Source: Candidatus Bipolaricaulota bacterium | GTDB taxonomy: Bacteria; Bipolaricaulota; Bipolaricaulia; UBA7950; UBA9294 | DNA: 64,000 nucleotides | Assembly (NCBI GenBank): GCA_028277345.1 | Contig: JANQGM010000005.1 | Location: forward strand, 124,001-188,000 | Reading direction: 5' to 3' | Shown: positions 1 to 64,000 of the stretch, piece by piece | Layout of the letters: the number at the start of each line of letters is the position of its first letter | Numbering within the stretch: position 1 is the first letter of the stretch | The notes under the pieces: generated by a model | What the model was told of the DNA's origin: nothing | The model's database searches: none | Seen by the model: only the letters and a program-made list of their open reading frames with translations | Program-made: the position numbers and the translations under genes

Positions 1-175
1 AGGACGTATCGCGAATGAGGTCCGCAATCGAGCCGCCCATGGGGAAACCTTCGATCCTGCTACCGTGTGGATGATCATCGAAAAAGACAACGTCCAGACC
101 TTTCGGAACGTTCAGCCGTAAGATATCGAGAAGGACTCGACCATGCCCTCCCGCTCCCGCTATCGCTATTCTCAT
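1..175 (-). CDS. PglD-like sugar O-/N-acyltransferase, N-terminal part (partial)
   Basis: The frame runs off the window edge, leaving 58 codons of the N-terminus. It starts MRIAIAGAGGHGRVLLDIL, the glycine-rich Rossmann-type opening that is typical of PglD/NeuD-like acyltransferases, which carry a nucleotide-sugar-binding N-domain ahead of a left-handed beta-helix acetyltransferase domain. The following FFDDHPHGSRIEGFPMGGSI also fits that family, whose members keep an 'FxDDxP...G.pVlG' pattern. The start is ATG at 173-175 with a weak AGGTGAG upstream. The catalytic half lies outside the window, so substrate and function cannot be judged. The family assignment rests on the first 50 residues only. 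Confidence 0.6.
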   Translation of the reverse strand, partial: MRIAIAGAGGHGRVLLDILRLNVPKGLDVVFFDDHPHGSRIEGFPMGGSIADLIRDTS

Positions 176-252
176 CTCGAGCGCTCACCTACCAACTCGA
201 CCAAGCCGCCTTTCTCTCAGATACGTACCGCTTGAAATGTGAACGGTTCCCA

Positions 253-1344
253 TCATTCAACAACGAACCCAAGCGGCCAAATCGAACTCTGAGCTGGGCA
301 AATGGCGCCTCTCACATTCCCGTTCGCTTTTCCCTCGCTTGAGATCTGGTTGCCTGTGCCCTCGATCCGGCCAGAGAAGTATCGCTTGGGATCAAATCCA
401 CCGATGCACTCGCCCGCCGACAGGCTAAGCCCGAATTCTCGGTTGGATAAAAACGCAGAGTGATAAATCTGAAGGACGGATTCTTCCTCCGCAAAGAGCC
501 CGGAACCTCCATTGTTATCAACCAAGCATCGGTTCAGTATGCCACGAGTAGAGGCTTCGAATACGAGTCCATGGAATCCGTTGTCAGAGATAACCGTATC
601 GTTCAAGATAAGCAAGGCCGCGTTTGAGAGGATCGCGCCGTAGCTGTGATTCAATCGCACATGCGCCCCCTGGACATCAATGCGCGATGCATCCCACGCC
701 CAGATCCCTGTCCAGTTCTCTTTAATTTCGCAGTCCGCTATGATCCATTCTGCATAATGCAACGAGAACACGCCATGCGAACCGTTCCCACTCAATTCAC
801 AATCTCGAAGTTCAAGGCGAGCGAAATCCTGAGCATAGGCGCCCGATGTTCCATTATCACTCAAGATGCACTCATCCAGAGAAACGGAGGACCGATCGCT
901 CACCCACACGCCACTCCAGGCATTCGACGAAAGCTGAACATCGAAGAGCGTCACCTCGGCCGCACCCTCAATCGTCAGGCCATGACCATTGAACCCATTC
1001 CCACCGGACACGGTCAGGTGATCCAATCGCACATTCAGGCCCTCACCTCGGATAAGAACCGCCGGTCCATAAACGTTTCCAAGAATTCGCGTCTCATCGT
1101 CGGGACACCCCAGGATCTGCAAGGTTTGCTCGATTACCAGACTGCCGCTGTACGTACCGGCTTCAAGAATGAGGGTTGCTCCTGTTGGTGCACGATCAAT
1201 CGCATCCTGAAGCGATGCTCCCGGCAATACGTGGAGCACAAGCGGATTGTCGACCGCATCATCCTGGGGGCTCCCCACGCCGCCTCCAAAGAGAAGCAAA
1301 ACGAGCAAAAGAAAGACGGTACTGCGTTGGCGCTGGCTGTGCAT
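253..1344 (-). CDS. Exported right-handed parallel beta-helix (NosD-like) repeat protein
   Basis: This 363-residue protein begins with a signal peptide (MHSQRQRSTVFLLLVLLLFG, cleavage near GVGS). It then shows the repeating short beta-strand/turn pattern of right-handed parallel beta-helix proteins, with many 'x-L-x-x-C-x-L-S-x-N-G/S-x-x-G-V' rungs such as CELSGNGSHGVFSLHYAEW. The motif ASLQDAIDRAPTGATLILEAGTY at residues 40-60 is the usual entry to NosD/pectate-lyase-like helices. I chose ATG at 1342-1344 because GAGGAGG precedes it; a longer frame to 1428 has no such site and would bury the signal peptide. No catalytic motif is visible, so a structural, adhesive or carbohydrate-binding surface role is as likely as an enzyme. 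Confidence 0.75.
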   Translation of the reverse strand: MHSQRQRSTVFLLLVLLLFGGGVGSPQDDAVDNPLVLHVLPGASLQDAIDRAPTGATLILEAGTYSGSLVIEQTLQILGCPDDETRILGNVYGPAVLIRGEGLNVRLDHLTVSGGNGFNGHGLTIEGAAEVTLFDVQLSSNAWSGVWVSDRSSVSLDECILSDNGTSGAYAQDFARLELRDCELSGNGSHGVFSLHYAEWIIADCEIKENWTGIWAWDASRIDVQGAHVRLNHSYGAILSNAALLILNDTVISDNGFHGLVFEASTRGILNRCLVDNNGGSGLFAEEESVLQIYHSAFLSNREFGLSLSAGECIGGFDPKRYFSGRIEGTGNQISSEGKANGNVRGAICPAQSSIWPLGFVVE

Positions 1345-1452
1345 CACCCCTCCTCCTCTACGTTGGGACCTTGCGAATCGGCCTTCTTTCCAATCTCTTA
1401 TTCTGCCGCGAGGCTTCTGCCAGAACAACCCATGAGCTCGCTGGACCGCTCG

Positions 1453-3054
1453 TCAGTCGGCCAGCTGAAGGCTGATACGCGCGAATTCCCGCTCACACGC
1501 TTCGAAGGCCCGAACCACCTGAGGATCGAAATGCGACCCTGCTCCATCTCGAATCCGCTGAACGGCTTCCGGATGCGAACGGGCGCGTTTGTAGGGACGC
1601 TTTGAACGAATGGCATCGTAGGCATCCGCGACCGCGAAGATCCTCGCCTCCAACGGAATCTCATCCCCCCCGAGACCGTCCGGATACCCGGTCCCGTCCA
1701 TTCGCTCATGATGATACGCACAGATGTTTCTGGCGATGGTTAGGAATCGATCATCAAGATGGTGGCGCTCGATATCCGCTTGGAGAATCCTCGCTCCGAT
1801 CATCGAGTGCTGCTTCATCGTTTCCCACTCTTGGTCGTTCAAAGGACCTTCCTTGAGCAACACGGAATCGGGGATGGCAACCTTCCCAATATCATGCAGC
1901 GCCCCTGCCAACGTCAAATCCTCGATAAAGCTACGTGTCAGCACCGCACGAAATTCGGGGTATTTGGCCAACTCAAATCCCAAGCATGCGGAAAATTGCT
2001 TTACCCGCTCAAGATGCAGCCCGCTTTCATGATCGCGCTCGGTGGCCAGGATGGTCAGCGAATCGACCATGGCCGACTGGACACTCGTAATCTTTCGTGC
2101 TCGACGATAGTGGATAGCCGTGGTGAGAAAGACCAAGAACGCGCTAGCCAGATAGGTTGCAACCATGATCGCTGCCCGCATCACAAACGCCTTCTCCATG
2201 GAGCGGATATCAATTTCTTTCACAACACCAAGCCAGCACCCGCAAATGGGTTCGACGCTTTCATAGAGCATCATCACATTGGCATCTCCGCCAATCTGGA
2301 GCGATCCGGCTGAATCCGGGAAGGTCATTTCCGTCTGCTCGACGTAAAGCTCTCCATCATCGGTCAGTCTGAATCGGTTACCTTCCAAGGTTTGAAGGAA
2401 CATGTTCGATCCCAGCAGGCGAAGGAGCTCCTGGGCATACACATTGAGAATGACCATGCCCGATTTCTCGCCATGGCTTCCCGCCACCGGCGAGGCCACC
2501 CTGAAGACGGGCACATACGGCACCTCAATAACCCCTCCTTCTTGATTCAGATCCAGTGGAGAACTGTAGATTTCGCCGGGTTCCTTCTTCATGGCATCGA
2601 CAAAGTAATAGCGTCCGCTTTTGTCCTGAAGATCCTGCACTGAAACGACGGTAATACTTCGGTCCTCTTCCTGCTCGACCCGAACGACCTCCCACCCCCG
2701 AGAGTTGAGGATGCGAATCTGATAGTACTCAGGACGACTACCCAGGATATTGGCATAATGCGCTTCGACGCTTCGTGCGAGCGACGTAGAATCAAACTCG
2801 GACTCAATGAACTCGGAGACCTCGGGCAAGGCAATCAACAACCTCAGATCCTTTACGTAGTGCTGGAAGTACGTGGTAATCGAGGCTGTTGTTCGACGAA
2901 CGTCCTCGACTTCCAGCTGAATGCTGTGATTCCGGTTGGCGACATAAGCTTGGCTGGAAAAGAAGGCGAGCAACGTTCCGAGCAACAACAACAAGGCCAC
3001 CAGGATTAACGTCAGTCCCAGGACCATGCGCAACTCGCGCCTGGATGATGCCAT
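1453..3054 (-). CDS. Membrane HD-GYP phosphodiesterase with periplasmic sensor domain
   Basis: A 533-residue sensor protein predicted to hydrolyse cyclic di-GMP. A first membrane segment spans residues 10-32, an extracytoplasmic Cache-like sensor region runs from 40 to 285, a second membrane segment covers 292-313, and an HD-GYP domain fills 325-525. The domain keeps the full signature: HDIGKVAIPD with H387-D388, LLKEGPL, HHE near 448-450, and GTGYPDGL with GYP at 456-458, then ARIFAVADAYDAI. Canonical HD-GYP enzymes of this type linearise c-di-GMP. ATG at 3052-3054 follows CGGAGG. The gene is transcribed away from a GGDEF diguanylate cyclase gene 352 bases off, so synthesis and breakdown of the messenger are encoded side by side. 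Confidence 0.88.
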   Translation of the reverse strand: MASSRRELRMVLGLTLILVALLLLLGTLLAFFSSQAYVANRNHSIQLEVEDVRRTTASITTYFQHYVKDLRLLIALPEVSEFIESEFDSTSLARSVEAHYANILGSRPEYYQIRILNSRGWEVVRVEQEEDRSITVVSVQDLQDKSGRYYFVDAMKKEPGEIYSSPLDLNQEGGVIEVPYVPVFRVASPVAGSHGEKSGMVILNVYAQELLRLLGSNMFLQTLEGNRFRLTDDGELYVEQTEMTFPDSAGSLQIGGDANVMMLYESVEPICGCWLGVVKEIDIRSMEKAFVMRAAIMVATYLASAFLVFLTTAIHYRRARKITSVQSAMVDSLTILATERDHESGLHLERVKQFSACLGFELAKYPEFRAVLTRSFIEDLTLAGALHDIGKVAIPDSVLLKEGPLNDQEWETMKQHSMIGARILQADIERHHLDDRFLTIARNICAYHHERMDGTGYPDGLGGDEIPLEARIFAVADAYDAIRSKRPYKRARSHPEAVQRIRDGAGSHFDPQVVRAFEACEREFARISLQLAD

Positions 3055-3406
3055 GCACAGACCTCCGAGACCCCGCGCACGTCACGCGCAGTCTGCTTGA
3101 ATCTACCTCTTTTTACCAGAGTCTTTTGGGAAACATGGCCTATTCGCCACCGAAGCTTGTCCACGACGGGCGCCCATCGAGCATGGCCGCAGATGGGGCT
3201 CGCTCCAGCCTTATCGCCTAGGGACTCCTCCTCTGTCATCGCGACAGAGCGGCACATCGCTTGCGTATCGTGTCAACGAAAAGGGGTCCACGCACCCCCA
3301 TTTCACAAGCAATGAATCCAGAGCGTCCCACGTTCTCAGGACAATGATTCTTGGCGATACTGCCTTCTTTTGGCATACTTCGGCCAAACCTAGTGGGAAG
3401 GGCATC
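3055..3406. other. Intergenic region between the divergent HD-GYP and GGDEF genes
   Basis: This 352-base stretch separates two divergent genes. I see no convincing gene in it; the short open frames on both strands lack ribosome sites and protein-like composition. The right end holds a good sigma-70-like promoter for the GGDEF gene. No tRNA-like cloverleaf or obvious riboswitch was recognised. Confidence 0.5.
3351..3379 (+). promoter_or_regulatory. Sigma-70-type promoter of the GGDEF gene
   Basis: TTGGCG at 3351-3356 and CATACT at 3374-3379 are separated by 17 bases, and the ATG lies 28 bases beyond the -10 element. Confidence 0.45.
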
Positions 3407-5521
3407 ATGGGGGAACGTCACGCGAAACGGAGAGTGGATCCTAACTTGTTTAGAGAGCTATTTGATCGAGTTCCTATCGGACTGTATCGGACAACGCCAG
3501 ACGGTGAGATCGTTGAAGTCAATCCAGCATTCCTTCGAATGCTGGGCTATAGCAGCAAAGATGAACTCATCAACGACCATGCCGCGTCCGTGTATGTCGA
3601 TCCTACGGCACGCCAGCGGTGGCTTGACGAGATGGACGCCAAAGGAACGGTCTCGGGATTTATCGCCGAGTGGACGACGCGTGACGGCGCTCAAATCTGG
3701 ATCGAGGAGAACGCCCATGCCGTTCGAACGCCGGATGGTGCCATCCGGCACTATGAGGGCAGCGCCGAAGATATCACGGAGCGGCGGGCAACTGCCCGTA
3801 ACCTCGCGGAACAGAAGGCTCGCTTTGAGCAACTGTTTTCCGCATCCCCGGAAGCAATCGTCCTGTGCAACAACGAAGCCATCGTAAAACGTCTCAACAG
3901 CGAATTTGAGACGCTGTTTGGCTATTCGGAAGCCGAAGCGTGCGGGCGCTCAATCGACGAACTCCTCGCCCAAGGAATCGACGATGTGGCTTCGTGCGCC
4001 CAGCAAGTGACCGATGCAATCGCAGCCGGGCAAACCACGTTCATCGAAGCCCAGCGCCACCGTAAGGACGGTTCGCTGGTCGATGTGTCCATTCTAGGCA
4101 AGCCAGTCTTTGTCGATGGGCGGCAAATCGGTTTGTACGCCATTTATCGCGATATCAGCGAACGCGTCTCCATGGAGCGCGAGATCGCAGAAGAGAAGGC
4201 GCGGTTTGAGCAGCTCTTCGCCGCATCACCGGAAGCCATTGTGCTGTGCAATAACGATGGAATGGTTCTGCGCGCCAATGACGAGTTCTTCAGTTTATTC
4301 GGATTCTCAGCCAACGAGGTCCTCGGACACGACATCGATCAGCTGATCGTATCCGATCATGCCGATATGAAGGACGAAGCCAAGGGGATTACGCAATACA
4401 TTGCCGCTGGCCAGCAATCGTTCATTGAGACCCAGCGAAGGCACAAGGATGGACATCTCATTCACGTCTCGATTCTTGGGAAACCCATCTCGATTGATGG
4501 CAATCAAATCGCCGTCTATGGCATCTATCGAGACATCACGGCTCGCAAAGCGGCCGAGGCCGCGCTCGCCGCCTCACAAAAGAAGGTCGAGCAGTTGCAC
4601 AGCGCGGCCGATGCGTTGGGCGCCGCCGACAAGGAAGAGGACGTCTATCAAATCACCTGCGATGCCGCCGAGCAGGTTCTTGGGTTCGATCTTGGCATCC
4701 TGTGCATCAAGGAAGGTGATGAATTCATCTGCCAAGCCGTCTCGTCAACCGTCGTCCTCGAGAAATTGGGAAAGACGCGCGTCGATCCTCGAGGCGTCGC
4801 GATTCAAGCACTCAAGACCGGCCGGCCCGTTATCGTCAACGGTCCCATGCCGGAGACATTGCCGCATGGAATTCCACGTGATTCGAAATCGTTGATCTGT
4901 GCCCCTATTGCCGACATTGGCGTTTTCCAGGCCGCCTCGCCTCACCCCAATGTCTTCAGTGAGGAAGACGGCCGGCTTCTCGCCATTCTTCTCGGACATA
5001 CAGCCGTCGCCGTTTCCCGGCTTCGTCTGCAAGCCGAATTGATCAAACAAGCACGCCACGATGCCTTAACCGGCGTCTTTAATCGCCACTACTTCAACGA
5101 ATTGATCGCACAGGAAGTCATCCGCGCATCCCGCTATGATCACCCTATCGGCTTGCTGATGATAGACGTCGATCGTTTCAAGGAGATCAACGACAACTAC
5201 GGTCACCAAACCGGCGATATGGTCTTGAAGGAAATTGCGGATGTTCTCCGAGCCACCGTTCGCAAGAGCGATATGATTGTTCGCTATGGTGGTGACGAGT
5301 TCCTGGTTGTCCTCACGGAAACCGGAGAAGACGCCGAAGACGCCGCTGCACGTGTCCGCGACGCCGTGATCAGCAGCGATAAGCTGCGTGAGATCAGCGG
5401 CTTCAACGTCACCGTCTCCGTTGGTCATATCTTTTGGCATCCCAGCCACGGCACTCCGATCGAAGAAGCGCTTGCCACAGCGGACTCCCGCATGTACGAC
5501 GACAAACGAAGCAGCCGCTAG
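3407..5521 (+). CDS. PAS-PAS-PAS-GAF-GGDEF diguanylate cyclase
   Basis: This 704-residue soluble protein is predicted to make cyclic di-GMP. Three PAS domains follow one another (about residues 8-125, 130-250 and 255-375), then a GAF domain (about 395-545) and a GGDEF domain (550-704). The active site is YGGDEF at 627-632, and the inhibitory I-site RKSD (RxxD) sits five residues before GGDEF, so product inhibition is expected. PAS 2 and 3 are close copies, each opening with KARFEQLF and ASPEAIVLCNN, which indicates a recent internal duplication. There are no membrane segments, so sensing is cytoplasmic. ATG at 3407 is preceded by GGGAAG; an upstream in-frame ATG at 3344 would start inside the promoter. 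Confidence 0.9.
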   Translation: MGERHAKRRVDPNLFRELFDRVPIGLYRTTPDGEIVEVNPAFLRMLGYSSKDELINDHAASVYVDPTARQRWLDEMDAKGTVSGFIAEWTTRDGAQIWIEENAHAVRTPDGAIRHYEGSAEDITERRATARNLAEQKARFEQLFSASPEAIVLCNNEAIVKRLNSEFETLFGYSEAEACGRSIDELLAQGIDDVASCAQQVTDAIAAGQTTFIEAQRHRKDGSLVDVSILGKPVFVDGRQIGLYAIYRDISERVSMEREIAEEKARFEQLFAASPEAIVLCNNDGMVLRANDEFFSLFGFSANEVLGHDIDQLIVSDHADMKDEAKGITQYIAAGQQSFIETQRRHKDGHLIHVSILGKPISIDGNQIAVYGIYRDITARKAAEAALAASQKKVEQLHSAADALGAADKEEDVYQITCDAAEQVLGFDLGILCIKEGDEFICQAVSSTVVLEKLGKTRVDPRGVAIQALKTGRPVIVNGPMPETLPHGIPRDSKSLICAPIADIGVFQAASPHPNVFSEEDGRLLAILLGHTAVAVSRLRLQAELIKQARHDALTGVFNRHYFNELIAQEVIRASRYDHPIGLLMIDVDRFKEINDNYGHQTGDMVLKEIADVLRATVRKSDMIVRYGGDEFLVVLTETGEDAEDAAARVRDAVISSDKLREISGFNVTVSVGHIFWHPSHGTPIEEALATADSRMYDDKRSSR

Positions 5522-5642
5522 TCAACGTCGCACGCAGGACCGCCGTCATCATGCCCGCTGTCTTCGCTTCTGTGATAGACTTCGAGGGGAGTTCGGGTTC
5601 CGAATCGATGTGAACGGCAATCGCCCGAGCTGAAGGAGTCTC

Positions 5643-6980
5643 ATGATTTCAACTCGCCCTCGACAATGTTCCATCCTGCGGTTGTTACGACAGTTCGTTT
5701 ATCTGGCCATTCTCTGCCTATCGCTGCCCGTGTTCGCAAGCGGAACCCTTGTCAGCCAAGGCGTCTCGTCCATCGGAGCGGATGCGTGGCACACGGCTGG
5801 CTATGACGGACGTGGTGTAACCATCGCGGTCATCGATATCGGCTTCTATGGCTATCGAGACTTGCTCGGCACCGAGCTTCCTCCCACGAGCCGGCTCATG
5901 ACCCGGGGATTTGGAACATCAGTCGCTCAGGACGCTGCCGAGAACACAGAGGACGCAGCGCACGGAACAGCGGTCGCTGAGATCGTGTACGACATTGCGC
6001 CCGGCGCCGACTACATCTTTATCGCCATCGACGGAGACGATGCAGAGGCCGAGGCACTGACGTGGCTCCTCACCCAGAACGTCGACATCATCGTCGCCTC
6101 TCTCGGTGGGCCGCCATTCTGCCTTCCGGGAGAGACCGACCGGCTTGAGTCAGTCTACCGCGAGGTTCGCAACGCGGGCATTCTCTACGTCGCCGCAGCC
6201 GGAAACGAAGGGGCATCCAACTGGACGGGGCGCTTCACCGACCAAGATGGAGACGGAGTTCATGAGTTTTCGAGCGGCAATGAGTGGTTGGAAGTCTACC
6301 TATCGGAGGGAGAGCCCATCGATCTCTATCTTCAGTGGGACGATGATCTGTGCTCAGCTTCTGCCAACGACTACATCCTCAAGGTAACCGATTACAAGGA
6401 TACGGTCCTGTTCGAGAACGACTACGACAACGCGCTCGATGGACCGACGGAGGAGATCGTTGAGGCCGCGCCTTATGAAGGCTACTACTACCTGGTCATC
6501 GAGAAATACGCCGCGGATCGAGATGCCTGGCTTACGCTGACGTGGACGAATGGGCCCGAATTCGATACCTACAAGCGGGATCGCAGCATCCTCGTGAATC
6601 AGCCCGCCCTATCCACGCACGTCATGGCCGTAGGCGCCATCGATTGGAACCAGTTTCAGATTGCATCCTACAGCGCGGGCGGCCCGACGCGGGAGGGTCT
6701 CATCAAGCCGGATATCGTCGCTCCAACGTGCGTCGTCACTGCCTCATACGGTGGGGATGCGCGAGATTACCGCGAGGACGCTGACTGCGGCTTTCCGGGC
6801 ACATCGGCCGCCGCCCCACACGCAGCCGGAGCCGCCGTCCTGGTCAAGCAAGCCTTTCCCGAGTTCACCGCCGACGAGCTTCAAGCCTATCTGGAAGCTC
6901 ATGCCATCGACATGGGGAAACCCGGGAAGGATAACGTCTACGGCGCCGGACGGCTGCTCCTTCCGCCGCCGCCAGAATAA
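5643..6980 (+). CDS. Secreted subtilisin-like (S8) serine protease
   Basis: This 445-residue protease has a signal peptide (residues 1-33, ending PVFASG) and the S8 triad: Asp65 in AVIDIGFYG, His107 in AAHGTAVAEI, and Ser388 in GTSAAAPHAAGA. The oxyanion-hole region AAAGNEG is also present. Between the Asn region and the serine there is a beta-rich, acidic insertion at about residues 205-315 (LYLQWDDDL, YYYLVIEKY) that resembles a PPC-type bacterial pre-peptidase beta-sandwich domain placed inside the catalytic domain. There is no long propeptide, since the mature start is close to the catalytic domain. GAAGGAG lies before the ATG. The gene appears monocistronic, facing a PKD lipoprotein gene across a hairpin. 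Confidence 0.9.
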   Translation: MISTRPRQCSILRLLRQFVYLAILCLSLPVFASGTLVSQGVSSIGADAWHTAGYDGRGVTIAVIDIGFYGYRDLLGTELPPTSRLMTRGFGTSVAQDAAENTEDAAHGTAVAEIVYDIAPGADYIFIAIDGDDAEAEALTWLLTQNVDIIVASLGGPPFCLPGETDRLESVYREVRNAGILYVAAAGNEGASNWTGRFTDQDGDGVHEFSSGNEWLEVYLSEGEPIDLYLQWDDDLCSASANDYILKVTDYKDTVLFENDYDNALDGPTEEIVEAAPYEGYYYLVIEKYAADRDAWLTLTWTNGPEFDTYKRDRSILVNQPALSTHVMAVGAIDWNQFQIASYSAGGPTREGLIKPDIVAPTCVVTASYGGDARDYREDADCGFPGTSAAAPHAAGAAVLVKQAFPEFTADELQAYLEAHAIDMGKPGKDNVYGAGRLLLPPPPE

Positions 6981-6986
6981 AGACGT

Positions 6987-7018
6987 CGGGCAGGTGCGGA
7001 AATCTCCGCTCCTGCCCG
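6987..7018. terminator. Hairpin between two convergent genes
   Basis: CGGGCAGG-T-GCGGA pairs with TCCGC-T-CCTGCCCG around a four-base loop; only one T-T mismatch interrupts the stem. It sits directly after the subtilase stop codon and before the stop of the convergent PKD lipoprotein gene, so it could end transcription from both sides. There is no clear T-run, so termination is inferred from position and stem strength. Confidence 0.5.
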
Positions 7019-7043
7019 CACACGTATCACATCGTTTCCAAAC

Positions 7044-7661
7044 TCAAGGACGATCAAACTCCACAGCATCGAGGATAACGATCATCGAGTCAACGGTCGA
7101 TCCGCTAAGATTGCTGGTGATCGTAAACATCCAGTGATCGCCAGGCCAAATGTTTTCCTCCCGGTGCATCCCCCGATCGACCTCTTTGCCGGCCGCATCC
7201 AGGAAGATGACGATAATTTCTGCAAAGGCAAGCTTCTCGTGCGTCGCATTGCGTGCCGTGACGTTCATCATCGTGCTGAACCAACCGTACAGCGGCCACT
7301 GCGATACAATCTCAACAGGAGGATCATCCACAACGAGCGTTGCCGTCTTGGTCGAAAAGTCCCCATCCTCATCGATGGCATGGAATCGCACGGTGTACGT
7401 CCCCGGCTGGTGATAGATGTGCGAGACCTGAGCACCACTGTCTGTCGCGCCGTCGCCGAACTCCCAATCGTAGGCCGTGATATGTCCGTCGGGGTCGAAC
7501 GAGGCCGAGGCATCGAACAACACCTCCAACGGTGCCCATCCTCCGGGTGGATCAAAGTCGAACTCCGCGACAGGGGGTGAATTAAAGACCATGCAACTTG
7601 TCAGCACGATGGCCAGCCCTAATCCCATCCCAATACCAACTGCTTTTACACATCGCTTCAT
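7044..7661 (-). CDS. PKD-domain lipoprotein
   Basis: A 205-residue protein with a lipoprotein signal peptide: basic start MKRCVK, hydrophobic core, and lipobox LTSC with the acylated Cys23. A single PKD domain follows at about residues 30-112, with the hallmark YDWEFGDG and the closing PGTYTVRFHAIDEDG. The C-terminal 90 residues form a beta-rich domain of the FxLYD type (TARNATHEKLAFAEIIVIFLDAAGKEV), a fold used for extracellular protein or surface interactions. It is expected to be anchored on the outer face of a membrane. GGAGG precedes the ATG. No enzymatic motif is seen. Confidence 0.85.
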   Translation of the reverse strand: MKRCVKAVGIGMGLGLAIVLTSCMVFNSPPVAEFDFDPPGGWAPLEVLFDASASFDPDGHITAYDWEFGDGATDSGAQVSHIYHQPGTYTVRFHAIDEDGDFSTKTATLVVDDPPVEIVSQWPLYGWFSTMMNVTARNATHEKLAFAEIIVIFLDAAGKEVDRGMHREENIWPGDHWMFTITSNLSGSTVDSMIVILDAVEFDRP

Positions 7662-7774
7662 CTGCGCAACCTCCGTTTCCCCTCATCCCCACCTACACGA
7701 ACGTGCAGGTTCTGTTTCATTCCGAGATGAACCCAGGATAGCAAAGACGTTCTCTGAAAAGGAAGCAGCACACG

Positions 7775-8650
7775 TCAGCGGCGCGGAGGACGCGGCACGA
7801 GGATAGGCGTCGCTTGCTTGTAGGCATAGTACGCAGCATCATTCCCCCACGTCTCATCCGCGCGTTTTTCCAACATCGGAATGCCGCTCACACGTGTAAG
7901 AAGCAGGACCACAAAGAGCGGAGAGATCAACGTAACGAATTGCCATCCCCTTAAAACAGGAAGGGCAATCAACGCAATGCCGATCCACAAGACGATCTCT
8001 CCAAAGTAATTGGGGTGACGGGACCACGCCCACAGCCCGGATTGGATGAAGCGCCCCGCATTCTCCGGGCAAGCTCGGAACCTGTTCTTCTGGAGGTCGG
8101 CCATGGCTTCAATGCCAAATCCGATCAACCAGACAGCAAGCCCCCCCCAAGCCACAGGGCCAAGCGGCTTCCTAACCGTCGTCGTGATCGCTGTTAACGC
8201 AGCCGCCAAGGTCAGAGACACCCAGAGTCCCTGCAATGTCCATGTGCTTAAGAAGCGGACGAACGACGTCTTGATCTCATCGAATCGTCCGTCCTTGCCC
8301 GCTCGATGGACGCGGCGAACGAGGAAGGTGCCGAGTCGGAAAGCCCAAACGGAAATCAGAAGCGCGAGCAAGAGCGATCGTGATCCCCATGACCCGGACA
8401 CCAGAATCGCCAGCCACGTAACGGTGATGTACGTCACACTCCCCGTGATGTCGAAGAAGCGCTCCGTTTGTCCCAGATAGGCGGGCACAAAGGCCAGCCA
8501 TTGAATGGCGAAACAGTAAGCAAATGCCAGCATGAGGACAGAGATCGTCGCCGTGTTGCTCCCACCTTGACTTCCCGCAAGAGCGACGGCTGCCGCAACA
8601 GCTACAACGACTGGGATGGAAATCAACGCCACGCGTTTTGCCTTGTTCAT
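7775..8650 (-). CDS. DUF1295 / steroid 5-alpha-reductase-like membrane protein
   Basis: A 291-residue polytopic membrane protein with about seven hydrophobic segments. The C-terminal signature is clear: GLWAWSRHPNYFGEIVLWIG, the NADPH-binding 'SRHPNYFGE' motif shared by DUF1295 proteins, steroid 5-alpha-reductases and isoprenylcysteine methyltransferase-like enzymes. The ending SGIPMLEKRADETWG and AYYAYKQATPILVP is also typical of DUF1295. The natural substrate of these bacterial proteins is generally unknown; a reductase of lipid-like substrates is a reasonable guess. I chose ATG at 8648-8650 (MNKAKRV) because AAGGAG precedes it by six bases; the longer frame to 8719 lacks a site. It stands alone between convergent and codirectional neighbours. 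Confidence 0.82.
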   Translation of the reverse strand: MNKAKRVALISIPVVVAVAAAVALAGSQGGSNTATISVLMLAFAYCFAIQWLAFVPAYLGQTERFFDITGSVTYITVTWLAILVSGSWGSRSLLLALLISVWAFRLGTFLVRRVHRAGKDGRFDEIKTSFVRFLSTWTLQGLWVSLTLAAALTAITTTVRKPLGPVAWGGLAVWLIGFGIEAMADLQKNRFRACPENAGRFIQSGLWAWSRHPNYFGEIVLWIGIALIALPVLRGWQFVTLISPLFVVLLLTRVSGIPMLEKRADETWGNDAAYYAYKQATPILVPRPPRR

Positions 8651-8761
8651 GCACATCTCCTTGCTGATCCGTTCACGAGTATGCTCCAAGACAGTACGAA
8701 CAGGGAGAATCAGACGCAAGAGTCATTCCGCCCTCGCAATGGGCGACGGCGGCTCGATCGA

Positions 8762-10145
8762 CTAGAACTTCACATCGAACCCGAATAGGAATTCCTCGAT
8801 CGGGTTTGCTTTTGTCGATTCCAACCCAAGTCGAATGACCATGTTCTGTGACAGTGAAAAGCTCAGGTCAAGATCAAATTCGACAATATCGAACAACTCT
8901 GCGGGAATGGGATCCCCTGCATTATGCTGGTAGTCGTCGCACCACACGAAGGCGGACATCTGGAATTGTTCCCCACAACATGAGTCGCCTTCATAGATCA
9001 ATCCGATGAACTCGTCGTATTCGGACGGCACCCATCCCCCCATCCATAGGTTGGCGGGGTATTCGCTGGCGTCCAGATCGGGTTGTGATCGGCAATGGGA
9101 CGCATCCTTCCTTGTCGATCGAACAACCGGATGTTGTAGTCACCCAATCTAGAGCCGGCGCGAACGGTAATATCGCCAATCTCACATTCCAGATGAAGAG
9201 CCTGAATCGTGAAAGCATCCCAGAGAACAACGTCTCCTAGCCCTCCGAATCCCGTTCCCAGATCGCCTCCCACAAAGAAATAATGGGTCAGGCAGACGCT
9301 CTTGCCCAAATCCCACGATACGTAGGAAGACAGTGACTTCGACCGCCAATCAGGACTTTCTTCCGGGTCAAAGCCGAATGCCGCCGGCCCCAAACGATAG
9401 TGAAGCGGAGGCGTGAAGCTGATCCACGGAATCGCCGAGAAGCTGATCGGACTCGTTCCAATCGAAATGGATTCGAATCCGTCCCCAGGAACTCCTGATG
9501 CCTGAGGCTTGCATACCTCAGCCAATGCGGATAGCCCAGTTGCCAGGGAGTGGGACTCAGAATGAACAGATCCGATGGCGTTCCGAATGCAGCCTCGACG
9601 CTGACGATCGTGCTTCGCACTTGACCCGACATCCCGAACGTCCAGCCAACGCCTGCATACTTCATGTTCCCGACATTGAGACCGGTGGTTGGATTGATCA
9701 AACCGGCGGAATACTCGGTTTCCAATCCATCGACAAACACCATGCCGAACAGTTCAACGCCCAGCAGGTCGACCCAAAACCCGTTGACCCACGAGAAGAA
9801 GGATGCGTTCTCGATGTTGAACCAGGCGTTCGATGCCCAGCCAAGAGTTCCTATACGTCCATATGCATGAAGCAAGAGTGTTCCGGGATTCTCGCTGAAC
9901 CCCGCGTACGGGTCTACACCCGAACGCCGAAATGCGCACGCGCGGGGGTGTAGGCAAGCCCGAAGGCGAGTGAATCCAAGACATAATCGATGTCAACAAA
10001 CGTGGAGAGAGAGAGTCCCGACAAACGAGGACGTTTGCGCCGTAAAAGCTAGGTTCGTTCCCCAGATGCCCGAGAGTTCGCCTGCGGAGAAAACGAGAAC
10101 CGAAGAAAGCAGAATCATCGCGATGCACAGACCTGCTGTTCTCAC
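8762..10145 (-). pseudogene. Broken exported protein gene with three frameshifts (unknown family)
   Basis: Four reading-frame pieces follow one another on this strand and together look like one exported, beta-rich protein of about 460 residues. The first piece starts at GTG 10145 after GGAGG and encodes a signal peptide (MRTAGLCIAMILLSSVLVF). It shifts frame near 9905 into a piece beginning DPYAGFSENPGTLLLHAYGR, near 9515 into AEVCKPQASG, and near 9040 into the last 93 codons, which end in FLFGFDVKF. Alternating aromatic and polar residues and the C-terminal phenylalanine would suit an outer-membrane beta-barrel or surface protein. I do not recognise the family. The breaks may be real decay or sequencing and assembly errors in this stretch. 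Confidence 0.6.
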
Positions 10146-10280
10146 CCCGCACCTCCGCTCAGCCCGAAGGCCTTGGATCCAGAATCCCCACGTTTCCAGC
10201 TTCCTCTATAGAAGAAAATGCCCTACTCCAGGATGTTCTGACCATAGCCGTCAAGAACACAAGACGCATATGGAGGTGTG

Positions 10281-11492
10281 CTAGCGACGCCGCCCACGCT
10301 TGTTGAAGGATCGTGGCAGGCTCGATGATCGGGAACTTGGCGCAGGAAATTGGCGCTCGGGCGCGAATCCTCCCGCATACTCGAACCCCTCAAGGCGTCG
10401 GCGTTCGAGCTTTGTCCCCAGCGTCTTTTCGATCTGCTTGATCATCAGGCCATCTCCTCGAATGGCGAGCGTGAAGGCTTCGCCCGACCGCTTGGCACGG
10501 CCGGTCCGGCCGATACGGTGGGTGTAAGCGTCTACGGTATCCGGCATATCGAAGTTGATGACATGCGAAATGCCCGTGACATCGATGCCGCGAGCGGCGA
10601 TATCCGTGGCCACCAGCATGTCGAATCGCCCTTTGCGAAAGCCATCGATCGCTCGCTGGCGCTGATTCTGCGTCATGTTTCCCTGCAAGGCGGACACACG
10701 GTGGCCGCGCTTGTACAAGAACGACGCGAGATTGCGCGCACGATGCTTCGTACGGGTAAACACCAACACGCGCCCGGTCGAGGTTCGCTTCAGCAGGGAA
10801 GCCAGCAACTCTTTTCGCTGATCCTCGGGCACTGGATACAGCGCATGCGACACGGTCTGCGCCGGCGCTGATGCGCCGACCTGGATCGTTTCCGGCTGTT
10901 CCAGAATCCGGTCCGCCAGGGCGCGGATATCGCGAGGCATGGTGGCCGAGAAGAACAGTGTCTGCCGCTTCTCGGGAACCTGGCGAATGATGCGTTTGAT
11001 GTCGGGCAAGAATCCCATGTCACACATGCGGTCGGCCTCATCCAGCACAAGGATCTCGACATTCGAAAGGCTCAGATCCCCTTCATCGACATGATCGAGC
11101 AGACGCCCCGGACAAGCCACGACGATCTCAACGCCACGCTTCAGTGCCGCCAGTTGCGGCTTCTTGCTGACGCCGCCGTAAATGGGGACGCTGCGAATCT
11201 GGGTGTTCTTACCGAGCTTGACAATTTCTTGGTGGATCTGTTCCGCCAACTCGCGCGTCGGCGCGACGATCAGGGCGCGGATCTTGCCGCGCGGTCCCTC
11301 GCTCAAACGATGCAGAATGGGCAGAACGAATGCCGCCGTTTTTCCTGTTCCCGTCTGGGCCAAGCCAAGCATGTCCCGCCCCGTCATGACCACGGGAATG
11401 GCTTTGGCTTGGATCGGGGTCGGAGTCTTGTAACCAACGGACTTCACTCCGGCGGCAATCCGCCGGTCAAACGAAAAACGCTCAAAACTCAA
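10281..11492 (-). CDS. DEAD-box ATP-dependent RNA helicase (RhlE-like)
   Basis: A 403-residue helicase with the complete DEAD-box motif set: Q motif around YKTPTPIQ (Gln28), Walker A AQTGTGKT at 45-52, PTRELAEQ, DEAD at 151-154, SAT (FFSATMPRD), the helicase C-domain motif VATDIAARGIDV, and HRIGRTGRAKRSGEA. A short basic tail (SFNKRGRRR) follows, as in RhlE proteins, where it binds RNA. The expected role is unwinding of structured RNA in ribosome assembly or mRNA turnover. The start appears to be TTG at 11490-11492, with TAGGAG seven bases upstream; no ATG or GTG is better placed. The gene stands alone. Confidence 0.92.
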   Translation of the reverse strand: MSFERFSFDRRIAAGVKSVGYKTPTPIQAKAIPVVMTGRDMLGLAQTGTGKTAAFVLPILHRLSEGPRGKIRALIVAPTRELAEQIHQEIVKLGKNTQIRSVPIYGGVSKKPQLAALKRGVEIVVACPGRLLDHVDEGDLSLSNVEILVLDEADRMCDMGFLPDIKRIIRQVPEKRQTLFFSATMPRDIRALADRILEQPETIQVGASAPAQTVSHALYPVPEDQRKELLASLLKRTSTGRVLVFTRTKHRARNLASFLYKRGHRVSALQGNMTQNQRQRAIDGFRKGRFDMLVATDIAARGIDVTGISHVINFDMPDTVDAYTHRIGRTGRAKRSGEAFTLAIRGDGLMIKQIEKTLGTKLERRRLEGFEYAGGFAPERQFPAPSSRSSSLPRSFNKRGRRR

Positions 11493-11643
11493 TAGGTGCT
11501 CCTAGGCTTCGTTGAGCCAAGTCGCACGCTCAGCTCTGGGTGTTTGCAAGTGACATTTGGGTTGGTATGCGAATGTATTGCTATACGAAACTACGCGAAG
11601 TGTATCCCCGACACGTCGAAACCGCAAGGACAGCTGTCTTGCG

Positions 11644-12774
11644 CTATTCTCCATCACCCACGGCTGGAATCAGCACCTCTTGCAGGAAGGTTTCGGCGGG
11701 AAAGCGCTGCGACGAGGACTGATAGGCATGATCGGATGTGGTCACCATAATGAGATCAAGCGCGGGCACGATCCAGATCAGCTGCCCGCCGCCGCCGCGC
11801 GCTGAGGTGATCTCGTAGGTGATGGACGTGTTGGAATCCCAATAAGACGATACCCACCACCAGTACCCGTAGCCAGAGAAGGGATCGAAGTTCACTTGCC
11901 TGGCAATCGACGATCGAACCCACTCCGCCGAAAGGATTTGCTGTCCCTCCCATTCGCCTCCCTGCAGGTAGAGCTGTCCGAATCGAGCGAGTTCACGAGG
12001 CGTGAAATACATGAACCATCCACCGGTATAGACACCATTCGCGTCAGTGGCCCAGACCTCTGGGGCAATCCCGAGCGGCTCAAACAAGTTGGCCCACGCA
12101 AACTCACACGTCGTCATACCCGTGGTTTCAGCAATCGCAGCAGATGCCAGATGAACAAGTCCCGTGCTGTAATTGAAGGGTGTTTCGCGCATGCTTGTGA
12201 ACGGTTGCAAAAGCACATCATCAACCACATGTTGCATGGCGACAAGATCAAGTGGCACCATCGGTTCCCAAACTAATCCTGCCTGCATGGTCAGAAGCTC
12301 GCGAAGGGTCATCCGTTGCTTGGACGCATCCAGGCCTTCAAACGCCGCAGGAAGCAATTCGGAGACGAACTGATTGACACCTTCGAAATAGCCTTGTTCG
12401 ATGGCGATGCCGACCAATGCGGACATGAAACTCTTGGCGACCGAGGCGATCTCGTAGCTTCGCGCGGCGTTGTGCCCATTGAAGTACTCCTCCCATACGA
12501 GCACGCCGTTTCGGACAACGAGCAAGCTGTTAATCGATTGCAGACGCCGAACATCGACCATGGCCGCTTCGATGAAGGCCGAGTCCATGCCCTGCTCCTC
12601 GGGCGTCGAGCTAACCCAAGGCACGGCATCCTCCAGCGGACGATCGGCGACGGTTCCGCTGATCGACCAATAGAAGGGGCCGAGGTCGCAACCTTCAACA
12701 AGGACGCTTTGCCTCACCGAGACAAGAACAAGAAGGCTCGCCAACGCCAGCCAGAGACAACGCTGTTTTGGCAT
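11644..12774 (-). CDS. Secreted beta-lactamase-fold serine hydrolase
   Basis: A 376-residue exported enzyme of the class C beta-lactamase / esterase / NylB group. It has an N-terminal signal sequence (residues 1-28). The nucleophile motif SVAK lies at 111-114 (S-x-x-K) in a classic YEIASVAKSFMSALVG context, and the second motif is the tyrosine of FNYSTG (Tyr202). The third region GGGGQLIW near residue 310 replaces the KTG box, as in esterases and 6-aminohexanoate-dimer hydrolases. A peptidase, esterase or amide hydrolase role is more likely than antibiotic resistance. ATG at 12774 follows CGGAGG. There is no partner gene nearby. Confidence 0.85.
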   Translation of the reverse strand: MPKQRCLWLALASLLVLVSVRQSVLVEGCDLGPFYWSISGTVADRPLEDAVPWVSSTPEEQGMDSAFIEAAMVDVRRLQSINSLLVVRNGVLVWEEYFNGHNAARSYEIASVAKSFMSALVGIAIEQGYFEGVNQFVSELLPAAFEGLDASKQRMTLRELLTMQAGLVWEPMVPLDLVAMQHVVDDVLLQPFTSMRETPFNYSTGLVHLASAAIAETTGMTTCEFAWANLFEPLGIAPEVWATDANGVYTGGWFMYFTPRELARFGQLYLQGGEWEGQQILSAEWVRSSIARQVNFDPFSGYGYWWWVSSYWDSNTSITYEITSARGGGGQLIWIVPALDLIMVTTSDHAYQSSSQRFPAETFLQEVLIPAVGDGE

Positions 12775-12896
12775 GAGTCCTCCGGTAAGTCTTGACTCGC
12801 CTAGATTCTAGATTATGCAGAAGGCTCCAGATCTCTACGATGCTGGAATCGCATCTGGAAAGTGACCACGCCTGCATCTCGCGAACCTCAATGCCA

Positions 12897-13976
12897 CTAA
12901 ATCAACGTTCGTCCGCTTTCGGAATCGAAGACATGGACAGCTTTTCGATTGACCCGCAGCCGGATGATTTCATCCAATTCGACGGAGGCATGCGGATCGA
13001 GGCTTGCTACGATCTGGCTGTCCTCGATGTGGCCATAGATGAGGAGGGAATGTCCGAGTTGCTCCTTCACGGCAACCTTGAAGCAAAGGGTATCCTCTTC
13101 GTCCCCTGTCGGACCGTCCAAGTCCTCAGGACGGATCCCCATCAGCGCGAACTCCGGAAGCTGCTGTCCGTCTCCGTTCCCCGCAAGCCCGATCCGGAAT
13201 CCCTCTCCTGTAAGTACGGCCGTCCCGGAGGACTGCTCGATTTTGGCGGGCAGGAAATTCATGGCCGGACTTCCGATGAACCCTGCGACGAACTTGTTCT
13301 CTGGCGCATCGTAGGTCACTTGAGGGGGCGCGTACTGCTGAATGACGCCATCCTTCATCACAGCGATTCGATCTCCCAACGTCATGGCCTCCACCTGATC
13401 GTGCGTGACGTAAAGGGTGGTCGTCTTCAGCGTGTGGTGCAATTCTTCCAGTTCCGTTCGCATTTGCACACGCAACTTCGCATCCAGGTTTGAGAGCGGC
13501 TCGTCAAAAAGGAAGACCTTTGGATTTCTCACAATGGCTCGGCCGACGGCCACACGCTGACGTTGCCCTCCTGACAGTTCTCGGGGTTTGCTCTTCAGTT
13601 TCTCCGAAATCCCCAAGAGGTCAGCCGCTTCGTGCACGCGCTTGGCGATCTCCTCTTTGGGACGCTTCCGAAGCTTCAACCCAAATGCCATGTTGTTGAA
13701 TACATCCATATGGGGATAGAGCGCATAGTTCTGGAACACCATCGCAATATCGCGATCCTTCGGAGGCACCCGGTTGACGATACGGGACCCGATCTTGATC
13801 TCGCCTTCTGTGGCTTCTTCCAGCCCGGCGACCATGCGAAGTGTCGTCGTCTTCCCGCATCCTGACGGTCCCACAAGCACCGTGAATTTCCCGTCCTCGA
13901 TGCACATTGAAAGATCATCGACAGCTGTGAACTGTCCGAATCGTTTGGTCACTCCCGTGAGGGTGACTTCAGCCAT
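12897..13976 (-). CDS. MalK/UgpC-type ABC transporter ATP-binding protein
   Basis: This 359-residue ATPase powers carbohydrate-type importers. Walker A is GPSGCGKTT (36-44), the Q-loop is QNYALYPHM, the signature is LSGGQRQ (134-140) and Walker B is VFLFDEP (154-160). The C-terminal 120 residues form the TOBE/OB regulatory extension (MGIRPEDL) found in MalK, UgpC and MsmK. It lies at the far end of the minus-strand operon whose first genes encode a solute-binding protein and two MalF/MalG-type permeases but no ATPase, so it is the natural energy subunit for that importer. It could also serve other sugar importers, as MsmK-type ATPases do. AGGGAGG precedes the ATG. Confidence 0.93.
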   Translation of the reverse strand: MAEVTLTGVTKRFGQFTAVDDLSMCIEDGKFTVLVGPSGCGKTTTLRMVAGLEEATEGEIKIGSRIVNRVPPKDRDIAMVFQNYALYPHMDVFNNMAFGLKLRKRPKEEIAKRVHEAADLLGISEKLKSKPRELSGGQRQRVAVGRAIVRNPKVFLFDEPLSNLDAKLRVQMRTELEELHHTLKTTTLYVTHDQVEAMTLGDRIAVMKDGVIQQYAPPQVTYDAPENKFVAGFIGSPAMNFLPAKIEQSSGTAVLTGEGFRIGLAGNGDGQQLPEFALMGIRPEDLDGPTGDEEDTLCFKVAVKEQLGHSLLIYGHIEDSQIVASLDPHASVELDEIIRLRVNRKAVHVFDSESGRTLI

Positions 13977-14026
13977 GGTGCCTCCCTTTCCCCTTCACTT
14001 GCACAAGTCTTTAAGTGCGTTTTTCT

Positions 14027-14470
14027 TCAGTTCTGCAAAACCAGCCATGCCCCTGCGAAGAGAAGGGCAATGCCTGCAGCTCTTAACCACGTTATCGGAT
14101 GATGCGCGAGTCCAATCAGAGCGAAATGATCGAGCAGCACAGCCGCCAGCATCTGACTGGCAATGATTAAGCTTGCTGTTGCCGTCATTCCGATTCTCGG
14201 CACGCTTAAGCTGAACGCGGCGATGACGATAACGCCTGTGGCTCCGGTTCCAATCAGCGCGTACCACGGGACATGGTTGAGATTCGCCATGGCGCGCCAA
14301 CCGGTTAGCATGATCATGACACCGGCAATCACCGCTCCGCTGGCGTGCAGCACGAAGCCACTTCCCAAAGCGCCCACTTCTTTGCCAACGAGACTGGATA
14401 GTGGACCTTGGAACGCAACGGCGATCCCACCACAAAGTGCGGCGATAACCGCAAACGTCAGCATTGACAC
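14027..14470 (-). CDS. YdcZ/DUF606-like small DMT-superfamily membrane protein
   Basis: A 147-residue, very hydrophobic protein with about five membrane segments. The start LTFAVIAALCGGIAVAFQGPL and the segment SSLVGKEVGALGSGF match the DUF606 (YdcZ) family of half-size drug/metabolite transporter relatives, which usually act as pairs or dimers. Translation should start at GTG 14470 with GGAGG five bases before. It is the penultimate gene of the nucleobase operon, 12 bases after the kinase gene, so export or uptake of a pathway intermediate is plausible. Substrate is unknown. Confidence 0.75.
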   Translation of the reverse strand: MSMLTFAVIAALCGGIAVAFQGPLSSLVGKEVGALGSGFVLHASGAVIAGVMIMLTGWRAMANLNHVPWYALIGTGATGVIVIAAFSLSVPRIGMTATASLIIASQMLAAVLLDHFALIGLAHHPITWLRAAGIALLFAGAWLVLQN

Positions 14471-14482
14471 AATAACCTCCAG

Positions 14483-15397
14483 CTACGCATTGAGCAGCCG
14501 CAGAACATCTTCTCTCGAAGGCAGCGATGGCCAGGCACCGGGCTGGGTTGCAGCGAGTGCTCCGGCGGCGCACGCGAATCGCACGGCTTCCAGCAAATCA
14601 ATCTCGCCGGACTGCGCCAAGTAGACGGCGAGTCCCGCTGCGAAAGCATCTCCGGCCGCTGTGCTATCCTTCGAAACGACCGGGAATGCCGGAACCTCAA
14701 GAGAAGGACGTCCTTCCCGTGACAAAACGGCCCCCTTTTCCCCAAGCGTGCACGCGACCATCCCTGCGCCCATCCCCAGAAGCACCTGAGTCCCTGACGC
14801 GCAGTCACTCTCCCCGCTCAGCGCGATCAGTTCCTCCTCGTTGGGTGTTAGGCAGTCGATTCGGCTCATGCGAAGACTGTCCATGGGGGAGGCGGGGGCA
14901 GGATCCAACACCACCTTGGGCTTGCCTTGAGGAAGCCGGCGGAGCATATGCGCTACCGTTTCCAGCGGGATTTCAAGCTGGAGCAACAGCACATCGGCAT
15001 CGGCAAGGGCGTCGATGTTCCGATCGACATAGGCCGGATCCACTTGTCCATTCGCTCCTTCAGCAATGACAATGGAGTTCTCCCCTCCATCCGCCACCCA
15101 AATGGTCGCGGTTCCGGAAGGCCGTGACGCGCATCGTGTCACCGCGGATGCATCGACCCCATTCTCCTGAAACCCGGCAAGCAGCATTTCGCCGAACGAG
15201 TCCTCGCCAACCCTGCCGAAGAACCGTACTTCCGCGCCCAGCCGGGCTGCAGCGACGGCTTGGTTGGCTCCCTTTCCACCAAGATAGCGTGACACGGATG
15301 AAGCTCGAACCGTCTCTCCTGGCTTGGGCAAACGGGGAACCCGGCATACCAGGTCGATGTTCGCGCTACCTAGAACGGCAATGCGTGGTCCAGTCAT
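14483..15397 (-). CDS. PfkB-family carbohydrate kinase (ribokinase-like)
   Basis: A 304-residue sugar or nucleoside kinase. The first PfkB signature is YLGGKGANQAVAAARLGAEVRF and the second is DSTAAGDAFAAGLAVYL, with the catalytic Asp in AGDAF. The N-terminal IAVLGSANIDLVCRVPRLPKPGET is close to ribokinase (substrate loop 'GSANxDLV'). Phosphorylation of ribose or deoxyribose set free from nucleosides would fit the operon. A GTG at 15409 overlaps the previous stop codon (GTGA) and is an alternative start; ATG at 15397 is chosen for its clean PfkB N-terminus. It is coupled to the upstream aminotransferase gene. Confidence 0.88.
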   Translation of the reverse strand: MTGPRIAVLGSANIDLVCRVPRLPKPGETVRASSVSRYLGGKGANQAVAAARLGAEVRFFGRVGEDSFGEMLLAGFQENGVDASAVTRCASRPSGTATIWVADGGENSIVIAEGANGQVDPAYVDRNIDALADADVLLLQLEIPLETVAHMLRRLPQGKPKVVLDPAPASPMDSLRMSRIDCLTPNEEELIALSGESDCASGTQVLLGMGAGMVACTLGEKGAVLSREGRPSLEVPAFPVVSKDSTAAGDAFAAGLAVYLAQSGEIDLLEAVRFACAAGALAATQPGAWPSLPSREDVLRLLNA

Positions 15398-15405
15398 CCG
15401 CGATC

Positions 15406-16863
15406 TCACGTCCTTCCGAATTGCTTTGTGGCTTCCGCAAAGGCGCGATCGAAGATGCCGAGCGCGCGATCGATGGTTTCCTTGCGAATGGTCAACGGAG
15501 GGATAAGCTGGAACCGGTTGTGGAAGTAACCGCCCTTCTCAAAGACCATTCCGTCGCGCACCGCTTCTTTCAGAATGAAGGCGGACTCTTCAACGGCGGG
15601 CTCGCGCGTCTCGCGGTCCTTCACCAACTCGATGCCAATATAGATGCCCTTCGCATCGATATCCCCGATCAAGGGATAACGAGATTGGAGCTCCCTCAGG
15701 CCATCGGTGAAATAACGTCCACGCTCGGTCACCCCGTCCAGGAAACCGGGCGATGTCAGCGTCTCAAGAACCTTGTTCCCCGCCGCACACGCCAGCGCGT
15801 TGCCCGCTTGGGTCGAGACGTGCGCGCCGGCGCCCCAAGATTCGAGAACATCCGCGCGTGATACCACCGCTGAAATGGGGATTCCGCCCCCAAGGGCTTT
15901 CGACGTAATGACCATATCCGGCTTGATGTCTTCCCACTCATAGCACCAGAGCTTTCCTGTCCGCCCTAGTCCCGTCTGGATTTCGTCAACGATCAGCAGG
16001 ATGCCGTACTTGTCGCACAATCGACGAAGCAACTTCAGATAACCGGGAGAAGGGATGATATAGCCGGCCGAACTCTGATACGGCTCAACGAGGAACGCGG
16101 CCACATTCGTGATATTGCTCTTGACTTCCCGATACGGCGATTCCTTGCTTCCGAAGTAGTACTCGAAATACTCCTCAAGGCGTTCCAAGCACCACTGCTC
16201 GTCCGAAACACCTTCAGGCGCACGTCCAAACGGACTCTGATAGGGATAAGGGAAGGGATAGTAGCCGATGCCCGTATCCAGCGGAGGCACGGGATAGAAG
16301 TAGGGCCACATGCCCCCTTTTCCTGTCACGGCAATCGTGCTGTAGGTAACGCCATGGTAATCTCCATAGGCCGTCAAGATCAGAGGGCGCCCCGTCGCAT
16401 AGCGGGCCGCGCGCATCGCCAATTCCACTGCATCGGATCCTGTAACGCCAAAGACAACGCGCGATGCATCGCCTTGAACGGGACAAATCTCGGACAGTTT
16501 CTCCGCCATTCGAATCCTCTCCGGATGCGGGAGATCGAAATAGTGAATCAGCTTCTTGGATTGCTCTTGGATGACCTTCGAGATCTCTTCATTGCACTGG
16601 CCGAGCGCGGATACGGAAAAACCCGAAAGCAAGTCGACATACTCTTTCCCATCGACATCATAGAGGATATCGCCCTGAGCCCGCTCGATGATTGGAGGAA
16701 GATTGAACAGCGCCAAACCGACCTGACCATGAGATTCGGACGCAAGCCAGCGTTGAGCCCACGCCTTGCTACGTTCTCCAAACGGTGACGCGGCGATCCT
16801 CTGCTCCATATCCTGCGCCGAAAGGCGGAGTCTCATTCGCTGATCGTGAATTTCCTCAAACAT
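15406..16863 (-). CDS. Class III pyridoxal-phosphate aminotransferase
   Basis: A 485-residue omega-amino acid aminotransferase of the class III fold. The PLP-site signature is LLIVDEIQTGLGRTGKLWC followed by VITSKALGGGIPISAVV, where the Lys of TSKALGGG forms the internal aldimine. The phosphate-binding region VTGSDAVELAMRAARYATG is present. Such enzymes transaminate 4-aminobutyrate, beta-alanine, ornithine and related amines. In this operon, beside dihydropyrimidine dehydrogenase-like and dihydropyrimidinase genes, beta-alanine or 3-aminoisobutyrate (end products of reductive pyrimidine breakdown) are the likely donors; that part is inference. AAGGAGG precedes ATG 16863. The end overlaps the kinase start. 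Confidence 0.88.
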   Translation of the reverse strand: MFEEIHDQRMRLRLSAQDMEQRIAASPFGERSKAWAQRWLASESHGQVGLALFNLPPIIERAQGDILYDVDGKEYVDLLSGFSVSALGQCNEEISKVIQEQSKKLIHYFDLPHPERIRMAEKLSEICPVQGDASRVVFGVTGSDAVELAMRAARYATGRPLILTAYGDYHGVTYSTIAVTGKGGMWPYFYPVPPLDTGIGYYPFPYPYQSPFGRAPEGVSDEQWCLERLEEYFEYYFGSKESPYREVKSNITNVAAFLVEPYQSSAGYIIPSPGYLKLLRRLCDKYGILLIVDEIQTGLGRTGKLWCYEWEDIKPDMVITSKALGGGIPISAVVSRADVLESWGAGAHVSTQAGNALACAAGNKVLETLTSPGFLDGVTERGRYFTDGLRELQSRYPLIGDIDAKGIYIGIELVKDRETREPAVEESAFILKEAVRDGMVFEKGGYFHNRFQLIPPLTIRKETIDRALGIFDRAFAEATKQFGRT

Positions 16864-16914
16864 CGTTCCTCCTTAATATGCTTCGACCGACTAAACCCGG
16901 TTTCACAACACGGC

Positions 16915-18276
16915 TCATACTCGTTTCATCCTCGAACATCGATCCAGAAACTCTCCCGGGGCATCGCCCCCAACCCAACCCCCATTCTCGATGAGGGGCA
17001 TCCCTCGCAGCCAAACGTCTCGAACCGCTCCCTGAACCTCAGCGTTCTCAAAGGGGCTCCAATCCACGTTCATATGCAGATCCTTCGATGCGATCGCACG
17101 AAGGCCCGAGGGATCGTAGATCACCAGATCCGCATCGCTTCCTTCGGCAATCACGCCCTTTCGCGGATACAACCCGAATCGCTTCGCGCTGCTCGTGCTC
17201 ACCGCTTGGGCCAGGACTTCCAGGGGCCATCCTCTCGATTGCCAAGCCGTAAACATCAGTGGAAGCGTAGTTTCGACGCCGGGCATCCCAGTCGGCACCT
17301 TTCGGTAATCGGCGTACTTCATCTTGTCTTCACGTGTGAACGGACAGTGATCTGTCGCGATCATCGAGAGGGTTCGGTCCTGAACGCCCTCCCACAGCGC
17401 GCCTTGATCCCGACGGCTCTTGATGGGAGGAGAAATCATGAACAGGACCGCCTCCGGACGCCGATAGACGCCCTCATCGAGCAGCAGGTATTGCGGCCCG
17501 GTTTCAGCACTGATATCCCTTCCGCGCTGTTGTGCGTTCCGGATAATCTCCACGCTTTGCGCGGACGAGATGTGCACGAAGTGGACGGGGCAATCCGTTT
17601 CCGCCTGAAGACGAAGGACCTCGCGGACGGCATCTCGCTCGACGTCCGTCGGACGGCTTTCCGCATGCGCCATCGGAGACATGCTTCCGCGGGCGGCAAG
17701 GTCCGCCTGGCGTGCCTGAATCCCGGCATCATCTTCCGCATGCACCATCACCAGTCCCCCAGCGGCGCGGACGTTCGTCATGACCTCCAACAGCTCCGGT
17801 GAGGTCAGTCGAAGCCCTTCATACGTTGTAAAGGTCTTGAAATCAGGCGCCCCCAGCTGAATGCAGGCCTCGATCTCCTGTTGAAGCAGCGGCTCGCTCC
17901 GGTGGACGACGGCGTGCATGCCAACGTCGACACAACTGACGCGAGTCGCTTCAGTGATTCGTTTCGCCAGCGCTTCCGAAATCGACTCGTTTCCCTCAGG
18001 CACGGCAAAATCGAGAATCGTGGTGACGCCGCCGAAGGCGGCGGCCAGGGTTCCCGAAGCAAAATCATCCGACGATAAGAACTCGCCGACTGCAAATCCC
18101 ATGTGCACGTGCGGATCGATCGCTCCGGGGAAGACGTAGCAGCCGGAAACATCGACCCTTCGATCGGCGGCCGGCCCCGCCCCCAACGAGAGGATCGTCT
18201 CTCCTTCGATCCACAGGTCTTTCGTCTCGCACCCATCCGGCAAGACAAGCATTCCCCCACAAAGTCGCGTGATCAT
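16915..18276 (-). CDS. Dihydropyrimidinase / hydantoinase-type cyclic amidohydrolase
   Basis: A 453-residue metal amidohydrolase. The first metal motif is GAIDPHVHMGF with His56 and His58. The region GAPDFKTFTTYEGL near residue 155 carries the lysine expected to be carbamylated, and the later metal histidines lie in MVHAEDDAGI and HFVHISSA. ATDHCPFTREDK supplies the catalytic Asp. This motif set is that of dihydropyrimidinases, D-hydantoinases and HyuA, which open six- or five-membered cyclic ureides. Its start overlaps the xanthine dehydrogenase stop by four bases. In E. coli and clostridial purine-degradation clusters a HyuA homologue stands next to a fused xanthine dehydrogenase, as here. 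Confidence 0.9.
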   Translation of the reverse strand: MITRLCGGMLVLPDGCETKDLWIEGETILSLGAGPAADRRVDVSGCYVFPGAIDPHVHMGFAVGEFLSSDDFASGTLAAAFGGVTTILDFAVPEGNESISEALAKRITEATRVSCVDVGMHAVVHRSEPLLQQEIEACIQLGAPDFKTFTTYEGLRLTSPELLEVMTNVRAAGGLVMVHAEDDAGIQARQADLAARGSMSPMAHAESRPTDVERDAVREVLRLQAETDCPVHFVHISSAQSVEIIRNAQQRGRDISAETGPQYLLLDEGVYRRPEAVLFMISPPIKSRRDQGALWEGVQDRTLSMIATDHCPFTREDKMKYADYRKVPTGMPGVETTLPLMFTAWQSRGWPLEVLAQAVSTSSAKRFGLYPRKGVIAEGSDADLVIYDPSGLRAIASKDLHMNVDWSPFENAEVQGAVRDVWLRGMPLIENGGWVGGDAPGEFLDRCSRMKRV

Positions 18277-20951
18277 GCGGCTCGCTCACCGCCTTCCTCA
18301 AGCCGCTTTCGTAGGTTGGCGGCATTCGCCGGAAGCTCGTACACACGGATTCCAATGGCATCACGAATCGCATTGGTAATCGACGGCGCGACAGCGATCA
18401 TGGACACTTCGCCGATTCCCTTGCAGCCATGAGGGCCAATCGAATCCTCCGTCTCAACGAACCGCGCTTCGACGTCCGGCAAGCTACTTGCTCGTGGGAT
18501 TCCACAATCTGCCAGGGTTTGGGTACGATCCGCATCGAATGATTCCGACAACGCAAACCCCATCCCCATGACCGCCCCGCCCTCGATCTGGCCTTCGGCC
18601 GCCTGCCGGTGGATAACGCGGCCGACGTCGTACGAAGAAACCAATTTCAGAACGCGGGTTCGTCCCGTCGACGCATCCACGCGAACATGGGCGAGATTGG
18701 CAAAGAACGTATAGGTGAAGTAATTAACCGGGGGCGCACCACGATCGTCCCACGAGCGCAAGGGAACCGTATCCGGCGCTTGATAACACACAGCAACTTC
18801 GTAGGGCGCATCGAGCCCCGCGCACAGACGCTTCCAGATCTCCCGGCGCGCCGTCTCGCTTGACAGCTTCTCTCCGGAAGACTGGACCAGTTCCTCCCAC
18901 AGGCGATCCACCGCTTGGACCACGGCGTTTCCGGAAACAACCGTCTGTCGGGAGGCATTGGTCTCGCGCCCGTCGGGTGTGAACGCGGTGTCTCCCCACT
19001 CAACGCGTACATCGCTCGGCAGAAGGCCCAATCGCTCGGCGGCCAATTGCGCGAGAATCGTCTCGCTGCCTTGCCCGACATCGACGGCCCCTGCCTTGAC
19101 GATCAATCGGCCATCAGGCCGGGCCACCACGGTTGCGGAAGCATGATCGCTTTCTCCCAGCCCCAATCCGATATTCTTGTACCCACAAGCGACGCCGACG
19201 CCTTCATCCACACCTTTCGATTCCTCAAGCTCGGCATAGGACTCCGCGAGTGCATCCAGCGCCTCCACGATATGGGTGTCGTTGCCCACGATTTGCCCGG
19301 TTGCCGAACGATCGCCAGGACGAAGGGCATTCTTTCGCCGCACATCGAACGGAGACAGCGCCAACGAGCGAGCCGCTTCATCCAGCAGGCTCTCCATCGC
19401 GAACGTCGGTTGCGGAATGCCGAATCCTCGGAACGCGGAAGACGTCGGGGTATTGGTGTAGACACCGCGAACGCGAACAGCGATTGCAGGCACGAAATAC
19501 GGCCCGGCAGCGAAGGCGGCCGTCTGTTCTAACAACGGATGGGATAGCGACTCGTAGGCTCCCGCATTGGCGATCAAATCCGCTTTTACCCCAAGCAGGC
19601 GTCCGTCCGCATCCAGAGCCAAATGATAGTCCATGATCATGGGATGTCGCTTTACGCTGGCGCGAAGCGACTCTTCACGACGCCACGTCAGCCGGACGCG
19701 CCGCTTCGTATGCCATGCCGCTAGGGCGACCAACGCCTGAACACTGATGTCGGTCTTCCCGCCGAAGGCGCCGCCGACCGTTGGAGAGATCACTCGGATC
19801 CGGTCTCGCGGGAGGTCAAAGAGGTCCGCCAACTGCTCTTGAATGGCTTGCGGATACTGCGATGCCGCATGAACAACGAGCGTGTCGTCGTCCCATTCGG
19901 CAATCCCCGCCTCGGGATCCAGATACGCATGCTCCACCGCCGGCGTCTCAAACCGCCCGGAGACACACAGGTGGGCGTCAGTAAAGGCCGCATCGACATC
20001 GCCATGGTCAACGCGATACTCGCAGCAGACATTGCCTTCCTCGTGAATACGCACGGCATCAGGGTCGAGCGCCATCTCCGGCCTTCGGATCTCCGGTAGT
20101 TGCTCCCAAGCCAGTTCGATGCGTTCGACCGCACGTTCCGCCGCACGCTCATCCTCTGCGATCACCAAGGCGACGGGATCTCCCAAAAAGCGCACCCGAT
20201 CTCGGCACAGCACAGGCTGGTTGCGATGGATAAGGCCATAAGCATTCGTACCGGGCACGTCATCCGCAGTGAGAATGTCGACCACGCCCTCGATCCGCTT
20301 CGCGTCCTCAGTGCGAATCGCCTTGAGCAACGCATGAGCATGCTCAGCCCACACCACACGAAGCACGAGATCGTCGGGAGAACGAAGGTCGTCGGCATAT
20401 CGGGCCCGCCCGGTCACCTTGCCGAACGCATCCGGTCTGGGCAGCGACGATTCACCGGCATCGTCGATCCGTTCCGTCTTATCCCCCGCCAGAATCCGGG
20501 CTGCCTGCTGAACCGCGTCAACGATCTTGACGTATCCCGTACAGCGGCACAGATTTCCGTTCAATCCCCGAAGGACGTCCTCTCGCGTCGGCGCCGGCGA
20601 ACGTGCCAGGAGCGCCACCGACGCAAGCACCATGCCCGGCGTACAGAATCCACATTGAACGGCGCCACAGGAGATAAAGGCCTGTTGAACCGGATGGCTT
20701 CCATCGGCGGAGAGTCCCTCAATCGTCAGGATCTCGGCACCATCCAATTCGCTCAGCTGGAGCCGGCACGACTTCTTCGCCTGGCCATCCACCAACACCG
20801 TACAGGCCCCACACGCGCCTGAGCCATCGCATCCGTTCTTTGCTCCAGTCAATCCCAGGTCTTCGCGAAGGAAGGCGAGCAATGACCGATCCGATGAGGG
20901 CGAAAGCCGGTGCGTGTCGCCGTTCACAGTCAAGGAAATCGATGCCGGCAT
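18273..20951 (-). CDS. Xanthine dehydrogenase family molybdoenzyme, Fe-S and Mo subunits fused (XdhD-like)
   Basis: An 892-residue hydroxylase joining two normally separate subunits. Residues 1-155 form the two-[2Fe-2S] domain: C41, C47, C50 and C62 for the plant-type cluster, then C100, C103, C135 and C137 for the helical one (AVQCGFC, GNLCRCTGY). From about residue 165 the molybdopterin-binding subunit follows (GKVTGRARYADDL, GGAFGGKTD, AFRGFGIPQ, near the C-terminus HGCKGIGEVSM). The FAD subunit is absent, so electrons probably pass directly to a ferredoxin or flavoprotein. The layout is that of E. coli XdhD and selenium-dependent purine hydroxylases. The likely reaction is hydroxylation of a purine ring. 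GAGGAG precedes ATG 20951. Confidence 0.9.
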   Translation of the reverse strand: MPASISLTVNGDTHRLSPSSDRSLLAFLREDLGLTGAKNGCDGSGACGACTVLVDGQAKKSCRLQLSELDGAEILTIEGLSADGSHPVQQAFISCGAVQCGFCTPGMVLASVALLARSPAPTREDVLRGLNGNLCRCTGYVKIVDAVQQAARILAGDKTERIDDAGESSLPRPDAFGKVTGRARYADDLRSPDDLVLRVVWAEHAHALLKAIRTEDAKRIEGVVDILTADDVPGTNAYGLIHRNQPVLCRDRVRFLGDPVALVIAEDERAAERAVERIELAWEQLPEIRRPEMALDPDAVRIHEEGNVCCEYRVDHGDVDAAFTDAHLCVSGRFETPAVEHAYLDPEAGIAEWDDDTLVVHAASQYPQAIQEQLADLFDLPRDRIRVISPTVGGAFGGKTDISVQALVALAAWHTKRRVRLTWRREESLRASVKRHPMIMDYHLALDADGRLLGVKADLIANAGAYESLSHPLLEQTAAFAAGPYFVPAIAVRVRGVYTNTPTSSAFRGFGIPQPTFAMESLLDEAARSLALSPFDVRRKNALRPGDRSATGQIVGNDTHIVEALDALAESYAELEESKGVDEGVGVACGYKNIGLGLGESDHASATVVARPDGRLIVKAGAVDVGQGSETILAQLAAERLGLLPSDVRVEWGDTAFTPDGRETNASRQTVVSGNAVVQAVDRLWEELVQSSGEKLSSETARREIWKRLCAGLDAPYEVAVCYQAPDTVPLRSWDDRGAPPVNYFTYTFFANLAHVRVDASTGRTRVLKLVSSYDVGRVIHRQAAEGQIEGGAVMGMGFALSESFDADRTQTLADCGIPRASSLPDVEARFVETEDSIGPHGCKGIGEVSMIAVAPSITNAIRDAIGIRVYELPANAANLRKRLEEGGERAA

Positions 20952-20952
20952 C

Positions 20953-22299
20953 TTAGCTCCTCCCCTCTTCGCTCCAGCGCGCCGTCATCCGGTCGGCGAA
21001 GTCTCGACGGATATCGCCTTCATCAACCCGTTGCAATTGGCCGTTGTGAACGATCAACCGCCCGTCCACATAGACGCTTTGAATCAAACCTGGCGAACCG
21101 TAGTACAACGCTTGAGTATGGGGATCGCCGCAGGACAGGCTCTCCACGCCATCCGCCTTGAGCACCACGAGATCGGCGGCCTTTCCCGGTTCCAATGAGC
21201 CAATCCGGTCGTCCAGCCCTAGGGCGGCCGCCCCGCCGAGAGTTGCCCACTGAAGAACCTCACGAGCTGGGAAGGCGGTCCCGCTCTGTACGGTCGTCCG
21301 CTGAATACAGGCGGCGAAACGTGCCGTCTCCAGCAGATCCATCCGGAACGCATCCGTTCCTAAGGCAATGCGAACACCGGCACGCTGATAACCCGTCATG
21401 GGCGCAATCAGCCCGGCATCCTTGGCATTGGGGATGGGGTTGTGGACAACTGTGGCGGTCGGTCTCTCAAGGAGGTAGAGCTCCTCGGGCGCGACAAAGA
21501 TGCCGTGTGCCCCGAGGAATGGTTGTTCGAGAATACCGCAACGATCGAGAAGCGCCACGCAACCGATGCCGTCGCGCTCCAACACCGTTTCACGTTCGCT
21601 GGCCATCTGTGCCAAGTGCATGTGAATGGGCAGGTGAAGCCGGCCGGCACGATCGGCGACCTGAGAGAGCATGTCGGCGGTCAACGTATTGGTGGCATGC
21701 GGGCACAGGGCGGCGGTAATGCGCTGGGCGTCCGCGCCATGCCACTGATCTGCAAAGGCTTCCGCCCCATCCAAATGCTCTCGAAACGCTTCCCACTCGA
21801 ACCGATAGTCAATGGCCCCGCCGGCTTGACGCGGCGGACGCTGTAACGCAAAGCCCAGAATCTTGCCTCCCACCAGGCCTCGCAATCCAGTTTCGATCAG
21901 CGCCTGTGCCGTGGCCTGCGGATGATGATACAAGTCGGCCACCGCCGTGACGCCCGCCTTCGCGGCCTCCGCCGCGGCGCATCGGCTGGCACACAGCACA
22001 TCGTCAAACGAGAGTTGTGACTCCCATCGAAAAAGCGTCGAGTAGAAAAGCCCTTCGAACGAGGTTTCGTCCATCCATCCGCGGAAGAGGTGCTCGCCCA
22101 GATGGACGTGGGCATTGACGAGCCCGGGAAGCAAGATCGATCCCGTACAATCGATCGTCTCCTCCGGATGGAAACCGGACGGCATCGTAGCGCCAACGGA
22201 GATGATCGTCTCCCCGTCCGTGCATAACACGGCGTCTCGATGGATGCGGAACGCTGCATCACACGTGAGAATCGTTCCATGGATGAAGGCGCGCTTCAT
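20953..22299 (-). CDS. Metal-dependent amidohydrolase / deaminase (SsnA/guanine deaminase-like)
   Basis: A 448-residue amidohydrolase of the guanine deaminase / TrzN / SsnA group. The first metal motif is LPGLVNAHVHLGEHLFRG (H-x-H), followed by HMHLAQ, then GAHGIFVAPEE and GTDAFRMDLLE with the catalytic Asp. These enzymes deaminate or hydrolyse amino groups on purines, pyrimidines or triazines. SsnA homologues sit in anaerobic purine-degradation clusters. The start is ATG at 22297-22299 with AAAGGAG upstream, overlapping the preceding stop codon by four bases; a longer frame to 22506 lies wholly in the neighbouring gene and is rejected. One base separates it from the xanthine dehydrogenase start, so they should be translated together. 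Confidence 0.88.
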   Translation of the reverse strand: MKRAFIHGTILTCDAAFRIHRDAVLCTDGETIISVGATMPSGFHPEETIDCTGSILLPGLVNAHVHLGEHLFRGWMDETSFEGLFYSTLFRWESQLSFDDVLCASRCAAAEAAKAGVTAVADLYHHPQATAQALIETGLRGLVGGKILGFALQRPPRQAGGAIDYRFEWEAFREHLDGAEAFADQWHGADAQRITAALCPHATNTLTADMLSQVADRAGRLHLPIHMHLAQMASERETVLERDGIGCVALLDRCGILEQPFLGAHGIFVAPEELYLLERPTATVVHNPIPNAKDAGLIAPMTGYQRAGVRIALGTDAFRMDLLETARFAACIQRTTVQSGTAFPAREVLQWATLGGAAALGLDDRIGSLEPGKAADLVVLKADGVESLSCGDPHTQALYYGSPGLIQSVYVDGRLIVHNGQLQRVDEGDIRRDFADRMTARWSEEGRS

Positions 22300-23441
22300 G
22301 CCGTTTGCTCTCCTTTCGACCATCCGATCGCACCCACCGGGCAGCTGGACAGGCAAAGGCCGCAGCCCTCGCAGACCGCGGAGGAGACTCGGTAGTCTCC
22401 GGAATCCGAATGCGCAATGGCGTGATACAGGCAGATGGTCTCGCAGCGGCCGCATCGAATACAGGTTTCCGAATCGACCTTCGCAGTCAGATCCTGGCTC
22501 CGCCACGCTCGCTTCTCATATTCTTGCCGCTCCTCGTCATCGCTCGTGAAGTCGATGTAATCTAGGCTTCGCCCGGAGAGCATGGTCAACACTTCCGCGT
22601 TCAGTTTTTCAGCCGCCTTCTGAACTTCGCGATGAATGCGCTCCACGGCCTCGGGCCCTTCGACGATCAGCTGCGAGCAAATCCCGACCGCTCCCGCGCC
22701 ACACGAAATCATGTCAATGACGTCCTGGCCGTCGCTTACGCCGCCGGTTCCCACAATGGAGAGCCCGGTATAGTGGGCGACTTGGGACACGTGGTACAGC
22801 GCAACCGGAAGCAGCGCACTCCCTGACATTCTCGCGAATCCCTGCTCGCGCATCGCCGGTTCGCCGGTTCGCGGATTGAGCACAACCGCCGCCTTCAAGG
22901 CGTCGATTGCGGAGACTCCGTCCGCGCCGGCCTCTTGGAAGGCGCGCGCGAACGCAACGACGTCGGAGACATTGCAGCTGAGCTTGCACAAAATCGGCAC
23001 ATCGACCTGGGCGCGCACCCGGCGGATGGCTTCCTGCATGGGAGCTGGATCATCCACCGGGGTGAAGATGGACAACTCCACGCCGTTCGCGCCAGCGGCA
23101 ACAACGGGACCCGCCAATTGCTCGGCGTCTTCCGGCGTCATCCCGATGCTGGCAATGATGGGAATCCCTAATTCAGCCATCGCCGGCAACTCGCTGTCCA
23201 GCCATTCTTGCGTCGGCTTCGTCGAGCAGCGCTCGGTATTCAAGAAGAAGGAACCGCCATGATAAAGGCAGGGACGAGGATTGACCGACGGCTCCATGAG
23301 GATGGTCTTGGTGATGATTGCACCAATGCCGGCATCCGCAAGCGCTTTTGAGATCCTCCAATCCATTGTCGGCGGTCCCGAGGCCGCGATCAGCGGACTG
23401 CGCAACCGGTAGCCAAGGAATTCGACGTTCAGATCCATCAT
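22296..23441 (-). CDS. PreA-like dihydropyrimidine/dihydroorotate dehydrogenase with two [4Fe-4S] clusters
   Basis: A 381-residue flavo-iron-sulfur oxidoreductase. Residues 1-300 form a class 1 dihydroorotate dehydrogenase-type TIM barrel (GYRLRSPLIAASGPPT, PILCKLSCNVSD, the FMN phosphate site SIVGTGGVSDGQD). The C-terminal 55 residues carry two bacterial ferredoxin motifs, CIRCGRCETIC and CEGCGLCLSSCPVGAI. This is the arrangement of PreA, the subunit that reduces uracil and thymine to dihydropyrimidines, but the NAD(P)H-binding partner PreT is not in the window. Reduced ferredoxin may feed it instead. Start is ATG 23441 after GGAGG, overlapping the preceding stop (ATGA). A role in reductive ring opening is inferred from the neighbours. 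Confidence 0.85.
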   Translation of the reverse strand: MMDLNVEFLGYRLRSPLIAASGPPTMDWRISKALADAGIGAIITKTILMEPSVNPRPCLYHGGSFFLNTERCSTKPTQEWLDSELPAMAELGIPIIASIGMTPEDAEQLAGPVVAAGANGVELSIFTPVDDPAPMQEAIRRVRAQVDVPILCKLSCNVSDVVAFARAFQEAGADGVSAIDALKAAVVLNPRTGEPAMREQGFARMSGSALLPVALYHVSQVAHYTGLSIVGTGGVSDGQDVIDMISCGAGAVGICSQLIVEGPEAVERIHREVQKAAEKLNAEVLTMLSGRSLDYIDFTSDDEERQEYEKRAWRSQDLTAKVDSETCIRCGRCETICLYHAIAHSDSGDYRVSSAVCEGCGLCLSSCPVGAIGWSKGEQTA

Positions 23442-24625
23442 CGTTTCCTCCGATCGAATACTTCGTTTCCCCAAAGAACGACGCTTACGATGTCTTGAAG
23501 CCCTGCTCGATGAACGAGGGCATCGTGCACATTCCGCACGCCACTGAGGTTGATGGAGTGGGAGTCAACGGCCACGAAGCATGCGGCCTTCCCGGGAGCG
23601 AGACATCCCAATTCGTCATCCAGTCCCAAGGCGCGTGCGCCACCGGCAGTGGCCGCCTGAAGCACGCGTTGCGAATCGACGCGCCCCGCATCCTGCGACG
23701 CGCCTCGGACCAGTCGGGAGAACCAGTCCATTTCACGAAAGAGGTCGGGACTGGTAAACATCATATTGTCGGTTCCTAAACCAAACGGGATCTCCCGCTC
23801 GATCAACGCGCCCAACGGAGGCAACCCATCGCCGAGAATAGCATTGGTCCTCGTACAACAGACGACGGAGGCCTTCGAGTCCGCGACCGCATCGAGATCG
23901 CCGGGTATCGGGCAAGTCATATGGACGAGAAGATCGGGGGATGCGGGCAGGATTCGCATGACCTCGGACTCGCCCCACAAACGACGACACTCCGCCTGTG
24001 CCTCGACCGTTTCGGCGACGTGAACGGCCAAGCGTTTGGCCGCCTGTCCGGCGCGAGTCGCCAACATCTCAATCTGAGAGGGGCTGAAACGAGCCACATC
24101 GCCGACGCCGACGCCGTCGGCGCGCGCGAACACGTCAGCCACCTGTTCGTCATACCCTGCTTCCGTCGGCGGCACCGTGGCATCGCCGAAGGTGACAACC
24201 CGGAAGGGAAGCGGTGCAGCCGCCTCCTGAATGGCGTGAACGCCGGCGACGCTGCCTTCGCGAAAATCTCCGCAGGCGGCGATTCCCGCTCCCATACATT
24301 CCCGCATCGCACGATTCAACGCCGCAATCAGTTCATCCTGCGTCAGACGGTTCAAGTGCTGATACTTGATTCCATCGGGCGGGGAGACCGCGACCGCCGT
24401 CGGCTGCCCGATCGCCACATCCTTGATCGCATGGTCCGCCAAATGGGTATGCGCATCGACAAAGGCAGGGAAGACAATGGCTTGAGCCAGATCGATGCCG
24501 GCTCCGTGCCACCCTTGGCCGATATCGACGATGGCTCCGTCGTCAACCACTAGGAAGGCGTTGTCTCGAAGCTGAAGGCTCTCTCCCTCCAAGAGCATCA
24601 GGTTCTTGTACACGGTCGTCGTCAC
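23438..24625 (-). CDS. Amidohydrolase-family protein (second deaminase-like hydrolase)
   Basis: A 395-residue amidohydrolase. The H-x-H metal motif is VDAHTHLADHAIKD, the middle histidines appear in LAVHVAETVEAQ and LLVHMTCP, and the acidic residue lies in FGLGTDNMMFTSPD. The protein is close in layout to SsnA and cytosine/guanine deaminases but shorter, and differs clearly from the other amidohydrolase at 20953, so the operon encodes two distinct deaminase-like hydrolases. The start is GTG at 24623-24625 with GAGGAG upstream, overlapping the creatininase-like stop as GTGA; the frame open to 24676 is shadow. The exact substrate is not predictable. Confidence 0.82.
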   Translation of the reverse strand: MTTTVYKNLMLLEGESLQLRDNAFLVVDDGAIVDIGQGWHGAGIDLAQAIVFPAFVDAHTHLADHAIKDVAIGQPTAVAVSPPDGIKYQHLNRLTQDELIAALNRAMRECMGAGIAACGDFREGSVAGVHAIQEAAAPLPFRVVTFGDATVPPTEAGYDEQVADVFARADGVGVGDVARFSPSQIEMLATRAGQAAKRLAVHVAETVEAQAECRRLWGESEVMRILPASPDLLVHMTCPIPGDLDAVADSKASVVCCTRTNAILGDGLPPLGALIEREIPFGLGTDNMMFTSPDLFREMDWFSRLVRGASQDAGRVDSQRVLQAATAGGARALGLDDELGCLAPGKAACFVAVDSHSINLSGVRNVHDALVHRAGLQDIVSVVLWGNEVFDRRKR

Positions 24626-25392
24626 GCCACGCGCTCCTCGTCCCATTGCAGGATGGCCAAGAGGCCGCGATGCCATTCCTCGGCCAGGAGAGCAATCAGC
24701 CGCTCGCCCTCTCCCGCCGTCGCCTCATGTGGATCGCCAATGCCTCCATGCACTGCAAGCTCTTTGGCCGTCCAGGGAATCCGCCAGCCCGGATACTGCA
24801 GCCAATCCGGATCTTTGCTCGGTTTCTCGTCACGACCATCGATTGTGTGGACCGCACCATCCGTATCGTCCGTAAGGGCCAACCACAGCGATGTCTCAAT
24901 CGCTCCCGCGTGCCAATCCATCGTCCACGCGGACGATTGGACGGCCGCGCTCCGGTATACATCGAACAACAGTGGAAGCACGCCACCGTCTTGCCGGATT
25001 TCCCGCAAGATCGATTCAAGGGCCGCCGAATTGCCGCCATGGGCGTTGAGCACTATCAACCGGCGCACACCATGGGAAGCCAATGAACGGCTGATGGAGA
25101 GCACGGTTTCACAAAGCGCCGTCCTGGAGAGACTGACCGTTCCCGGAAACTCCATGTGTTCGGGACTGCAGCCATAGGCCAGTACGGGCAGCCGCGAGAG
25201 GACGATATCCGGGGCCGAGCGCTCGACCAACCGTTGCGCAAGTCTCTCAGCGATGATGGCATCCGTTGCCAAAGGAAGCCGATGCCCGTGCTGTTCGAAG
25301 GCTCCACAAGGAAGAACGCAGGCCGCCGATGCGGACAATCGGTGAGCCGCACGCTCCCACACGTAGGCGCCAAGCCCATCTCCGGCGTTCAC
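24622..25392 (-). CDS. Creatininase-family amidohydrolase
   Basis: A 256-residue protein of the creatinine amidohydrolase family (PF02633). The metal-binding N-terminal motif is LPCGAFEQHGHRLPLATDAII, with the E-x-H-G and D residues that bind the two metals, and LIVLNAHGGNSAALESIL carries the conserved 'NGHGGN'-like loop. The Glu of the C-terminal metal site falls in AGAIETSLWLAL. Members open cyclic amides such as creatinine or deformylate FAPy intermediates. In this operon it may hydrolyse a lactam or ureide made by the upstream redox steps. GTG at 25390-25392 follows GGAGG and overlaps the preceding permease stop (GTGA). Confidence 0.87.
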   Translation of the reverse strand: MNAGDGLGAYVWERAAHRLSASAACVLPCGAFEQHGHRLPLATDAIIAERLAQRLVERSAPDIVLSRLPVLAYGCSPEHMEFPGTVSLSRTALCETVLSISRSLASHGVRRLIVLNAHGGNSAALESILREIRQDGGVLPLLFDVYRSAAVQSSAWTMDWHAGAIETSLWLALTDDTDGAVHTIDGRDEKPSKDPDWLQYPGWRIPWTAKELAVHGGIGDPHEATAGEGERLIALLAEEWHRGLLAILQWDEERVA

Positions 25393-26240
25393 TTCACGCC
25401 TCCGAAGGTCAACCCCTGGACGTAGTACTTCTGCAAGAACAGCGCGATCAAGAGAAGCGGCAGAATGGCGATCGTGCACATGCTGGTCATGTAGGTCCAA
25501 CCCACACTGAGCATGCCGAACGTACTGAGAATGCCCAGCGGCAGTGTCGCCGACGGCGGCGACGTAAGGCTCAGCGCGAATAGGAAGTCATTCCAGGAGA
25601 GAATCAACGAAAACAAGGCCGCGGTCACCAAGCCCGGCGTCGCCAGCGGAAGCGCGATGGCGCGGAACGTTCGGAAGTAGCTGCATCCGTCGACACATGC
25701 GGCTTCTTCGATTTCCACGGGCATCGCCTCGAAGTATCCCACCATCAACCAGACAGTGAAGGCGGCGTTGTAGATGGTGTCGATCAGGATGACGGCTGTG
25801 TGGGTTCCGATTAACCCCACCGAATTCATGAGGACCCGGAACGGAATCAGAATCACCACCGGCGGCAGGGCGCGGATCAGCAGAATGGACGTAATGAGCA
25901 GGCTCTTCCCCCGGAACTTACGCCGCGCCAGCGTATAGGCGGCGGGGACCCCCAACAACAGAGAGAGTATGGTCGTTCCAACCGAGATAATGAGGCTGTT
26001 GAGCGTCCACATCTCAATCGGTTTCTTGTCGAAGACATACTCAAAATTGGACATCGTCGGCTGGAAGATCCACTGCGGCGGCAGCTGGAAGACGTCGATG
26101 CGTTCCTTAAACGACGTCGTCACCAACCAGATAACCGGGAATAGCAAAAAGACCACCAGCACGGCGATGATGATCGTTCGCATCATCCCTGATCCTAGCT
26201 TCGCCCATCGCAGATGCTGGCCAAGGGGTGAGGACATCAT
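25389..26240 (-). CDS. MalG-type ABC importer permease
   Basis: A 283-residue inner-membrane permease with six membrane segments (first at about 20-40). The coupling-helix EAA motif is EEAACVDGCSYFRTFRAIALPLATPGL at residues 190-215, typical of carbohydrate-uptake transporter-1 permeases. It pairs with the MalF-type permease whose stop codon its start overlaps (ATGATG at 26240), with AGGGGGG in front. Substrate comes from the dedicated binding protein encoded at the head of the operon. The following creatininase-like gene overlaps its end. Confidence 0.92.
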   Translation of the reverse strand: MMSSPLGQHLRWAKLGSGMMRTIIIAVLVVFLLFPVIWLVTTSFKERIDVFQLPPQWIFQPTMSNFEYVFDKKPIEMWTLNSLIISVGTTILSLLLGVPAAYTLARRKFRGKSLLITSILLIRALPPVVILIPFRVLMNSVGLIGTHTAVILIDTIYNAAFTVWLMVGYFEAMPVEIEEAACVDGCSYFRTFRAIALPLATPGLVTAALFSLILSWNDFLFALSLTSPPSATLPLGILSTFGMLSVGWTYMTSMCTIAILPLLLIALFLQKYYVQGLTFGGVK

Positions 26241-27142
26241 ACGGCTCCCCCCTTCCGACGCGCGCTAAGAAAGACGGATCGAATGATGAACAATCCAATG
26301 AGAACGCTGAACAAGAGGAAGATATTGGACATCGCGGATGCGGCACCAACTTTCAAATGCTGAATTCCCACCTTGAAGATATGAAAGTTCATCGTCGTCG
26401 TCGCCGTTCCGGGTCCGCCACCCGTGATCGCGAAGACGCTGTCGAAGATCTTCATCGCATCCAACGTGCGCACAACCAGCGCGATGAGAATGGTGGGGCG
26501 AAGCAAGGGCAAGGTTATGTATCGGAAGGCCTGCCAACGCGACGCGCCGTCGACGTAGGCGGCCTCGTAGGGCTCGATGGGCATTCCCTTCAAGCCGGCC
26601 AACAGGATGATGGTAATCAGAGACGTCCATTGCCAAACATCGATAAGGACAATGCCCGCCATCGCCAGGCCGCGTTCGACGAAGATGCCCCGGCCGATAT
26701 CGATTCCAACGGCACGAATGTAGTAGGTCAAGGCCCCGATGTCCGGATTCAGCAAGGCCTTCCAAGTCAACGCAACGACAAGCGGCGTAATGAGCGTGGG
26801 CAGCAGGATGACCGTCCTCAGAATCCGCATCGGCCACGATTCTCGATTGAGCAACAAGGCCAGACTTAGACCGAGCGTCAACTCGATTCCCACCGCAGCG
26901 ATCACGAAGATCGCGGTATTGAGAAACGAGCCTGTGAACTGGCTGTCCTGAAAAGCGGAGACATAGTTGCGGAATCCGACGAACGTCTTGGTCGCATCGC
27001 CTAGGCTCCACTCATAAAACCCGATATAGACCGAATAGATAAGAGGATAAAGATAAAACGCAGCTAAATAGATGAACAGCGGCGCCATCATCCAATAGAG
27101 CGAATACTTCTGTGAGAAGATCCCTTTCCTGCTTAGCACCAA
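26237..27142 (-). CDS. MalF-type ABC importer permease
   Basis: A 301-residue permease with six membrane segments and the EAA loop YEAAYVDGASRWQAFRYITLPLLRPTI near residue 200. The N-terminus YSLYWMMAPLFIYLAAFYLYPLIYSVYIGF is standard for the MalF side of CUT1 importers. The start is a TTG at 27142 or a GTG at 27139, both just after AGGGGGCG; the two differ by one residue. It follows the binding-protein gene across a 97-base spacer holding a strong hairpin, and overlaps the next permease. Confidence 0.9.
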   Translation of the reverse strand: MVLSRKGIFSQKYSLYWMMAPLFIYLAAFYLYPLIYSVYIGFYEWSLGDATKTFVGFRNYVSAFQDSQFTGSFLNTAIFVIAAVGIELTLGLSLALLLNRESWPMRILRTVILLPTLITPLVVALTWKALLNPDIGALTYYIRAVGIDIGRGIFVERGLAMAGIVLIDVWQWTSLITIILLAGLKGMPIEPYEAAYVDGASRWQAFRYITLPLLRPTILIALVVRTLDAMKIFDSVFAITGGGPGTATTTMNFHIFKVGIQHLKVGAASAMSNIFLLFSVLIGLFIIRSVFLSARRKGGAV

Positions 27143-27175
27143 CGCCCCCTAACGCGTACCATCACGTGGTGAGAA

Positions 27176-27230
27176 GGAGGAGGATCAGGCCCCAATCAGG
27201 CGTTCCAAACGTCTTGCCCGATCCTCCTCC
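27176..27230 (-). promoter_or_regulatory. Intercistronic hairpin between binding-protein and permease genes
   Basis: On the coding strand GGAGGAGGATCGGGC pairs with GCCTGATCCTCCTCC across a loop of about 25 bases; 14 of 15 positions pair and the last is G-T. It lies right after the solute-binding-protein stop codon and just before the permease start. Such stems commonly protect the upstream message or attenuate read-through so that binding protein exceeds permease. Confidence 0.6.
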
Positions 27231-27239
27231 GGATTTTGC

Positions 27240-28556
27240 TTAGTCTGCGTAAAGCTCCCTGATTTCCTCGGCTGCCAAGGTCAGCGCCTCGGTCGCCGTC
27301 AATTCATGGGTAATGGCCTGGTTGACGCGCAAGCCAAGAATGTCCTGAATTTGACTGTATTCAGGGACGCGCGGACGATAGTCGCCGTCTCCATGGATGA
27401 ACATGGTCAGCATCGTCGGCAGCCACGGCATGGCTTCGTTGAGTTCCGGATCGAGCAGGGTCGAAAGACGAATCGGAGCGCCGTCATTCAGCATCCACTC
27501 TTTCTGGATTTCCTCGCTCGCGATCCATTTGATGAATTCCCAAGCGATGTCCTGGCGATCGGGATCGATATCGGCGTTGATACCAATTCCCCATCCGCCG
27601 AAACCAAAGGCCGGATTGTCGCCCGACGCGGTCGGCGTGATGCCCATCCCCGTTTTCCCGACAACCAGCGAGATTTCCGGGTTCTCATAACCGGCACGCG
27701 CGATACTCCATGACGACTGCATCACGGACATACCCGTGCGGTAGGAGGTTTCACGGTCATCCCACCAGTAGTTGGGGGCTCCGGGAGGCGCCCATTCGTC
27801 GAAGATCTTCACGAACAGCTCCAACGCCTGAATGGCGGCGGGGCTGTCCACATACACGTTGCCTTCGCGGTCGACGACCCGACCGCCAAATCCGCGCATG
27901 TATTCCATCCAGTCCTGTGCGACAGCCGGACCACGGGCGCCGTTGGCCACGAGTCCGTACATGCCGTCATCCGGACGGCTGAAGAACGTGGCCACGTCTT
28001 CAAGCTCATCGAGCGTACGAGGAGCCGTCAACTCATAGCCATATTCAGCGAGGAACGCAGCCTGTTCATCCGCATCCCCAAGCAGGTCGGTTCGATAGAT
28101 CAAGCTGTTGACATATCCGGCCATCGGGAAGGCCACTTGCTTGCCATTCCATTCTCCCTGTGTCCAGGTGACGGGAAGAATGTCGGGCACGTTCAGCTCG
28201 ATATAGTCGCGATTGATGTACGGCGTCAGATCCGTCGTCCATCCCTTTTCGGCAAACTCGCCCGTCCAAACGATGTCCACCGTTGCCAGGTCATACTGCT
28301 TGGTGTTTGTCGTGTAGTCGAGCACCACCTTCTCGCGAAGTTCAACATATCCCAGCACGTCAACTTCAACGCGAGCGCCCGTGAGCTCTTCGAATTGGCG
28401 TCCGAGGACAACCAAGTAGTCAGTGAACTGATCCGCCATCGATGCAAGGCGCAGAACCTCGCCCTCGTACGGCTTCTGCGAGAATCCGACCAAGCTAATC
28501 CCTAGAGCCAGGATGGCGATGAGGCCTACCCCGACGAGTTGTCTCCATCTCAACAC
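27240..28556 (-). CDS. Family 1 extracellular solute-binding protein of the ABC importer
   Basis: A 438-residue exported binding protein with an N-terminal hydrophobic signal (QLVGVGLIAILALGISLVGFSQ). There is no lipobox cysteine, so it is either periplasmic or anchored by an uncleaved signal. The body has the two-lobed pattern of sugar-type binding proteins: KYELA-like strand 1, YDLATVDIVWTGEFAEKGW, FPMAGYVNSLIYRTDLLG, the central SSWSIARAGYENPEISLVVGKTGMG, and WGIGINADI near residue 330. The start is GTG 28556 with AAGGAGG six bases before; the upstream frame to 28769 reads back into the regulator gene. It is the first structural gene of the nucleobase operon. Confidence 0.88.
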   Translation of the reverse strand: MLRWRQLVGVGLIAILALGISLVGFSQKPYEGEVLRLASMADQFTDYLVVLGRQFEELTGARVEVDVLGYVELREKVVLDYTTNTKQYDLATVDIVWTGEFAEKGWTTDLTPYINRDYIELNVPDILPVTWTQGEWNGKQVAFPMAGYVNSLIYRTDLLGDADEQAAFLAEYGYELTAPRTLDELEDVATFFSRPDDGMYGLVANGARGPAVAQDWMEYMRGFGGRVVDREGNVYVDSPAAIQALELFVKIFDEWAPPGAPNYWWDDRETSYRTGMSVMQSSWSIARAGYENPEISLVVGKTGMGITPTASGDNPAFGFGGWGIGINADIDPDRQDIAWEFIKWIASEEIQKEWMLNDGAPIRLSTLLDPELNEAMPWLPTMLTMFIHGDGDYRPRVPEYSQIQDILGLRVNQAITHELTATEALTLAAEEIRELYAD

Positions 28557-28579
28557 GTTTTCCTCCTTGACCACGGTCC

Positions 28580-28597
28580 TTGCGCAGTGCTGCGCAA
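28580..28597. promoter_or_regulatory. Palindromic operator candidate upstream of the binding-protein gene
   Basis: TTGCGCAG-TG-CTGCGCAA is a perfect 8-base inverted repeat with a two-base centre, placed 24-41 bases before the GTG start. Size and symmetry suit a LacI-family site, but it differs from the site in front of the regulator's own promoter. Confidence 0.45.
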
Positions 28598-28626
28598 AAC
28601 ATGAAGCCCATCTATTTTCCTGAGTA

Positions 28627-29691
28627 TTAACCACCTCCTTGATCTGCAGCACCTCTAGTGGGAGGTTCATCAGAACGCACGGCATCTTGCCCTTTCGAGG
28701 GGCATGAAGCCCCAAAGACGAGGTCCACATCCAACACCTTGCGCTCGCCATTGGATGCCGGCATGTCAAGGTGTCGAACGAGCATGGACATCGATTCCTT
28801 GCCGATGTCGAACACGGGAATGCGAACGGAGGTCAAGGTGGGACGAATCATCGAGAGCAAGGGCACGGCATCGAACCCCGTCACCCCAAGATCGTGAGGA
28901 ACGGATCGTCCCAACTGCTCAGCGGCATGAACCGCTCCGAGGGCGACCAGGTCGTCTCCCCCCATGATGAGGTCGATCGACGCCTCGCCGAGAAGGCGCT
29001 GGGCGAGGCTGAATCCGGAGTCGTAGGTATAGGTTCCATACTCGATCGCTGCAGGAGCCAAGCCGGCCTCATCCATGGCCTTCAGGAATCCACGGACACG
29101 ATCTTGCGTCGTTTGCACCCCTTCAGGGCCTCCAATATAGGCGATCTGCGTGTACCCCAGGGACAAGGCGTACTCCGTCAGCTGCAAGCTGCCACGTTCG
29201 TTGGCGGCCTCGACCCCCAAGATTCCGTCCACACAGCGGTCGGAGGCGACGATGGTGACGCCCTGATCCCGAAGCCGATCGATTCGCGGCCAATCCGGAA
29301 CACCGACGGGGACAAAGATGATGCCATCCACTTGCTCCGCCATGAGCAAATCCAAATACCGCGATTCCTTTTCTGTGGAGTGGTTGCTATCGCAAATCAG
29401 CGTCGAGTAGCCCTCCTCAAAAGCGATGCTCTCCACGCCGCGTGCGAGGAGAGAGAAGTAGGGGTTCGAGATATCGGGAACCAGGATTCCAATGATGTCG
29501 CGGCGACGGCTGCGAAGGCGTTGAGCGGAGCGAGCGGGCGTATAGCGCAACTCGCGAATCGCCTCCAAAACGCGATCCCGTGTTTCCGATCGCATATACG
29601 TTGTGGCATGCTCGTTCAGAACACGCGATACCGTACTCGGGGAGACACCGGCTCTTGATGCAACATCTCGAATCGTCGGTTTCTTATCCAT
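28627..29691 (-). CDS. LacI-family transcriptional regulator of the nucleobase operon
   Basis: A 354-residue regulator. The N-terminal helix-turn-helix is TIRDVASRAGVSPSTVSRVLNEHA, the LacI hallmark, followed by the hinge VLEAIRELRYTPARSAQRLRSRR. The rest is a periplasmic-binding-protein-like effector domain (IGILVPDISNPYFSLLARGVE, IAYIGGPEGVQTTQDRVRGF, GVTGFDAVPLLSMIRPTLTSV). It lies 70 bases ahead of the binding-protein gene on the same strand, and its own promoter contains a LacI-type palindrome, so it probably represses itself and the operon until a purine-, pyrimidine- or nucleoside-like ligand binds. Ligand identity is not visible. Confidence 0.92.
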   Translation of the reverse strand: MDKKPTIRDVASRAGVSPSTVSRVLNEHATTYMRSETRDRVLEAIRELRYTPARSAQRLRSRRRDIIGILVPDISNPYFSLLARGVESIAFEEGYSTLICDSNHSTEKESRYLDLLMAEQVDGIIFVPVGVPDWPRIDRLRDQGVTIVASDRCVDGILGVEAANERGSLQLTEYALSLGYTQIAYIGGPEGVQTTQDRVRGFLKAMDEAGLAPAAIEYGTYTYDSGFSLAQRLLGEASIDLIMGGDDLVALGAVHAAEQLGRSVPHDLGVTGFDAVPLLSMIRPTLTSVRIPVFDIGKESMSMLVRHLDMPASNGERKVLDVDLVFGASCPSKGQDAVRSDEPPTRGAADQGGG

Positions 29692-29703
29692 GGTATCGTT
29701 TTC

Positions 29704-29717
29704 TGAAATCGTTTTCA
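29704..29717. promoter_or_regulatory. LacI-family operator, first regulator
   Basis: TGAAATCGTTTTCA matches the LacI-family pattern TG-AAA-n-CG-n-TTT-CA with the central CG. It is embedded in a longer repeat (TCTGAAA...TTTCAGA, 29702-29719) and lies at the transcription start of the minus-strand regulator, so autoregulation is likely. Confidence 0.65.
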
Positions 29718-29746
29718 GACTAGCATCCCACCCACCGTCTTGTCAA
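29718..29746 (-). promoter_or_regulatory. Promoter of the first LacI regulator
   Basis: On the minus strand a perfect TTGACA (29741-29746) is followed after about 17-18 bases by a weak -10 box (CTAGTC or TAGTCT). The LacI operator begins right after it. Confidence 0.55.
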
Positions 29747-29943
29747 GACCTCCATTTGGAGAAATCTCCGAAATCCAGATGATATCAGAAAAAATCCGAT
29801 AGTTAGCCATGCGAGCATAGCGAGACGCCTGGCGAAGCGATCGTTCGTCGCCCCTGTCGAGACCCTCCGGCCCTTCGCACCTCTTTTTCCTCACTTACGT
29901 TCGCTCCGTCTCACCTCCGAACTCGTATTGGCGGCACGCTGGC

Positions 29944-29972
29944 TTGACAGCATCCGCACGCCTCGGTATGAT
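29944..29972 (+). promoter_or_regulatory. Sigma-70 promoter of the second LacI regulator
   Basis: TTGACA at 29944-29949 and TATGAT at 29967-29972 are separated by exactly 17 bases, a near-consensus promoter. The operator overlaps the -10 box. Confidence 0.75.
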
Positions 29973-29986
29973 GCAACCGGTTGCAT
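29971..29986. promoter_or_regulatory. LacI-family operator, copy 1 (sugar operon)
   Basis: ATGCAACCGGTTGCAT is a perfect 16-base palindrome with the central CG and matches the CcpA/LacI-type operator pattern. It overlaps the -10 box of the regulator gene, so binding would block its promoter. Confidence 0.8.
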
Positions 29987-30005
29987 TCGCACGAAAGGAG
30001 CGACG

Positions 30006-31016
30006 ATGGATCGTCCCGAGGTTCGAACGATTGCCGATGTCGCTCGGTTGGCCGGCGTCTCCAAGTCCACGGTATCCCGCGCTCTCAATGACAGTCCGCT
30101 GGTCTCCGAAGATACCAAGGACCGGATTCGAGTGATCGCACGAAAGCACAACTTCCAAATTAGCGCGCCGGCGCGTCGGCTCAGCCTGCAGCAGAGCAAG
30201 ACGATCGCCTTTGTCACCCACTGTTATCACGACGATTTCACATGGGTCGATCTGTTTGGGCTTGAGATCCTGGGCGGGATCACGCGGGGGCTGTACGAAT
30301 CCGGATACGACACACTTGTGCTTCACGTCGATCCCAAGGACACGGCGTGGGCTCGGCAACATCTGGACACAGGCCGCGTGGATGGCTTCATTCTGCAAAC
30401 GTCATCGCGCAAACAGACGCATGCCAAGGCGCTTCTTGAATTGGGTGCGCCCTTTATCGTCTGGGGATTCCCGCACCCCGGAAAGAGCTATTGCTCGGTC
30501 GCGGGTGATGATGCTCTGGGCGGACGCATGGCCACCGAGCATCTCATCACGCGGGGGTGTAAGCACATCGCGTTCATTGGTGGGCATCGCAGCGAACCGG
30601 AGGTCAAGCGGCGCTTTCAAGGCTACGTTGATGCGCTGGAACAGGCCGGACGCGCATGCGACGATCGCCTTGTCCGCTATGCCGACTACTACGATACCAA
30701 GAGTGCGCGTGCGATGACGGAACTCCTGGAAGCACATCCGGATATCGATGGCGTCTTCGTCAACAGCGATGTCATGGCCATTGCCGCCATGGAGGCCATC
30801 CGAGGTTCCGGCCGTCGAGTCCCTGAGAATGTGGCCGTCGTTGGATACGACGACCTGTCCATTGCCGCCTACAGCCACCCGCCGCTGACGACCATACGTC
30901 AGAACGTGCCGGAAGCCGGACGAATGCTGGGGCGCAATCTGGTCGAGCACCTGCGAACGGGCATTGTCACCAACGTGACCGTTCCCGTGGAACTGATCGT
31001 TCGACAATCAGCGTAG
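30006..31016 (+). CDS. LacI-family regulator of the disaccharide operon
   Basis: A 336-residue regulator beginning with the HTH TIADVARLAGVSKSTVSRALNDSPLVSED and a LacI-type sugar-binding domain (CSVAGDDALGGRMATEHLI, HIAFIGGHRSEPEVKRRFQGY, VAVVGYDDLSIAAYSHPPLTTIRQN). ATG 30006 follows AAAGGAG. Identical palindromes TGCAACCGGTTGCA lie at its own promoter and again 15 bases after its stop codon, in front of the rest of the operon. This arrangement gives autoregulation plus control of the downstream sugar genes. A disaccharide or amino-sugar ligand is likely from the genes it precedes. Confidence 0.93.
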   Translation: MDRPEVRTIADVARLAGVSKSTVSRALNDSPLVSEDTKDRIRVIARKHNFQISAPARRLSLQQSKTIAFVTHCYHDDFTWVDLFGLEILGGITRGLYESGYDTLVLHVDPKDTAWARQHLDTGRVDGFILQTSSRKQTHAKALLELGAPFIVWGFPHPGKSYCSVAGDDALGGRMATEHLITRGCKHIAFIGGHRSEPEVKRRFQGYVDALEQAGRACDDRLVRYADYYDTKSARAMTELLEAHPDIDGVFVNSDVMAIAAMEAIRGSGRRVPENVAVVGYDDLSIAAYSHPPLTTIRQNVPEAGRMLGRNLVEHLRTGIVTNVTVPVELIVRQSA

Positions 31017-31031
31017 TTTTTTGCATGGATT

Positions 31032-31045
31032 TGCAACCGGTTGCA
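31032..31045. promoter_or_regulatory. LacI-family operator, copy 2 (sugar operon)
   Basis: TGCAACCGGTTGCA, identical over 14 bases to the copy at 29972-29985, sits between the regulator gene and the first structural gene. A recognisable promoter is not obvious here; it may act on read-through or on a weak start site. Confidence 0.75.
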
Positions 31046-31070
31046 GCAAGCGGCCAAAAGGAGGATACTC

Positions 31071-31283
31071 ATGAACTGTGGCATCTTGATGATGCAAAAG
31101 TGGAATCGAGAACGAGAGTCGCTGGAGGCATCGGCGCGCAGACAGCACGCGGCACGACGCGCCCGATGCCGCCAAGCCGAGCTGGCCACCGCGAAGAACA
31201 CGAGGTCGCAGACCTCGGCAGCAACTAGTGACGCCGTCCCGGCCGAAGATGGTGCGTTGAGTTGCGCGCCGGAATGCTGCTAA
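31071..31283 (+). CDS. Small Cys-containing protein of unknown function
   Basis: A 70-residue open frame starting at ATG 31071, seven bases after a strong AGGAGG. The N-terminal MNCGILMMQKW is followed by a very basic middle (RRQHAARRARCRQ) and the tail ends CAPECC, so it holds five cysteines. It fills the space between the second operator and the acetyltransferase gene, so it would be the first structural gene of the operon. The ribosome site and position argue for translation; I recognise no family. A metal-binding or leader-like role is possible, and it may be only a chance frame. Confidence 0.45.
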   Translation: MNCGILMMQKWNRERESLEASARRQHAARRARCRQAELATAKNTRSQTSAATSDAVPAEDGALSCAPECC

Positions 31284-31303
31284 GGCAGCGAAACGGATCA
31301 ACC

Positions 31304-31906
31304 ATGTGCACGGAGAAGCAAAAGATGCTGCGTGGCGATGTTTATTTGGCGAGCGACGCCACGCTGACGGCTGAGCGGAAACGCGCCCGTGAGTTGCTGC
31401 ATCGCATCAATAACCAGCCACCACGTGAATGCTCGTGCCCTGATGAAGTCCTCGTCCATGAGCTTCTCCCCAATGCGACGCCTCCCCTCTGGCTGCGTCC
31501 TCCATTCTATTGCGATTATGGTTACAACCTGCATATCGGCAAGGACGTGTTCATCAATTTCAACTGCGTTTTCCTCGATTGCGCACCGATCACCATCGGC
31601 CCGCACACGCAATTCGGTCCCAATGGTCAGATCTACACAGCGTCTCATCCCCTCTCTGCGGCGCGCCGCAGGGATGCACATGAGCTGGCCTTGGCCATAT
31701 CCATTGGCGCCGATTGCTGGATCGGGGGAAGCGCCGTTCTCTGCCCGGGCGTGACGATCGGCAACCGCTGCGTCATCGGCGCAGGCGCCGTTGTCACCAA
31801 AGACATCCCCGATGACTCCGTGGCTGTCGGGAATCCGGCGCGAGTCATTCGCGATCTTACAGCCCTGAACGAGCAAAACGGCCGGCCAAAGGTGGATGCA
31901 TCGTGA
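31304..31906 (+). CDS. Maltose/galactoside O-acetyltransferase-like hexapeptide-repeat enzyme
   Basis: A 200-residue acetyl-CoA-dependent sugar acetyltransferase. The N-terminal MCTEKQKMLRGDVYLASDATLTAERKRA block is the Mac domain, and the left-handed beta-helix follows with FYCDYGYNLHIGKDVFINFNCVFLD, VQIYTASHP-like HPL, and DCWIGGSAVLCPGVTIGNRCVIGAGAVVTKDIP. The ASHP histidine is the usual catalytic base. The start at 31304 reproduces the family's 'MTEKEKML' beginning, although its ribosome site is weak; GGAG suits the next Met at 31325. Such enzymes acetylate surplus sugars, here perhaps the operon's own substrate. It overlaps the following gene by four bases. Confidence 0.88.
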   Translation: MCTEKQKMLRGDVYLASDATLTAERKRARELLHRINNQPPRECSCPDEVLVHELLPNATPPLWLRPPFYCDYGYNLHIGKDVFINFNCVFLDCAPITIGPHTQFGPNGQIYTASHPLSAARRRDAHELALAISIGADCWIGGSAVLCPGVTIGNRCVIGAGAVVTKDIPDDSVAVGNPARVIRDLTALNEQNGRPKVDAS

Positions 31907-32646
31907 TTTGCCGGGTCGATGACTATGCGGCCCTGTGCGCGACCGCCGCTGACACAATCTTGCATTTCCTGAGTGAACGGCCCCGGGCGACGATCGCGCT
32001 GCCCGCAGGTAAAACCCCGGCAGGAGTGTACGATCAGCTTCGGCAGCGTCTTCGAGAACACCCCGTCGACCTGAGCCACATTCATTTCGTCAACCTCGAC
32101 GAGGTGGTCGGCCTCCCTCCCGATCACCCGATGAGTTTCGCCCGAATCCTGCGCGAGTGTTTTCTCGATCGAGCCGAACTCGCCGGATGCAGCTACCGGC
32201 TCTTGGATGGCAGTGCCGCCGATCTGGATGCCGAGAGCGAGCGCCATGAGGAGAGCATTTCATCTCACGGCGGTCTCGATCTCGCCATCCTCGGTATCGG
32301 CGTCAACGGGCATCTCGCCTTCAACGAGCCAGGGACCGCGTTCGAAGCGCGCACGCACGTCGTCGCCTTGACGGAGGCTAGCCTTCGCGGACTTCAACTC
32401 CCGGCAGCGCTTCGTGCGCAACTCCCGGGAACCGGCATCACCCTAGGATTGGCCAATCTTCTCGAAGCCCGTCACATCCTACTGTTGGCCAGCGGACGCG
32501 CGAAAGCCCATGCCGTTCGGGAGCTTCTGGACGGTCCGGTCACTGAGCGGTTGCCGGCGTCGATCCTTCGCCATCACTCCAATTGGACCACGATCGCCGA
32601 TGATGCTGCTTGCGTTTGGATTGACTCGGAGAATCGAGATACTTGA
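31903..32646 (+). CDS. Glucosamine-6-phosphate deaminase-like (NagB family) isomerase
   Basis: A 247-residue protein of the NagB / 6-phosphogluconolactonase fold. The phosphate-binding start is IALPAGKTPAGVYDQL, the catalytic block is IHFVNLDEVVGLPPDHPMSF and the ring-opening region is LAILGIGVNGHLAFNEPGTAF, where the NGHLAFNEPG motif is diagnostic of glucosamine-6-phosphate deaminase rather than lactonase. The expected reaction is GlcN-6-P to fructose-6-P plus ammonia. GTG at 31903 overlaps the acetyltransferase stop (GTGA). No N-acetylglucosamine-6-phosphate deacetylase (NagA) gene accompanies it, which leaves the route incomplete in this window. Confidence 0.85.
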   Translation: MICRVDDYAALCATAADTILHFLSERPRATIALPAGKTPAGVYDQLRQRLREHPVDLSHIHFVNLDEVVGLPPDHPMSFARILRECFLDRAELAGCSYRLLDGSAADLDAESERHEESISSHGGLDLAILGIGVNGHLAFNEPGTAFEARTHVVALTEASLRGLQLPAALRAQLPGTGITLGLANLLEARHILLLASGRAKAHAVRELLDGPVTERLPASILRHHSNWTTIADDAACVWIDSENRDT

Positions 32647-32680
32647 GATGGATACAACGGAAAGGAAGCCTAGGGACTTG

Positions 32681-33955
32681 ATGAACCTTGCCATTATCGG
32701 AGGGGGAAGCACCTATACTCCCGAACTCATTCATGGCCTCATCGAGGCCCGGCAAGCGTTGTCGATCGGCCGCATTTGCCTGATGGACATCGATGCTGAG
32801 CGGCTTGACATCGTCGGCCGGTTCGCGCAACGCATGGCTCTAGCCGCCGGTTCGGCACTGCACATCGAACTGACAACGGATCGAAAAGAGGCGCTGACCG
32901 GCGTCGATTATGTGCTCACCCAAATCCGCGTCGGCGGCATGCCGGCCCGCATTCAGGATGAGCGCATCCCCTTGAGACACGGAGCCATCGGGCAAGAGAC
33001 AACGGGCCCCGGCGGCTTCGCCAAGGCACTGCGAACGATTCCCGTTCTCCTCGATCTTGCCGACGATCTATCCCGACTGTCGCCGAACGCCCGGCTCATC
33101 AACTTCACCAATCCCTCCGGATTGATCACCGAAGCCCTGCTCAAGTACGCCTCCATCGAGGCCATCGGATTGTGCAATTCGCCAATTGGCGCGCAACGAG
33201 CGCTCTGCGATCACTTCCAGGTTGCCCCCGCTCGCCTCCGATTGGACTGGGTGGGGCTCAATCACCTCAGCTGGATTCGCGGTGTCTGGATTGACGAGGC
33301 CGATGTGCTCGATCGCGCCCTTGAGTTTGCCATTGAGGAGGGATGGGGGACCGCCTTTGAGCCTTCGTTGATCCGTGGGCTACGGATGATTCCCAGCTAC
33401 TACCTGGAGTACTACTACAACACCGATCAGGTCCTGGCGAAGCAGCAGTCCACGGCAATCATGCGGGGCGAAGAGGTTCTGGAGATCGAAAAACAGCTAC
33501 TGGCCATGTATGCCGATTCTGCGCTGGCGACAAAACCCGCCATTCTCGATCAGCGGGGCGGCGCCCATTACTCGACGGCCGCCGTTGACCTTCTACACGC
33601 CCTGGAAGGACGCGATGCGACCCAAATCCTCAATGCCGCCAACCGCGGTTCCCTACCGGGCCTTCCCGACGACGCCGTCGTCGAAGTGCCGTGCCGCATT
33701 CGTGAAGGCGCCGTTCGTAGCGAGCCTTGCGCGCCGATGCCCCCCACCATTCGCGGCCTGGTTCAGCGCGTGAAGGCCTATGAGGAGCTGACGATCGAAG
33801 CCGCTGTCTCGGGCGACGCCTCGCTTGCCGTCCACGCATTGAACGCACATCCCCTTGTGCCGTCGTACGCCATCGCTCAGCGGATCTGGCGCGACCTGCG
33901 CGACGCCCATGCCGCCCACTTGCCTCAGTTCGCCAAGCACGGAGGGATATCGTGA
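32681..33955 (+). CDS. Glycoside hydrolase family 4 (6-phospho-beta-glucosidase-like)
   Basis: A 424-residue NAD- and metal-dependent glycosidase. It opens with the NAD site MNLAIIGGGSTYTPELI, followed by GVDYVLTQIRVGG and INFTNPSG, then the metal-site motif IGLCNSPIG with the conserved Cys. These are family 4 traits and point to the 6-phospho-beta-glucosidase branch. The enzyme oxidises the C3 hydroxyl of the sugar before cleavage. ATG 32681 is chosen because the fold begins there; an in-frame ATG at 32648 would add eleven residues and lacks a good ribosome site. Its presence next to a phosphorylase means two cleavage routes for disaccharides. Confidence 0.87.
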   Translation: MNLAIIGGGSTYTPELIHGLIEARQALSIGRICLMDIDAERLDIVGRFAQRMALAAGSALHIELTTDRKEALTGVDYVLTQIRVGGMPARIQDERIPLRHGAIGQETTGPGGFAKALRTIPVLLDLADDLSRLSPNARLINFTNPSGLITEALLKYASIEAIGLCNSPIGAQRALCDHFQVAPARLRLDWVGLNHLSWIRGVWIDEADVLDRALEFAIEEGWGTAFEPSLIRGLRMIPSYYLEYYYNTDQVLAKQQSTAIMRGEEVLEIEKQLLAMYADSALATKPAILDQRGGAHYSTAAVDLLHALEGRDATQILNAANRGSLPGLPDDAVVEVPCRIREGAVRSEPCAPMPPTIRGLVQRVKAYEELTIEAAVSGDASLAVHALNAHPLVPSYAIAQRIWRDLRDAHAAHLPQFAKHGGIS

Positions 33956-34965
33956 AGGTCGTTCTAGGCGTCGATGGAGGCAACTCCAAAACTGCCGCAC
34001 TGATCATGCGCCATGATGGCCGCTGTCTCGGACACATCACGACCGAAGGCAGCAATCATGAAAACATCGGATTTCCCGCAGCAAGCCGCATCTTGAAGCA
34101 GGCTGCTGAAGATGCCCTGTCGTCCGCCGGCATCACTCCGCCCATCGACGTTGCCTTTTGGGGGTTGGCGGGCGTCGATATCGCATCGGATGAAGCCGCC
34201 TTGAGCGCCATCGTCGAGCGCCTTGACATTGCCCGCCGCAACATCGTCAAAAACGACGTGTTCGCCGCCATGGGCGCCGGGCTCTCCCGCGAATGGGGCG
34301 TCGGCATCATCAGCGGCGCCGGGTTCAGCGCCTGTGGTGTTGCGCCCGATGGGCGAACGCTTCAGTTCCCGTCGCTGGGCGCCGCCACCGGTGATTGGGG
34401 AGGCGGAACGGACATCGGATTGGAAACCCTTCGCTTGGCCCATCGCAGCTTCGATGGGCGTGGGGAGAAAAGCCAACTTGAGTCCCGCGTGCCCGCCGCA
34501 CTCGACCTACCCTCGCTCGCTGACCTTCCTCAGCGGATGCGCGACAACCGGTTCGACTGGGCTGCCGTGCGCGATCGACTGCCGCCCCTTCTTTTCCAGC
34601 TGGCAACGGAAGGCGATTCTGTGGCCCGGCGACTCGTGATCCGCATCGCCACGGAAGTCGCCGTGACGGCCATCGCTCTCCTGAAGCAGCTCGAACTCCT
34701 GAACATAAGGACGGACATCGTTTTGGGCGGCTCCATCTTTCATGCGACCGGACCGCTCCTCCTGGAAGCCATCACACGGACCATTCATCGAGAGGCGCCG
34801 CAGGCACGCATCGTTCGGCCCGAGTTTCCGCCGGTCGTGGGCGCCGCCTTCCAGGCCCTGCGCCGTGAAGGGATCGAGATCACCGACGACGTGCGCGTCC
34901 GCGTCCGCGCCACCCTTCCCATCGAGTTCGCGGGAACCAAATCCACTCCGAAAGAAGCAGGATAA
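33952..34965 (+). CDS. BadF/BcrA-type ATPase, probable N-acetylglucosamine kinase
   Basis: A 337-residue ASKHA-fold protein of the BadF/BadG/BcrA/BcrD and GlcNAc-kinase family. The phosphate-1 loop is VVLGVDGGNSKTAALI, the phosphate-2 region is WGVGIISGAGFSACGV, and the adenosine loop appears in DIVLGGSIFHATGPLL. Members phosphorylate amino sugars such as GlcNAc or act as activators of benzoyl-CoA-type dehydratases; the sugar context favours the kinase. GTG at 33952 overlaps the GH4 stop (GTGA), with GGAGGG upstream. It would turn the free sugar released by the phosphorylase into a 6-phosphate for the NagB-like enzyme. Confidence 0.83.
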   Translation: MKVVLGVDGGNSKTAALIMRHDGRCLGHITTEGSNHENIGFPAASRILKQAAEDALSSAGITPPIDVAFWGLAGVDIASDEAALSAIVERLDIARRNIVKNDVFAAMGAGLSREWGVGIISGAGFSACGVAPDGRTLQFPSLGAATGDWGGGTDIGLETLRLAHRSFDGRGEKSQLESRVPAALDLPSLADLPQRMRDNRFDWAAVRDRLPPLLFQLATEGDSVARRLVIRIATEVAVTAIALLKQLELLNIRTDIVLGGSIFHATGPLLLEAITRTIHREAPQARIVRPEFPPVVGAAFQALRREGIEITDDVRVRVRATLPIEFAGTKSTPKEAG

Positions 34966-34967
34966 CT

Positions 34968-36176
34968 ATGGGAATCGTAACCAATGCTTCGGCCCTTCAG
35001 CAGCAGTTCGAAACGGAACTCACCGGCAACATCTTGCCGTTTTGGCTGACTACCGCCTATGACGCCTCCACCGGCGGTCTTCACGGCGCCATTACCCATG
35101 AGGGTCGCGTCGCCGATCATGTGCCACGGTCGGCCGTGTTGATCGCCCGCGCCTTGTGGACCTTTGCCGCCGCAAGCCGAGCCATCGACCGCTCCGGGTA
35201 TCGCGACATGGCGAACCGAATGGCCCTGTACCTCCGTCAGTCATTGTGGGATCCGGAGTATGGGGGCCTGTATTGGGATGTCGATCGGAACGGCACGCCA
35301 CTCTCGGACCGAAAGCACCACTATGCACAAGCCTTCGGCATCTACGGCCTCAGCGAGCACGTCCGCGCTACCGGCGATACGGAGAGCCTCGCGTTGGCTG
35401 TCCAGCTGTTCGAGTTGTTGGAAGACCATGCCTACGATTCACGCTATGGCGGCTATTTGGAGGGCAGCACGCGGGAGTGGCAGCCGCTGAACGACCCGCG
35501 CTTGAGCAACCGCGATCACGCGAGTCCAAAATCGATGAACACGCTGCTTCATCTGCTGGAGGCCTACACGAATCTCCTGAGAATCTGGGACCACCCGCCG
35601 TTGCGCCAACGGTTGCGCGAGTTGCTCGATGTGTTCGCTGAACACGTCTTCGATTCTGAGACCGGCCACTATCGCCAGTTCTTCGCCCTCGACTGGACGC
35701 CGACACTGAAGGGCGCCTCGTACGGTCACGACATCGAAGCCAGCTGGCTGCTCTGCGAAGCCGCCGATACATTGGGCGATGCCGAGCGCCGTGATCGCGC
35801 CCGCACGCATGCCCTGATCACTGCCGAAGCGGTACTCGATCATGGGATCGCGCCCGATGGAAGCCTGCTCAACGAGAGCCACCCCAAGGACGATGTGGCC
35901 GAATTCAAGCACTGGTGGCCGCAAGCCGAAGCCATCGTCGGATTCACCAACGCCTACCAGCTATCCGCAGACGCCCGCTATGCAGACGCCGCGCTTCGCT
36001 GCTGGGACGTCGTCAAAACAGAGTTTGTCGATCGCGCCCACGGAGATTGGTTCAAGCGATTGCATCCCGACGGGACCCCCGATCCGACCAGCGAGAAGAC
36101 CGGCCCCTGGAACTGTCCCTACCACCACAGCCGCGCGTGCTTGGAAATGATGACCCGGCTCGCTCAGATCGCCTAG
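34968..36176 (+). CDS. N-acylglucosamine 2-epimerase / cellobiose 2-epimerase family protein
   Basis: A 402-residue (alpha/alpha)6-barrel enzyme of the AGE family. Key stretches are PRSAVLIARALWTFAAA, the catalytic-region HHYAQAFGIYGLSEH, NRDHASPKSMNTLLHLLEAY and SYGHDIEASWLLCEAA, where H of GHDIE and the HWWPQAEA histidine are the conserved acid/base pair of the family. Known members interconvert GlcNAc and ManNAc, or glucose and mannose at the reducing end of cellobiose. It lies two bases after the kinase stop and seven before the phosphorylase start, so it probably epimerises the same disaccharide or its product. Confidence 0.88.
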   Translation: MGIVTNASALQQQFETELTGNILPFWLTTAYDASTGGLHGAITHEGRVADHVPRSAVLIARALWTFAAASRAIDRSGYRDMANRMALYLRQSLWDPEYGGLYWDVDRNGTPLSDRKHHYAQAFGIYGLSEHVRATGDTESLALAVQLFELLEDHAYDSRYGGYLEGSTREWQPLNDPRLSNRDHASPKSMNTLLHLLEAYTNLLRIWDHPPLRQRLRELLDVFAEHVFDSETGHYRQFFALDWTPTLKGASYGHDIEASWLLCEAADTLGDAERRDRARTHALITAEAVLDHGIAPDGSLLNESHPKDDVAEFKHWWPQAEAIVGFTNAYQLSADARYADAALRCWDVVKTEFVDRAHGDWFKRLHPDGTPDPTSEKTGPWNCPYHHSRACLEMMTRLAQIA

Positions 36177-36183
36177 GAGGCCC

Positions 36184-38625
36184 ATGCGATACGGACACTT
36201 CGACAACGCTGCCAAGGAATACGTCATCACACGCCCGGATACCCCGACCTCCTGGAGCAACTATCTCGGCTCCACGGAGTATGGCGCCATCATCACCAAC
36301 AACGCAGGCGGTTATGGTTTCTATCGATCGGGCGCCCGAGGCCGTTTCCTTCGGCTGCGTTTCAACAGCGTGCCCATGGACCAGCCCGGACGCTACATCT
36401 ACCTGCGCGATGCCGAGACCGGCGACTACTGGTCGACGTCCTGGCAGCCGGTGGGAAAGCCCCTTGCCTCCTCGCAAGAGGGGGTTGAGAAACCCTATCG
36501 AAGCGTCTGCCGTCATGGCACGGCGTACACGGTCATCGAATCGGAGTACGCGGGCATCGCCTCCGAAACGACCTACTTCGTTCCCTTGGGACAGGCCTTC
36601 GAATACTGGCGGGTGAAGCTCACCAACCGTAGCGAGAGGGTCCGAAAACTGTCCGCCTTCACGTTCTGCGAGTTCACCAACCAATGGAACACCTTCCAAG
36701 ACCGCGTCAACCTGCAGTACTCCCTGTTCATCATCAAGGGTGAACGCACGAAGGACGGACTCCTTCGCATCGCCATACAAGACAACCTCACTCCCGAACC
36801 TAGCGCAACCTCCGGCGAGAAGGCCTACGATCACGACCTCGCCATGCACAGTTGGATGGCGATGCGCGGAAGCGATGTCACCGGCTACGACACGGACCGA
36901 GATGCCTTTCTCGGTCCTTATCGCAGCTATCACAACCCTCTCGCGGTCGAGGTCGGCGCATGCGCCAACAGCCAGGCCTATGGCGATAACGCCTGTGGCA
37001 GCTTGCAAACTGACATCGTGCTCCAGCCGGGGGAGAGCCGTGAGCTTCTCGTCATGCTGGGCATCGGCGATGCGAAAACTCGAGGCACGCAGACGGTCGA
37101 GGCCTTTGGGTCATTGAAGCGCGCCGACGAGGAGCTGGCCAAACTCAAGGCGCATTGGCACGGGCATCTTGGGAGCCTGATCGTCGAGACACCGGACGAC
37201 GAGCTGAATCACACCCTCAATGTATGGGGTCTCTATAACAGCTTGATCAGCTATGCATGGTCGCGCGCCGCCAGCCTCGTTTACAACGGGGAACGGGATG
37301 GCCTCGGGTTCCGTGACTCGGTCCAAGATATCCTCGGCATCGTGGCCGCCATTCCGGACGAAGCACGGACGAGGCTCGAACTCATGCTGACCGGGCAGCT
37401 GTCCAACGGTGGAGCCCTCCCCATCGTGCAACCGTTTGATCACCACCCGGGCCAGGAAGCGCCTCCAAATGACGAGGACTACCGTTCCGACGATTGCCTA
37501 TGGTTCTTCAACGCCGTGCCCGCCTATGTCGGCGAGACAGGCGATCTTGCTTTCTACCGTCGGGTTCTGCCCTTTGCCGATGAGGGTGAAGCCACCGTCT
37601 TTGAGCATCTGCGTCGTGCACTCGAATTCAATCTGGAGCGCAGCGGTTCCCACGGACTACCCTGCGGCCTCGCGGCTGACTGGAACGATTGCCTCCGGTT
37701 GGGATATCACGGCGAGAGCCTGTTCGTCGCCTTTCAGCTACGGCTCGGCCTGACCACCTACGTAGAAATCGCCGAGCGGCTCGACGAACTCCAGGAAGCA
37801 TCTTGGGCGCTGGAACGCCGCAACGCGCTGGATGCCGCTATTCAGGCGGTGGCCTGGGATGGCGATCGCTTCATCTGGGCGATCGGGGACGACGGCACCG
37901 TGTACGGAACAAGAGATGCGGAGGAAGGTTCGCTCTATCTCAATACCCAAGTGTGGTCCGTGATCAGCGGCGCGGCATCGGATGAGCAAGCCGAGACCTG
38001 CATGGAGAGCGTGAATCGTGAACTTGCCACGCCCTATGGCTTGATGTTGGCCGGACCGCCCTTTGTGAAGGCATCGCCCGACGTGATGAGAGCCGTCGTG
38101 TTTAACCCCGGGATCAAGGAGAATGCGGGGATCTTCAACCACACCCAGGGATGGGGCGTGATGGCCGAGTGTCTGCTCGGCCACGGCGACCGTGCCTACG
38201 AGTATTGCCGAGCCGCCTTGCCAGCTGCTTACAATGACCGGGCGGAGATCCGCCAGCTCGAACCCTATGTACAGGGTCAGACGACCTATTCCCCCTATTC
38301 GCCGCGCCCCGGCAACACGCGCACCTCGTGGCTCACCGGCGCCGCGCCATGGTCCTACTACAGCGCGACCCACTACATCCTTGGCCTCAAACCTGAATGG
38401 GACGGCCTACGCATCGATCCCTGCATCCCCAGCTCGTGGGACGGATTTACCGCCACCCGCCGTTTCCGGGGAGCAACACTAGAGATCATCGTGAAGAATC
38501 CGGATCGCGTCTGCCGTGGCGTTCGCTCCCTGACGCTGAATGGACAAATCCTAGAAGCCAATCTCGTACCCGCGGATCAGCTCGCAGACGTCAATCGGGT
38601 CGAGGTCATTCTCGGATCGCACTAG
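36184..38625 (+). CDS. GH94 disaccharide phosphorylase (cellobiose- or chitobiose-type)
   Basis: An 813-residue phosphorylase, the usual length for cellobiose and N,N'-diacetylchitobiose phosphorylases. It begins MRYGHFDNAAKEYVITRPDTP, a start typical of both. The N-terminal beta-sandwich (to about residue 280), linker, and (alpha/alpha)6 catalytic domain follow. LAADWNDCLRLGYHGES near residue 500 holds the general-acid Asp (in DWND). The end shows DPCIPSSWDGFTATRRFRG. It splits a beta-disaccharide with phosphate into a sugar-1-phosphate and a free sugar, saving ATP. The NagB and kinase neighbours hint at an amino sugar, but the motif evidence does not separate cellobiose from chitobiose. AGGAGG precedes the ATG. 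Confidence 0.9.
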   Translation: MRYGHFDNAAKEYVITRPDTPTSWSNYLGSTEYGAIITNNAGGYGFYRSGARGRFLRLRFNSVPMDQPGRYIYLRDAETGDYWSTSWQPVGKPLASSQEGVEKPYRSVCRHGTAYTVIESEYAGIASETTYFVPLGQAFEYWRVKLTNRSERVRKLSAFTFCEFTNQWNTFQDRVNLQYSLFIIKGERTKDGLLRIAIQDNLTPEPSATSGEKAYDHDLAMHSWMAMRGSDVTGYDTDRDAFLGPYRSYHNPLAVEVGACANSQAYGDNACGSLQTDIVLQPGESRELLVMLGIGDAKTRGTQTVEAFGSLKRADEELAKLKAHWHGHLGSLIVETPDDELNHTLNVWGLYNSLISYAWSRAASLVYNGERDGLGFRDSVQDILGIVAAIPDEARTRLELMLTGQLSNGGALPIVQPFDHHPGQEAPPNDEDYRSDDCLWFFNAVPAYVGETGDLAFYRRVLPFADEGEATVFEHLRRALEFNLERSGSHGLPCGLAADWNDCLRLGYHGESLFVAFQLRLGLTTYVEIAERLDELQEASWALERRNALDAAIQAVAWDGDRFIWAIGDDGTVYGTRDAEEGSLYLNTQVWSVISGAASDEQAETCMESVNRELATPYGLMLAGPPFVKASPDVMRAVVFNPGIKENAGIFNHTQGWGVMAECLLGHGDRAYEYCRAALPAAYNDRAEIRQLEPYVQGQTTYSPYSPRPGNTRTSWLTGAAPWSYYSATHYILGLKPEWDGLRIDPCIPSSWDGFTATRRFRGATLEIIVKNPDRVCRGVRSLTLNGQILEANLVPADQLADVNRVEVILGSH

Positions 38626-38643
38626 GCCTATACGTCGGCGCTC

Positions 38644-39357
38644 CTAGGCTTGCCGATCGGCCGACGGGAAACAGGCAAGCACCCGGACGGGGAAGCCTGA
38701 TCCGTCAACCGGTTTTGGAACGCCACAAAAGATGACCCCACCTCGCGGCGGCACGCTGTTCAGATTGCACATCATTTCGATCTGATAGCGTCCTCTCGAA
38801 TGCCAGTAGCGTTGCGCACGAAAGTCCCCCGCCGCCGTTCGGATACCACCGTCCGTGCCAATCGTTTCGTGCCCAATCGCGAGCACGGAGCGTTCCTCAG
38901 CGAGGAACTGAACCGATTCCATACTGAATCCTGGCCAATGCGTGATGCCGCCAGGGTCGCGGTTCTGCAGCCTCTCGTTATCCGGCCAGCGCAGGCTCCA
39001 GTCCGTTCGCATCGCCACGAATGCCCGTTCCGGGAGACGTCCATGCTCAGCTTCCCAAGCTTCAAGATCAGCGACCGTAAGAAGATAGTCCGCATCCCTG
39101 CCTGCCTGCCCCGAGGCATCAATCACAACCAAGGAAAGCACCAAGTCACGAGCATGAACGGCATCAATCCACGCCTTCCCGGGAGACAAATGGCCGGGCG
39201 GATCGAAATGCGTGGAACATTGACCCGGGAAGCAGTACATGTGGCTTGCAACGCCCAGAGGCTCCAATTCGACGATCGGACGAAAGGTCGTTGGCGGAAA
39301 CCCTTCGTACAGCGGCGTAGCCGGGCCGAAGGCATGGCTGAGGTCGACGACCTCCAT
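38644..39357 (-). CDS. Cyclase-family (kynurenine formamidase-like) metal hydrolase
   Basis: A 237-residue protein of the cyclase family (PF04199). It starts MEVVDLSHAFGPATPLYEGFPP, the common 'DLSH.....P.yPG.P' opening. The metal motif is CSTHFDPPGHLSPG (the HxDxPxH signature), with RTDWSLRW and GHETIGTDG further on; the His-Glu of GHETIG supports the second metal. The family hydrolyses formyl-kynurenine, lactones and cyclic amides. ATG 39357 lacks a good ribosome site; a GTG at 39387 would extend it by ten residues. It converges on the GH94 gene and follows the sugar kinase by 82 bases on the same strand. Confidence 0.83.
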   Translation of the reverse strand: MEVVDLSHAFGPATPLYEGFPPTTFRPIVELEPLGVASHMYCFPGQCSTHFDPPGHLSPGKAWIDAVHARDLVLSLVVIDASGQAGRDADYLLTVADLEAWEAEHGRLPERAFVAMRTDWSLRWPDNERLQNRDPGGITHWPGFSMESVQFLAEERSVLAIGHETIGTDGGIRTAAGDFRAQRYWHSRGRYQIEMMCNLNSVPPRGGVIFCGVPKPVDGSGFPVRVLACFPSADRQA

Positions 39358-39439
39358 GGCCGGGAGGCAATCGCCAAGTCCCTTCACGCTCGGCTGGGCC
39401 GCGTTGGTTTCCGCGCCATCAGCGAACTCGGATGGGCGA

Positions 39440-40435
39440 CTACCGGACAATGCGGAGTCCTCCCCCCTCAAGCACGCGGTCGACCTCATCGCGGGTGGCG
39501 AAACAGACATCGCCGGGCAGCGTTTGCTTCAAGGCGGACAGTCCCACGCCCAGGCAAACGCCCAGCTCCGCCCCCCCTTCCAGAAGGCCCGCCAGGAATC
39601 CCCCGACGAAGGAATCGCCGGATCCAACACGATCGACCACTTCGATCTCGAAGGTTGGCGCGCGGTAAACGGTATCGTTGGCGGCGTCATAGACGATCGC
39701 CGTCCACACGTTCTTCCAGACGGATGGATTCTCGCGCAGCGTAATTGCAACCAGTTCGAGTTCGAAGGTCTGGGCGAGTCGTTTTGCCACATCCTCGTAG
39801 GAGTCCGCCGTTATCCCAAACACACGTTCGGTGTCTTCCTCGGTGGCAAAGAGGATGTCGGTTGAGTTTGCAATGTCCGTCATCACCGCACGGGCTTCGG
39901 CCTGCGACCACAATCGAGCGCGGTAGTTCAAGTCAACGCAAACCTTCACTCCCGCACCTTGGGCTGCCTGAACGGCTTCCTTGGTGGCCGCCGCGGCGCT
40001 GGTCGACAGTGCAGGGGTAATCCCGGAGGTATAGAACAGCTTCGTGTTGCGAAAGACCGTTCCCCAGTCAATATCCCCCGGTTGAATGCCGGCGATCGCA
40101 GAATGCGCACGATCGTAGATGACGGCATTGGGGCGTGGCGATGCCCCAAACTCCATGTAGTACGTGCCAACACGATCCTCCGCCGTCCATGCGATGTGTG
40201 AGGTGTCGATTCCATGCTCGCGCGTTTTGTTTCGGATAAGCCGTCCCAGCGGATTCTCCGTAAGCCTAGAAACGTAGGCGACCTGCAGGCCCAATCGGGA
40301 AGCTGCAACGGCCGCGTTTAGCTCCGATCCCCCCACGTGAAGGTCCAGCGAACTCGCTTGTTCCAACCTCTGATGATTCGGCGGAGAAAGCCGAAGCATC
40401 GTCTCTCCAAAGGTCACTAGGTCGTAGCTCATCAT
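39440..40435 (-). CDS. PfkB-family 2-keto-3-deoxygluconate kinase-like enzyme
   Basis: A 331-residue PfkB kinase. The first signature is LHVGGSELNAAVAASRLGLQVAYVSRL and the second is DRVGSGDSFVGGFLAGLLEGG with the catalytic Asp in GSGDSF. The N-terminus DLVTFGETMLRLSPPNHQRL and the overall pattern are those of 2-keto-3-deoxygluconate kinases rather than ribokinases. It probably phosphorylates KDG to KDPG. A KDPG aldolase gene lies two genes upstream, with mtaB and mtaC between them, which makes a KDG-to-pyruvate branch likely. The start is ATG 40435 or 40432, with AAAGGAA in front. Confidence 0.85.
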   Translation of the reverse strand: MMSYDLVTFGETMLRLSPPNHQRLEQASSLDLHVGGSELNAAVAASRLGLQVAYVSRLTENPLGRLIRNKTREHGIDTSHIAWTAEDRVGTYYMEFGASPRPNAVIYDRAHSAIAGIQPGDIDWGTVFRNTKLFYTSGITPALSTSAAAATKEAVQAAQGAGVKVCVDLNYRARLWSQAEARAVMTDIANSTDILFATEEDTERVFGITADSYEDVAKRLAQTFELELVAITLRENPSVWKNVWTAIVYDAANDTVYRAPTFEIEVVDRVGSGDSFVGGFLAGLLEGGAELGVCLGVGLSALKQTLPGDVCFATRDEVDRVLEGGGLRIVR

Positions 40436-40504
40436 TTCCTTTCGCGCCTTGCGCGAGGCTCTTCAATCCATGCCAAGGCTTTATCTGCCTTGCTCCCGGA
40501 TGGG

Positions 40505-41881
40505 TTACGCCCCCTGAAGTCCGTACTCCGAGGGACGGTAGACGTCGGCATAGGAACCCGCTTCGATCATCTGATCGATCATGGCCTCTTCCTTCGCCGG
40601 CAATGCCGCTGCCGCCACTCGAAGCCGATTCAGCCAATCCACTTCTCGCTCGGGGAGTTGGACCGCGTTGTCGTCAACCGCACGGATCATCTCCTCGATG
40701 CTTTCTTGTACGGCGATGATCGTTTGCTCGTACGGCGTGACGCCCTCCACGATGCGCTCGCACAGCCGCAACACAACCTCGGGATGGAGGACATAGGCTT
40801 GAACATCCAGAGGAGCGTCGGACTCGGCCAACCATCGACTCAGACGGAGCGCGCCACCGTCCTCGGCGCTCGCTGTGTTCATGAGGCGGCAGTCATAGGC
40901 CAGGTGTTCCATGGAAACAACGGGCGCCTTGCCACTCAAGAGCTGGATATTCTGAACGGATTCATTCGACCACGCATCGCAAACGGCTTGCGCAACATTC
41001 CCCACCGGACTGAGATGGGCGCAAGCACACGATTTCCCCTCCATCGAGATGGGAATCCCCGCCATCGCCTTAAGATACGGGCCTTCATAGGCACAATCCT
41101 TGCTTGGCCCCGTTGCCCCTTCCAGATAGGCGACCAACGAGCGTGGAACCGTCGCCACCCGGACGATGGCGGCGAGGCTTCTTGGAATCATGCCTCGATC
41201 CGCGAGCACCATGGCTGTATTGGCGAAGCCACACGCGGTATCCCCCGCTGGAAGGATGCTCTGCCGCTTGCACTCCCCCACAAGGTGCGACCAGAGAAAC
41301 GCCATGTCACGATATGCCAAGACGCCCAGCGCGTAGACGATGCCTTTCAGATCGGCATGCAAGAGGGCCTTGTCGTGAATCTCTTTGCCTCCTGTGGATT
41401 CAATGGAGATCATGTCTGCCCCCGCGTGCCCCGCACCGGAAAAGATTTCGTTCATCGCCTCCCAGTGTTCACCACGGCGCATGAGCGGTGGTCGGCTCGA
41501 TTCCCGAATGTCGTTGGGCGTAAAGCGCAAGGCGCACTTGAGTCCATGCTCTGTATGCGCGCGCGCAAGCGCGTCGGCAAGAAGCCGAACGATCTCAAGC
41601 CCCCAGGCCGGGCGGTGCGTCATGCCCGGCAGCGTCTCGAACTCGACGAGCAGTTGCGGAACCTCAAGCTGAATGGCTCGCTCCAAGACCGAGCCAATCA
41701 TCTCCGAGTACTGGCGACGAACCTCCGGCCATGTGGATTCAGCAATCTCCATGGGAGGCAGCGTGAAGTTGATTTCCGGAACAACACTGCCCCCTCCGAT
41801 CGTCAATCCATGTCCGCACTCCACGGGATTCGGACAACGTCCGTAAACGAAATGATCTCGGTCGGTAATCGCCATCTTCAT
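40505..41881 (-). CDS. mtaB: Methanol:corrinoid methyltransferase (MtaB homologue)
   Basis: A 458-residue protein aligning along its whole length with archaeal MtaB, the zinc enzyme that moves the methyl group of methanol onto the corrinoid protein MtaC. The zinc ligands are all present at equivalent places: Glu161 in ISIESTGGKE, Cys217 in GDTACGFANTAM and Cys263 in GPSKDCAYEG. The downstream blocks AGIPISMEGKSCACAH and WSNESV, then LAYDCRLMN, are also shared. It directly follows the corrinoid protein gene, as in methanol operons, but lies beside a KDG kinase gene. Methanol or a close methyl donor is the expected substrate, although the exact donor is not proved. Confidence 0.9.
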   Translation of the reverse strand: MKMAITDRDHFVYGRCPNPVECGHGLTIGGGSVVPEINFTLPPMEIAESTWPEVRRQYSEMIGSVLERAIQLEVPQLLVEFETLPGMTHRPAWGLEIVRLLADALARAHTEHGLKCALRFTPNDIRESSRPPLMRRGEHWEAMNEIFSGAGHAGADMISIESTGGKEIHDKALLHADLKGIVYALGVLAYRDMAFLWSHLVGECKRQSILPAGDTACGFANTAMVLADRGMIPRSLAAIVRVATVPRSLVAYLEGATGPSKDCAYEGPYLKAMAGIPISMEGKSCACAHLSPVGNVAQAVCDAWSNESVQNIQLLSGKAPVVSMEHLAYDCRLMNTASAEDGGALRLSRWLAESDAPLDVQAYVLHPEVVLRLCERIVEGVTPYEQTIIAVQESIEEMIRAVDDNAVQLPEREVDWLNRLRVAAAALPAKEEAMIDQMIEAGSYADVYRPSEYGLQGA

Positions 41882-41923
41882 GGCATCCTGCCTCTCTTCA
41901 GCGTCGGGGCACGATATCGCCGC

Positions 41924-42547
41924 TTACGTCAGCGATTTCACCAATGCAACTGCAGTGGGCGCATCGTCGGCGTACCCATCCGCTCCGATTTCCTCCGCAT
42001 AGTCACGCGTCACCGGCGCTCCCCCGATGACCACGCGGACGGAGTCTCTCAACCCCGCGTCCTGAAGGGCTTGGATCACGCCGGGCATAAACACCATGGT
42101 CGTCGTCAACAACGCCGACATGGCGACCACATCTGGAGAGTGCTTCTGAACCGCCTCGACGAATTGCCCGGCTGTAACCTCTACGCCGAGATCGACAATG
42201 TCGTATCCTGCGCCCTCCAGCATGGTGGCAACCAGATCTTTTCCAATGTCATGAAGGTCTCCCTCCACCGTCCCGATCACAACCTTGCCACGCGATTCGA
42301 TGCCCGAAGCAATCAGCTGGGGTCGCAGGATTTCCATCGCCGATTTCATCGCCTCAGCGGAAACGAGCATCTCCGGGATGAACCGAATGCCGGACTCGAA
42401 CTCCTGTCCCACGATATCCATGGTGGCAATCAGACCGTCGCTCAATATCTCGCCCGGTGAAACGCCATCCTCCAGGGCCTGAGACGTCAGTTCAGCCGCC
42501 TCCGTCATGTCTCCCTTGAGGACGGCCTCCTTTAACAGGTTCAGCAT
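41924..42547 (-). CDS. mtaC: Corrinoid (cobalamin-binding) methyltransferase protein, MtaC-like
   Basis: A 207-residue B12-binding protein. Residues 1-85 form the helical cap domain (MLNLLKEAVLKGDMTEAAEL), and the Rossmann B12 domain begins with GTVEGDLHDIGKDLVATML, where D97-x-H99-x-x-G102 supplies the lower cobalt ligand. SALLTTTM (S144-x-L146) and GGAPVT (GG 175-176) complete the triad. It shuttles methyl groups between a substrate-specific methyltransferase and the acceptor enzyme. ATG 42547 has AAAGGTGG upstream; the frame open to 42673 is shadow. Its start overlaps the KDPG aldolase end by seven bases and mtaB follows. It is the only corrinoid protein in the window, so MttB at 60349 may also use it. 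Confidence 0.92.
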   Translation of the reverse strand: MLNLLKEAVLKGDMTEAAELTSQALEDGVSPGEILSDGLIATMDIVGQEFESGIRFIPEMLVSAEAMKSAMEILRPQLIASGIESRGKVVIGTVEGDLHDIGKDLVATMLEGAGYDIVDLGVEVTAGQFVEAVQKHSPDVVAMSALLTTTMVFMPGVIQALQDAGLRDSVRVVIGGAPVTRDYAEEIGADGYADDAPTAVALVKSLT

Positions 42548-43206
42548 CGATCCACCTTTCTTTGCTCGTAGGCTCCTTGGAGACGCTCCATCAGTTGCAC
42601 GGCTGAGTCCAGCGTTGCACGGAAGTCTCCGGACTTCAGGGCAGCAGGTTGCACAAACGATGTCCCAAGACATGCCGCGACGGCACCCGCATCCAAGTAC
42701 TCACACGCATTATCGACATTGATCCCGCCTGTTGGAAGGAGAGGGACATCGGGAAGCGGCCCCTTCACCGCGCGTATATAGGCAGGACCGCCCATAGACG
42801 CCGGAAAGATCTTCACGATATCCGCGCCGGCGCACCACGCCTGATAGATCTCCGTCGGCGTAAGAGCTCCGGGAATCGCCATCGCGTCGTTCGCCTTGGC
42901 AACCGCAATCACATCGCGATCCAGAGTTGGTGAAACGAGGAACTGCGCGCCCGCCTTAATGGCATCTCGAGCGTCGTTCTCATCCAACACGGTTCCTGCC
43001 CCAACGAGGACATCCGGATACGAGGATCGAAGCTCTTCAATGCAAGCGAGCGCCCCGGGAGTCGTCATGGTAATCTCGTGAACATCAAGACCCAACGCGG
43101 CGAGATCCCCCGCTAAGGTCATTAGGCCGATCGTCTGCGATCCCCGGATGACGACGACAATCCGAGTCTGCTGCATTCGTTTCAGCAGTTGCGTGGACTC
43201 AGACAT
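42541..43206 (-). CDS. eda: KDPG / KHG aldolase
   Basis: A 221-residue class I aldolase. The first motif is HEITMTTPG (the Glu-x-Thr of the active site), and the Schiff-base lysine is in ADIVKIFPASMGGPAYIRAVKGP. The phosphate-binding end is LLPTGGINVDNACEYLDAGAVAACLG. It cleaves 2-keto-3-deoxy-6-phosphogluconate into pyruvate and glyceraldehyde-3-phosphate, or hydroxyketoglutarate. ATG 43206 has GGAG a few bases upstream and overlaps the aminotransferase end by eight bases; translation is coupled to mtaC downstream. Its placement between an aminotransferase and methyltransferase genes is unusual. Confidence 0.9.
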   Translation of the reverse strand: MSESTQLLKRMQQTRIVVVIRGSQTIGLMTLAGDLAALGLDVHEITMTTPGALACIEELRSSYPDVLVGAGTVLDENDARDAIKAGAQFLVSPTLDRDVIAVAKANDAMAIPGALTPTEIYQAWCAGADIVKIFPASMGGPAYIRAVKGPLPDVPLLPTGGINVDNACEYLDAGAVAACLGTSFVQPAALKSGDFRATLDSAVQLMERLQGAYEQRKVDRC

Positions 43207-44317
43207 TCCGCTCACTCCTCTCCTGAGCAACGATAAGCTCTAAGGCATCCACAAAGGGCTGGAGACGGGCGATCGACGCCTGAACCCCCATATTCCCAAT
43301 TCGGAAGGCCTTCCCCTTGTAGCTTCCCATTCCACCTGCAATCAATAGGTTGTGGTCTTCTCGCAATCGCGCCATGACAGTTTCCACGGAGAGTCCTTCA
43401 GGAGGCCGCAGAGCGATGACCGTTGGAGATGCACGGTTCTCTGGGAAAACCCCCTCGAAGCCCAAGGCCGCCGTCCGAGCCATCAACCACGCGGCCATTT
43501 CGCGATGGCGAAGCCATCGTGCGCTCAATCCCTCATCGAGCACGCGTTCCAGCCCCCTACGGAGCGCGCGCAACGCTGGAACGGCCATGGTGATGGGATA
43601 GGGGTGCCAATCCGCCCACTTGTCTGCGTATCGCTGCCAGGTTTGGAGACTCAGATACCAGCCACGCGTGGCGTACGCCTTCATGCGCGACCACGCCTGG
43701 GGGGCGACGGCAACCAATCCCAACCCCGGAGGTCCTTCCAAACATTTTTGGGACGCACTGACGCAAACATCGATGTTCATCCGGTCCATGGACAACTCAA
43801 CACCACCAAGCGAGGAAATGGCATCCACCAAAAACGTCACCCCACGTTCGCGGCAAAGCGCTCCGAGGGACTCAATGGGGTTGAGAAGCCCGCTTGACGA
43901 TTCGGAATGAACAACCATCACTGCCGTGATCGCAGGGTGCTTCGCAAGCGCGTCAAGCAATCGCGAATCGGTAATGGGTTCGTCAACCGACAGTTGCTCG
44001 ATCGCCGTTTCCGGGAAATGACTGGTCGCAATTTCGGCAAGGCGATCGCCGAAGAATCCATTCGCCAAGATAAGCAATCGATCCTTCGATCCGATACAGC
44101 TTGAAATGGCCGCATCCAATCCCGCGCTTCCACTTCCCGGAATGGCGAAAACAGGACCTGAGGTGTCAAAGACGTTCTTTAGCAAGCCGATGGTTTCCTG
44201 GTAGTACGCCGTCCAGGCTGCGCCATAATGAGGGACCACAGGGCGAACCATCTCTTGGAGTACCGTTGGATCCAGCGTCGTGGGACCTGGGATGAGCAAG
44301 TCATAGCCGTCTAACAT
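43199..44317 (-). CDS. Class V aminotransferase (serine/alanine-glyoxylate type)
   Basis: A 372-residue PLP enzyme related to alanine-glyoxylate and serine-glyoxylate aminotransferases. It begins LLIPGPTTLDPTVLQEMVRPVVPHYG, the signature opening of the family, and the cofactor lysine lies in VSASQKCLEGPPGLGLVAV. FLVDAISSLGGVEL supplies the Asp that pairs with the pyridine nitrogen. Transamination between an amino acid and glyoxylate, or 2-aminoethylphosphonate-type chemistry, would be usual. The start ATG 44317 overlaps the aldehyde oxidoreductase end by seven bases, and GAAGGAG precedes it. A link to a C1 or C2 intermediate is inferred. Confidence 0.87.
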   Translation of the reverse strand: MLDGYDLLIPGPTTLDPTVLQEMVRPVVPHYGAAWTAYYQETIGLLKNVFDTSGPVFAIPGSGSAGLDAAISSCIGSKDRLLILANGFFGDRLAEIATSHFPETAIEQLSVDEPITDSRLLDALAKHPAITAVMVVHSESSSGLLNPIESLGALCRERGVTFLVDAISSLGGVELSMDRMNIDVCVSASQKCLEGPPGLGLVAVAPQAWSRMKAYATRGWYLSLQTWQRYADKWADWHPYPITMAVPALRALRRGLERVLDEGLSARWLRHREMAAWLMARTAALGFEGVFPENRASPTVIALRPPEGLSVETVMARLREDHNLLIAGGMGSYKGKAFRIGNMGVQASIARLQPFVDALELIVAQERSERNV

Positions 44318-46224
44318 GGCGACTCCTTCGACGAAAATTCACCGAGTTCCAGGTCCTCAAGAACCGTAGAGCCCGGAATTCCCGTCTCCCGATCCCACCC
44401 ATGAAGGTCGTAGTACGCCTGCACCATCCCTTTCATCGTCGTCTCATCAAGAATCAGATTCTCATTCCCAGACATGTCGATGGTCTCATTCATGAGCCGC
44501 CATGGCGCGTACTGGGAAGGATCTTCCTTCCATCCCAGCACGAGGTTGATGAGCCGTTCCAAGGTGACGATTCGGCGTCCAGCACGCATGACGGTTTCCT
44601 CTGTCGTCTCAATGCCCGTCATGGCCTGAAACAGCCGTGCGCACCGTTCCGGGGACGCCCCATAGGCTGCCGTCGAGATGAATGCACAAAGCCCAAGCGC
44701 GTCAGAGACGGCATAGATATCCTCGTGCCAGCGGACGATCTCCGCTCGCTTTTCGGTTGTATCCGGACGAGCAAGCTCGGCGCTCCCGGTGATCTTCTCG
44801 ATGAGATCCTTCATCTCCGGCGTCATGCCGAACTCGGCAATACACTCGGTATGCAGATGGTCCGGTCCCCGGGGATTGACGGCAAACGCAAGCGCGTATC
44901 CCATCGTGCCGCGGGTTTCCACGCGGCTTTGCTCCAATCCACGCGTATGTACGGCCCATTTCCAGGACTCTCCACCGATACGCCTGGCCGCTTCGGCGAC
45001 ACCATCCGCAAGCACATCTCCGAGTCCCTCTCTCCGCGCAATCATGCCGGGCAGCACCGTGATCGCTTCCGCGCTACCGAAAGAGAGATCCAATCCCTCG
45101 TACATCTCCGGAGGAAGCACACCGCGCTCGGCGCACTCCATGGCCCATTGAATCACCCCACCCGCTGAGATGGTGTCGAGTCCGAGATCGTTACAGAGTT
45201 CATTGGAGCGCTGCACCGCGCCGATGGAGTCAACCGCTGGCCCTGAACCCAGTGCGCTTACGGTCTCGTATTCCGGTCCCGCCGAGTAGGCGCCTCGATA
45301 AGGACCCTCTTCGATGCGGATGAAGCGATGACACGAGTAGATGCAAGACGCACACCCGATCCGCCCCTTGAGCAGTTTCTTCTCATTCCAGTACTGGCTG
45401 GTCAGCTCTTCGATCGTTTCGATGCTTCCCCGCTGGAAGTTGTAGGAGGGCAGCGTATCCGTTTCATTCATCAGATCGACGGATGCCGCGGTTCCGTAGG
45501 TGTAATAGCTATCCGACATCGTGTCCTGATAGAGTGCGGCGCGCATCTCCGCTTGCACGTCTCGGAACAAGCTCACATCGTGTGGTGTCAGACCGCGTTT
45601 GGGACGCGACAGCGCGATGGCCTTGAGGTTCTTCGATCCCATGACCGCGCCGCCTCCGCCCCTCGCCGCGGCGTTGTACACCGAGGACATCACGGCAGCG
45701 ATTCGCACCAGATTCTTGCCGGCGGGGCCAATACAGGCGACATTGATGTCCTGACCGTGAATGGCTTCAAGCGCCGCCGTCGCCCCCCGTACGCCCTTGC
45801 CCCAGAACTCCCCAGCCGAGCGCAGCTCGATTCCATCGTCTCCGATCCACACGTACGTTGGCTCCTCAGCCCTTCCCGTGATTCGGATGTAATCCGCCCC
45901 ATGCAGCTTGCAGTACAAGCCGAAATGCCCCCCCACGTTGGCCTTGCAATATAACCTCGTCGCAGGACTTACGAACGTGACATTGGATCGGCCCGACATC
46001 GGCGTGTTGGTTCCCGTCATCGTTCCCATGGAGAAGATGAGAGGAGCATCCGGCGACAGCGGATCGATCGGCCCGGACAAGGATCTCGCGAGCAAGGCCG
46101 CGGCGATGCCACGTCCGCCAAGGTAGTTGCGTTCATCGTCCCTTGAGATGGCCTGCCATTCGATCGATTTCCGGCTCAAGTCGATATTCAAAACGCGCTG
46201 TTCAAGCGAGCGGTTCTCAATCAT
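44311..46224 (-). CDS. Tungsten-containing aldehyde:ferredoxin oxidoreductase
   Basis: A 637-residue enzyme of the AOR family, about the usual 600-640 residues. The N-domain YLGGRGIAAALLARSL is typical, and the tungstopterin-binding domain follows. The [4Fe-4S] cluster is bound by C291, C294 and C298 (GCASCIYSC) with C513 in LGLCAFIST, the family's CX2CX3C...C pattern. GHFGLYCKLHGADYIRITG is also conserved. It oxidises an aldehyde to an acid and reduces ferredoxin. A ferredoxin gene overlaps its start, and a MoaD-like gene lies further upstream. Here it could oxidise an aldehyde from an alcohol or methyl-group branch of the island; the substrate is not known. Confidence 0.92.
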   Translation of the reverse strand: MIENRSLEQRVLNIDLSRKSIEWQAISRDDERNYLGGRGIAAALLARSLSGPIDPLSPDAPLIFSMGTMTGTNTPMSGRSNVTFVSPATRLYCKANVGGHFGLYCKLHGADYIRITGRAEEPTYVWIGDDGIELRSAGEFWGKGVRGATAALEAIHGQDINVACIGPAGKNLVRIAAVMSSVYNAAARGGGGAVMGSKNLKAIALSRPKRGLTPHDVSLFRDVQAEMRAALYQDTMSDSYYTYGTAASVDLMNETDTLPSYNFQRGSIETIEELTSQYWNEKKLLKGRIGCASCIYSCHRFIRIEEGPYRGAYSAGPEYETVSALGSGPAVDSIGAVQRSNELCNDLGLDTISAGGVIQWAMECAERGVLPPEMYEGLDLSFGSAEAITVLPGMIARREGLGDVLADGVAEAARRIGGESWKWAVHTRGLEQSRVETRGTMGYALAFAVNPRGPDHLHTECIAEFGMTPEMKDLIEKITGSAELARPDTTEKRAEIVRWHEDIYAVSDALGLCAFISTAAYGASPERCARLFQAMTGIETTEETVMRAGRRIVTLERLINLVLGWKEDPSQYAPWRLMNETIDMSGNENLILDETTMKGMVQAYYDLHGWDRETGIPGSTVLEDLELGEFSSKESPC

Positions 46225-46643
46225 TCCGTCTCACCTGCCTCTCCATAGCGAATGGCGCCCGGCTTCTGGCAGGTGGCGACACAGGCAGGCTGTCCTCCGC
46301 ACAGGTCACAGATCACGGGCACGGAGCGTTCATCCACAAAATGGATGGCTCCATAAGGGCATGCGGTTTCGCACGCGCGGCAGCCAATGCAAGCGTCGAT
46401 GTCAATCCGGATCGCGCCCACTTCTGGGTCAACGGACAATGCATCCACGGGGCACACCGCCACACAGAACCGCTCCTCGCACTGAATACAAACGCGCGGC
46501 GTGAACTCCCCTTGTTCCTCATGGCGAACGATTTGGATGCACGACCAGTCAAGTGCGAATGTGTCATGATGGGCGAAGGCACAGGACAACACGCAGCTCT
46601 CGCAGCCGGTACATTGCTCCTGTCGGATCATCATCCGTTTCAT
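46221..46643 (-). CDS. Four-cluster ferredoxin-type electron-transfer subunit of the aldehyde oxidoreductase
   Basis: A 140-residue protein with four cysteine blocks. The first is C11-x2-C14-x2-C17-x3-C21, and later blocks read CIQCEERFCVAVC, CIGCRACETACPYGAI and CDLCGGQPACVATC. This layout is that of HycB/DmsB-type subunits carrying four [4Fe-4S] clusters, which take electrons from a molybdo- or tungstoenzyme. Its stop overlaps the oxidoreductase start by four bases, so the two are made together. ATG 46643 has AAGGGGG upstream; the frame open to 46700 has no ribosome site. Confidence 0.9.
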   Translation of the reverse strand: MKRMMIRQEQCTGCESCVLSCAFAHHDTFALDWSCIQIVRHEEQGEFTPRVCIQCEERFCVAVCPVDALSVDPEVGAIRIDIDACIGCRACETACPYGAIHFVDERSVPVICDLCGGQPACVATCQKPGAIRYGEAGETE

Positions 46644-46666
46644 ACATCCCCCTTTGAGAGCTCGAA

Positions 46667-47140
46667 CTACGCGTCCGGTGCCTCCATAATCCATACACAC
46701 TCCGGTTCATCGCGGAAGATTCGTTTCCCCCACGTGAATTGAATGTCCGGGTTGAATCCCTTGACAAACCCGTGATCTCCTTCGCAGAAGACCATGGCGA
46801 TGTCGTGGAAGAGATCGTCCGGCAAGTCATACATCTCCAACGTGCTCTTGATGACACAGGCCTGGTTGTGAAAAACAAGCCGCTTCCCGTCCCATTCCGT
46901 GTCATCGCCCATCGGATACAGGGACTCCCAAACGGCTTTGAGGGCGGCGAGGTCGTTTGCCCCGGCGTGCTCAGCCATCCGCTTTCCGAACCGCACGCCG
47001 GCGTCGTACATCGCCTTGGCGCAGATCTCGCGAGCCACGTCGCGCCCATACTTCTTCTCAAGAGCAACCCAGATCTCCAAGTAGACGGTCGCTTCCCATT
47101 GATAGCCCGTCGCGAGATGATCGGTAATGACGCTTCCCAT
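46667..47140 (-). CDS. L-2-amino-thiazoline-4-carboxylate hydrolase-like (PF14196) protein
   Basis: A 157-residue protein resembling the ATC hydrolase-like family: a helical start with ALEKKYGRDVAREICAKAMYDAGVRFGKRMAE, then KRLVFHNQACVIKSTLEMYDLPDDLFHDIAMVFCEGDHGFVKGFNPDIQFTW and C-terminal cysteines. The family includes a thiazoline ring-opening hydrolase, but most members are of unknown function, so the name gives only a fold. It lies between the alcohol dehydrogenase and the ferredoxin genes on the same strand. AGGAGG precedes ATG 47140. A link to sulfur-containing heterocycles would fit the DUF917 gene further on. Confidence 0.55.
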   Translation of the reverse strand: MGSVITDHLATGYQWEATVYLEIWVALEKKYGRDVAREICAKAMYDAGVRFGKRMAEHAGANDLAALKAVWESLYPMGDDTEWDGKRLVFHNQACVIKSTLEMYDLPDDLFHDIAMVFCEGDHGFVKGFNPDIQFTWGKRIFRDEPECVWIMEAPDA

Positions 47141-47148
47141 GCTTCCTC

Positions 47149-48261
47149 CTATTGATCGTGGAACATGACCGAGCGCAGACACCCGGTTCCCTTCTTATCG
47201 AATGCCGTTGTAATCGCATCTCGCCACTCGGACAGGGGATAGCGGTGGGTCACGACAAAGTCATGGCGCACCTTCCCGCTCTCCAAGAGATCGACCGCAA
47301 TTTCGTAATCGCGCTTCATTCCAGTCGTGGAGTAGCTATTCGACGAAAGAATGTGAACCTCGTTGAAGAGCATCGTCAGAAGATCGATGGGGCGTTCTCC
47401 GTCGAAGATGCCGGTCATGATGACGCGTCCGCCGAGGCGACACATCTTGACCGCTTGGTTCATCACGTCCGTACGTCCGCCAACCCCTTCATAGACTGCA
47501 TCGACACCTCGTCCGTTCGTCAACCGCTTCACGTCCTCGACCGGATCGACATCTCCCTGAAGCAGAATGACCTCATCCGCTCCCGCTTGATGCGCAGCGT
47601 CCGCTTGGAAGGGGTATTTGGCCGTGGCATAGACCTCGGTGACGCCCCAGGCCTTCAAACACTGAATGAGATCGATGCCAATGACGCCCGATCCCAAAAC
47701 AACGGCGGTGTCTCCCGGCTTTGAACCGCCGATGGCCAAGGCATGAACCCCGACGGCCAGCACATCAATCAATGCCGCATCTTCGAAACTCACACGATCT
47801 GGAATCTTGAACAGACGGCTCTCGTGCACAATCGAGTACTCGCCGTACCCACCGGGCAGCATTTCCACAATCGGGATTCCCACATGGGTGAGTCCCCGTT
47901 CGCAAATGTGGTACTGCCCTGCTGCACAGGGATCACAGATCGGGAAGCGCTCCAGTTCGAGGCACCCGTGAAGGGGTTCAACCGCAACGCGATCTCCCGG
48001 TTTGAGGCGCGTCACATCGGCGGGAACCTCGGCGACGATTCCCGCGTTCTCGTGTCCAAGCACAGCGGGTAGGTTCTTATCAGGGATGTATCCACGCGTT
48101 TGTCCGTCGAGATAATGCAAATCGGAACCGCAGATTCCGGCGGCTTGATTCTTCACAAGCACCCATCCGGGTCTCACCTGGGGGCGAGGGAATTCCTTCA
48201 GCTCAAGGCCGTTGGGCCATTGTCCTCCGTCCCACACGATCGCCTTCATCATCGCTGTCAC
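47149..48261 (-). CDS. Zinc-dependent medium-chain alcohol dehydrogenase
   Basis: A 370-residue MDR dehydrogenase. The catalytic zinc site begins at AAGICGSDLHYL and the structural zinc loop is CLELERFPICDPCAAGQYHICE with four cysteines. The nucleotide fold is GDTAVVLGSGVIGIDLIQ. Substrates of relatives include threonine, sorbitol and short alcohols. In this island it may make the aldehyde used by the oxidoreductase. The start is GTG 48261, five bases after AAAGGAGG, or the ATG at 48252. It lies next to the peptide-type importer genes and eight bases before the next gene. Confidence 0.88.
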   Translation of the reverse strand: MTAMMKAIVWDGGQWPNGLELKEFPRPQVRPGWVLVKNQAAGICGSDLHYLDGQTRGYIPDKNLPAVLGHENAGIVAEVPADVTRLKPGDRVAVEPLHGCLELERFPICDPCAAGQYHICERGLTHVGIPIVEMLPGGYGEYSIVHESRLFKIPDRVSFEDAALIDVLAVGVHALAIGGSKPGDTAVVLGSGVIGIDLIQCLKAWGVTEVYATAKYPFQADAAHQAGADEVILLQGDVDPVEDVKRLTNGRGVDAVYEGVGGRTDVMNQAVKMCRLGGRVIMTGIFDGERPIDLLTMLFNEVHILSSNSYSTTGMKRDYEIAVDLLESGKVRHDFVVTHRYPLSEWRDAITTAFDKKGTGCLRSVMFHDQ

Positions 48262-48272
48262 ACTATCCTCCT

Positions 48273-49262
48273 TTACTTCGGAACGTCGCGCGATTCCTGT
48301 GCGGAACGCGAGTAGAGATGACACCACGTCTGAACCTGTTCAACACGTCTTGCTTCCGGAGCCTCCTGCGCGCAAATCGTCATGGCATGCTGACACCTTG
48401 GATGGAATCGACACCCGGATGGCGGTGCCGTCGGGCTAGGAATCTCTCCCACCAGCGGAGGAACAAGATCTCTCTTGGTGGGATCGGGAATCAATACCGA
48501 GCCAATCAGCGCCTGGGAATAGGGGTGGTTGGGACCGTCCAACACATCGGCCGTCGGCCCCAACTCCACGGGGCGCCCCAGGTACATCACAAGCAACTGG
48601 TCACAGAGCTGGCGTACCACGGAGAGATCGTGCGTGATGAGAACATACGCCAGCCCAAGCTCCTCCCGCAGTTGCATCAAGAGCGCAATCACTTGAGCCT
48701 GAAGCGATAGGTCCAGCGCAGAGGTTGGCTCATCAAGGATGAGGATTTCCGGTTGAGGGGCAATCGCACGAGCAATGGCAATCCTCTGTTGCTGACCGCC
48801 GCTGAATTGATGCGGCAGCTTCCGGATATCCGACGGACGAATTCCGACAAGCTCGAACAGTGCCCGAACCGCCGCCGGGCGCTCCCGGCGAGGCATTCGG
48901 GCAAGGTGAAGCAACGGCTCAAGGAGGCTGCGCTCCGCCGAGAACCGTGGATTGAGGGATCCTCCCGGATCCTGAAAGACCATTTGAACATTCTTCAGCA
49001 AGGCGCGTTTCCCTCGACGCCGGTAAACGCTTCGTCCATGCACGTGCACATCACCGGCCGTCGGACGGTAGAGCGACATAATGCACCGCGCAAGCGTCGT
49101 CTTCCCCGACCCTGATTCTCCAACGACGCCTATCGACTCGTGAGGGTTGAGGTCAAAATCAATGCCATCCAATGCATGCACCGTCTTGGTCACAAGCGGG
49201 AGATCGCCCTTGACGGAGAAGTGCTTCACAAGCCCGCGAACGCGCAACAGAGGACTAGACAT
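48273..49262 (-). CDS. Peptide-type ABC importer ATP-binding protein, DppF/OppF side
   Basis: A 329-residue ATPase. Walker A is GESGSGKTTLARC, the signature is FSGGQQQRIAIARA and Walker B is ILILDEPTSALDLS. The C-terminal extension with HPYSQALIGSV and GCRFHPRCQHAM is the oligopeptide/dipeptide family Fe-S-like cysteine tail. ATG 49262 follows AAGGAG and overlaps the partner ATPase gene by eight bases; an upstream frame to 49571 reads into the neighbour. It pairs with the protein at 49255 to drive the importer encoded beside it. Confidence 0.93.
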   Translation of the reverse strand: MSSPLLRVRGLVKHFSVKGDLPLVTKTVHALDGIDFDLNPHESIGVVGESGSGKTTLARCIMSLYRPTAGDVHVHGRSVYRRRGKRALLKNVQMVFQDPGGSLNPRFSAERSLLEPLLHLARMPRRERPAAVRALFELVGIRPSDIRKLPHQFSGGQQQRIAIARAIAPQPEILILDEPTSALDLSLQAQVIALLMQLREELGLAYVLITHDLSVVRQLCDQLLVMYLGRPVELGPTADVLDGPNHPYSQALIGSVLIPDPTKRDLVPPLVGEIPSPTAPPSGCRFHPRCQHAMTICAQEAPEARRVEQVQTWCHLYSRSAQESRDVPK

Positions 49263-50238
49263 CGCGATCTCCTTGCTGGGCATACAAGTGGCAACACGCC
49301 CGTTGCCCTTGCTCAAAGACGACGAATTCCGGATTGACCGTTCGGCAAACGTCCATGACATGCTTGCACCGGGGATGGAACGGGCATCCGCTGGGAAGAT
49401 GAAGAGGCTCTGGGACGTTTCCTGGAATGGGATTGAGTTGATTCCGCACGTTAACTTGAGGGATCGATTCCAACAGCGCACACGTATAGGGATGCCGCGG
49501 CTGCGAGAACAGAACGTCGATCGGCGCCTCTTCCATGATTTGCCCGGCATACATGACCACCACACGGTCACAGAGATTGGCCACCACGCCGAGATCGTGC
49601 GTGATCAGCCACTGAGATGCGTCTGACGTTCCTCGCAAATTCCTGAGCAACGCGAGCAACTGCTTCTGTACAGTCACATCCAATCCCGTCGTCGGTTCAT
49701 CCAGAATCAACAGCGTCGGATCACACATCAGGGCCATCACAATCATGACCCGTTGGCACATTCCCCCCGAGAGCTGGTGGGGAAACCGCGTCATCACACG
49801 CTCGGCATCCGCAATGTTGACTTCCTTGAGGAGGTGAACGGCATGTTGCCACGCATCCTGCTTGCTCGCCTCGTTGCGATGCCGTCGATACACGCGGTCA
49901 ATCTGCTCTCCAATACGCAAAACCGGGTTGAGCGCTCGGCTGGGGTTCTGAAAACACATGGTCATACGCTCGCCACGCAAGGCGGCCCACTGTTTCTCGG
50001 GCAGGAAAAACAAGTCGACCTCACCCAACCGTGCGAACCCGCCCGTGATCGCGCCCGGGGGCTCCACGAGTCCCATCACGGCAGTCGCGGTGACGGATTT
50101 CCCAGATCCTGATTCGCCGACAATCCCCAGGGTTTCATTGGCTTGAATCTCGAATGAAATGCCGTTCACCGCCCGAACCACGCCAAAGTAGGTGAAGAAG
50201 GCAACGTGCAAATCGCGAACGCTCAAGACGGCAGGCAT
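49255..50238 (-). CDS. Peptide-type ABC importer ATP-binding protein, DppD/OppD side
   Basis: A 327-residue ATPase with Walker A GESGSGKSVTATAVM, signature LSGGMCQRVMIVMALMCDP and Walker B LILDEPTTGLDVTVQ. The signature carries Met-Cys in place of the usual Met-Arg, a small difference. The C-terminal oligopeptide extension (HPYTCALLESIPQVN, GCPFHPRCKHVM) is present. GAGGAGG precedes ATG 50238. It forms a heterodimer with the DppF-type partner. Confidence 0.93.
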   Translation of the reverse strand: MPAVLSVRDLHVAFFTYFGVVRAVNGISFEIQANETLGIVGESGSGKSVTATAVMGLVEPPGAITGGFARLGEVDLFFLPEKQWAALRGERMTMCFQNPSRALNPVLRIGEQIDRVYRRHRNEASKQDAWQHAVHLLKEVNIADAERVMTRFPHQLSGGMCQRVMIVMALMCDPTLLILDEPTTGLDVTVQKQLLALLRNLRGTSDASQWLITHDLGVVANLCDRVVVMYAGQIMEEAPIDVLFSQPRHPYTCALLESIPQVNVRNQLNPIPGNVPEPLHLPSGCPFHPRCKHVMDVCRTVNPEFVVFEQGQRACCHLYAQQGDRDV

Positions 50239-50239
50239 G

Positions 50240-51160
50240 CTACCTCCTCATCCTTGGATCAAGAATGTCTCGAAGCCCATCTGCCAGCAGATTGAATCCA
50301 AGGACCGAAATGAACAGGGCAAGTCCGGGGAACACGCTCACCCACCATTGGCCGCCAAGGAGGTTGTTCATTCCCTCGCTAATCATCATGCCCCATTCGG
50401 CCTGAGGCGGACGTACGCCCAGTCCAATGAAGCTCAATCCGGCCGCATCCAGCATCGCATAGCTAATGTTCAACGCTGCACTCACAACGATGGGCCCCAT
50501 GCTATTGGGGAGGAGATAAACGAAAAGCACCTTCCACGTCGGGACACTGCTGCTCTTGGCCGCATCGACGAAGGCGAGTTCCCGCAAACTCAAAACGCGG
50601 CTGCGAACCATGCGCGCAAACCCTGGAACCATGATGACGGTAATGACGATGATCAGGTTGCGCACGCCCGGTCCCATGGCAGCGGCAAGGCCCATTCCCA
50701 GAATGAAGGGTGGGAAGGATTGCATCACATCCATCACCCGCATCAGCAGGTTGTCCGGAATGCCGCCGAAATACCCGGCGACCACTCCGATGATGGATCC
50801 AAGGACGAACGCAAACCCAATGGAAGCCAAGGCCACCAAGAAATCGATGCGTGCCGCCGCCAGGACGCGTGAGAAGACATCACGTCCGTAGGAGTCGGTT
50901 CCGAAGAGGTGCGTCGCGCTGGGTCCTCTCATCCGCAATCGTGCGTTGGTGGCGTCCGGATCGAAGGGCGCAACCAGAGGGCCGAAAATGGCAACGAGCA
51001 GCATCATGACGACGAGGATGAGGCCCACAAGAGAGACTGGGTTCTGGCGGAAAACCACGAAGGAGAATCCGAACTTGCGCGAACAGATCGATCGCAATCG
51101 CTCGGACTGCTGTTCGCGGCGCTGACGCTCGGCTTCAGAAATAACCAGGGTTCTCTTCAT
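50240..51160 (-). CDS. Peptide-type ABC importer permease, DppC side
   Basis: A 306-residue permease with six membrane segments. After a cytoplasmic N-terminal tail the first segment (VSLVGLILVVMMLLVAIFGPLV) is followed by HLFGTDSYGRDVFSRVLAAARI, the mark of DppC/OppC proteins. The EAA-like loop is LRELAFVDAAKSSSVPTWKVLFVYLLPNSMGPIV. The ATG at 51160 lies one base after the DppB-type stop codon. It works with the DppB-type permease. Confidence 0.93.
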   Translation of the reverse strand: MKRTLVISEAERQRREQQSERLRSICSRKFGFSFVVFRQNPVSLVGLILVVMMLLVAIFGPLVAPFDPDATNARLRMRGPSATHLFGTDSYGRDVFSRVLAAARIDFLVALASIGFAFVLGSIIGVVAGYFGGIPDNLLMRVMDVMQSFPPFILGMGLAAAMGPGVRNLIIVITVIMVPGFARMVRSRVLSLRELAFVDAAKSSSVPTWKVLFVYLLPNSMGPIVVSAALNISYAMLDAAGLSFIGLGVRPPQAEWGMMISEGMNNLLGGQWWVSVFPGLALFISVLGFNLLADGLRDILDPRMRR

Positions 51161-51161
51161 G

Positions 51162-52175
51162 CTAGTACCGAATCCTTGGATCAAGAAGGGCGTACAGGAC
51201 ATCGACAATGAGATTGATGGTGATGTAAATGACGGCGACAAGCATGACGAACGCCTGAACCGGTGCGTAATCGACATTGAAGATGGCGTCGATGGAATAG
51301 CGTCCCATGCCCGGCCACGAGAAGATCTGCTCCACCAGAACTTCTCCGCCTAACGAATAGCCATATTGAAGACCGATCATGGTAATCACCGGCAGTAGAG
51401 CATTCCGAAGCGCATCCTTGAAGATGACGGTGCGTTTCGCCAAGCCACTGGCACGCGCTGTCCGAATGTAATCCTCGCGAAAAACTTCGAGCATGCTGGT
51501 TCGCGTGATTCGAACGATGGGGGACAACATCGCGAACACGAGCGTAATCAACGGCAGCGCCATCTGAGAAAGCGAGGATGCCAGTGCCGTTCCATTAAGC
51601 GTAAGGATGGAATCTAGGATGTACATTCCCGTGATATGCGTGGGCGGATCGATGCGAAAGCCGATGCGTCCAACCGGCGCAGGCGCCCACCCAAGAAGAT
51701 AGTAGAACACGAACATCAGCATGAGTCCGGACCAAAAAACGGGAATGGAAACGCCGCCAACCGAAAAAACGCGTACGGCATGATCCAGTTTCGACCCCTG
51801 CTTCACGGCCGCGAGCGCCCCTAACGGCACGCCAAGGAGTACGGCCACAAACATCGCCGTGGTGATAAGCTCCAGGGTGGCCGGGAACCGCCGCAGAAGC
51901 TCCGTCGTCACCGCCTCCCCGGTTCGCCACGATGTCCCAAAATCCCCTCGCAGGAGATCGCCGACATAGCGGACATATTGCTTCCAAATCGGTTGATCGA
52001 GCCCCATGTCGGCGGCAACGGCTGCAATATCTTCTTGGGATGCCAGTGGCCCCGCCGCCATGACAGCCGGGTTCCCGGGAAGCAGCCGCGCTGTTACAAA
52101 CGTAATCATCGATACACCGATGAGAATAGGAACCAGCTGAAGCAATCGCTTGACGATGTAGGCAATTAGTCTCAT
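51162..52175 (-). CDS. Peptide-type ABC importer permease, DppB side
   Basis: A 337-residue permease beginning MRLIAYIVKRLLQLVPILIGVSMITFV, the standard DppB/OppB N-terminus, with six membrane segments and the loop VFREDYIRTARASGLAKRTVIFKDALRNALLPVITMI. Transport of peptides, nickel, glycine betaine-like or modified amino acids is typical of this class; the binding protein decides. It follows that protein across a spacer with a strong hairpin. Confidence 0.93.
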   Translation of the reverse strand: MRLIAYIVKRLLQLVPILIGVSMITFVTARLLPGNPAVMAAGPLASQEDIAAVAADMGLDQPIWKQYVRYVGDLLRGDFGTSWRTGEAVTTELLRRFPATLELITTAMFVAVLLGVPLGALAAVKQGSKLDHAVRVFSVGGVSIPVFWSGLMLMFVFYYLLGWAPAPVGRIGFRIDPPTHITGMYILDSILTLNGTALASSLSQMALPLITLVFAMLSPIVRITRTSMLEVFREDYIRTARASGLAKRTVIFKDALRNALLPVITMIGLQYGYSLGGEVLVEQIFSWPGMGRYSIDAIFNVDYAPVQAFVMLVAVIYITINLIVDVLYALLDPRIRY

Positions 52176-52208
52176 AGTAAAGTCCTACCTCCGCTGTATG
52201 CAGAGGTC

Positions 52209-52234
52209 GGGGCCGCGGCGATGTCCGCGGCCCC
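52209..52234 (-). promoter_or_regulatory. GC-rich hairpin between binding-protein and permease genes
   Basis: GGGGCCGCGG and CCGCGGCCCC pair perfectly over ten bases around a six-base loop (CGATGT). The stem lies between the binding-protein stop and the permease start, as in the other importer operon at 27176. There is no T-run on the coding strand, so mRNA protection or partial attenuation is more likely than full termination. Confidence 0.65.
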
Positions 52235-52248
52235 TCGGTCTTACCTCC

Positions 52249-53832
52249 CTACTCCGCTTTCCCCATGTAGAAATACCGGAGGAAGTGAGCACTGTTGTAG
52301 ACAAAACCGGTGACATCGTCGCGCATACAGGTGATGCGGTTCGGATGATACAGGTAAAGGATCGGTGTATCGTCGATCAGGAGTTCCTGCAACGCGTTGA
52401 CCATTCCTTCCTGCTTAACCGGGTCCGTCGACTGGTTTGCGGCCACGATCAGCGCATCGTATTCCGCACTGCTGTACTCACCGTAGTTGCAGCACGTGCT
52501 GGGAGATGCGTAGTTGAAGTTCAACTGGTAGATCGGATCGTTGACATAAGGCGTCCAGTAGATAAGCGCCATCTCGTATTCGCGGGTTCCGCGAATGACC
52601 TCGAATCGAGACGCGGCAACCTTGTCGATGGTAAGGTCAATGCCGGCTTCGGCATACGCGTCCTTGAGATAGATGGCAACAGCTTCTTCGACCGGATTAT
52701 CCAGGCGGTAGCTGATGGTCAGCTCAATGCCTTCCGGATAGCCCGCCAACGTCAGCAGATCCTTGGCTTTCGCCGGATCGTACGTGTACGGGGAGACGTC
52801 TCGGTGCCACTTCGTCAGCGCCGGCACAGGACTGGTCGCTCGCGCGCCGAATCCGAACATGACGTTTTCCAGCAGCTCATCGTACGGCGTGGCATAGGCG
52901 AGGGCCTTGCGCACGAGCACGTTGTTGAGCGGTTCGATCGACGTGTTCAGCGCCAAGTACTCCGTTCCCGGCGTCGGAATCGATACGACGTTGATTCCCG
53001 GTTCTCCAAGCAGCTGCGTCTGCACCTGCTCCGGCGAGATGAACAGCGAGACATCAGCATCGCCACTCTTCAGCAAGAGAATTCGGGTCGCTTCCGAAGG
53101 AACGATCGTATAGACGACGCGGTCGATTCCAGGCGTGCCACCCCAATAGTTGTCCTTGGCCTTGAGCACGAGCTCGCTACCCGCGGTATAGGATTCGACA
53201 ACATAAGGTCCCGATCCCGCCGTGCGCGTAAACAGGTAATCATGCGCATACGGATCGTCCGTCGTGGCCACCGCCTTGAGCGCCACGGAGTCCACGATGG
53301 CCATAACCTCAAGCTCGAGGCTTGGCAGGAACAGCGAATTCGGCTGATCCAGATTAAATCGGACCGTTAGATTGTCGATGATCTCGACCTGATCGGCTGA
53401 CCCAACACCCATAACCCCCCATAGCCAGCCAATTCCACCGGGGATCGCCAATCCACGTTCGACGGTCCATCGGACGTCTTCGGCGGTTAGCGGATTACCG
53501 GAATCGAACACGACATCATCACGAAGGAAGAACGTGTACTGTGTTCCATCCGCCGAGACGTCCCACGATTCGGCGAGCATCCCTGTGGGCTTGTTGGTGT
53601 CAAGCATGGCAACACCGAAAGGTGCTTCATCGGCCGGCATGACCTCATACGTGATCAGCGAGTCATAGCAATTGCGTACAATCTCTCCTGCGGCATAGAA
53701 AATCACTGTCGCAGGATCCCAACCTTCAACATCTCCGCCAAGCGCAATGACCATTTCGGTCGCAAATGCGCCCGCGCTGAAGACAAGCGTCGCCAACAGC
53801 ACGACGAATAGACTACGAGCTACCTTTTTCAC
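52249..53832 (-). CDS. Family 5 extracellular solute-binding protein (peptide/nickel type)
   Basis: A 527-residue exported protein. The signal peptide is VKKVARSLFVVLLATLVFSAGAFA, with no lipobox. The mature part has the family-5 layout: MVIALGGDVEGWDPAT, the GWDP pattern, MLAESWDVSADGTQYTFFLRDDVVF, and AGSGPYVVESYTAGSELVLKAKDNYWGGTP near residue 200. The start is GTG 53832 with GGAGG ten bases upstream, overlapping nothing. As the first gene of the importer set it binds the substrate that the whole island probably serves. Confidence 0.9.
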   Translation of the reverse strand: MKKVARSLFVVLLATLVFSAGAFATEMVIALGGDVEGWDPATVIFYAAGEIVRNCYDSLITYEVMPADEAPFGVAMLDTNKPTGMLAESWDVSADGTQYTFFLRDDVVFDSGNPLTAEDVRWTVERGLAIPGGIGWLWGVMGVGSADQVEIIDNLTVRFNLDQPNSLFLPSLELEVMAIVDSVALKAVATTDDPYAHDYLFTRTAGSGPYVVESYTAGSELVLKAKDNYWGGTPGIDRVVYTIVPSEATRILLLKSGDADVSLFISPEQVQTQLLGEPGINVVSIPTPGTEYLALNTSIEPLNNVLVRKALAYATPYDELLENVMFGFGARATSPVPALTKWHRDVSPYTYDPAKAKDLLTLAGYPEGIELTISYRLDNPVEEAVAIYLKDAYAEAGIDLTIDKVAASRFEVIRGTREYEMALIYWTPYVNDPIYQLNFNYASPSTCCNYGEYSSAEYDALIVAANQSTDPVKQEGMVNALQELLIDDTPILYLYHPNRITCMRDDVTGFVYNSAHFLRYFYMGKAE

Positions 53833-53914
53833 AGCAACAACACCTCCACTGAGCAGATCAATCAACCTGATCCTCTTCCGATTCGTTCGTGTCTCCGCTC
53901 TCACCTCCCTCGAT

Positions 53915-55096
53915 CTATGGATATCCTTCGAGTTCTCGAACGGCGTTCACCATGGCGATGACGTTCTGGGGAGGAACATCCGGCTGAATGCAATGTGCAG
54001 GCGCCACCACGTACCCTCCTCCGCGGCCAAGCCGCTCGACCATCTGCTGGATTGAGGCGCGTATACGATCAGGACAGTCCGTTCTCAAAAGCTCCTGGAT
54101 GTCAATCGCTCCATGAAACGAAAGGTCGTCGCCAAATTCTTCTTTGATGCGCGCGGGATCCATGCCTGCAGCACCGGGTTGAAGGGGGTTCAGAATATCG
54201 ACCCCCATCTCGATGAAGTCGGCAATGAGTGGGAAAACGGCGCCGTCCGAGTGAAGCAACACCTTCGTCGACGGGCTCATGTGCTTGATGTGGTGAATGA
54301 GCTGGCCGATCCTCGGCTTGACCAGCGCACGGAATTGCCGGGGTGAGATCATCAGCCCGGATTGAGTTCCCAGGTCCTCGGTCAGCAACGCGACATCCAA
54401 CGTCCCGTTCAACTCATCAAGGATAGCCGTCCAAAACTCCAGTTGAATCTCTAGGAGCGCATCCATCAAGCCCTCCGCCAACCCGGGGTTGGCGCCAAAA
54501 TCCAAGTAGGCCTGCTTGTACCCGCGCAACCAAAACACCATCTCGAAGATGCCCGCGAAGCACCAGCTCCCCACCGCATAGCCCCGATCCCGGAATACTT
54601 CCGCCTGTTTCCGCATGCCGACAACGCGTTGATCGGCATCCTCCGGTCGCCGGAGATGGGTCAGGCACTCTTCGAGAGTTCGGCAGGCTTCGAGCGGTGG
54701 ATCAAAGAAGTCGTAGTAGTGCCCTGACTGTGGCATGCGCCGCGACAGATCCCATTCATCCCGGAACGCCTGCTCATCCAGTTCGACATCACCTTTTCCG
54801 GGCAGCGGCGGACCGGGAGCGACGAATCGGAGGTCGCCGCAACAGCAGTCTTCCAGCTCAGGAGTCGGATACACGATGTTGAGCATTCGAGCGGAGATCT
54901 CGGGAGGGCGGGCGGGAAGCCCCCGATCTCTGCAAATCGCCTCATGGGCTCCGACCGTAAAGCTGGTAATTCCGAAGCCAAGATCCAGGCTGACTCCGCC
55001 ACAAGGTCTCCGCTCAACCGCGGAGAGAAATCGCTCTCGAGGTCGGATTTCACGATCCTTGTCGTGCGGCGAATTCGGCGCTTGGCTTTCCAGCAT
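53915..55096 (-). CDS. URO-D-like (uroporphyrinogen decarboxylase-family) methyltransferase
   Basis: A 393-residue TIM-barrel protein of the URO-D / MtaA / CmuA family. Family features are SLDLGFGITSFTVGAHE, the long barrel, LMISPRQFRALVKPRIGQLIHHIKHMSPSTKVLLHSDGAVFPLIADFIEMGVDILNPLQ and GGGYVVAPAHCIQPDVPPQNVIAMVNAV. MtaA-type enzymes use a His-x-Cys...Cys zinc site; here the corresponding stretch reads LLHSDGAV, with Asp in place of Cys, while a Cys is present in AHCIQ. So it may be a variant methyltransferase or demethylase rather than a canonical methylcobamide:CoM enzyme. AAGGAG precedes ATG 55096. It lies between DUF917 and the importer. Confidence 0.8.
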   Translation of the reverse strand: MLESQAPNSPHDKDREIRPRERFLSAVERRPCGGVSLDLGFGITSFTVGAHEAICRDRGLPARPPEISARMLNIVYPTPELEDCCCGDLRFVAPGPPLPGKGDVELDEQAFRDEWDLSRRMPQSGHYYDFFDPPLEACRTLEECLTHLRRPEDADQRVVGMRKQAEVFRDRGYAVGSWCFAGIFEMVFWLRGYKQAYLDFGANPGLAEGLMDALLEIQLEFWTAILDELNGTLDVALLTEDLGTQSGLMISPRQFRALVKPRIGQLIHHIKHMSPSTKVLLHSDGAVFPLIADFIEMGVDILNPLQPGAAGMDPARIKEEFGDDLSFHGAIDIQELLRTDCPDRIRASIQQMVERLGRGGGYVVAPAHCIQPDVPPQNVIAMVNAVRELEGYP

Positions 55097-55101
55097 CCTA
55101 G

Positions 55102-56220
55102 CTACGCTCCTTGTAGAAGATCCTCGACCGGGGTGTACGGGAACGATTCCCCGTATCGCTTGGAGGAGAAGGCCGCCTCCCCATCCGCACTTTGAAGCCC
55201 GCTTCGCACGCGCTCATCGCAGGGAATCGCGCCGACAAGCACCTCAACCCCGCGAGCAAGCTGCGGCGTCATCACGCCCTCCAACGTCTCGGGATCGAGT
55301 AGAATGGCGAGATCCGGGAAGATGACTCGCGGTACGCCCTTCTCCTTCACACACATCACTTCGTTCTTGATGATGAGCTCGACGTGCCGGCCGCGATCTC
55401 TGCCAATCCCTTCCAGAAGAACGGAGACGACGTAGAAGCCCGCGCTCACCCTCTCCTGAAGCTCGGATACCCGACCGTAAACCAGCGGGAACCCGGACAG
55501 ATGTTCACACACGGCATCCAGACCGGCTTCCTTGCTGCGATCGTATGCGCGCACGAATCGTCCCAGCTCGACCGATCGGGTAATGGAACCGCGGACGGCG
55601 CATCGCTTGAGGTCCGCGCCGCTCATCCCATAGTGGGCATTGGCGAGCAATCCGCCCTTTCGCGAAGCCACGCATCGCCCGACTTCATCCGCCAAGAAGA
55701 TATCGCCGGCGCGAACCATGACATTCGTTCCATCTCCGCCAATCAGCGGCATGGGAGTCAAGGAGATCCCATGGCCAAGGAAACTGCACATGTGGGTTTC
55801 CGGCGCGGCTCTTCCCACGCCATCCCCATCGATAGTGGCGATGCCAAGCCGGCTGGCGCACGACAGAACGACCGGTGTATTCCCTCCCCCCAACTCAAAC
55901 GCAATGAGGTAGTCCGCGCGGCGACCGTGTTCCGCTTCGACGGCGCGAATGGCGCGTTCCAACTCGAAGTCGTTCTCCCAGCTGTCGACCACGCGATTGA
56001 GCGCTTCGTCCTCGGCAACGGAACCGAGATATCCCCCGGAAACGATGAAGGCATCGTCCGCAACATCCTCCACGTCGATCAAGGTGTATTCGCGCCCGGC
56101 GGCCAAATCCGTGTCGAAGATGCTGCGTCCCCAGCCCTTCGGATCCCCGCCTCCCCCCGTTCCGAAAATCCCGACGCCGACCAGTAGATCGTCCAAATCG
56201 CGCTTGCTGTTGAGTTTCAT
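55102..56220 (-). CDS. DUF917-family protein (S-methyl-thiohydantoin desulfurase-like)
   Basis: A 372-residue protein of PF06032. It opens MKLNSKRDLDDLLVGVGIFGTGGGGDP, the glycine-rich start of this family, with FELGGGNTPV and TIDGDGVGRAAPETHMCSFLGHG following. PF06032 members lie beside hydantoinase and oxoprolinase genes, and one named activity removes sulfur from S-methylated thiohydantoins. The function of this copy is not known; its place between a URO-D-like and an iron-sulfur flavoprotein gene, with a hydantoin-type racemase encoded next door, supports action on a cyclic ureide or thioureide. The ATG 56220 has AAAGGAC in front. Confidence 0.85.
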   Translation of the reverse strand: MKLNSKRDLDDLLVGVGIFGTGGGGDPKGWGRSIFDTDLAAGREYTLIDVEDVADDAFIVSGGYLGSVAEDEALNRVVDSWENDFELERAIRAVEAEHGRRADYLIAFELGGGNTPVVLSCASRLGIATIDGDGVGRAAPETHMCSFLGHGISLTPMPLIGGDGTNVMVRAGDIFLADEVGRCVASRKGGLLANAHYGMSGADLKRCAVRGSITRSVELGRFVRAYDRSKEAGLDAVCEHLSGFPLVYGRVSELQERVSAGFYVVSVLLEGIGRDRGRHVELIIKNEVMCVKEKGVPRVIFPDLAILLDPETLEGVMTPQLARGVEVLVGAIPCDERVRSGLQSADGEAAFSSKRYGESFPYTPVEDLLQGA

Positions 56221-56234
56221 GCAGGTCCTTTGCT

Positions 56235-56930
56235 CTAGGTCATTGCCTGCTCAAGGCAGCGGAATTCCTTCATCGCCTCTTCTTCGCTTGGATTCGTTTC
56301 TCGATGGGACGACAGGAGATAGGCAAGATAGGCCACGTTTCGTCCCGTCACTCGAGCGTTTCGCAGGCCGAGTTCATCGGCCTTGACCGCGTCAAGGGTG
56401 TTTTGCTCCAACTGCCAGGCGCCGCCTCCGATGTAATCCGAACCGGTGCATGCAAACCCCATCGTTAGGAACCAGTTCAGAATCGTTGACATGGCATGCT
56501 CCGCGCCGCCATGCCGGTGAAAACCAATGGAGATCGCCGCTGCCGCCGTTCGCGTGAAGTCGGGTGGCGGAAACGGAAAATCGGGAATCCACCATCCCTT
56601 AAGGAGCGACGTGCATCGTTCGAAAAAAGCGCGCAACTGGGCATTGACATCGAAGAAATACACCGGGCTGGCGATCAGGACGCCATTGGGCACAGGATCG
56701 AGGAGCGCGCTGACGAGGTCTTCCCAATCATCCTGTTTGATGCACGTTCGCTTCCGAGAGGCGCAGACTTGGCAATCGGTACACGGTTCGATTCGTTTTC
56801 CCGAAAAGGAAATGTAGTCAACATCTACCGGGACGGGCGATTGCTGCGCCGCCGACAGAGCCTCTTGTACGAGATGCTCTGTGTTGGCATGACGCGGACT
56901 GCTGGAGATGCCTACGAGTCGAAGCGTCAA
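56235..56930 (-). CDS. Iron-sulfur flavoprotein (NADPH-dependent FMN reductase-like)
   Basis: A 231-residue flavodoxin-fold protein. The FMN phosphate loop is VGISSSPRHANTEHLV, and a compact cysteine block, C-x2-C-x2-C-x6-C (CTDCQVC...TC), follows at residues 53-66, matching iron-sulfur flavoproteins that bind FMN and a [4Fe-4S] cluster. It then has LIASPVYFFDVNAQLRAFFERC, the flavodoxin isoalloxazine loop. It is likely an electron carrier or reductase for the corrinoid or oxidoreductase branch. The start is TTG 56930 with AGAGGTGAG upstream. It heads the minus-strand unit and has a promoter directly in front. Confidence 0.83.
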   Translation of the reverse strand: MTLRLVGISSSPRHANTEHLVQEALSAAQQSPVPVDVDYISFSGKRIEPCTDCQVCASRKRTCIKQDDWEDLVSALLDPVPNGVLIASPVYFFDVNAQLRAFFERCTSLLKGWWIPDFPFPPPDFTRTAAAAISIGFHRHGGAEHAMSTILNWFLTMGFACTGSDYIGGGAWQLEQNTLDAVKADELGLRNARVTGRNVAYLAYLLSSHRETNPSEEEAMKEFRCLEQAMT

Positions 56931-56940
56931 GGCTCACCTC

Positions 56941-56957
56941 TTTTGTTTATATCAAAA
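56941..56957. promoter_or_regulatory. AT-rich inverted-repeat element shared with the mttB promoter
   Basis: TTTTGATATAAACAAAA on the minus strand has TTTTG/CAAAA arms around seven bases. The core TTTGATATA recurs downstream of the mttB -10 box, at almost the same distance, in front of a similar AAAGAGG stretch. It could be a regulator site. Confidence 0.45.
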
Positions 56958-56963
56958 CGCCTT

Positions 56964-56993
56964 ATTATAACACAAAACGCAAATCTCGAACAA
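56964..56993 (-). promoter_or_regulatory. Promoter of the flavoprotein-DUF917-importer unit
   Basis: On the minus strand TTGTTC (56988-56993) and a perfect TATAAT (56964-56969) are 18 bases apart. The transcript would begin about 25-30 bases before the TTG start of the flavoprotein gene. Confidence 0.6.
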
Positions 56994-57011
56994 GATGCTG
57001 TACGGGAACGT

Positions 57012-57698
57012 TTACGTCAGGTGAAGACGGTGCAATCGTCCGGAGAGGGTCATCTCCGCCCACTTCTGAGCGACGGCGATCGGGTTCACCACCGACATCT
57101 GTCGTCCTTCATGTCGCAACGCCTGCTCGAGGAACGGAGCCAGCATCGCCAACTCGGTGCATCCCAGCAGAACGGCCTCACACTCGGTGCCGGACAGCTC
57201 CCGCGCATGGAGAACGGTTCGCCGAAGAGCCTCTTCACGAGCGTCGGGAATGTCAGCAGCCGCCATCTCAATGGCACGGCAATCCGTCAAGTGGCTCAGG
57301 ACGCCATAGCGATCGGCATGGCTCGTAATCTCATCCCGGGTAGCCCGTTCGCTGGTGATCACGGCAAAGCGGCTGAACCAGACGCTTGCCGCCATCATCG
57401 CACTCTGCCCAACACCGACAACCGGTTGCTGCAAGCGACCACGGAGTTCCTCCAACTGCGGATCGCCGAAGCAGTCAAGGATGTGAACAGCAGCTCCTGC
57501 GCACTCCGCGCGTTTTCCCATCTCCACCAGCGGCATCAATGGGCCCGACGTGGATGCGCACGCTTGTTGCTGTGCCGTGAATGCTGCCCCCATCACTTCG
57601 ACATCCGGGGCGGCGAAGGCGCGATAGCGGCGAATGGCCATCTCCTCCCACCACGACGGCAGAGAAACGGCAATCAGGATGTTGATCGTCGATCTCAT
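57012..57698 (-). CDS. Aspartate/glutamate/hydantoin racemase family protein
   Basis: A 228-residue cofactor-free racemase. The two catalytic cysteines are Cys76 in HILDCFGDPQLEELR and Cys180 in VLLGCTELAML. The CFGDP motif after the first cysteine is frequent in hydantoin racemases. The start is ATG 57698, overlapping the flavin reductase stop codon (ATGA); the frame open to 58133 is shadow. Racemisation of a 5-substituted hydantoin before hydrolysis would fit the DUF917 gene next door; an amino-acid racemase remains possible. It is the last gene of the unit that starts at mttB. Confidence 0.85.
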   Translation of the reverse strand: MRSTINILIAVSLPSWWEEMAIRRYRAFAAPDVEVMGAAFTAQQQACASTSGPLMPLVEMGKRAECAGAAVHILDCFGDPQLEELRGRLQQPVVGVGQSAMMAASVWFSRFAVITSERATRDEITSHADRYGVLSHLTDCRAIEMAAADIPDAREEALRRTVLHARELSGTECEAVLLGCTELAMLAPFLEQALRHEGRQMSVVNPIAVAQKWAEMTLSGRLHRLHLT

Positions 57699-58171
57699 TG
57701 GTAGTCCTGGTAGTTGTAGATTAACGCCTTGCCTTCCCGGTGAATGCCCTTCTCGATGGCTTTCCCGACAAGGACGATGTGATCGCCGAACACCTGCCTG
57801 GACGCCACCTCGCACTCCAAATGCGCCAGACAATCCTCCAGAACCGGAACCCCGGATACTCCCGGGATGACCGCGTATCCTTCGAACTTGTCGCAGTCTC
57901 GTCCGCACGTTCTTCCGAAATGCCTCGCCACGTCTTGCTGCCCTTCTTCCAGAATGTGAACGGAGAAATGGGTGCAGGCCTGAGCAAGCTCGTACGAATA
58001 GTTTTCGTCCCAAACGGCAACCTGAATCATCACCGGCACCTCGGAGACACGAACCACCCAACCGGCCGCGTATCCGTTGGTGCGATCCCCATCGAGCAGC
58101 GAAACGACGAACACACCGCTTGGGATTTCCCATTCCGCGCGTCGATCCTCGGACTCCTTGAACATCGGCAT
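57695..58171 (-). CDS. Flavin reductase-like FMN-binding protein
   Basis: A 158-residue split-barrel FMN protein of the flavin reductase family. The N-terminus WEIPSGVFVVSLLDGDRTNGYAAGWVVRVSEVPVMIQVAV and the segment FSVHILEEGQQDVARHFG are diagnostic; the later VPVLEDCLAHLECEVASRQVFGDHIVLVGKAI also fits. It can supply reduced flavin or carry electrons between redox partners. GGAGG precedes ATG 58171, and its end overlaps the racemase start by four bases. Confidence 0.87.
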   Translation of the reverse strand: MPMFKESEDRRAEWEIPSGVFVVSLLDGDRTNGYAAGWVVRVSEVPVMIQVAVWDENYSYELAQACTHFSVHILEEGQQDVARHFGRTCGRDCDKFEGYAVIPGVSGVPVLEDCLAHLECEVASRQVFGDHIVLVGKAIEKGIHREGKALIYNYQDYQ

Positions 58172-58218
58172 CCTATCCTCCCGTCTTCTTGGCCGCTCCT
58201 ACGGGCACGATCCGTCCT

Positions 58219-59223
58219 TCAGAACAGCACCTCGTCATCAAGCCTCACCTCGTAGCCCATGGTCACGAGATCCCAATGCGGCGTATCCCCTGTCCGGATC
58301 GCAGGGAACAGCCCCAACCCAGGGGGTTGGGCGCCCACACCCACCACAACAGCTCCCTCCGCCCGTTCCGAGAGAACGGTACTCCTTGTCATCTCGACGC
58401 CCGGAAAGACGCCGAGTGAAAGATGCGAGAGGTGCCGTATCCACGGCGTTTCTCGCTCTCGCAACCACAGCGAGAGTTGAGATGCTCCTTCGCCACCCTG
58501 CACATCGACAACCATTCCGTTTTTGATCCTCACGTGAAGCGATTGCTGAAGAGGTCCCAAGGGGCTTGCGATCCCCTGAATCAGCACGGTTCCCGTCACC
58601 GCGCTCGGCGGCGGATAGAACGACACCTGGCCCGAGAGGTAGGTCACCGAACCCGGCGGCGTCGCCCTTCTGCCGGCGTCATCGATTCGAGCGCCATCAA
58701 GCGAGCATTCCAGGGTGTCCCCAAGCGGCGATACCAGGCTGATGCGATGGGCGGTCTGCATCCGTTCGGCAAGTCGCCGGCTCCTCTCTTGGACCGCCGC
58801 ATAGTGCTCAATGTTGCGAACATGAGCGCGTAGGAATGCTGCACAGACCTCAGGGAAGCAGGCATACCGCATCCCGGTGCGGAGAGAAGCACGTAACCAA
58901 GCGGAGTGCAAGAGATAGCGGGATCCAAGATCGACAAGCAAGGTCGGATTCGCGCGATGCTTGAACGGCTCCTCCGTTGAGGCGTTTTGCGCTGAACAAA
59001 ATACGTTAGCATTTTGCAAATCGCAATGGGACGTGATGTCGGAGACGGCACGACAGAAGGGGTCGATGATGTCCGAATCAGTGTTGTCGTCAACGCTGAT
59101 GACGACACGATCGGTCTCAGAAAGGCCACACGCCAGCGTAAGCAACGCTCCTGCCGCCTCGATCACCGGCTCATCCGAGGCGGCATTCATACGTCGATGA
59201 TCCTTATGAGGGTCAAGGCACAT
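58219..59223 (-). CDS. M29-aminopeptidase-like / NicX-like protein, function uncertain
   Basis: A 334-residue protein with a helical-sheet N-terminal half and a C-terminal half rich in short strands that resembles the leucyl aminopeptidase M29 and 2,5-dihydroxypyridine dioxygenase (NicX) group: GSVTYLSGQVSFYPPPSAVTGTVLIQG and SLHVRIKNGMVVDVQGGEG are the family's 'PGEV...P....GT...dG' pattern. Metal ligands cannot be placed with confidence, so neither peptidase nor ring-cleavage activity is asserted. ATG 59223 with GGAGGAGG upstream was chosen; ATG 59187 is an alternative. It follows the MoaD-like gene across a six-base gap. Confidence 0.55.
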   Translation of the reverse strand: MCLDPHKDHRRMNAASDEPVIEAAGALLTLACGLSETDRVVISVDDNTDSDIIDPFCRAVSDITSHCDLQNANVFCSAQNASTEEPFKHRANPTLLVDLGSRYLLHSAWLRASLRTGMRYACFPEVCAAFLRAHVRNIEHYAAVQERSRRLAERMQTAHRISLVSPLGDTLECSLDGARIDDAGRRATPPGSVTYLSGQVSFYPPPSAVTGTVLIQGIASPLGPLQQSLHVRIKNGMVVDVQGGEGASQLSLWLRERETPWIRHLSHLSLGVFPGVEMTRSTVLSERAEGAVVVGVGAQPPGLGLFPAIRTGDTPHWDLVTMGYEVRLDDEVLF

Positions 59224-59229
59224 CGGGCA

Positions 59230-59523
59230 TCAGCCTCCTCCTAACGGGCGGCTGACGACAAGCTTGTCGCCCGCACGCAGCGGCGTGTGCAGCGTCTCTC
59301 CGTGGAGGAGATTGGTTCCGTTCAGCAAGAAGATGAGGCGTCCCTCTTCCAGGCGGGGCGTGCCTTCCGTGAGATGAGCAAGGGTTGTTCGTTGCAGCTC
59401 ATCGACGAGATCCTTGGCCGTCGTTCCAAGTTCAACGTCGACGTCGAAACGCGCACGCGGGCTTCGGACTCGCAACTCGCCGACAAGGGCAACAGACACG
59501 CTGATCATCTCTGGCTGCGACAT
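59230..59523 (-). CDS. MoaD/ThiS-family sulfur-carrier protein
   Basis: A 97-residue beta-grasp protein ending LVVSRPLGGG, the C-terminal Gly-Gly needed for adenylation and thiocarboxylation. Its body (VALVGELRVRSPRARFDVDVELGTTAKDLVDEL, LIFLLNGTN) has the MoaD-like strand order. Such carriers donate sulfur for the dithiolene of molybdo- or tungstopterin. Its presence in the same island as a tungsten-type oxidoreductase and in a genome with a xanthine dehydrogenase supports a cofactor role; an accessory carrier for another pathway is possible. The start is ATG 59523 or 59508. Confidence 0.8.
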   Translation of the reverse strand: MSQPEMISVSVALVGELRVRSPRARFDVDVELGTTAKDLVDELQRTTLAHLTEGTPRLEEGRLIFLLNGTNLLHGETLHTPLRAGDKLVVSRPLGGG

Positions 59524-59549
59524 CGGAGCTGTTCGCCTTCCTTCCCTAC

Positions 59550-60320
59550 TTACGACAGGATCTTGTGTCCTAGCTCCTGCGAAATGCTCTCGGCACAATG
59601 CCGGATGACATCCACAAACCGCTGAAGCTGCCCCCCCGCGGCAACGGACTTGGCGATCGAAAGGCTGGTGGCAGCGATCGTGTTTCCTTGATAATCGCGG
59701 ATGGGCGCGGCAACGCAGAGACTCCCTTCATGGAATTCCTCGTTATCGACGGCATAGCCCTGATCCGCCACAGCCGCAAGCTCGCCCCGCAGCCGAATCG
59801 GATCCGTGATCGTGAACGGCGTAACGGGTTCCAAGGTCACACTGTTCACGTAGTGTTCGATCAGATCGGGGGATAGCGCCGCGAGGAGAACCTTCCCCAG
59901 GGCGGTGCAATAGGCTTGCACCCGTTGACCGACGACCTCGCGGATGATCACGCTGGGATAGCCTTCCTCACGCAAAAGATACATGACGGAATCGTCGTAC
60001 AGCACCGCCAGATGGGTATTCACTTTGTATTCTTTCGCCACCTCTTTCAGGTAGGGCTGTGCGGCGGTGCGAAGATCCATCTTGCCCAGGACGAGATTCG
60101 CTCGCTCAAGAAGCTTGAGCCCAAGCGAGTAGCGTTTGTTCATATCGCGCACCAAGTAGCCCGCGCGTTCCAGCGTTGCCAAGGTGGGATAGATGGTTCC
60201 AGGCAAGGTATCAAGCCGGTTGGCAATCTCGGTCGCACTCAGCGCCATCTGCTCTGGGACGAAGACATCCAGGATCCGCAAGGCGCGCTGTAGCGATTTG
60301 TTCACGTATTTGGCTTCCAT
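59550..60320 (-). CDS. IclR-family transcriptional regulator
   Basis: A 256-residue regulator. The winged helix-turn-helix is in SLQRALRILDVFVPEQMALSATEIANRLDTLPGTIYPTLATLERAGYLVRD, and the effector domain (residues 80-250) has PYLKEVAKEYKVNTHLAVLYDDSVMYLLRE and CTALGKVLLAALSPDLIEHYV, then the typical GYAVDNEEFHEGSLCVAAPIRD. IclR proteins often answer to aromatic or small organic acids. It lies inside the unit between the mttB-like and MoaD-like genes and may bind the shared element at 61827 and 56941. GAGGAG precedes ATG 60320; the frame to 60383 is shadow. Confidence 0.92.
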   Translation of the reverse strand: MEAKYVNKSLQRALRILDVFVPEQMALSATEIANRLDTLPGTIYPTLATLERAGYLVRDMNKRYSLGLKLLERANLVLGKMDLRTAAQPYLKEVAKEYKVNTHLAVLYDDSVMYLLREEGYPSVIIREVVGQRVQAYCTALGKVLLAALSPDLIEHYVNSVTLEPVTPFTITDPIRLRGELAAVADQGYAVDNEEFHEGSLCVAAPIRDYQGNTIAATSLSIAKSVAAGGQLQRFVDVIRHCAESISQELGHKILS

Positions 60321-60348
60321 GTCTCTCCTCGCCTGTGATTCCTCGATT

Positions 60349-61812
60349 TCACTCGTTCGACGGCACCAGCTCACGCAAGACATCGCCCTCCAGGCCCACC
60401 GAACCGCACGTCTTAATCATCGCTTCAACCTGGTTTCGACTCAGTTCGCACCTGACGTCCTGGCCCAAGTGCCGGTCAACCGTCATCAGGGCGCGTTCCA
60501 GGATCCCGACCTCATCCGTGGTGGCCGATTCCCACAAGTCGGAGAGATGGATCTCTTGCCGGAAATGCTTGGCAGTATGCGGCGTTGCAGGGAAAGCGCC
60601 TCCCGGCCCCACTTGCTCAATCCAAGGAAGGGCCAGCGTTTCCTCGCTGACTTCAATGCCGCGCACGTACCGTCGAACGAGACCGCAGAGTTCAGCATCA
60701 ATGATCATCTGCTCATAGCTTGTCACAGTTCCGGCGGCAAGTATACCGGACACCGCATCATGAATGACCTCCACCCCGGACAGCGCGCAACTCAAGACGG
60801 CGAATGCCTTTTCAATTCCCGCCTGGACTCCCGGGAGGGTGGAGTCGGACACACCGCCCGTGCCGTATCCAAACGGAGCACCAAGTCGGCGGGACAGCTG
60901 GGCTGTCGCGCCATTCACGAGAGCAAGCTCGGCTGCCGCGAGCCGCTGCATTCCAGTCCGCGGATCCATGGGACTCGCGAACGACCCCAACACGATCGGC
61001 GTTCCCGGATTGACCAGTTGTGCCAGGACAACGGCCGCGACATGCTCAGCCGTCTGAACGGCCAGAGTTCCCGCCAGCGTGACCGGCGTCGAGATCCCTG
61101 CAATCGCCCCGCATACAACGAGAAAGGGAATGCCCCGCTCCGCCGATCGGATCAGCGTCTGCGTGGCTTCTGCATAATACCGCAGCGGGGAGACCGAGCA
61201 GCAGCCCAAGGAGAACACGGGGGCAGGACGACCCTCTCCTGCGATGTCGCCCAACTCGAAAATGAGATCGAGCTGATCGGAGGAATACGTGCTCAAGTGC
61301 GCGTGCTTGGACGTATTGGTGAGAACAGCGAATGCCTGAAGAACGTCCAAGGTTTCAGTCGGAACATCCTGAGGCGTTGTCTGATGCTGGCAGTATCCCA
61401 CTTCATCGATGTCATCCGCCATGCGTGTCAGTTTCGCCAGATCCATTGCCGTTGCCGGTCGGGTCGTCACGCCGTCGGGCTCCAGAATGCGCATGGTTCC
61501 GAAGCCATTCGTCGTTGCAAAGCGTTTTCGGCCCAAGGGCAGATCGAAGGCGGGATCACGCGAACCGAGAACGACATCCCGCGGCAGCTGCTGAAGCCGT
61601 TCGGTGGCCAGTTGCCTCGGAATACGCACCCGATTCCCGTCGACAGAAGCTCCATGGGAGCGAAAGAGGTCGAGTGCCTCGGTGTCATCAAACTGCATGC
61701 CGGTCGACTCAAGAAGCTGAAGCGCGCTCTGGAAGATCTCCTCGACGTCGGACTCTGAGAGGACACCGAAGGACCCAAAGAGCTTCTCCGCGGTGGTATG
61801 CGTCCAGTCCAT
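60349..61812 (-). CDS. Trimethylamine:corrinoid methyltransferase-family protein (non-pyrrolysine MttB)
   Basis: A 487-residue MttB-superfamily methyltransferase. It opens with a short helical N-domain, then RIPRQLATERLQQLPRDVVLGSRDP, TTNGFGTMRILEPDGVTTRPATAMDLAKLTRMADDIDEVGYC and the barrel with GAIAGISTPVTLAGTLAVQTAEHVAAVVLAQLVNPGTPIVLGSFASPMD. There is no in-frame amber codon, so it belongs to the non-pyrrolysine branch, whose known members demethylate quaternary amines such as glycine betaine, proline betaine, carnitine or gamma-butyrobetaine. The methyl acceptor would be a corrinoid protein. It has a good promoter and begins the unit with the IclR, MoaD, M29-like, flavin reductase and racemase genes. 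Confidence 0.9.
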   Translation of the reverse strand: MDWTHTTAEKLFGSFGVLSESDVEEIFQSALQLLESTGMQFDDTEALDLFRSHGASVDGNRVRIPRQLATERLQQLPRDVVLGSRDPAFDLPLGRKRFATTNGFGTMRILEPDGVTTRPATAMDLAKLTRMADDIDEVGYCQHQTTPQDVPTETLDVLQAFAVLTNTSKHAHLSTYSSDQLDLIFELGDIAGEGRPAPVFSLGCCSVSPLRYYAEATQTLIRSAERGIPFLVVCGAIAGISTPVTLAGTLAVQTAEHVAAVVLAQLVNPGTPIVLGSFASPMDPRTGMQRLAAAELALVNGATAQLSRRLGAPFGYGTGGVSDSTLPGVQAGIEKAFAVLSCALSGVEVIHDAVSGILAAGTVTSYEQMIIDAELCGLVRRYVRGIEVSEETLALPWIEQVGPGGAFPATPHTAKHFRQEIHLSDLWESATTDEVGILERALMTVDRHLGQDVRCELSRNQVEAMIKTCGSVGLEGDVLRELVPSNE

Positions 61813-61826
61813 GTCGCCTCTTTCTC

Positions 61827-61835
61827 TATATCAAA
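61827..61835 (-). promoter_or_regulatory. TTTGATATA element shared with the flavoprotein promoter
   Basis: On the coding (minus) strand TTTGATATA lies downstream of the -10 box of mttB, before AGAAAGAGGCGAC. The same block follows the TATAAT of the other promoter at a nearly equal distance. Confidence 0.45.
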
Positions 61836-61843
61836 TCTCTTGC

Positions 61844-61872
61844 ATTATAGACAAAATACAAGCGACGTCCAA
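61844..61872 (-). promoter_or_regulatory. Promoter of mttB
   Basis: On the minus strand TTGGAC (61867-61872) and TATAAT (61844-61849) are 17 bases apart, a strong sigma-70-like match. TTTTGT before the -10 is shared with the promoter at 56964. Confidence 0.7.
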
Positions 61873-61983
61873 TCGATTGACGTTCCGGGATTACTTCCCA
61901 CGAACGCTCCAAAGGCGGCAGCTTTCCCCTAGCTTTGGCGCTTCAGACCTTGCTGATTTCTGGAGCTCCCCCGTGAGCGCGCC

Positions 61984-62011
61984 TTGACAGGCGTCCATTT
62001 TCCAGTACACT
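61984..62011 (+). promoter_or_regulatory. Promoter of the TetR regulator
   Basis: TTGACA (61984-61989) and TACACT (62006-62011) are 16 bases apart. Palindromes overlap the region just downstream. Confidence 0.55.
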
Positions 62012-62035
62012 ACCATTGGTAATTACATATGGTAA
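62011..62035. promoter_or_regulatory. Tandem palindromes, probable TetR operator
   Basis: TACCATTGGTA (62011-62021) is a perfect palindrome around one base, and TTACATATGGTAA (62023-62035) has TTAC/GTAA arms. Both are in the initial transcribed region of the regulator gene, so self-repression is likely. Confidence 0.6.
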
Positions 62036-62062
62036 TATTCACTGGTTGTGAAGGAGGTGCGT

Positions 62063-62785
62063 GTGGTTCAGGCCAATCGCAGCAGTCGCAAAGCTGAGAG
62101 GTATGCAGAGGCAGCGCTTGATCTCATCCGGAAACGTGGCGGTTCAACAGGCGTCACGTTGCGCGAAGTCTCCAAGCGCCTCGGATTCGCACACACCAAC
62201 GCTTACAACTACTTCACCGATTTTCAAGATCTCTTGTGGGCGACGCTTCGAATCGCACTCGTCGATTATTCCGTTGCCATCATCGAAGGGATGCACGCCG
62301 AACTGCGCCCCGCCGCGTATGTGGAGCGACTGTTCGCCAACTACGTTGGGTACGGTTCGAAAGATCCCGGGGCGTACCGCTTCATCTCCTCCGATCCGCT
62401 GGATCCCGAACAGATTCCCGACGACATCATCCACGCGGTGATCGACCTCAAGACGTTCTTCGTCGATGTGGTCGCCATGGTCTGTGGCGATGCCGTCTCC
62501 AGAAGCGAGGTCGAGAACATCGCCAGCATCATCATCTCCTATTTGGATGGAGAAGCGCTGGCCTTGATCAATGGACGCTCGTTGCCCGGCGAAGACACCG
62601 CCAGCCGCGCCGTCGAGAATGCCCTGCAGATTGTGGAACGCATGACGGCGCACGTTCACGACGGCATCACGCTGGCGCAGGTGACTCCACCCGCCGCTTA
62701 TCCCGTGCTCAGCATCGAGGCCTTGACCAATCAAATGGGGCTGATCCACATAGACACTGACAACCCGAACGGAGGTGCGGAATGA
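62063..62785 (+). CDS. TetR-family transcriptional regulator
   Basis: A 240-residue regulator with an N-terminal helix-turn-helix (ALDLIRKRGGSTGVTLREVSKRLGFAHTNAYNYFTDFQDLLWATL). The C-terminal part is a helical ligand domain. I chose GTG 62063, five bases after AAGGAGG; a GTG at 62048 would start before the ribosome site. It overlaps the flavoprotein gene by four bases (ATGA) and is divergent from mttB across 250 bases. It may control the flavoprotein and itself, and possibly mttB. Confidence 0.9.
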   Translation: MVQANRSSRKAERYAEAALDLIRKRGGSTGVTLREVSKRLGFAHTNAYNYFTDFQDLLWATLRIALVDYSVAIIEGMHAELRPAAYVERLFANYVGYGSKDPGAYRFISSDPLDPEQIPDDIIHAVIDLKTFFVDVVAMVCGDAVSRSEVENIASIIISYLDGEALALINGRSLPGEDTASRAVENALQIVERMTAHVHDGITLAQVTPPAAYPVLSIEALTNQMGLIHIDTDNPNGGAE

Positions 62786-63384
62786 AGGTCCTCGCCATTG
62801 TGGGAAGCTATCGGAAAGGGAAGACGATCGACACGTTGGTCGATCATGCGATGGAAGGGGTGCGAAGCGCTCATCCTGATGCCGAAATGGAGAAGATCGT
62901 GCTCGCCGAGCACGCCATCGAATACTGTCGCAATTGCGGCACGTGCCGCCGCGACGATCCCGCAAAGTCCGTCGCGACCTGCGTGATCCAGGACGACATG
63001 CAAGCCCTTCTTCCCAAGATGGATGAGGCGGACGCCTACATCTTCGCGGGCCCCATCTTCGACGGAACCGTGACCGCGATCATGAAGACATTCCTCGAGC
63101 GAACGTCGTGGACGCTTGGCCGAGCCGGACGCTGGCCCTTAAAGGGGTGCCCCGAGCCGCGAACCGATCGAAAGAAGCAAGCCGTGCTGATCTCCAGCAC
63201 AGGTATCGTCCCCCCGCTGTTTCGCCGCTTCTGCGACGATGCGACCAAGCTCATCAAGAGCCATGCCAAGTGCATGCTGAACGCCAAACTTGTGGGCACC
63301 CTCTACGCAGGCGGCGTTGAGAAGGTCGGGCTCGATCGGTACGTAGGCCAGGCCAGGCGGCTGGGAATGCGATTGGCGGGCTAA
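62782..63384 (+). CDS. Iron-sulfur flavoprotein-like NAD(P)H-dependent FMN reductase
   Basis: A 200-residue flavodoxin-fold protein. The FMN loop is VGSYRKGKTIDTLVD, the cysteine block is C-x2-C-x2-C (CRNCGTC) with a later cysteine in ATCVIQDD, and FAGPIFDGTVTAIMKTFLERTSW follows. The cysteine pattern and motif order match the protein at 56235, although the fourth cysteine is eleven residues farther on. So the island has two flavoproteins of this class. It probably carries electrons for methyl-transfer reactivation or a related reductase. The ATG overlaps the TetR stop by four bases. Confidence 0.82.
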   Translation: MKVLAIVGSYRKGKTIDTLVDHAMEGVRSAHPDAEMEKIVLAEHAIEYCRNCGTCRRDDPAKSVATCVIQDDMQALLPKMDEADAYIFAGPIFDGTVTAIMKTFLERTSWTLGRAGRWPLKGCPEPRTDRKKQAVLISSTGIVPPLFRRFCDDATKLIKSHAKCMLNAKLVGTLYAGGVEKVGLDRYVGQARRLGMRLAG

Positions 63385-63470
63385 GGTCCTCAGGCACCTC
63401 GCACGTGGAGCAGAGTCTGTGGGCCACCCGCTTGGCAACGGCCCTCCCTTCCCGCCCGCACGCATGCTCG

Positions 63471-63812
63471 CTACGCAGGCGCCAACTCCTCGAGCGCTTT
63501 CTGAAGCTCCGCCACGTAGGTCATGGCAGGTCCGCCGCCCATTAAGACGGCCACAGTCGCAACCTCCCACAATTCTTCGGGGGTCGCCCCCGCCTTCAGC
63601 GCTTTGTCCACATGGATTCCGATGCAATACTTGCATCGCGCGGTAAGCCCCATCCCAACAGCAATCAATTCCTTGGTCTTGAGATCTAACGCGCCGGGCT
63701 TCAAAACCGTCCCCATGAAGCTGGAGAAACACCCCATCTCCTCGGGCACATGCTGCGTGAGCTGCCCCATGGCACGCTTGACATCTCGCATCGCGTCTTT
63801 CATTTCACCCAT
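63471..63812 (-). CDS. Carboxymuconolactone decarboxylase-family (AhpD-like) protein
   Basis: A 113-residue helical protein. The redox motif is ARCKYCIGIHVDKAL, with Cys60, Cys63 and His67 in the AhpD CxxC...H pattern. It begins MGEMKDAMRDVKRAMGQL, and ATVAVLMGGGPAMTYV is also typical. CMD proteins act as disulfide reductases or gamma-carboxymuconolactone decarboxylases; the CxxC points to the former. GGGAGAG precedes ATG 63812. It is convergent with the flavoprotein gene. Confidence 0.88.
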   Translation of the reverse strand: MGEMKDAMRDVKRAMGQLTQHVPEEMGCFSSFMGTVLKPGALDLKTKELIAVGMGLTARCKYCIGIHVDKALKAGATPEELWEVATVAVLMGGGPAMTYVAELQKALEELAPA

Positions 63813-63915
63813 CTTGCTCTCCCTTCGTGATAGAGAACTGTGTCGATCAAGTTCTCGTCCTTGTCAGTGCGCGCTTCGATGTTGACGAAGCGCGGTCCTC
63901 CCGGATGTATCCTAT

Positions 63916-64000
63916 CTACGCAGACAGGAGTTTCTTCGCTTCTCCCGCGATGCCCTGTAGTGCTTGCGCCACGGCAGACGCCGGGCTTCCGAGCACAATG
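63916..64000 (-). CDS. C-terminal end of a partial protein, possibly Mrp/NBP35-type ATPase
   Basis: The last 28 codons of a minus-strand gene that continues beyond the window. The readable end IVLGSPASAVAQALQGIAGEAKKLLSA resembles the C-terminus of Mrp/NBP35 family P-loop proteins ('PIVLxxPxSxxAqAf..iA'), which carry Fe-S clusters. The short stretch makes this only suggestive. The stop codon is TAG at 63916-63918. Confidence 0.35.
   Translation of the reverse strand, partial: IVLGSPASAVAQALQGIAGEAKKLLSA

Follow-up and report, generated by a model that had tools for sequence, protein, structure and literature searches.

A corrinoid methyl-transfer pair, mtaC-mtaB, lies among the sugar-acid type catabolic genes of a bacterium of the candidate phylum Bipolaricaulota, and we give somewhat under even odds (about 45%) to the reading that this pair is built into the catabolic operon. 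Counting for a coupled operon are the phylum-wide adjacency of aldolase and kinase genes, the conservation of the cluster in two relatives (G075 and G097), the presence of mtaB in a single genome but of MtaC in many, a corrinoid protein activator (RACo) encoded in the same genome, the intact zinc ligands of MtaB and corrinoid motif of MtaC, and the overlap of mtaC with the aldolase gene eda. Counting against it are a gap in the path to 2-keto-3-deoxygluconate (KDG), the failure to find either a methyl-tetrahydrofolate methyltransferase like that of G075 or an acetyl-CoA synthase, and the weak support for a phylum clade of MtaC.

Corrinoid methyl transfer has mostly been studied as a feed for methanogenesis or acetogenesis. 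In this uncultured phylum it recurs inside a catabolic cluster of sugar-acid type, and the genome that holds the window (the whole 64,000-nucleotide stretch of DNA that was analysed) has no detected acetyl-CoA synthase. Should the coupling hold, a single operon would both remove the methyl group and degrade the carbon of some methylated compound, and would show cleanly how a resident corrinoid protein can be taken over by a first methyltransferase, here MtaB.

Gene order and conservation of the cluster

The block was confirmed, in gene identities and order, as eda-mtaC-mtaB-kdgK on the minus strand: a KHG/KDPG aldolase (eda, 42541..43206), a phylum-type corrinoid protein (mtaC, 41924..42547), a divergent member of the methanol-corrinoid methyltransferase family (mtaB, 40505..41881) and a PfkB-family, KDG-kinase-like protein (kdgK, 39440..40435). 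These coordinates bear out the preliminary description, in which the four genes were contiguous on one strand and mtaC overlapped the aldolase end. The mtaC start was moved, giving a shorter gene whose ATG is preceded by a AAAGGTGG ribosome-binding site and which shares 7 nt (ATGCTGA) with the stop end of the aldolase gene. Gaps of 42 nt (mtaC-mtaB) and 69 nt (mtaB-kdgK) follow. Promoter-like sites were not found in 38400-48500, nor were terminator-like sites found within the four-gene block; the overlap, together with the negative promoter search, suggests co-expression. Recent insertion was rejected, as there were no notable flanking repeats and the composition was no different.

The closest solved structure to the kinase (PF00294) is the Thermotoga KDG kinase 2afb (E 2.7e-70), and matches to the KDG/KDGal kinase models lie under the cut-off (322 vs 440); judged by its sequence, the protein does look like a KDG kinase, as had been proposed. 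The aldolase (PF01081) scores 190.7 against a TIGR01182 cut-off of 156, and its Glu and Schiff-base Lys align to a Thermotoga-derived chain. Relatives of kdgK at 57-71% identity occur in most of 32 phylum genomes, and the two genes are normally neighbours in the phylum (19 of 29 loci), a pair that mtaC-mtaB splits in the window.

All four genes form the downstream part of a larger same-strand cluster (approximately 38.6-61.8 kb), which the preliminary description does not mention. Beyond kdgK lies a PF04199 cyclase/hydrolase family protein (38644..39510, start uncertain). Next to the aldolase are a class V aminotransferase (43199..44317; PF00266, AGXT/PhnW/PPAT-like), which adjoins the aldolase-kinase pair in several relatives, and an aldehyde ferredoxin oxidoreductase (AOR, 44311..46224; PF01314 and PF02730; 1aor, E 4.5e-95; 69% to the G075 cluster gene). 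These are followed, all with uncertain starts, by a ferredoxin of four-cluster type (46221..46700; Fer4 families), an ATC_hydrolase-family protein (46667..47182; PF14196), a zinc alcohol/polyol dehydrogenase (47149..48327; PF08240 and PF00107; 71% to G075) and the five genes of a peptide-type DppFDCBA ABC importer (48273..53904), which were assigned from SBP_bac_5 and from ATPase and permease translations and which G075 has in the same order at 49-69% identity. Further along are a UroD/MtaA-fold protein (53915..55096; PF01208), a candidate methyltransferase in which H-x-D replaces H-x-C, and an S-Me-THD (DUF917) family protein (55102..56220; PF06032 and PF20906) that recurs in the clusters of relatives. 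The predicted structure of the UroD-like protein, a weak model (pLDDT 63, four sequences), matches the methyltransferase 4ay7 and UroD, and these matches speak for the fold only. The span 56235..60383 holds an FMN reductase, an Asp/Glu racemase family protein, a flavin reductase, a protein without a Pfam match and an IclR regulator. The last gene (60349..61812; PF06253, 275 bits) encodes an MttB-superfamily methyltransferase without a pyrrolysine stop, with 2qne and the glycine betaine methyltransferase 9yce as its closest solved structures; all of these genes are on the minus strand.

Nearly the same gene set, corrinoid gene included, was found in G075 (L111, L056) and G097 (L041, L103). The order DUF917-uroD-dppABCDF-ADH-ATCh-AOR-AT5-eda-kdgK is shared between G075 and the window, and the G075 cluster additionally has a corrinoid protein, a methyl-THF-type methyltransferase and RACo. 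In G097 the corrinoid protein, MttB, UroD, AOR, aldolase and kinase are in one cluster. Unlike the window, both relatives lack MtaB, and their corrinoid gene is not between aldolase and kinase. Since a corrinoid protein thus accompanies the aldolase-kinase pair, an aldehyde oxidoreductase and UroD-like genes where MtaB is absent, the association of the KDG branch with methyl transfer recurs whether or not MtaB is there. In G032 a 54% copy of the MttB-superfamily protein directly follows kdgK. The phylum-wide aldolase-kinase neighbourhood, together with the corrinoid gene in the same cluster of two other genomes, indicates that the arrangement is not due to chance.

A phylum-type MtaC and a one-genome mtaB addition

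MtaC has two B12-binding domains (PF02607 and PF02310), an intact D-x-H-x-x-G motif (GDLHDIGK) and 1y80 as its best structure match (52% identical). Scores from the methanol-specific MtaC models are under their cut-offs (NF040655, 134.8 vs 420; NF040669, 149.4 vs 450), and the highest score, from the MtgC_2 model, is also under that model's cut-off. Relatives at approximately 55-65% are present in some 20 phylum genomes. In the MtaC tree the window protein pairs with the protein from the matching cluster of G075, a genome of the same family (support 87/78), in a weakly supported phylum clade (86/49). A topology that joins it to the MtaC belonging to the closest relative of MtaB was rejected (p-AU 0.03), and a shared transfer of mtaB with mtaC out of the L002 lineage was weakly rejected by this tree. 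MtaC is therefore the phylum's own type and mtaB, present in 1 of 100 phylum genomes, an addition in one genome. No further MtaB relatives were found in plasmids and viral contigs.

MtaB matches PF12176 over its full length (518 bits vs a cut-off of 25) and aligns with 2i2x_A (E 5.5e-82). The positions corresponding to Glu164, Cys220 and Cys269 of Methanosarcina barkeri MtaB, which we take to be the zinc ligands, are all conserved in the alignment. In these respects it resembles the M. barkeri MtaBC pair (2i2x), from which the window differs in that its MtaB is 36% identical to the Methanosarcina protein (59% to that of a Verrucomicrobia MAG) and its MtaC is closer to bacterial MtgC/1y80 types. 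Because the score for NF040651, the equivalog of known methanol MtaB, falls under the cut-off (372.5 vs 720), the protein was assigned to the family level and is filed, on its sequence, as a family member rather than a proven methanol enzyme. The earlier proposal that MtaB takes methanol thus went unsupported, the branch being divergent. Of the 146 columns that are invariant across M. barkeri MtaB and four further homologues, 45 differ in the window protein, and 36 of these 45 differ in L002 as well. It is conceivable, if speculative and on balance improbable, that the window/L002 branch is not a methanol enzyme but demethylates a larger methoxylated or methyl-ester acid; in that case the cluster would be a pathway not described before, in which corrinoid demethylation and AOR oxidation are linked to the KDG kinase/KDPG aldolase branch. 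In the literature collection that was searched, no paper joins MtaB with Bipolaricaulota.

Alternatively, mtaB could be a passenger with a role of its own: an ordinary methanol methyltransferase gene set next to a resident corrinoid gene, used on free methanol and with no part in the operon's carbon route. Its occurrence in one genome, its retained zinc site and the membership of its L002 relative in a compact mtaC-mtaB-RACo-UroD operon speak for this, whereas the corrinoid gene itself belongs to matching clusters in other genomes, and the aldolase-mtaC overlap without a promoter-like site points to co-expression. We regard it as somewhat unlikely.

Methyl and carbon routes

Under the preferred reading of a pair built into the operon, the compound taken up by the Dpp-type importer would be a small acid or sugar derivative in methylated or methoxylated form. 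From it MtaB, or the MttB- or UroD-family proteins of the cluster, would transfer the methyl group to the Co(I) corrinoid of MtaC, kept reduced by a RACo-type activator; a C1 carrier, probably tetrahydrofolate, would then accept it. Oxidation of the remaining skeleton may fall to the alcohol dehydrogenase together with the AOR-ferredoxin pair, and the PLP aminotransferase would also act on it; the skeleton would reach a 2-keto-3-deoxy acid, be phosphorylated by the kinase and be split by the aldolase to pyruvate and triose phosphate. Here we infer the substrate, the order of steps, the methyl acceptor and the working of MtaB with the window's MtaC. The question of substrate can be put to a direct test with the binding protein and MtaB.

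One RACo is encoded in the genome, outside the cluster. The genome search turned up no counterpart of the G075 methyl-THF methyltransferase (with a query that had no positive control) and no acetyl-CoA synthase (CdhC family; genome 89.6% complete), and an acetogenic fate of the methyl group was rejected for lack of the latter. The UroD-like protein is a candidate for the second methyltransferase (MtaA/MeTr). Among acetogens, the MtaABC methanol methyltransferase system (Moorella thermoacetica mtaA1C1B1, PMC13391211) is similar in its MtaB-family first methyltransferase with an adjoining corrinoid gene, of a type like that of the window. It differs in that the window has no adjacent MtaA and its genome no detected acetyl-CoA synthase; the window's pair is also embedded among catabolic genes around an aldolase and a kinase, and its MtaC is the phylum's own. 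Corrinoid proteins can serve different first methyltransferases in common (PMC13391211), a further point for the preferred reading.

The preliminary description had assigned the block to methyl-esterified uronates, with MtaBC taking pectin-derived methanol and the kinase and aldolase the uronate carbon. Its idea of one operon for a methyl group and a skeleton ending at KDG kinase and KDPG aldolase gained support from the G075, G097 and G032 clusters; the pectin, methyl-esterified uronate and methanol part did not stand. Gene order in the window fits such a substrate, as does a uronate operon in a genome of the same genus (G093, L038), in which an adjacent kinase and aldolase (71% and 42% identical) are surrounded by KduD, KduI/IolB-family and galactarate/altronate dehydratase-family genes and a TRAP importer. 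However, uronate isomerase, altronate/galactarate dehydratase and KduI were each undetected in the window's 89.6%-complete genome by searches that were positive in control genomes, so that the absence of a uronate pathway, which the preliminary description had named as refuting its proposal, was observed within that completeness. The transporter is also of a different type, and MtaB is below the methanol equivalog cut-off, making this assignment very unlikely. Enolase-type and IlvD/Edd dehydratases can also make KDG, but neither family was found in the 89.6%-complete genome, and an aldonate route by way of them was rejected on this ground. With no dehydratase family known for making KDG found there, a gap is left in the path leading to it.

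A further possibility, to which we give as little credence as to the uronate assignment, is that the aldolase acts on 4-hydroxy-2-oxoglutarate and the aminotransferase takes the glyoxylate released. The substrate would then be an amino acid derivative of betaine type, with the MttB-family protein serving its demethylation and MtaB as an accessory. In favour are the bifunctional (KHG/KDPG) nature of the aldolase models, the closeness of the aminotransferase to AGXT-type enzymes, the MttB-family gene of the cluster and a glycyl radical enzyme in the G097 cluster. The window cluster showed no such enzyme, however, and the KDG kinase, which accompanies the aldolase more constantly than any other gene, would be left without a role. 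The G097 glycyl radical enzyme is of the generic PFL2-3 family, with a hydroxyproline dehydratase score below the cut-off.

The four-gene block and its surrounding cluster

The minus-strand block consisting of kdgK (39440-40435), mtaB, mtaC and an aldolase gene (eda, to 43206) was found as given in the preliminary description, apart from two corrections. The likely start of mtaC was placed at 42547, where it is preceded by a AAAGGTGG ribosome-binding site; with this start, mtaC overlaps the end of the aldolase gene by 7 nt. Additionally, the block forms the downstream part of a one-strand cluster of approximately 20 genes that extends from an MttB-family gene (61812) to the gene for a PF04199 protein (38644). 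The other members encode a regulator (IclR), an importer of the Dpp type, UroD-fold, DUF917-type and ATC-hydrolase-family proteins, a ferredoxin, and the enzymes zinc alcohol dehydrogenase, aldehyde ferredoxin oxidoreductase (AOR) and class V aminotransferase (AT5). The window spans positions 124001-188000 of contig C14, which was assigned to the phylum lineage because its kinase shares 71% identity with the kinase of a genome from the same genus.

Two other gene sets in the window were named from translations only. A GlcNAc/chitobiose-like set on the plus strand (31903-38625; NagB-like, GH4-like, NagK-like, epimerase-like and GH94-like) meets the cluster tail to tail, and a purine/pyrimidine- or amide-catabolism-like set lies on the minus strand (15406-25500; hydantoinase-like amidohydrolases, molybdenum hydroxylase, dihydropyrimidine-dehydrogenase-like and creatininase-like).

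Pathway searches in the source genome

Uronate isomerase, altronate/galactarate dehydratase, KduI and enolase-type dehydratase were not found in the source genome (2.76 Mb, 40 contigs, 89.6% complete) by searches that were positive in control genomes. Given that the first three were not detected, the pectin/uronate route proposed earlier, in which MtaBC takes methanol released from methyl-esterified uronates and the kinase and aldolase take the carbon skeleton, was set aside. IlvD/Edd dehydratase was also not found at this completeness, versus its presence in 14/14 control genomes, which suggests that branched-chain amino acids are not synthesized via IlvD. Acetyl-CoA synthase was likewise not found in the 89.6%-complete genome; one RACo-type (reductive) activator was located on contig C28.

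Methyl-transfer genes beside the aldolase-kinase pair

In a 100-genome sample of the phylum (one class throughout, mostly 1-2 Mb; by these features probably Bipolaricaulota), the kinase was present in 32. In 19 of the 29 kinase loci examined, the aldolase gene preceded the kinase gene in the same orientation, at a distance of no more than 150 nt; several of the remaining loci were truncated by contig ends, and in two an aminotransferase gene intervened. In the window the two genes are set apart by 2.1 kb of mtaC-mtaB. Since a uronate-type operon surrounds the pair in a same-genus relative, the pair looks like a standard part reused by different operons.

Clusters in three other genomes indicate that the association with methyl transfer recurs independently of MtaB. 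G075 keeps the window order without mtaCB (DUF917-uroD-dppABCDF-ADH-ATCh-AOR-AT5-eda-kdgK). Beyond kdgK come iclR, DUF917, ferredoxin and another AOR gene, and then genes for a corrinoid protein, a methyltransferase of the methyl-THF type and an activator of the RACo type. A single cluster in G097 holds kinase, aldolase, AOR, MttB-family, corrinoid protein and UroD-like genes, and in G032 an MttB-family gene is immediately 3' of the kinase. The G097 cluster also encodes a PFL2-3-family glycyl radical enzyme (locus L041, 10344-12719). Within the source genome, contig C28 carries a second corrinoid gene followed by MttB-family, ferredoxin and AOR genes (locus L110, 9480-16216), so the genome groups MttB, corrinoid and AOR genes at two separate places; the L110 order is repeated in G092, G075 and G073.

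The arrangement of methyl-transfer genes with the aldolase-kinase pair is therefore real and non-accidental, and the phylum-wide comparison supports a general coupling of methyl and carbon handling in one operon, the part of the earlier proposal that gains support. In the favoured reading, the operon would import a methylated or methoxylated compound (an acid or a sugar derivative), the methyl group would pass to the resident corrinoid protein via at least one of three candidate methyltransferases (MtaB, MttB-family, UroD-fold), and the skeleton would be oxidised to a 2-keto-3-deoxy acid for the kinase and then the aldolase. In the UroD-like protein (53915-55096), H-x-D replaces the usual H-x-C (H-S-D, versus H-S-C in the G075, G080 and G032 counterparts); given the weak assignment of this protein, the change is only a hint to its role.

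Origin of mtaC and mtaB

By distribution and phylogeny, mtaB looks like a newcomer and mtaC like a resident: mtaB occurred in 1/100 phylum genomes, corrinoid protein relatives (about 55-65% identity) occurred in some 20, and window MtaC grouped with the corrinoid protein of the matching G075 cluster (support 87/78) within a clade of phylum proteins that was modestly supported (86/49). Base composition did not distinguish mtaB from its surroundings, so any transfer, if one happened, was not recent.

The closest MtaB relative found (59% identical) was in a Verrucomicrobia MAG (locus L002). MtaC of that locus paired with Moorella protein 1y80 (96/90), and forcing it together with window MtaC was rejected (p-AU 0.03). 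We take 1y80 to be the methanol-induced corrinoid protein of Moorella from Das et al. 2007. That methanol corrinoid protein is discussed in PMC13391211, without naming 1y80.

MtaB was compared across the window, L002, M. barkeri and four other bacterial homologues; an acetogen MtaB clade is described in PMC5770442. Each of the first two was 36-39% identical to every compared sequence outside this pair, and the remaining five shared 46-52% identity across groups. Window MtaB retains all three zinc ligands and is altered in 45 of the 146 columns fixed in the five, 36 of these 45 being altered in L002 too. The stretch adjoining the zinc cysteine is GDTDCAQAN in M. barkeri MtaB and GDTACGFAN in window MtaB. 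L002 carries this divergent MtaB in a compact mtaC-mtaB-RACo-UroD gene set (9336-14098).
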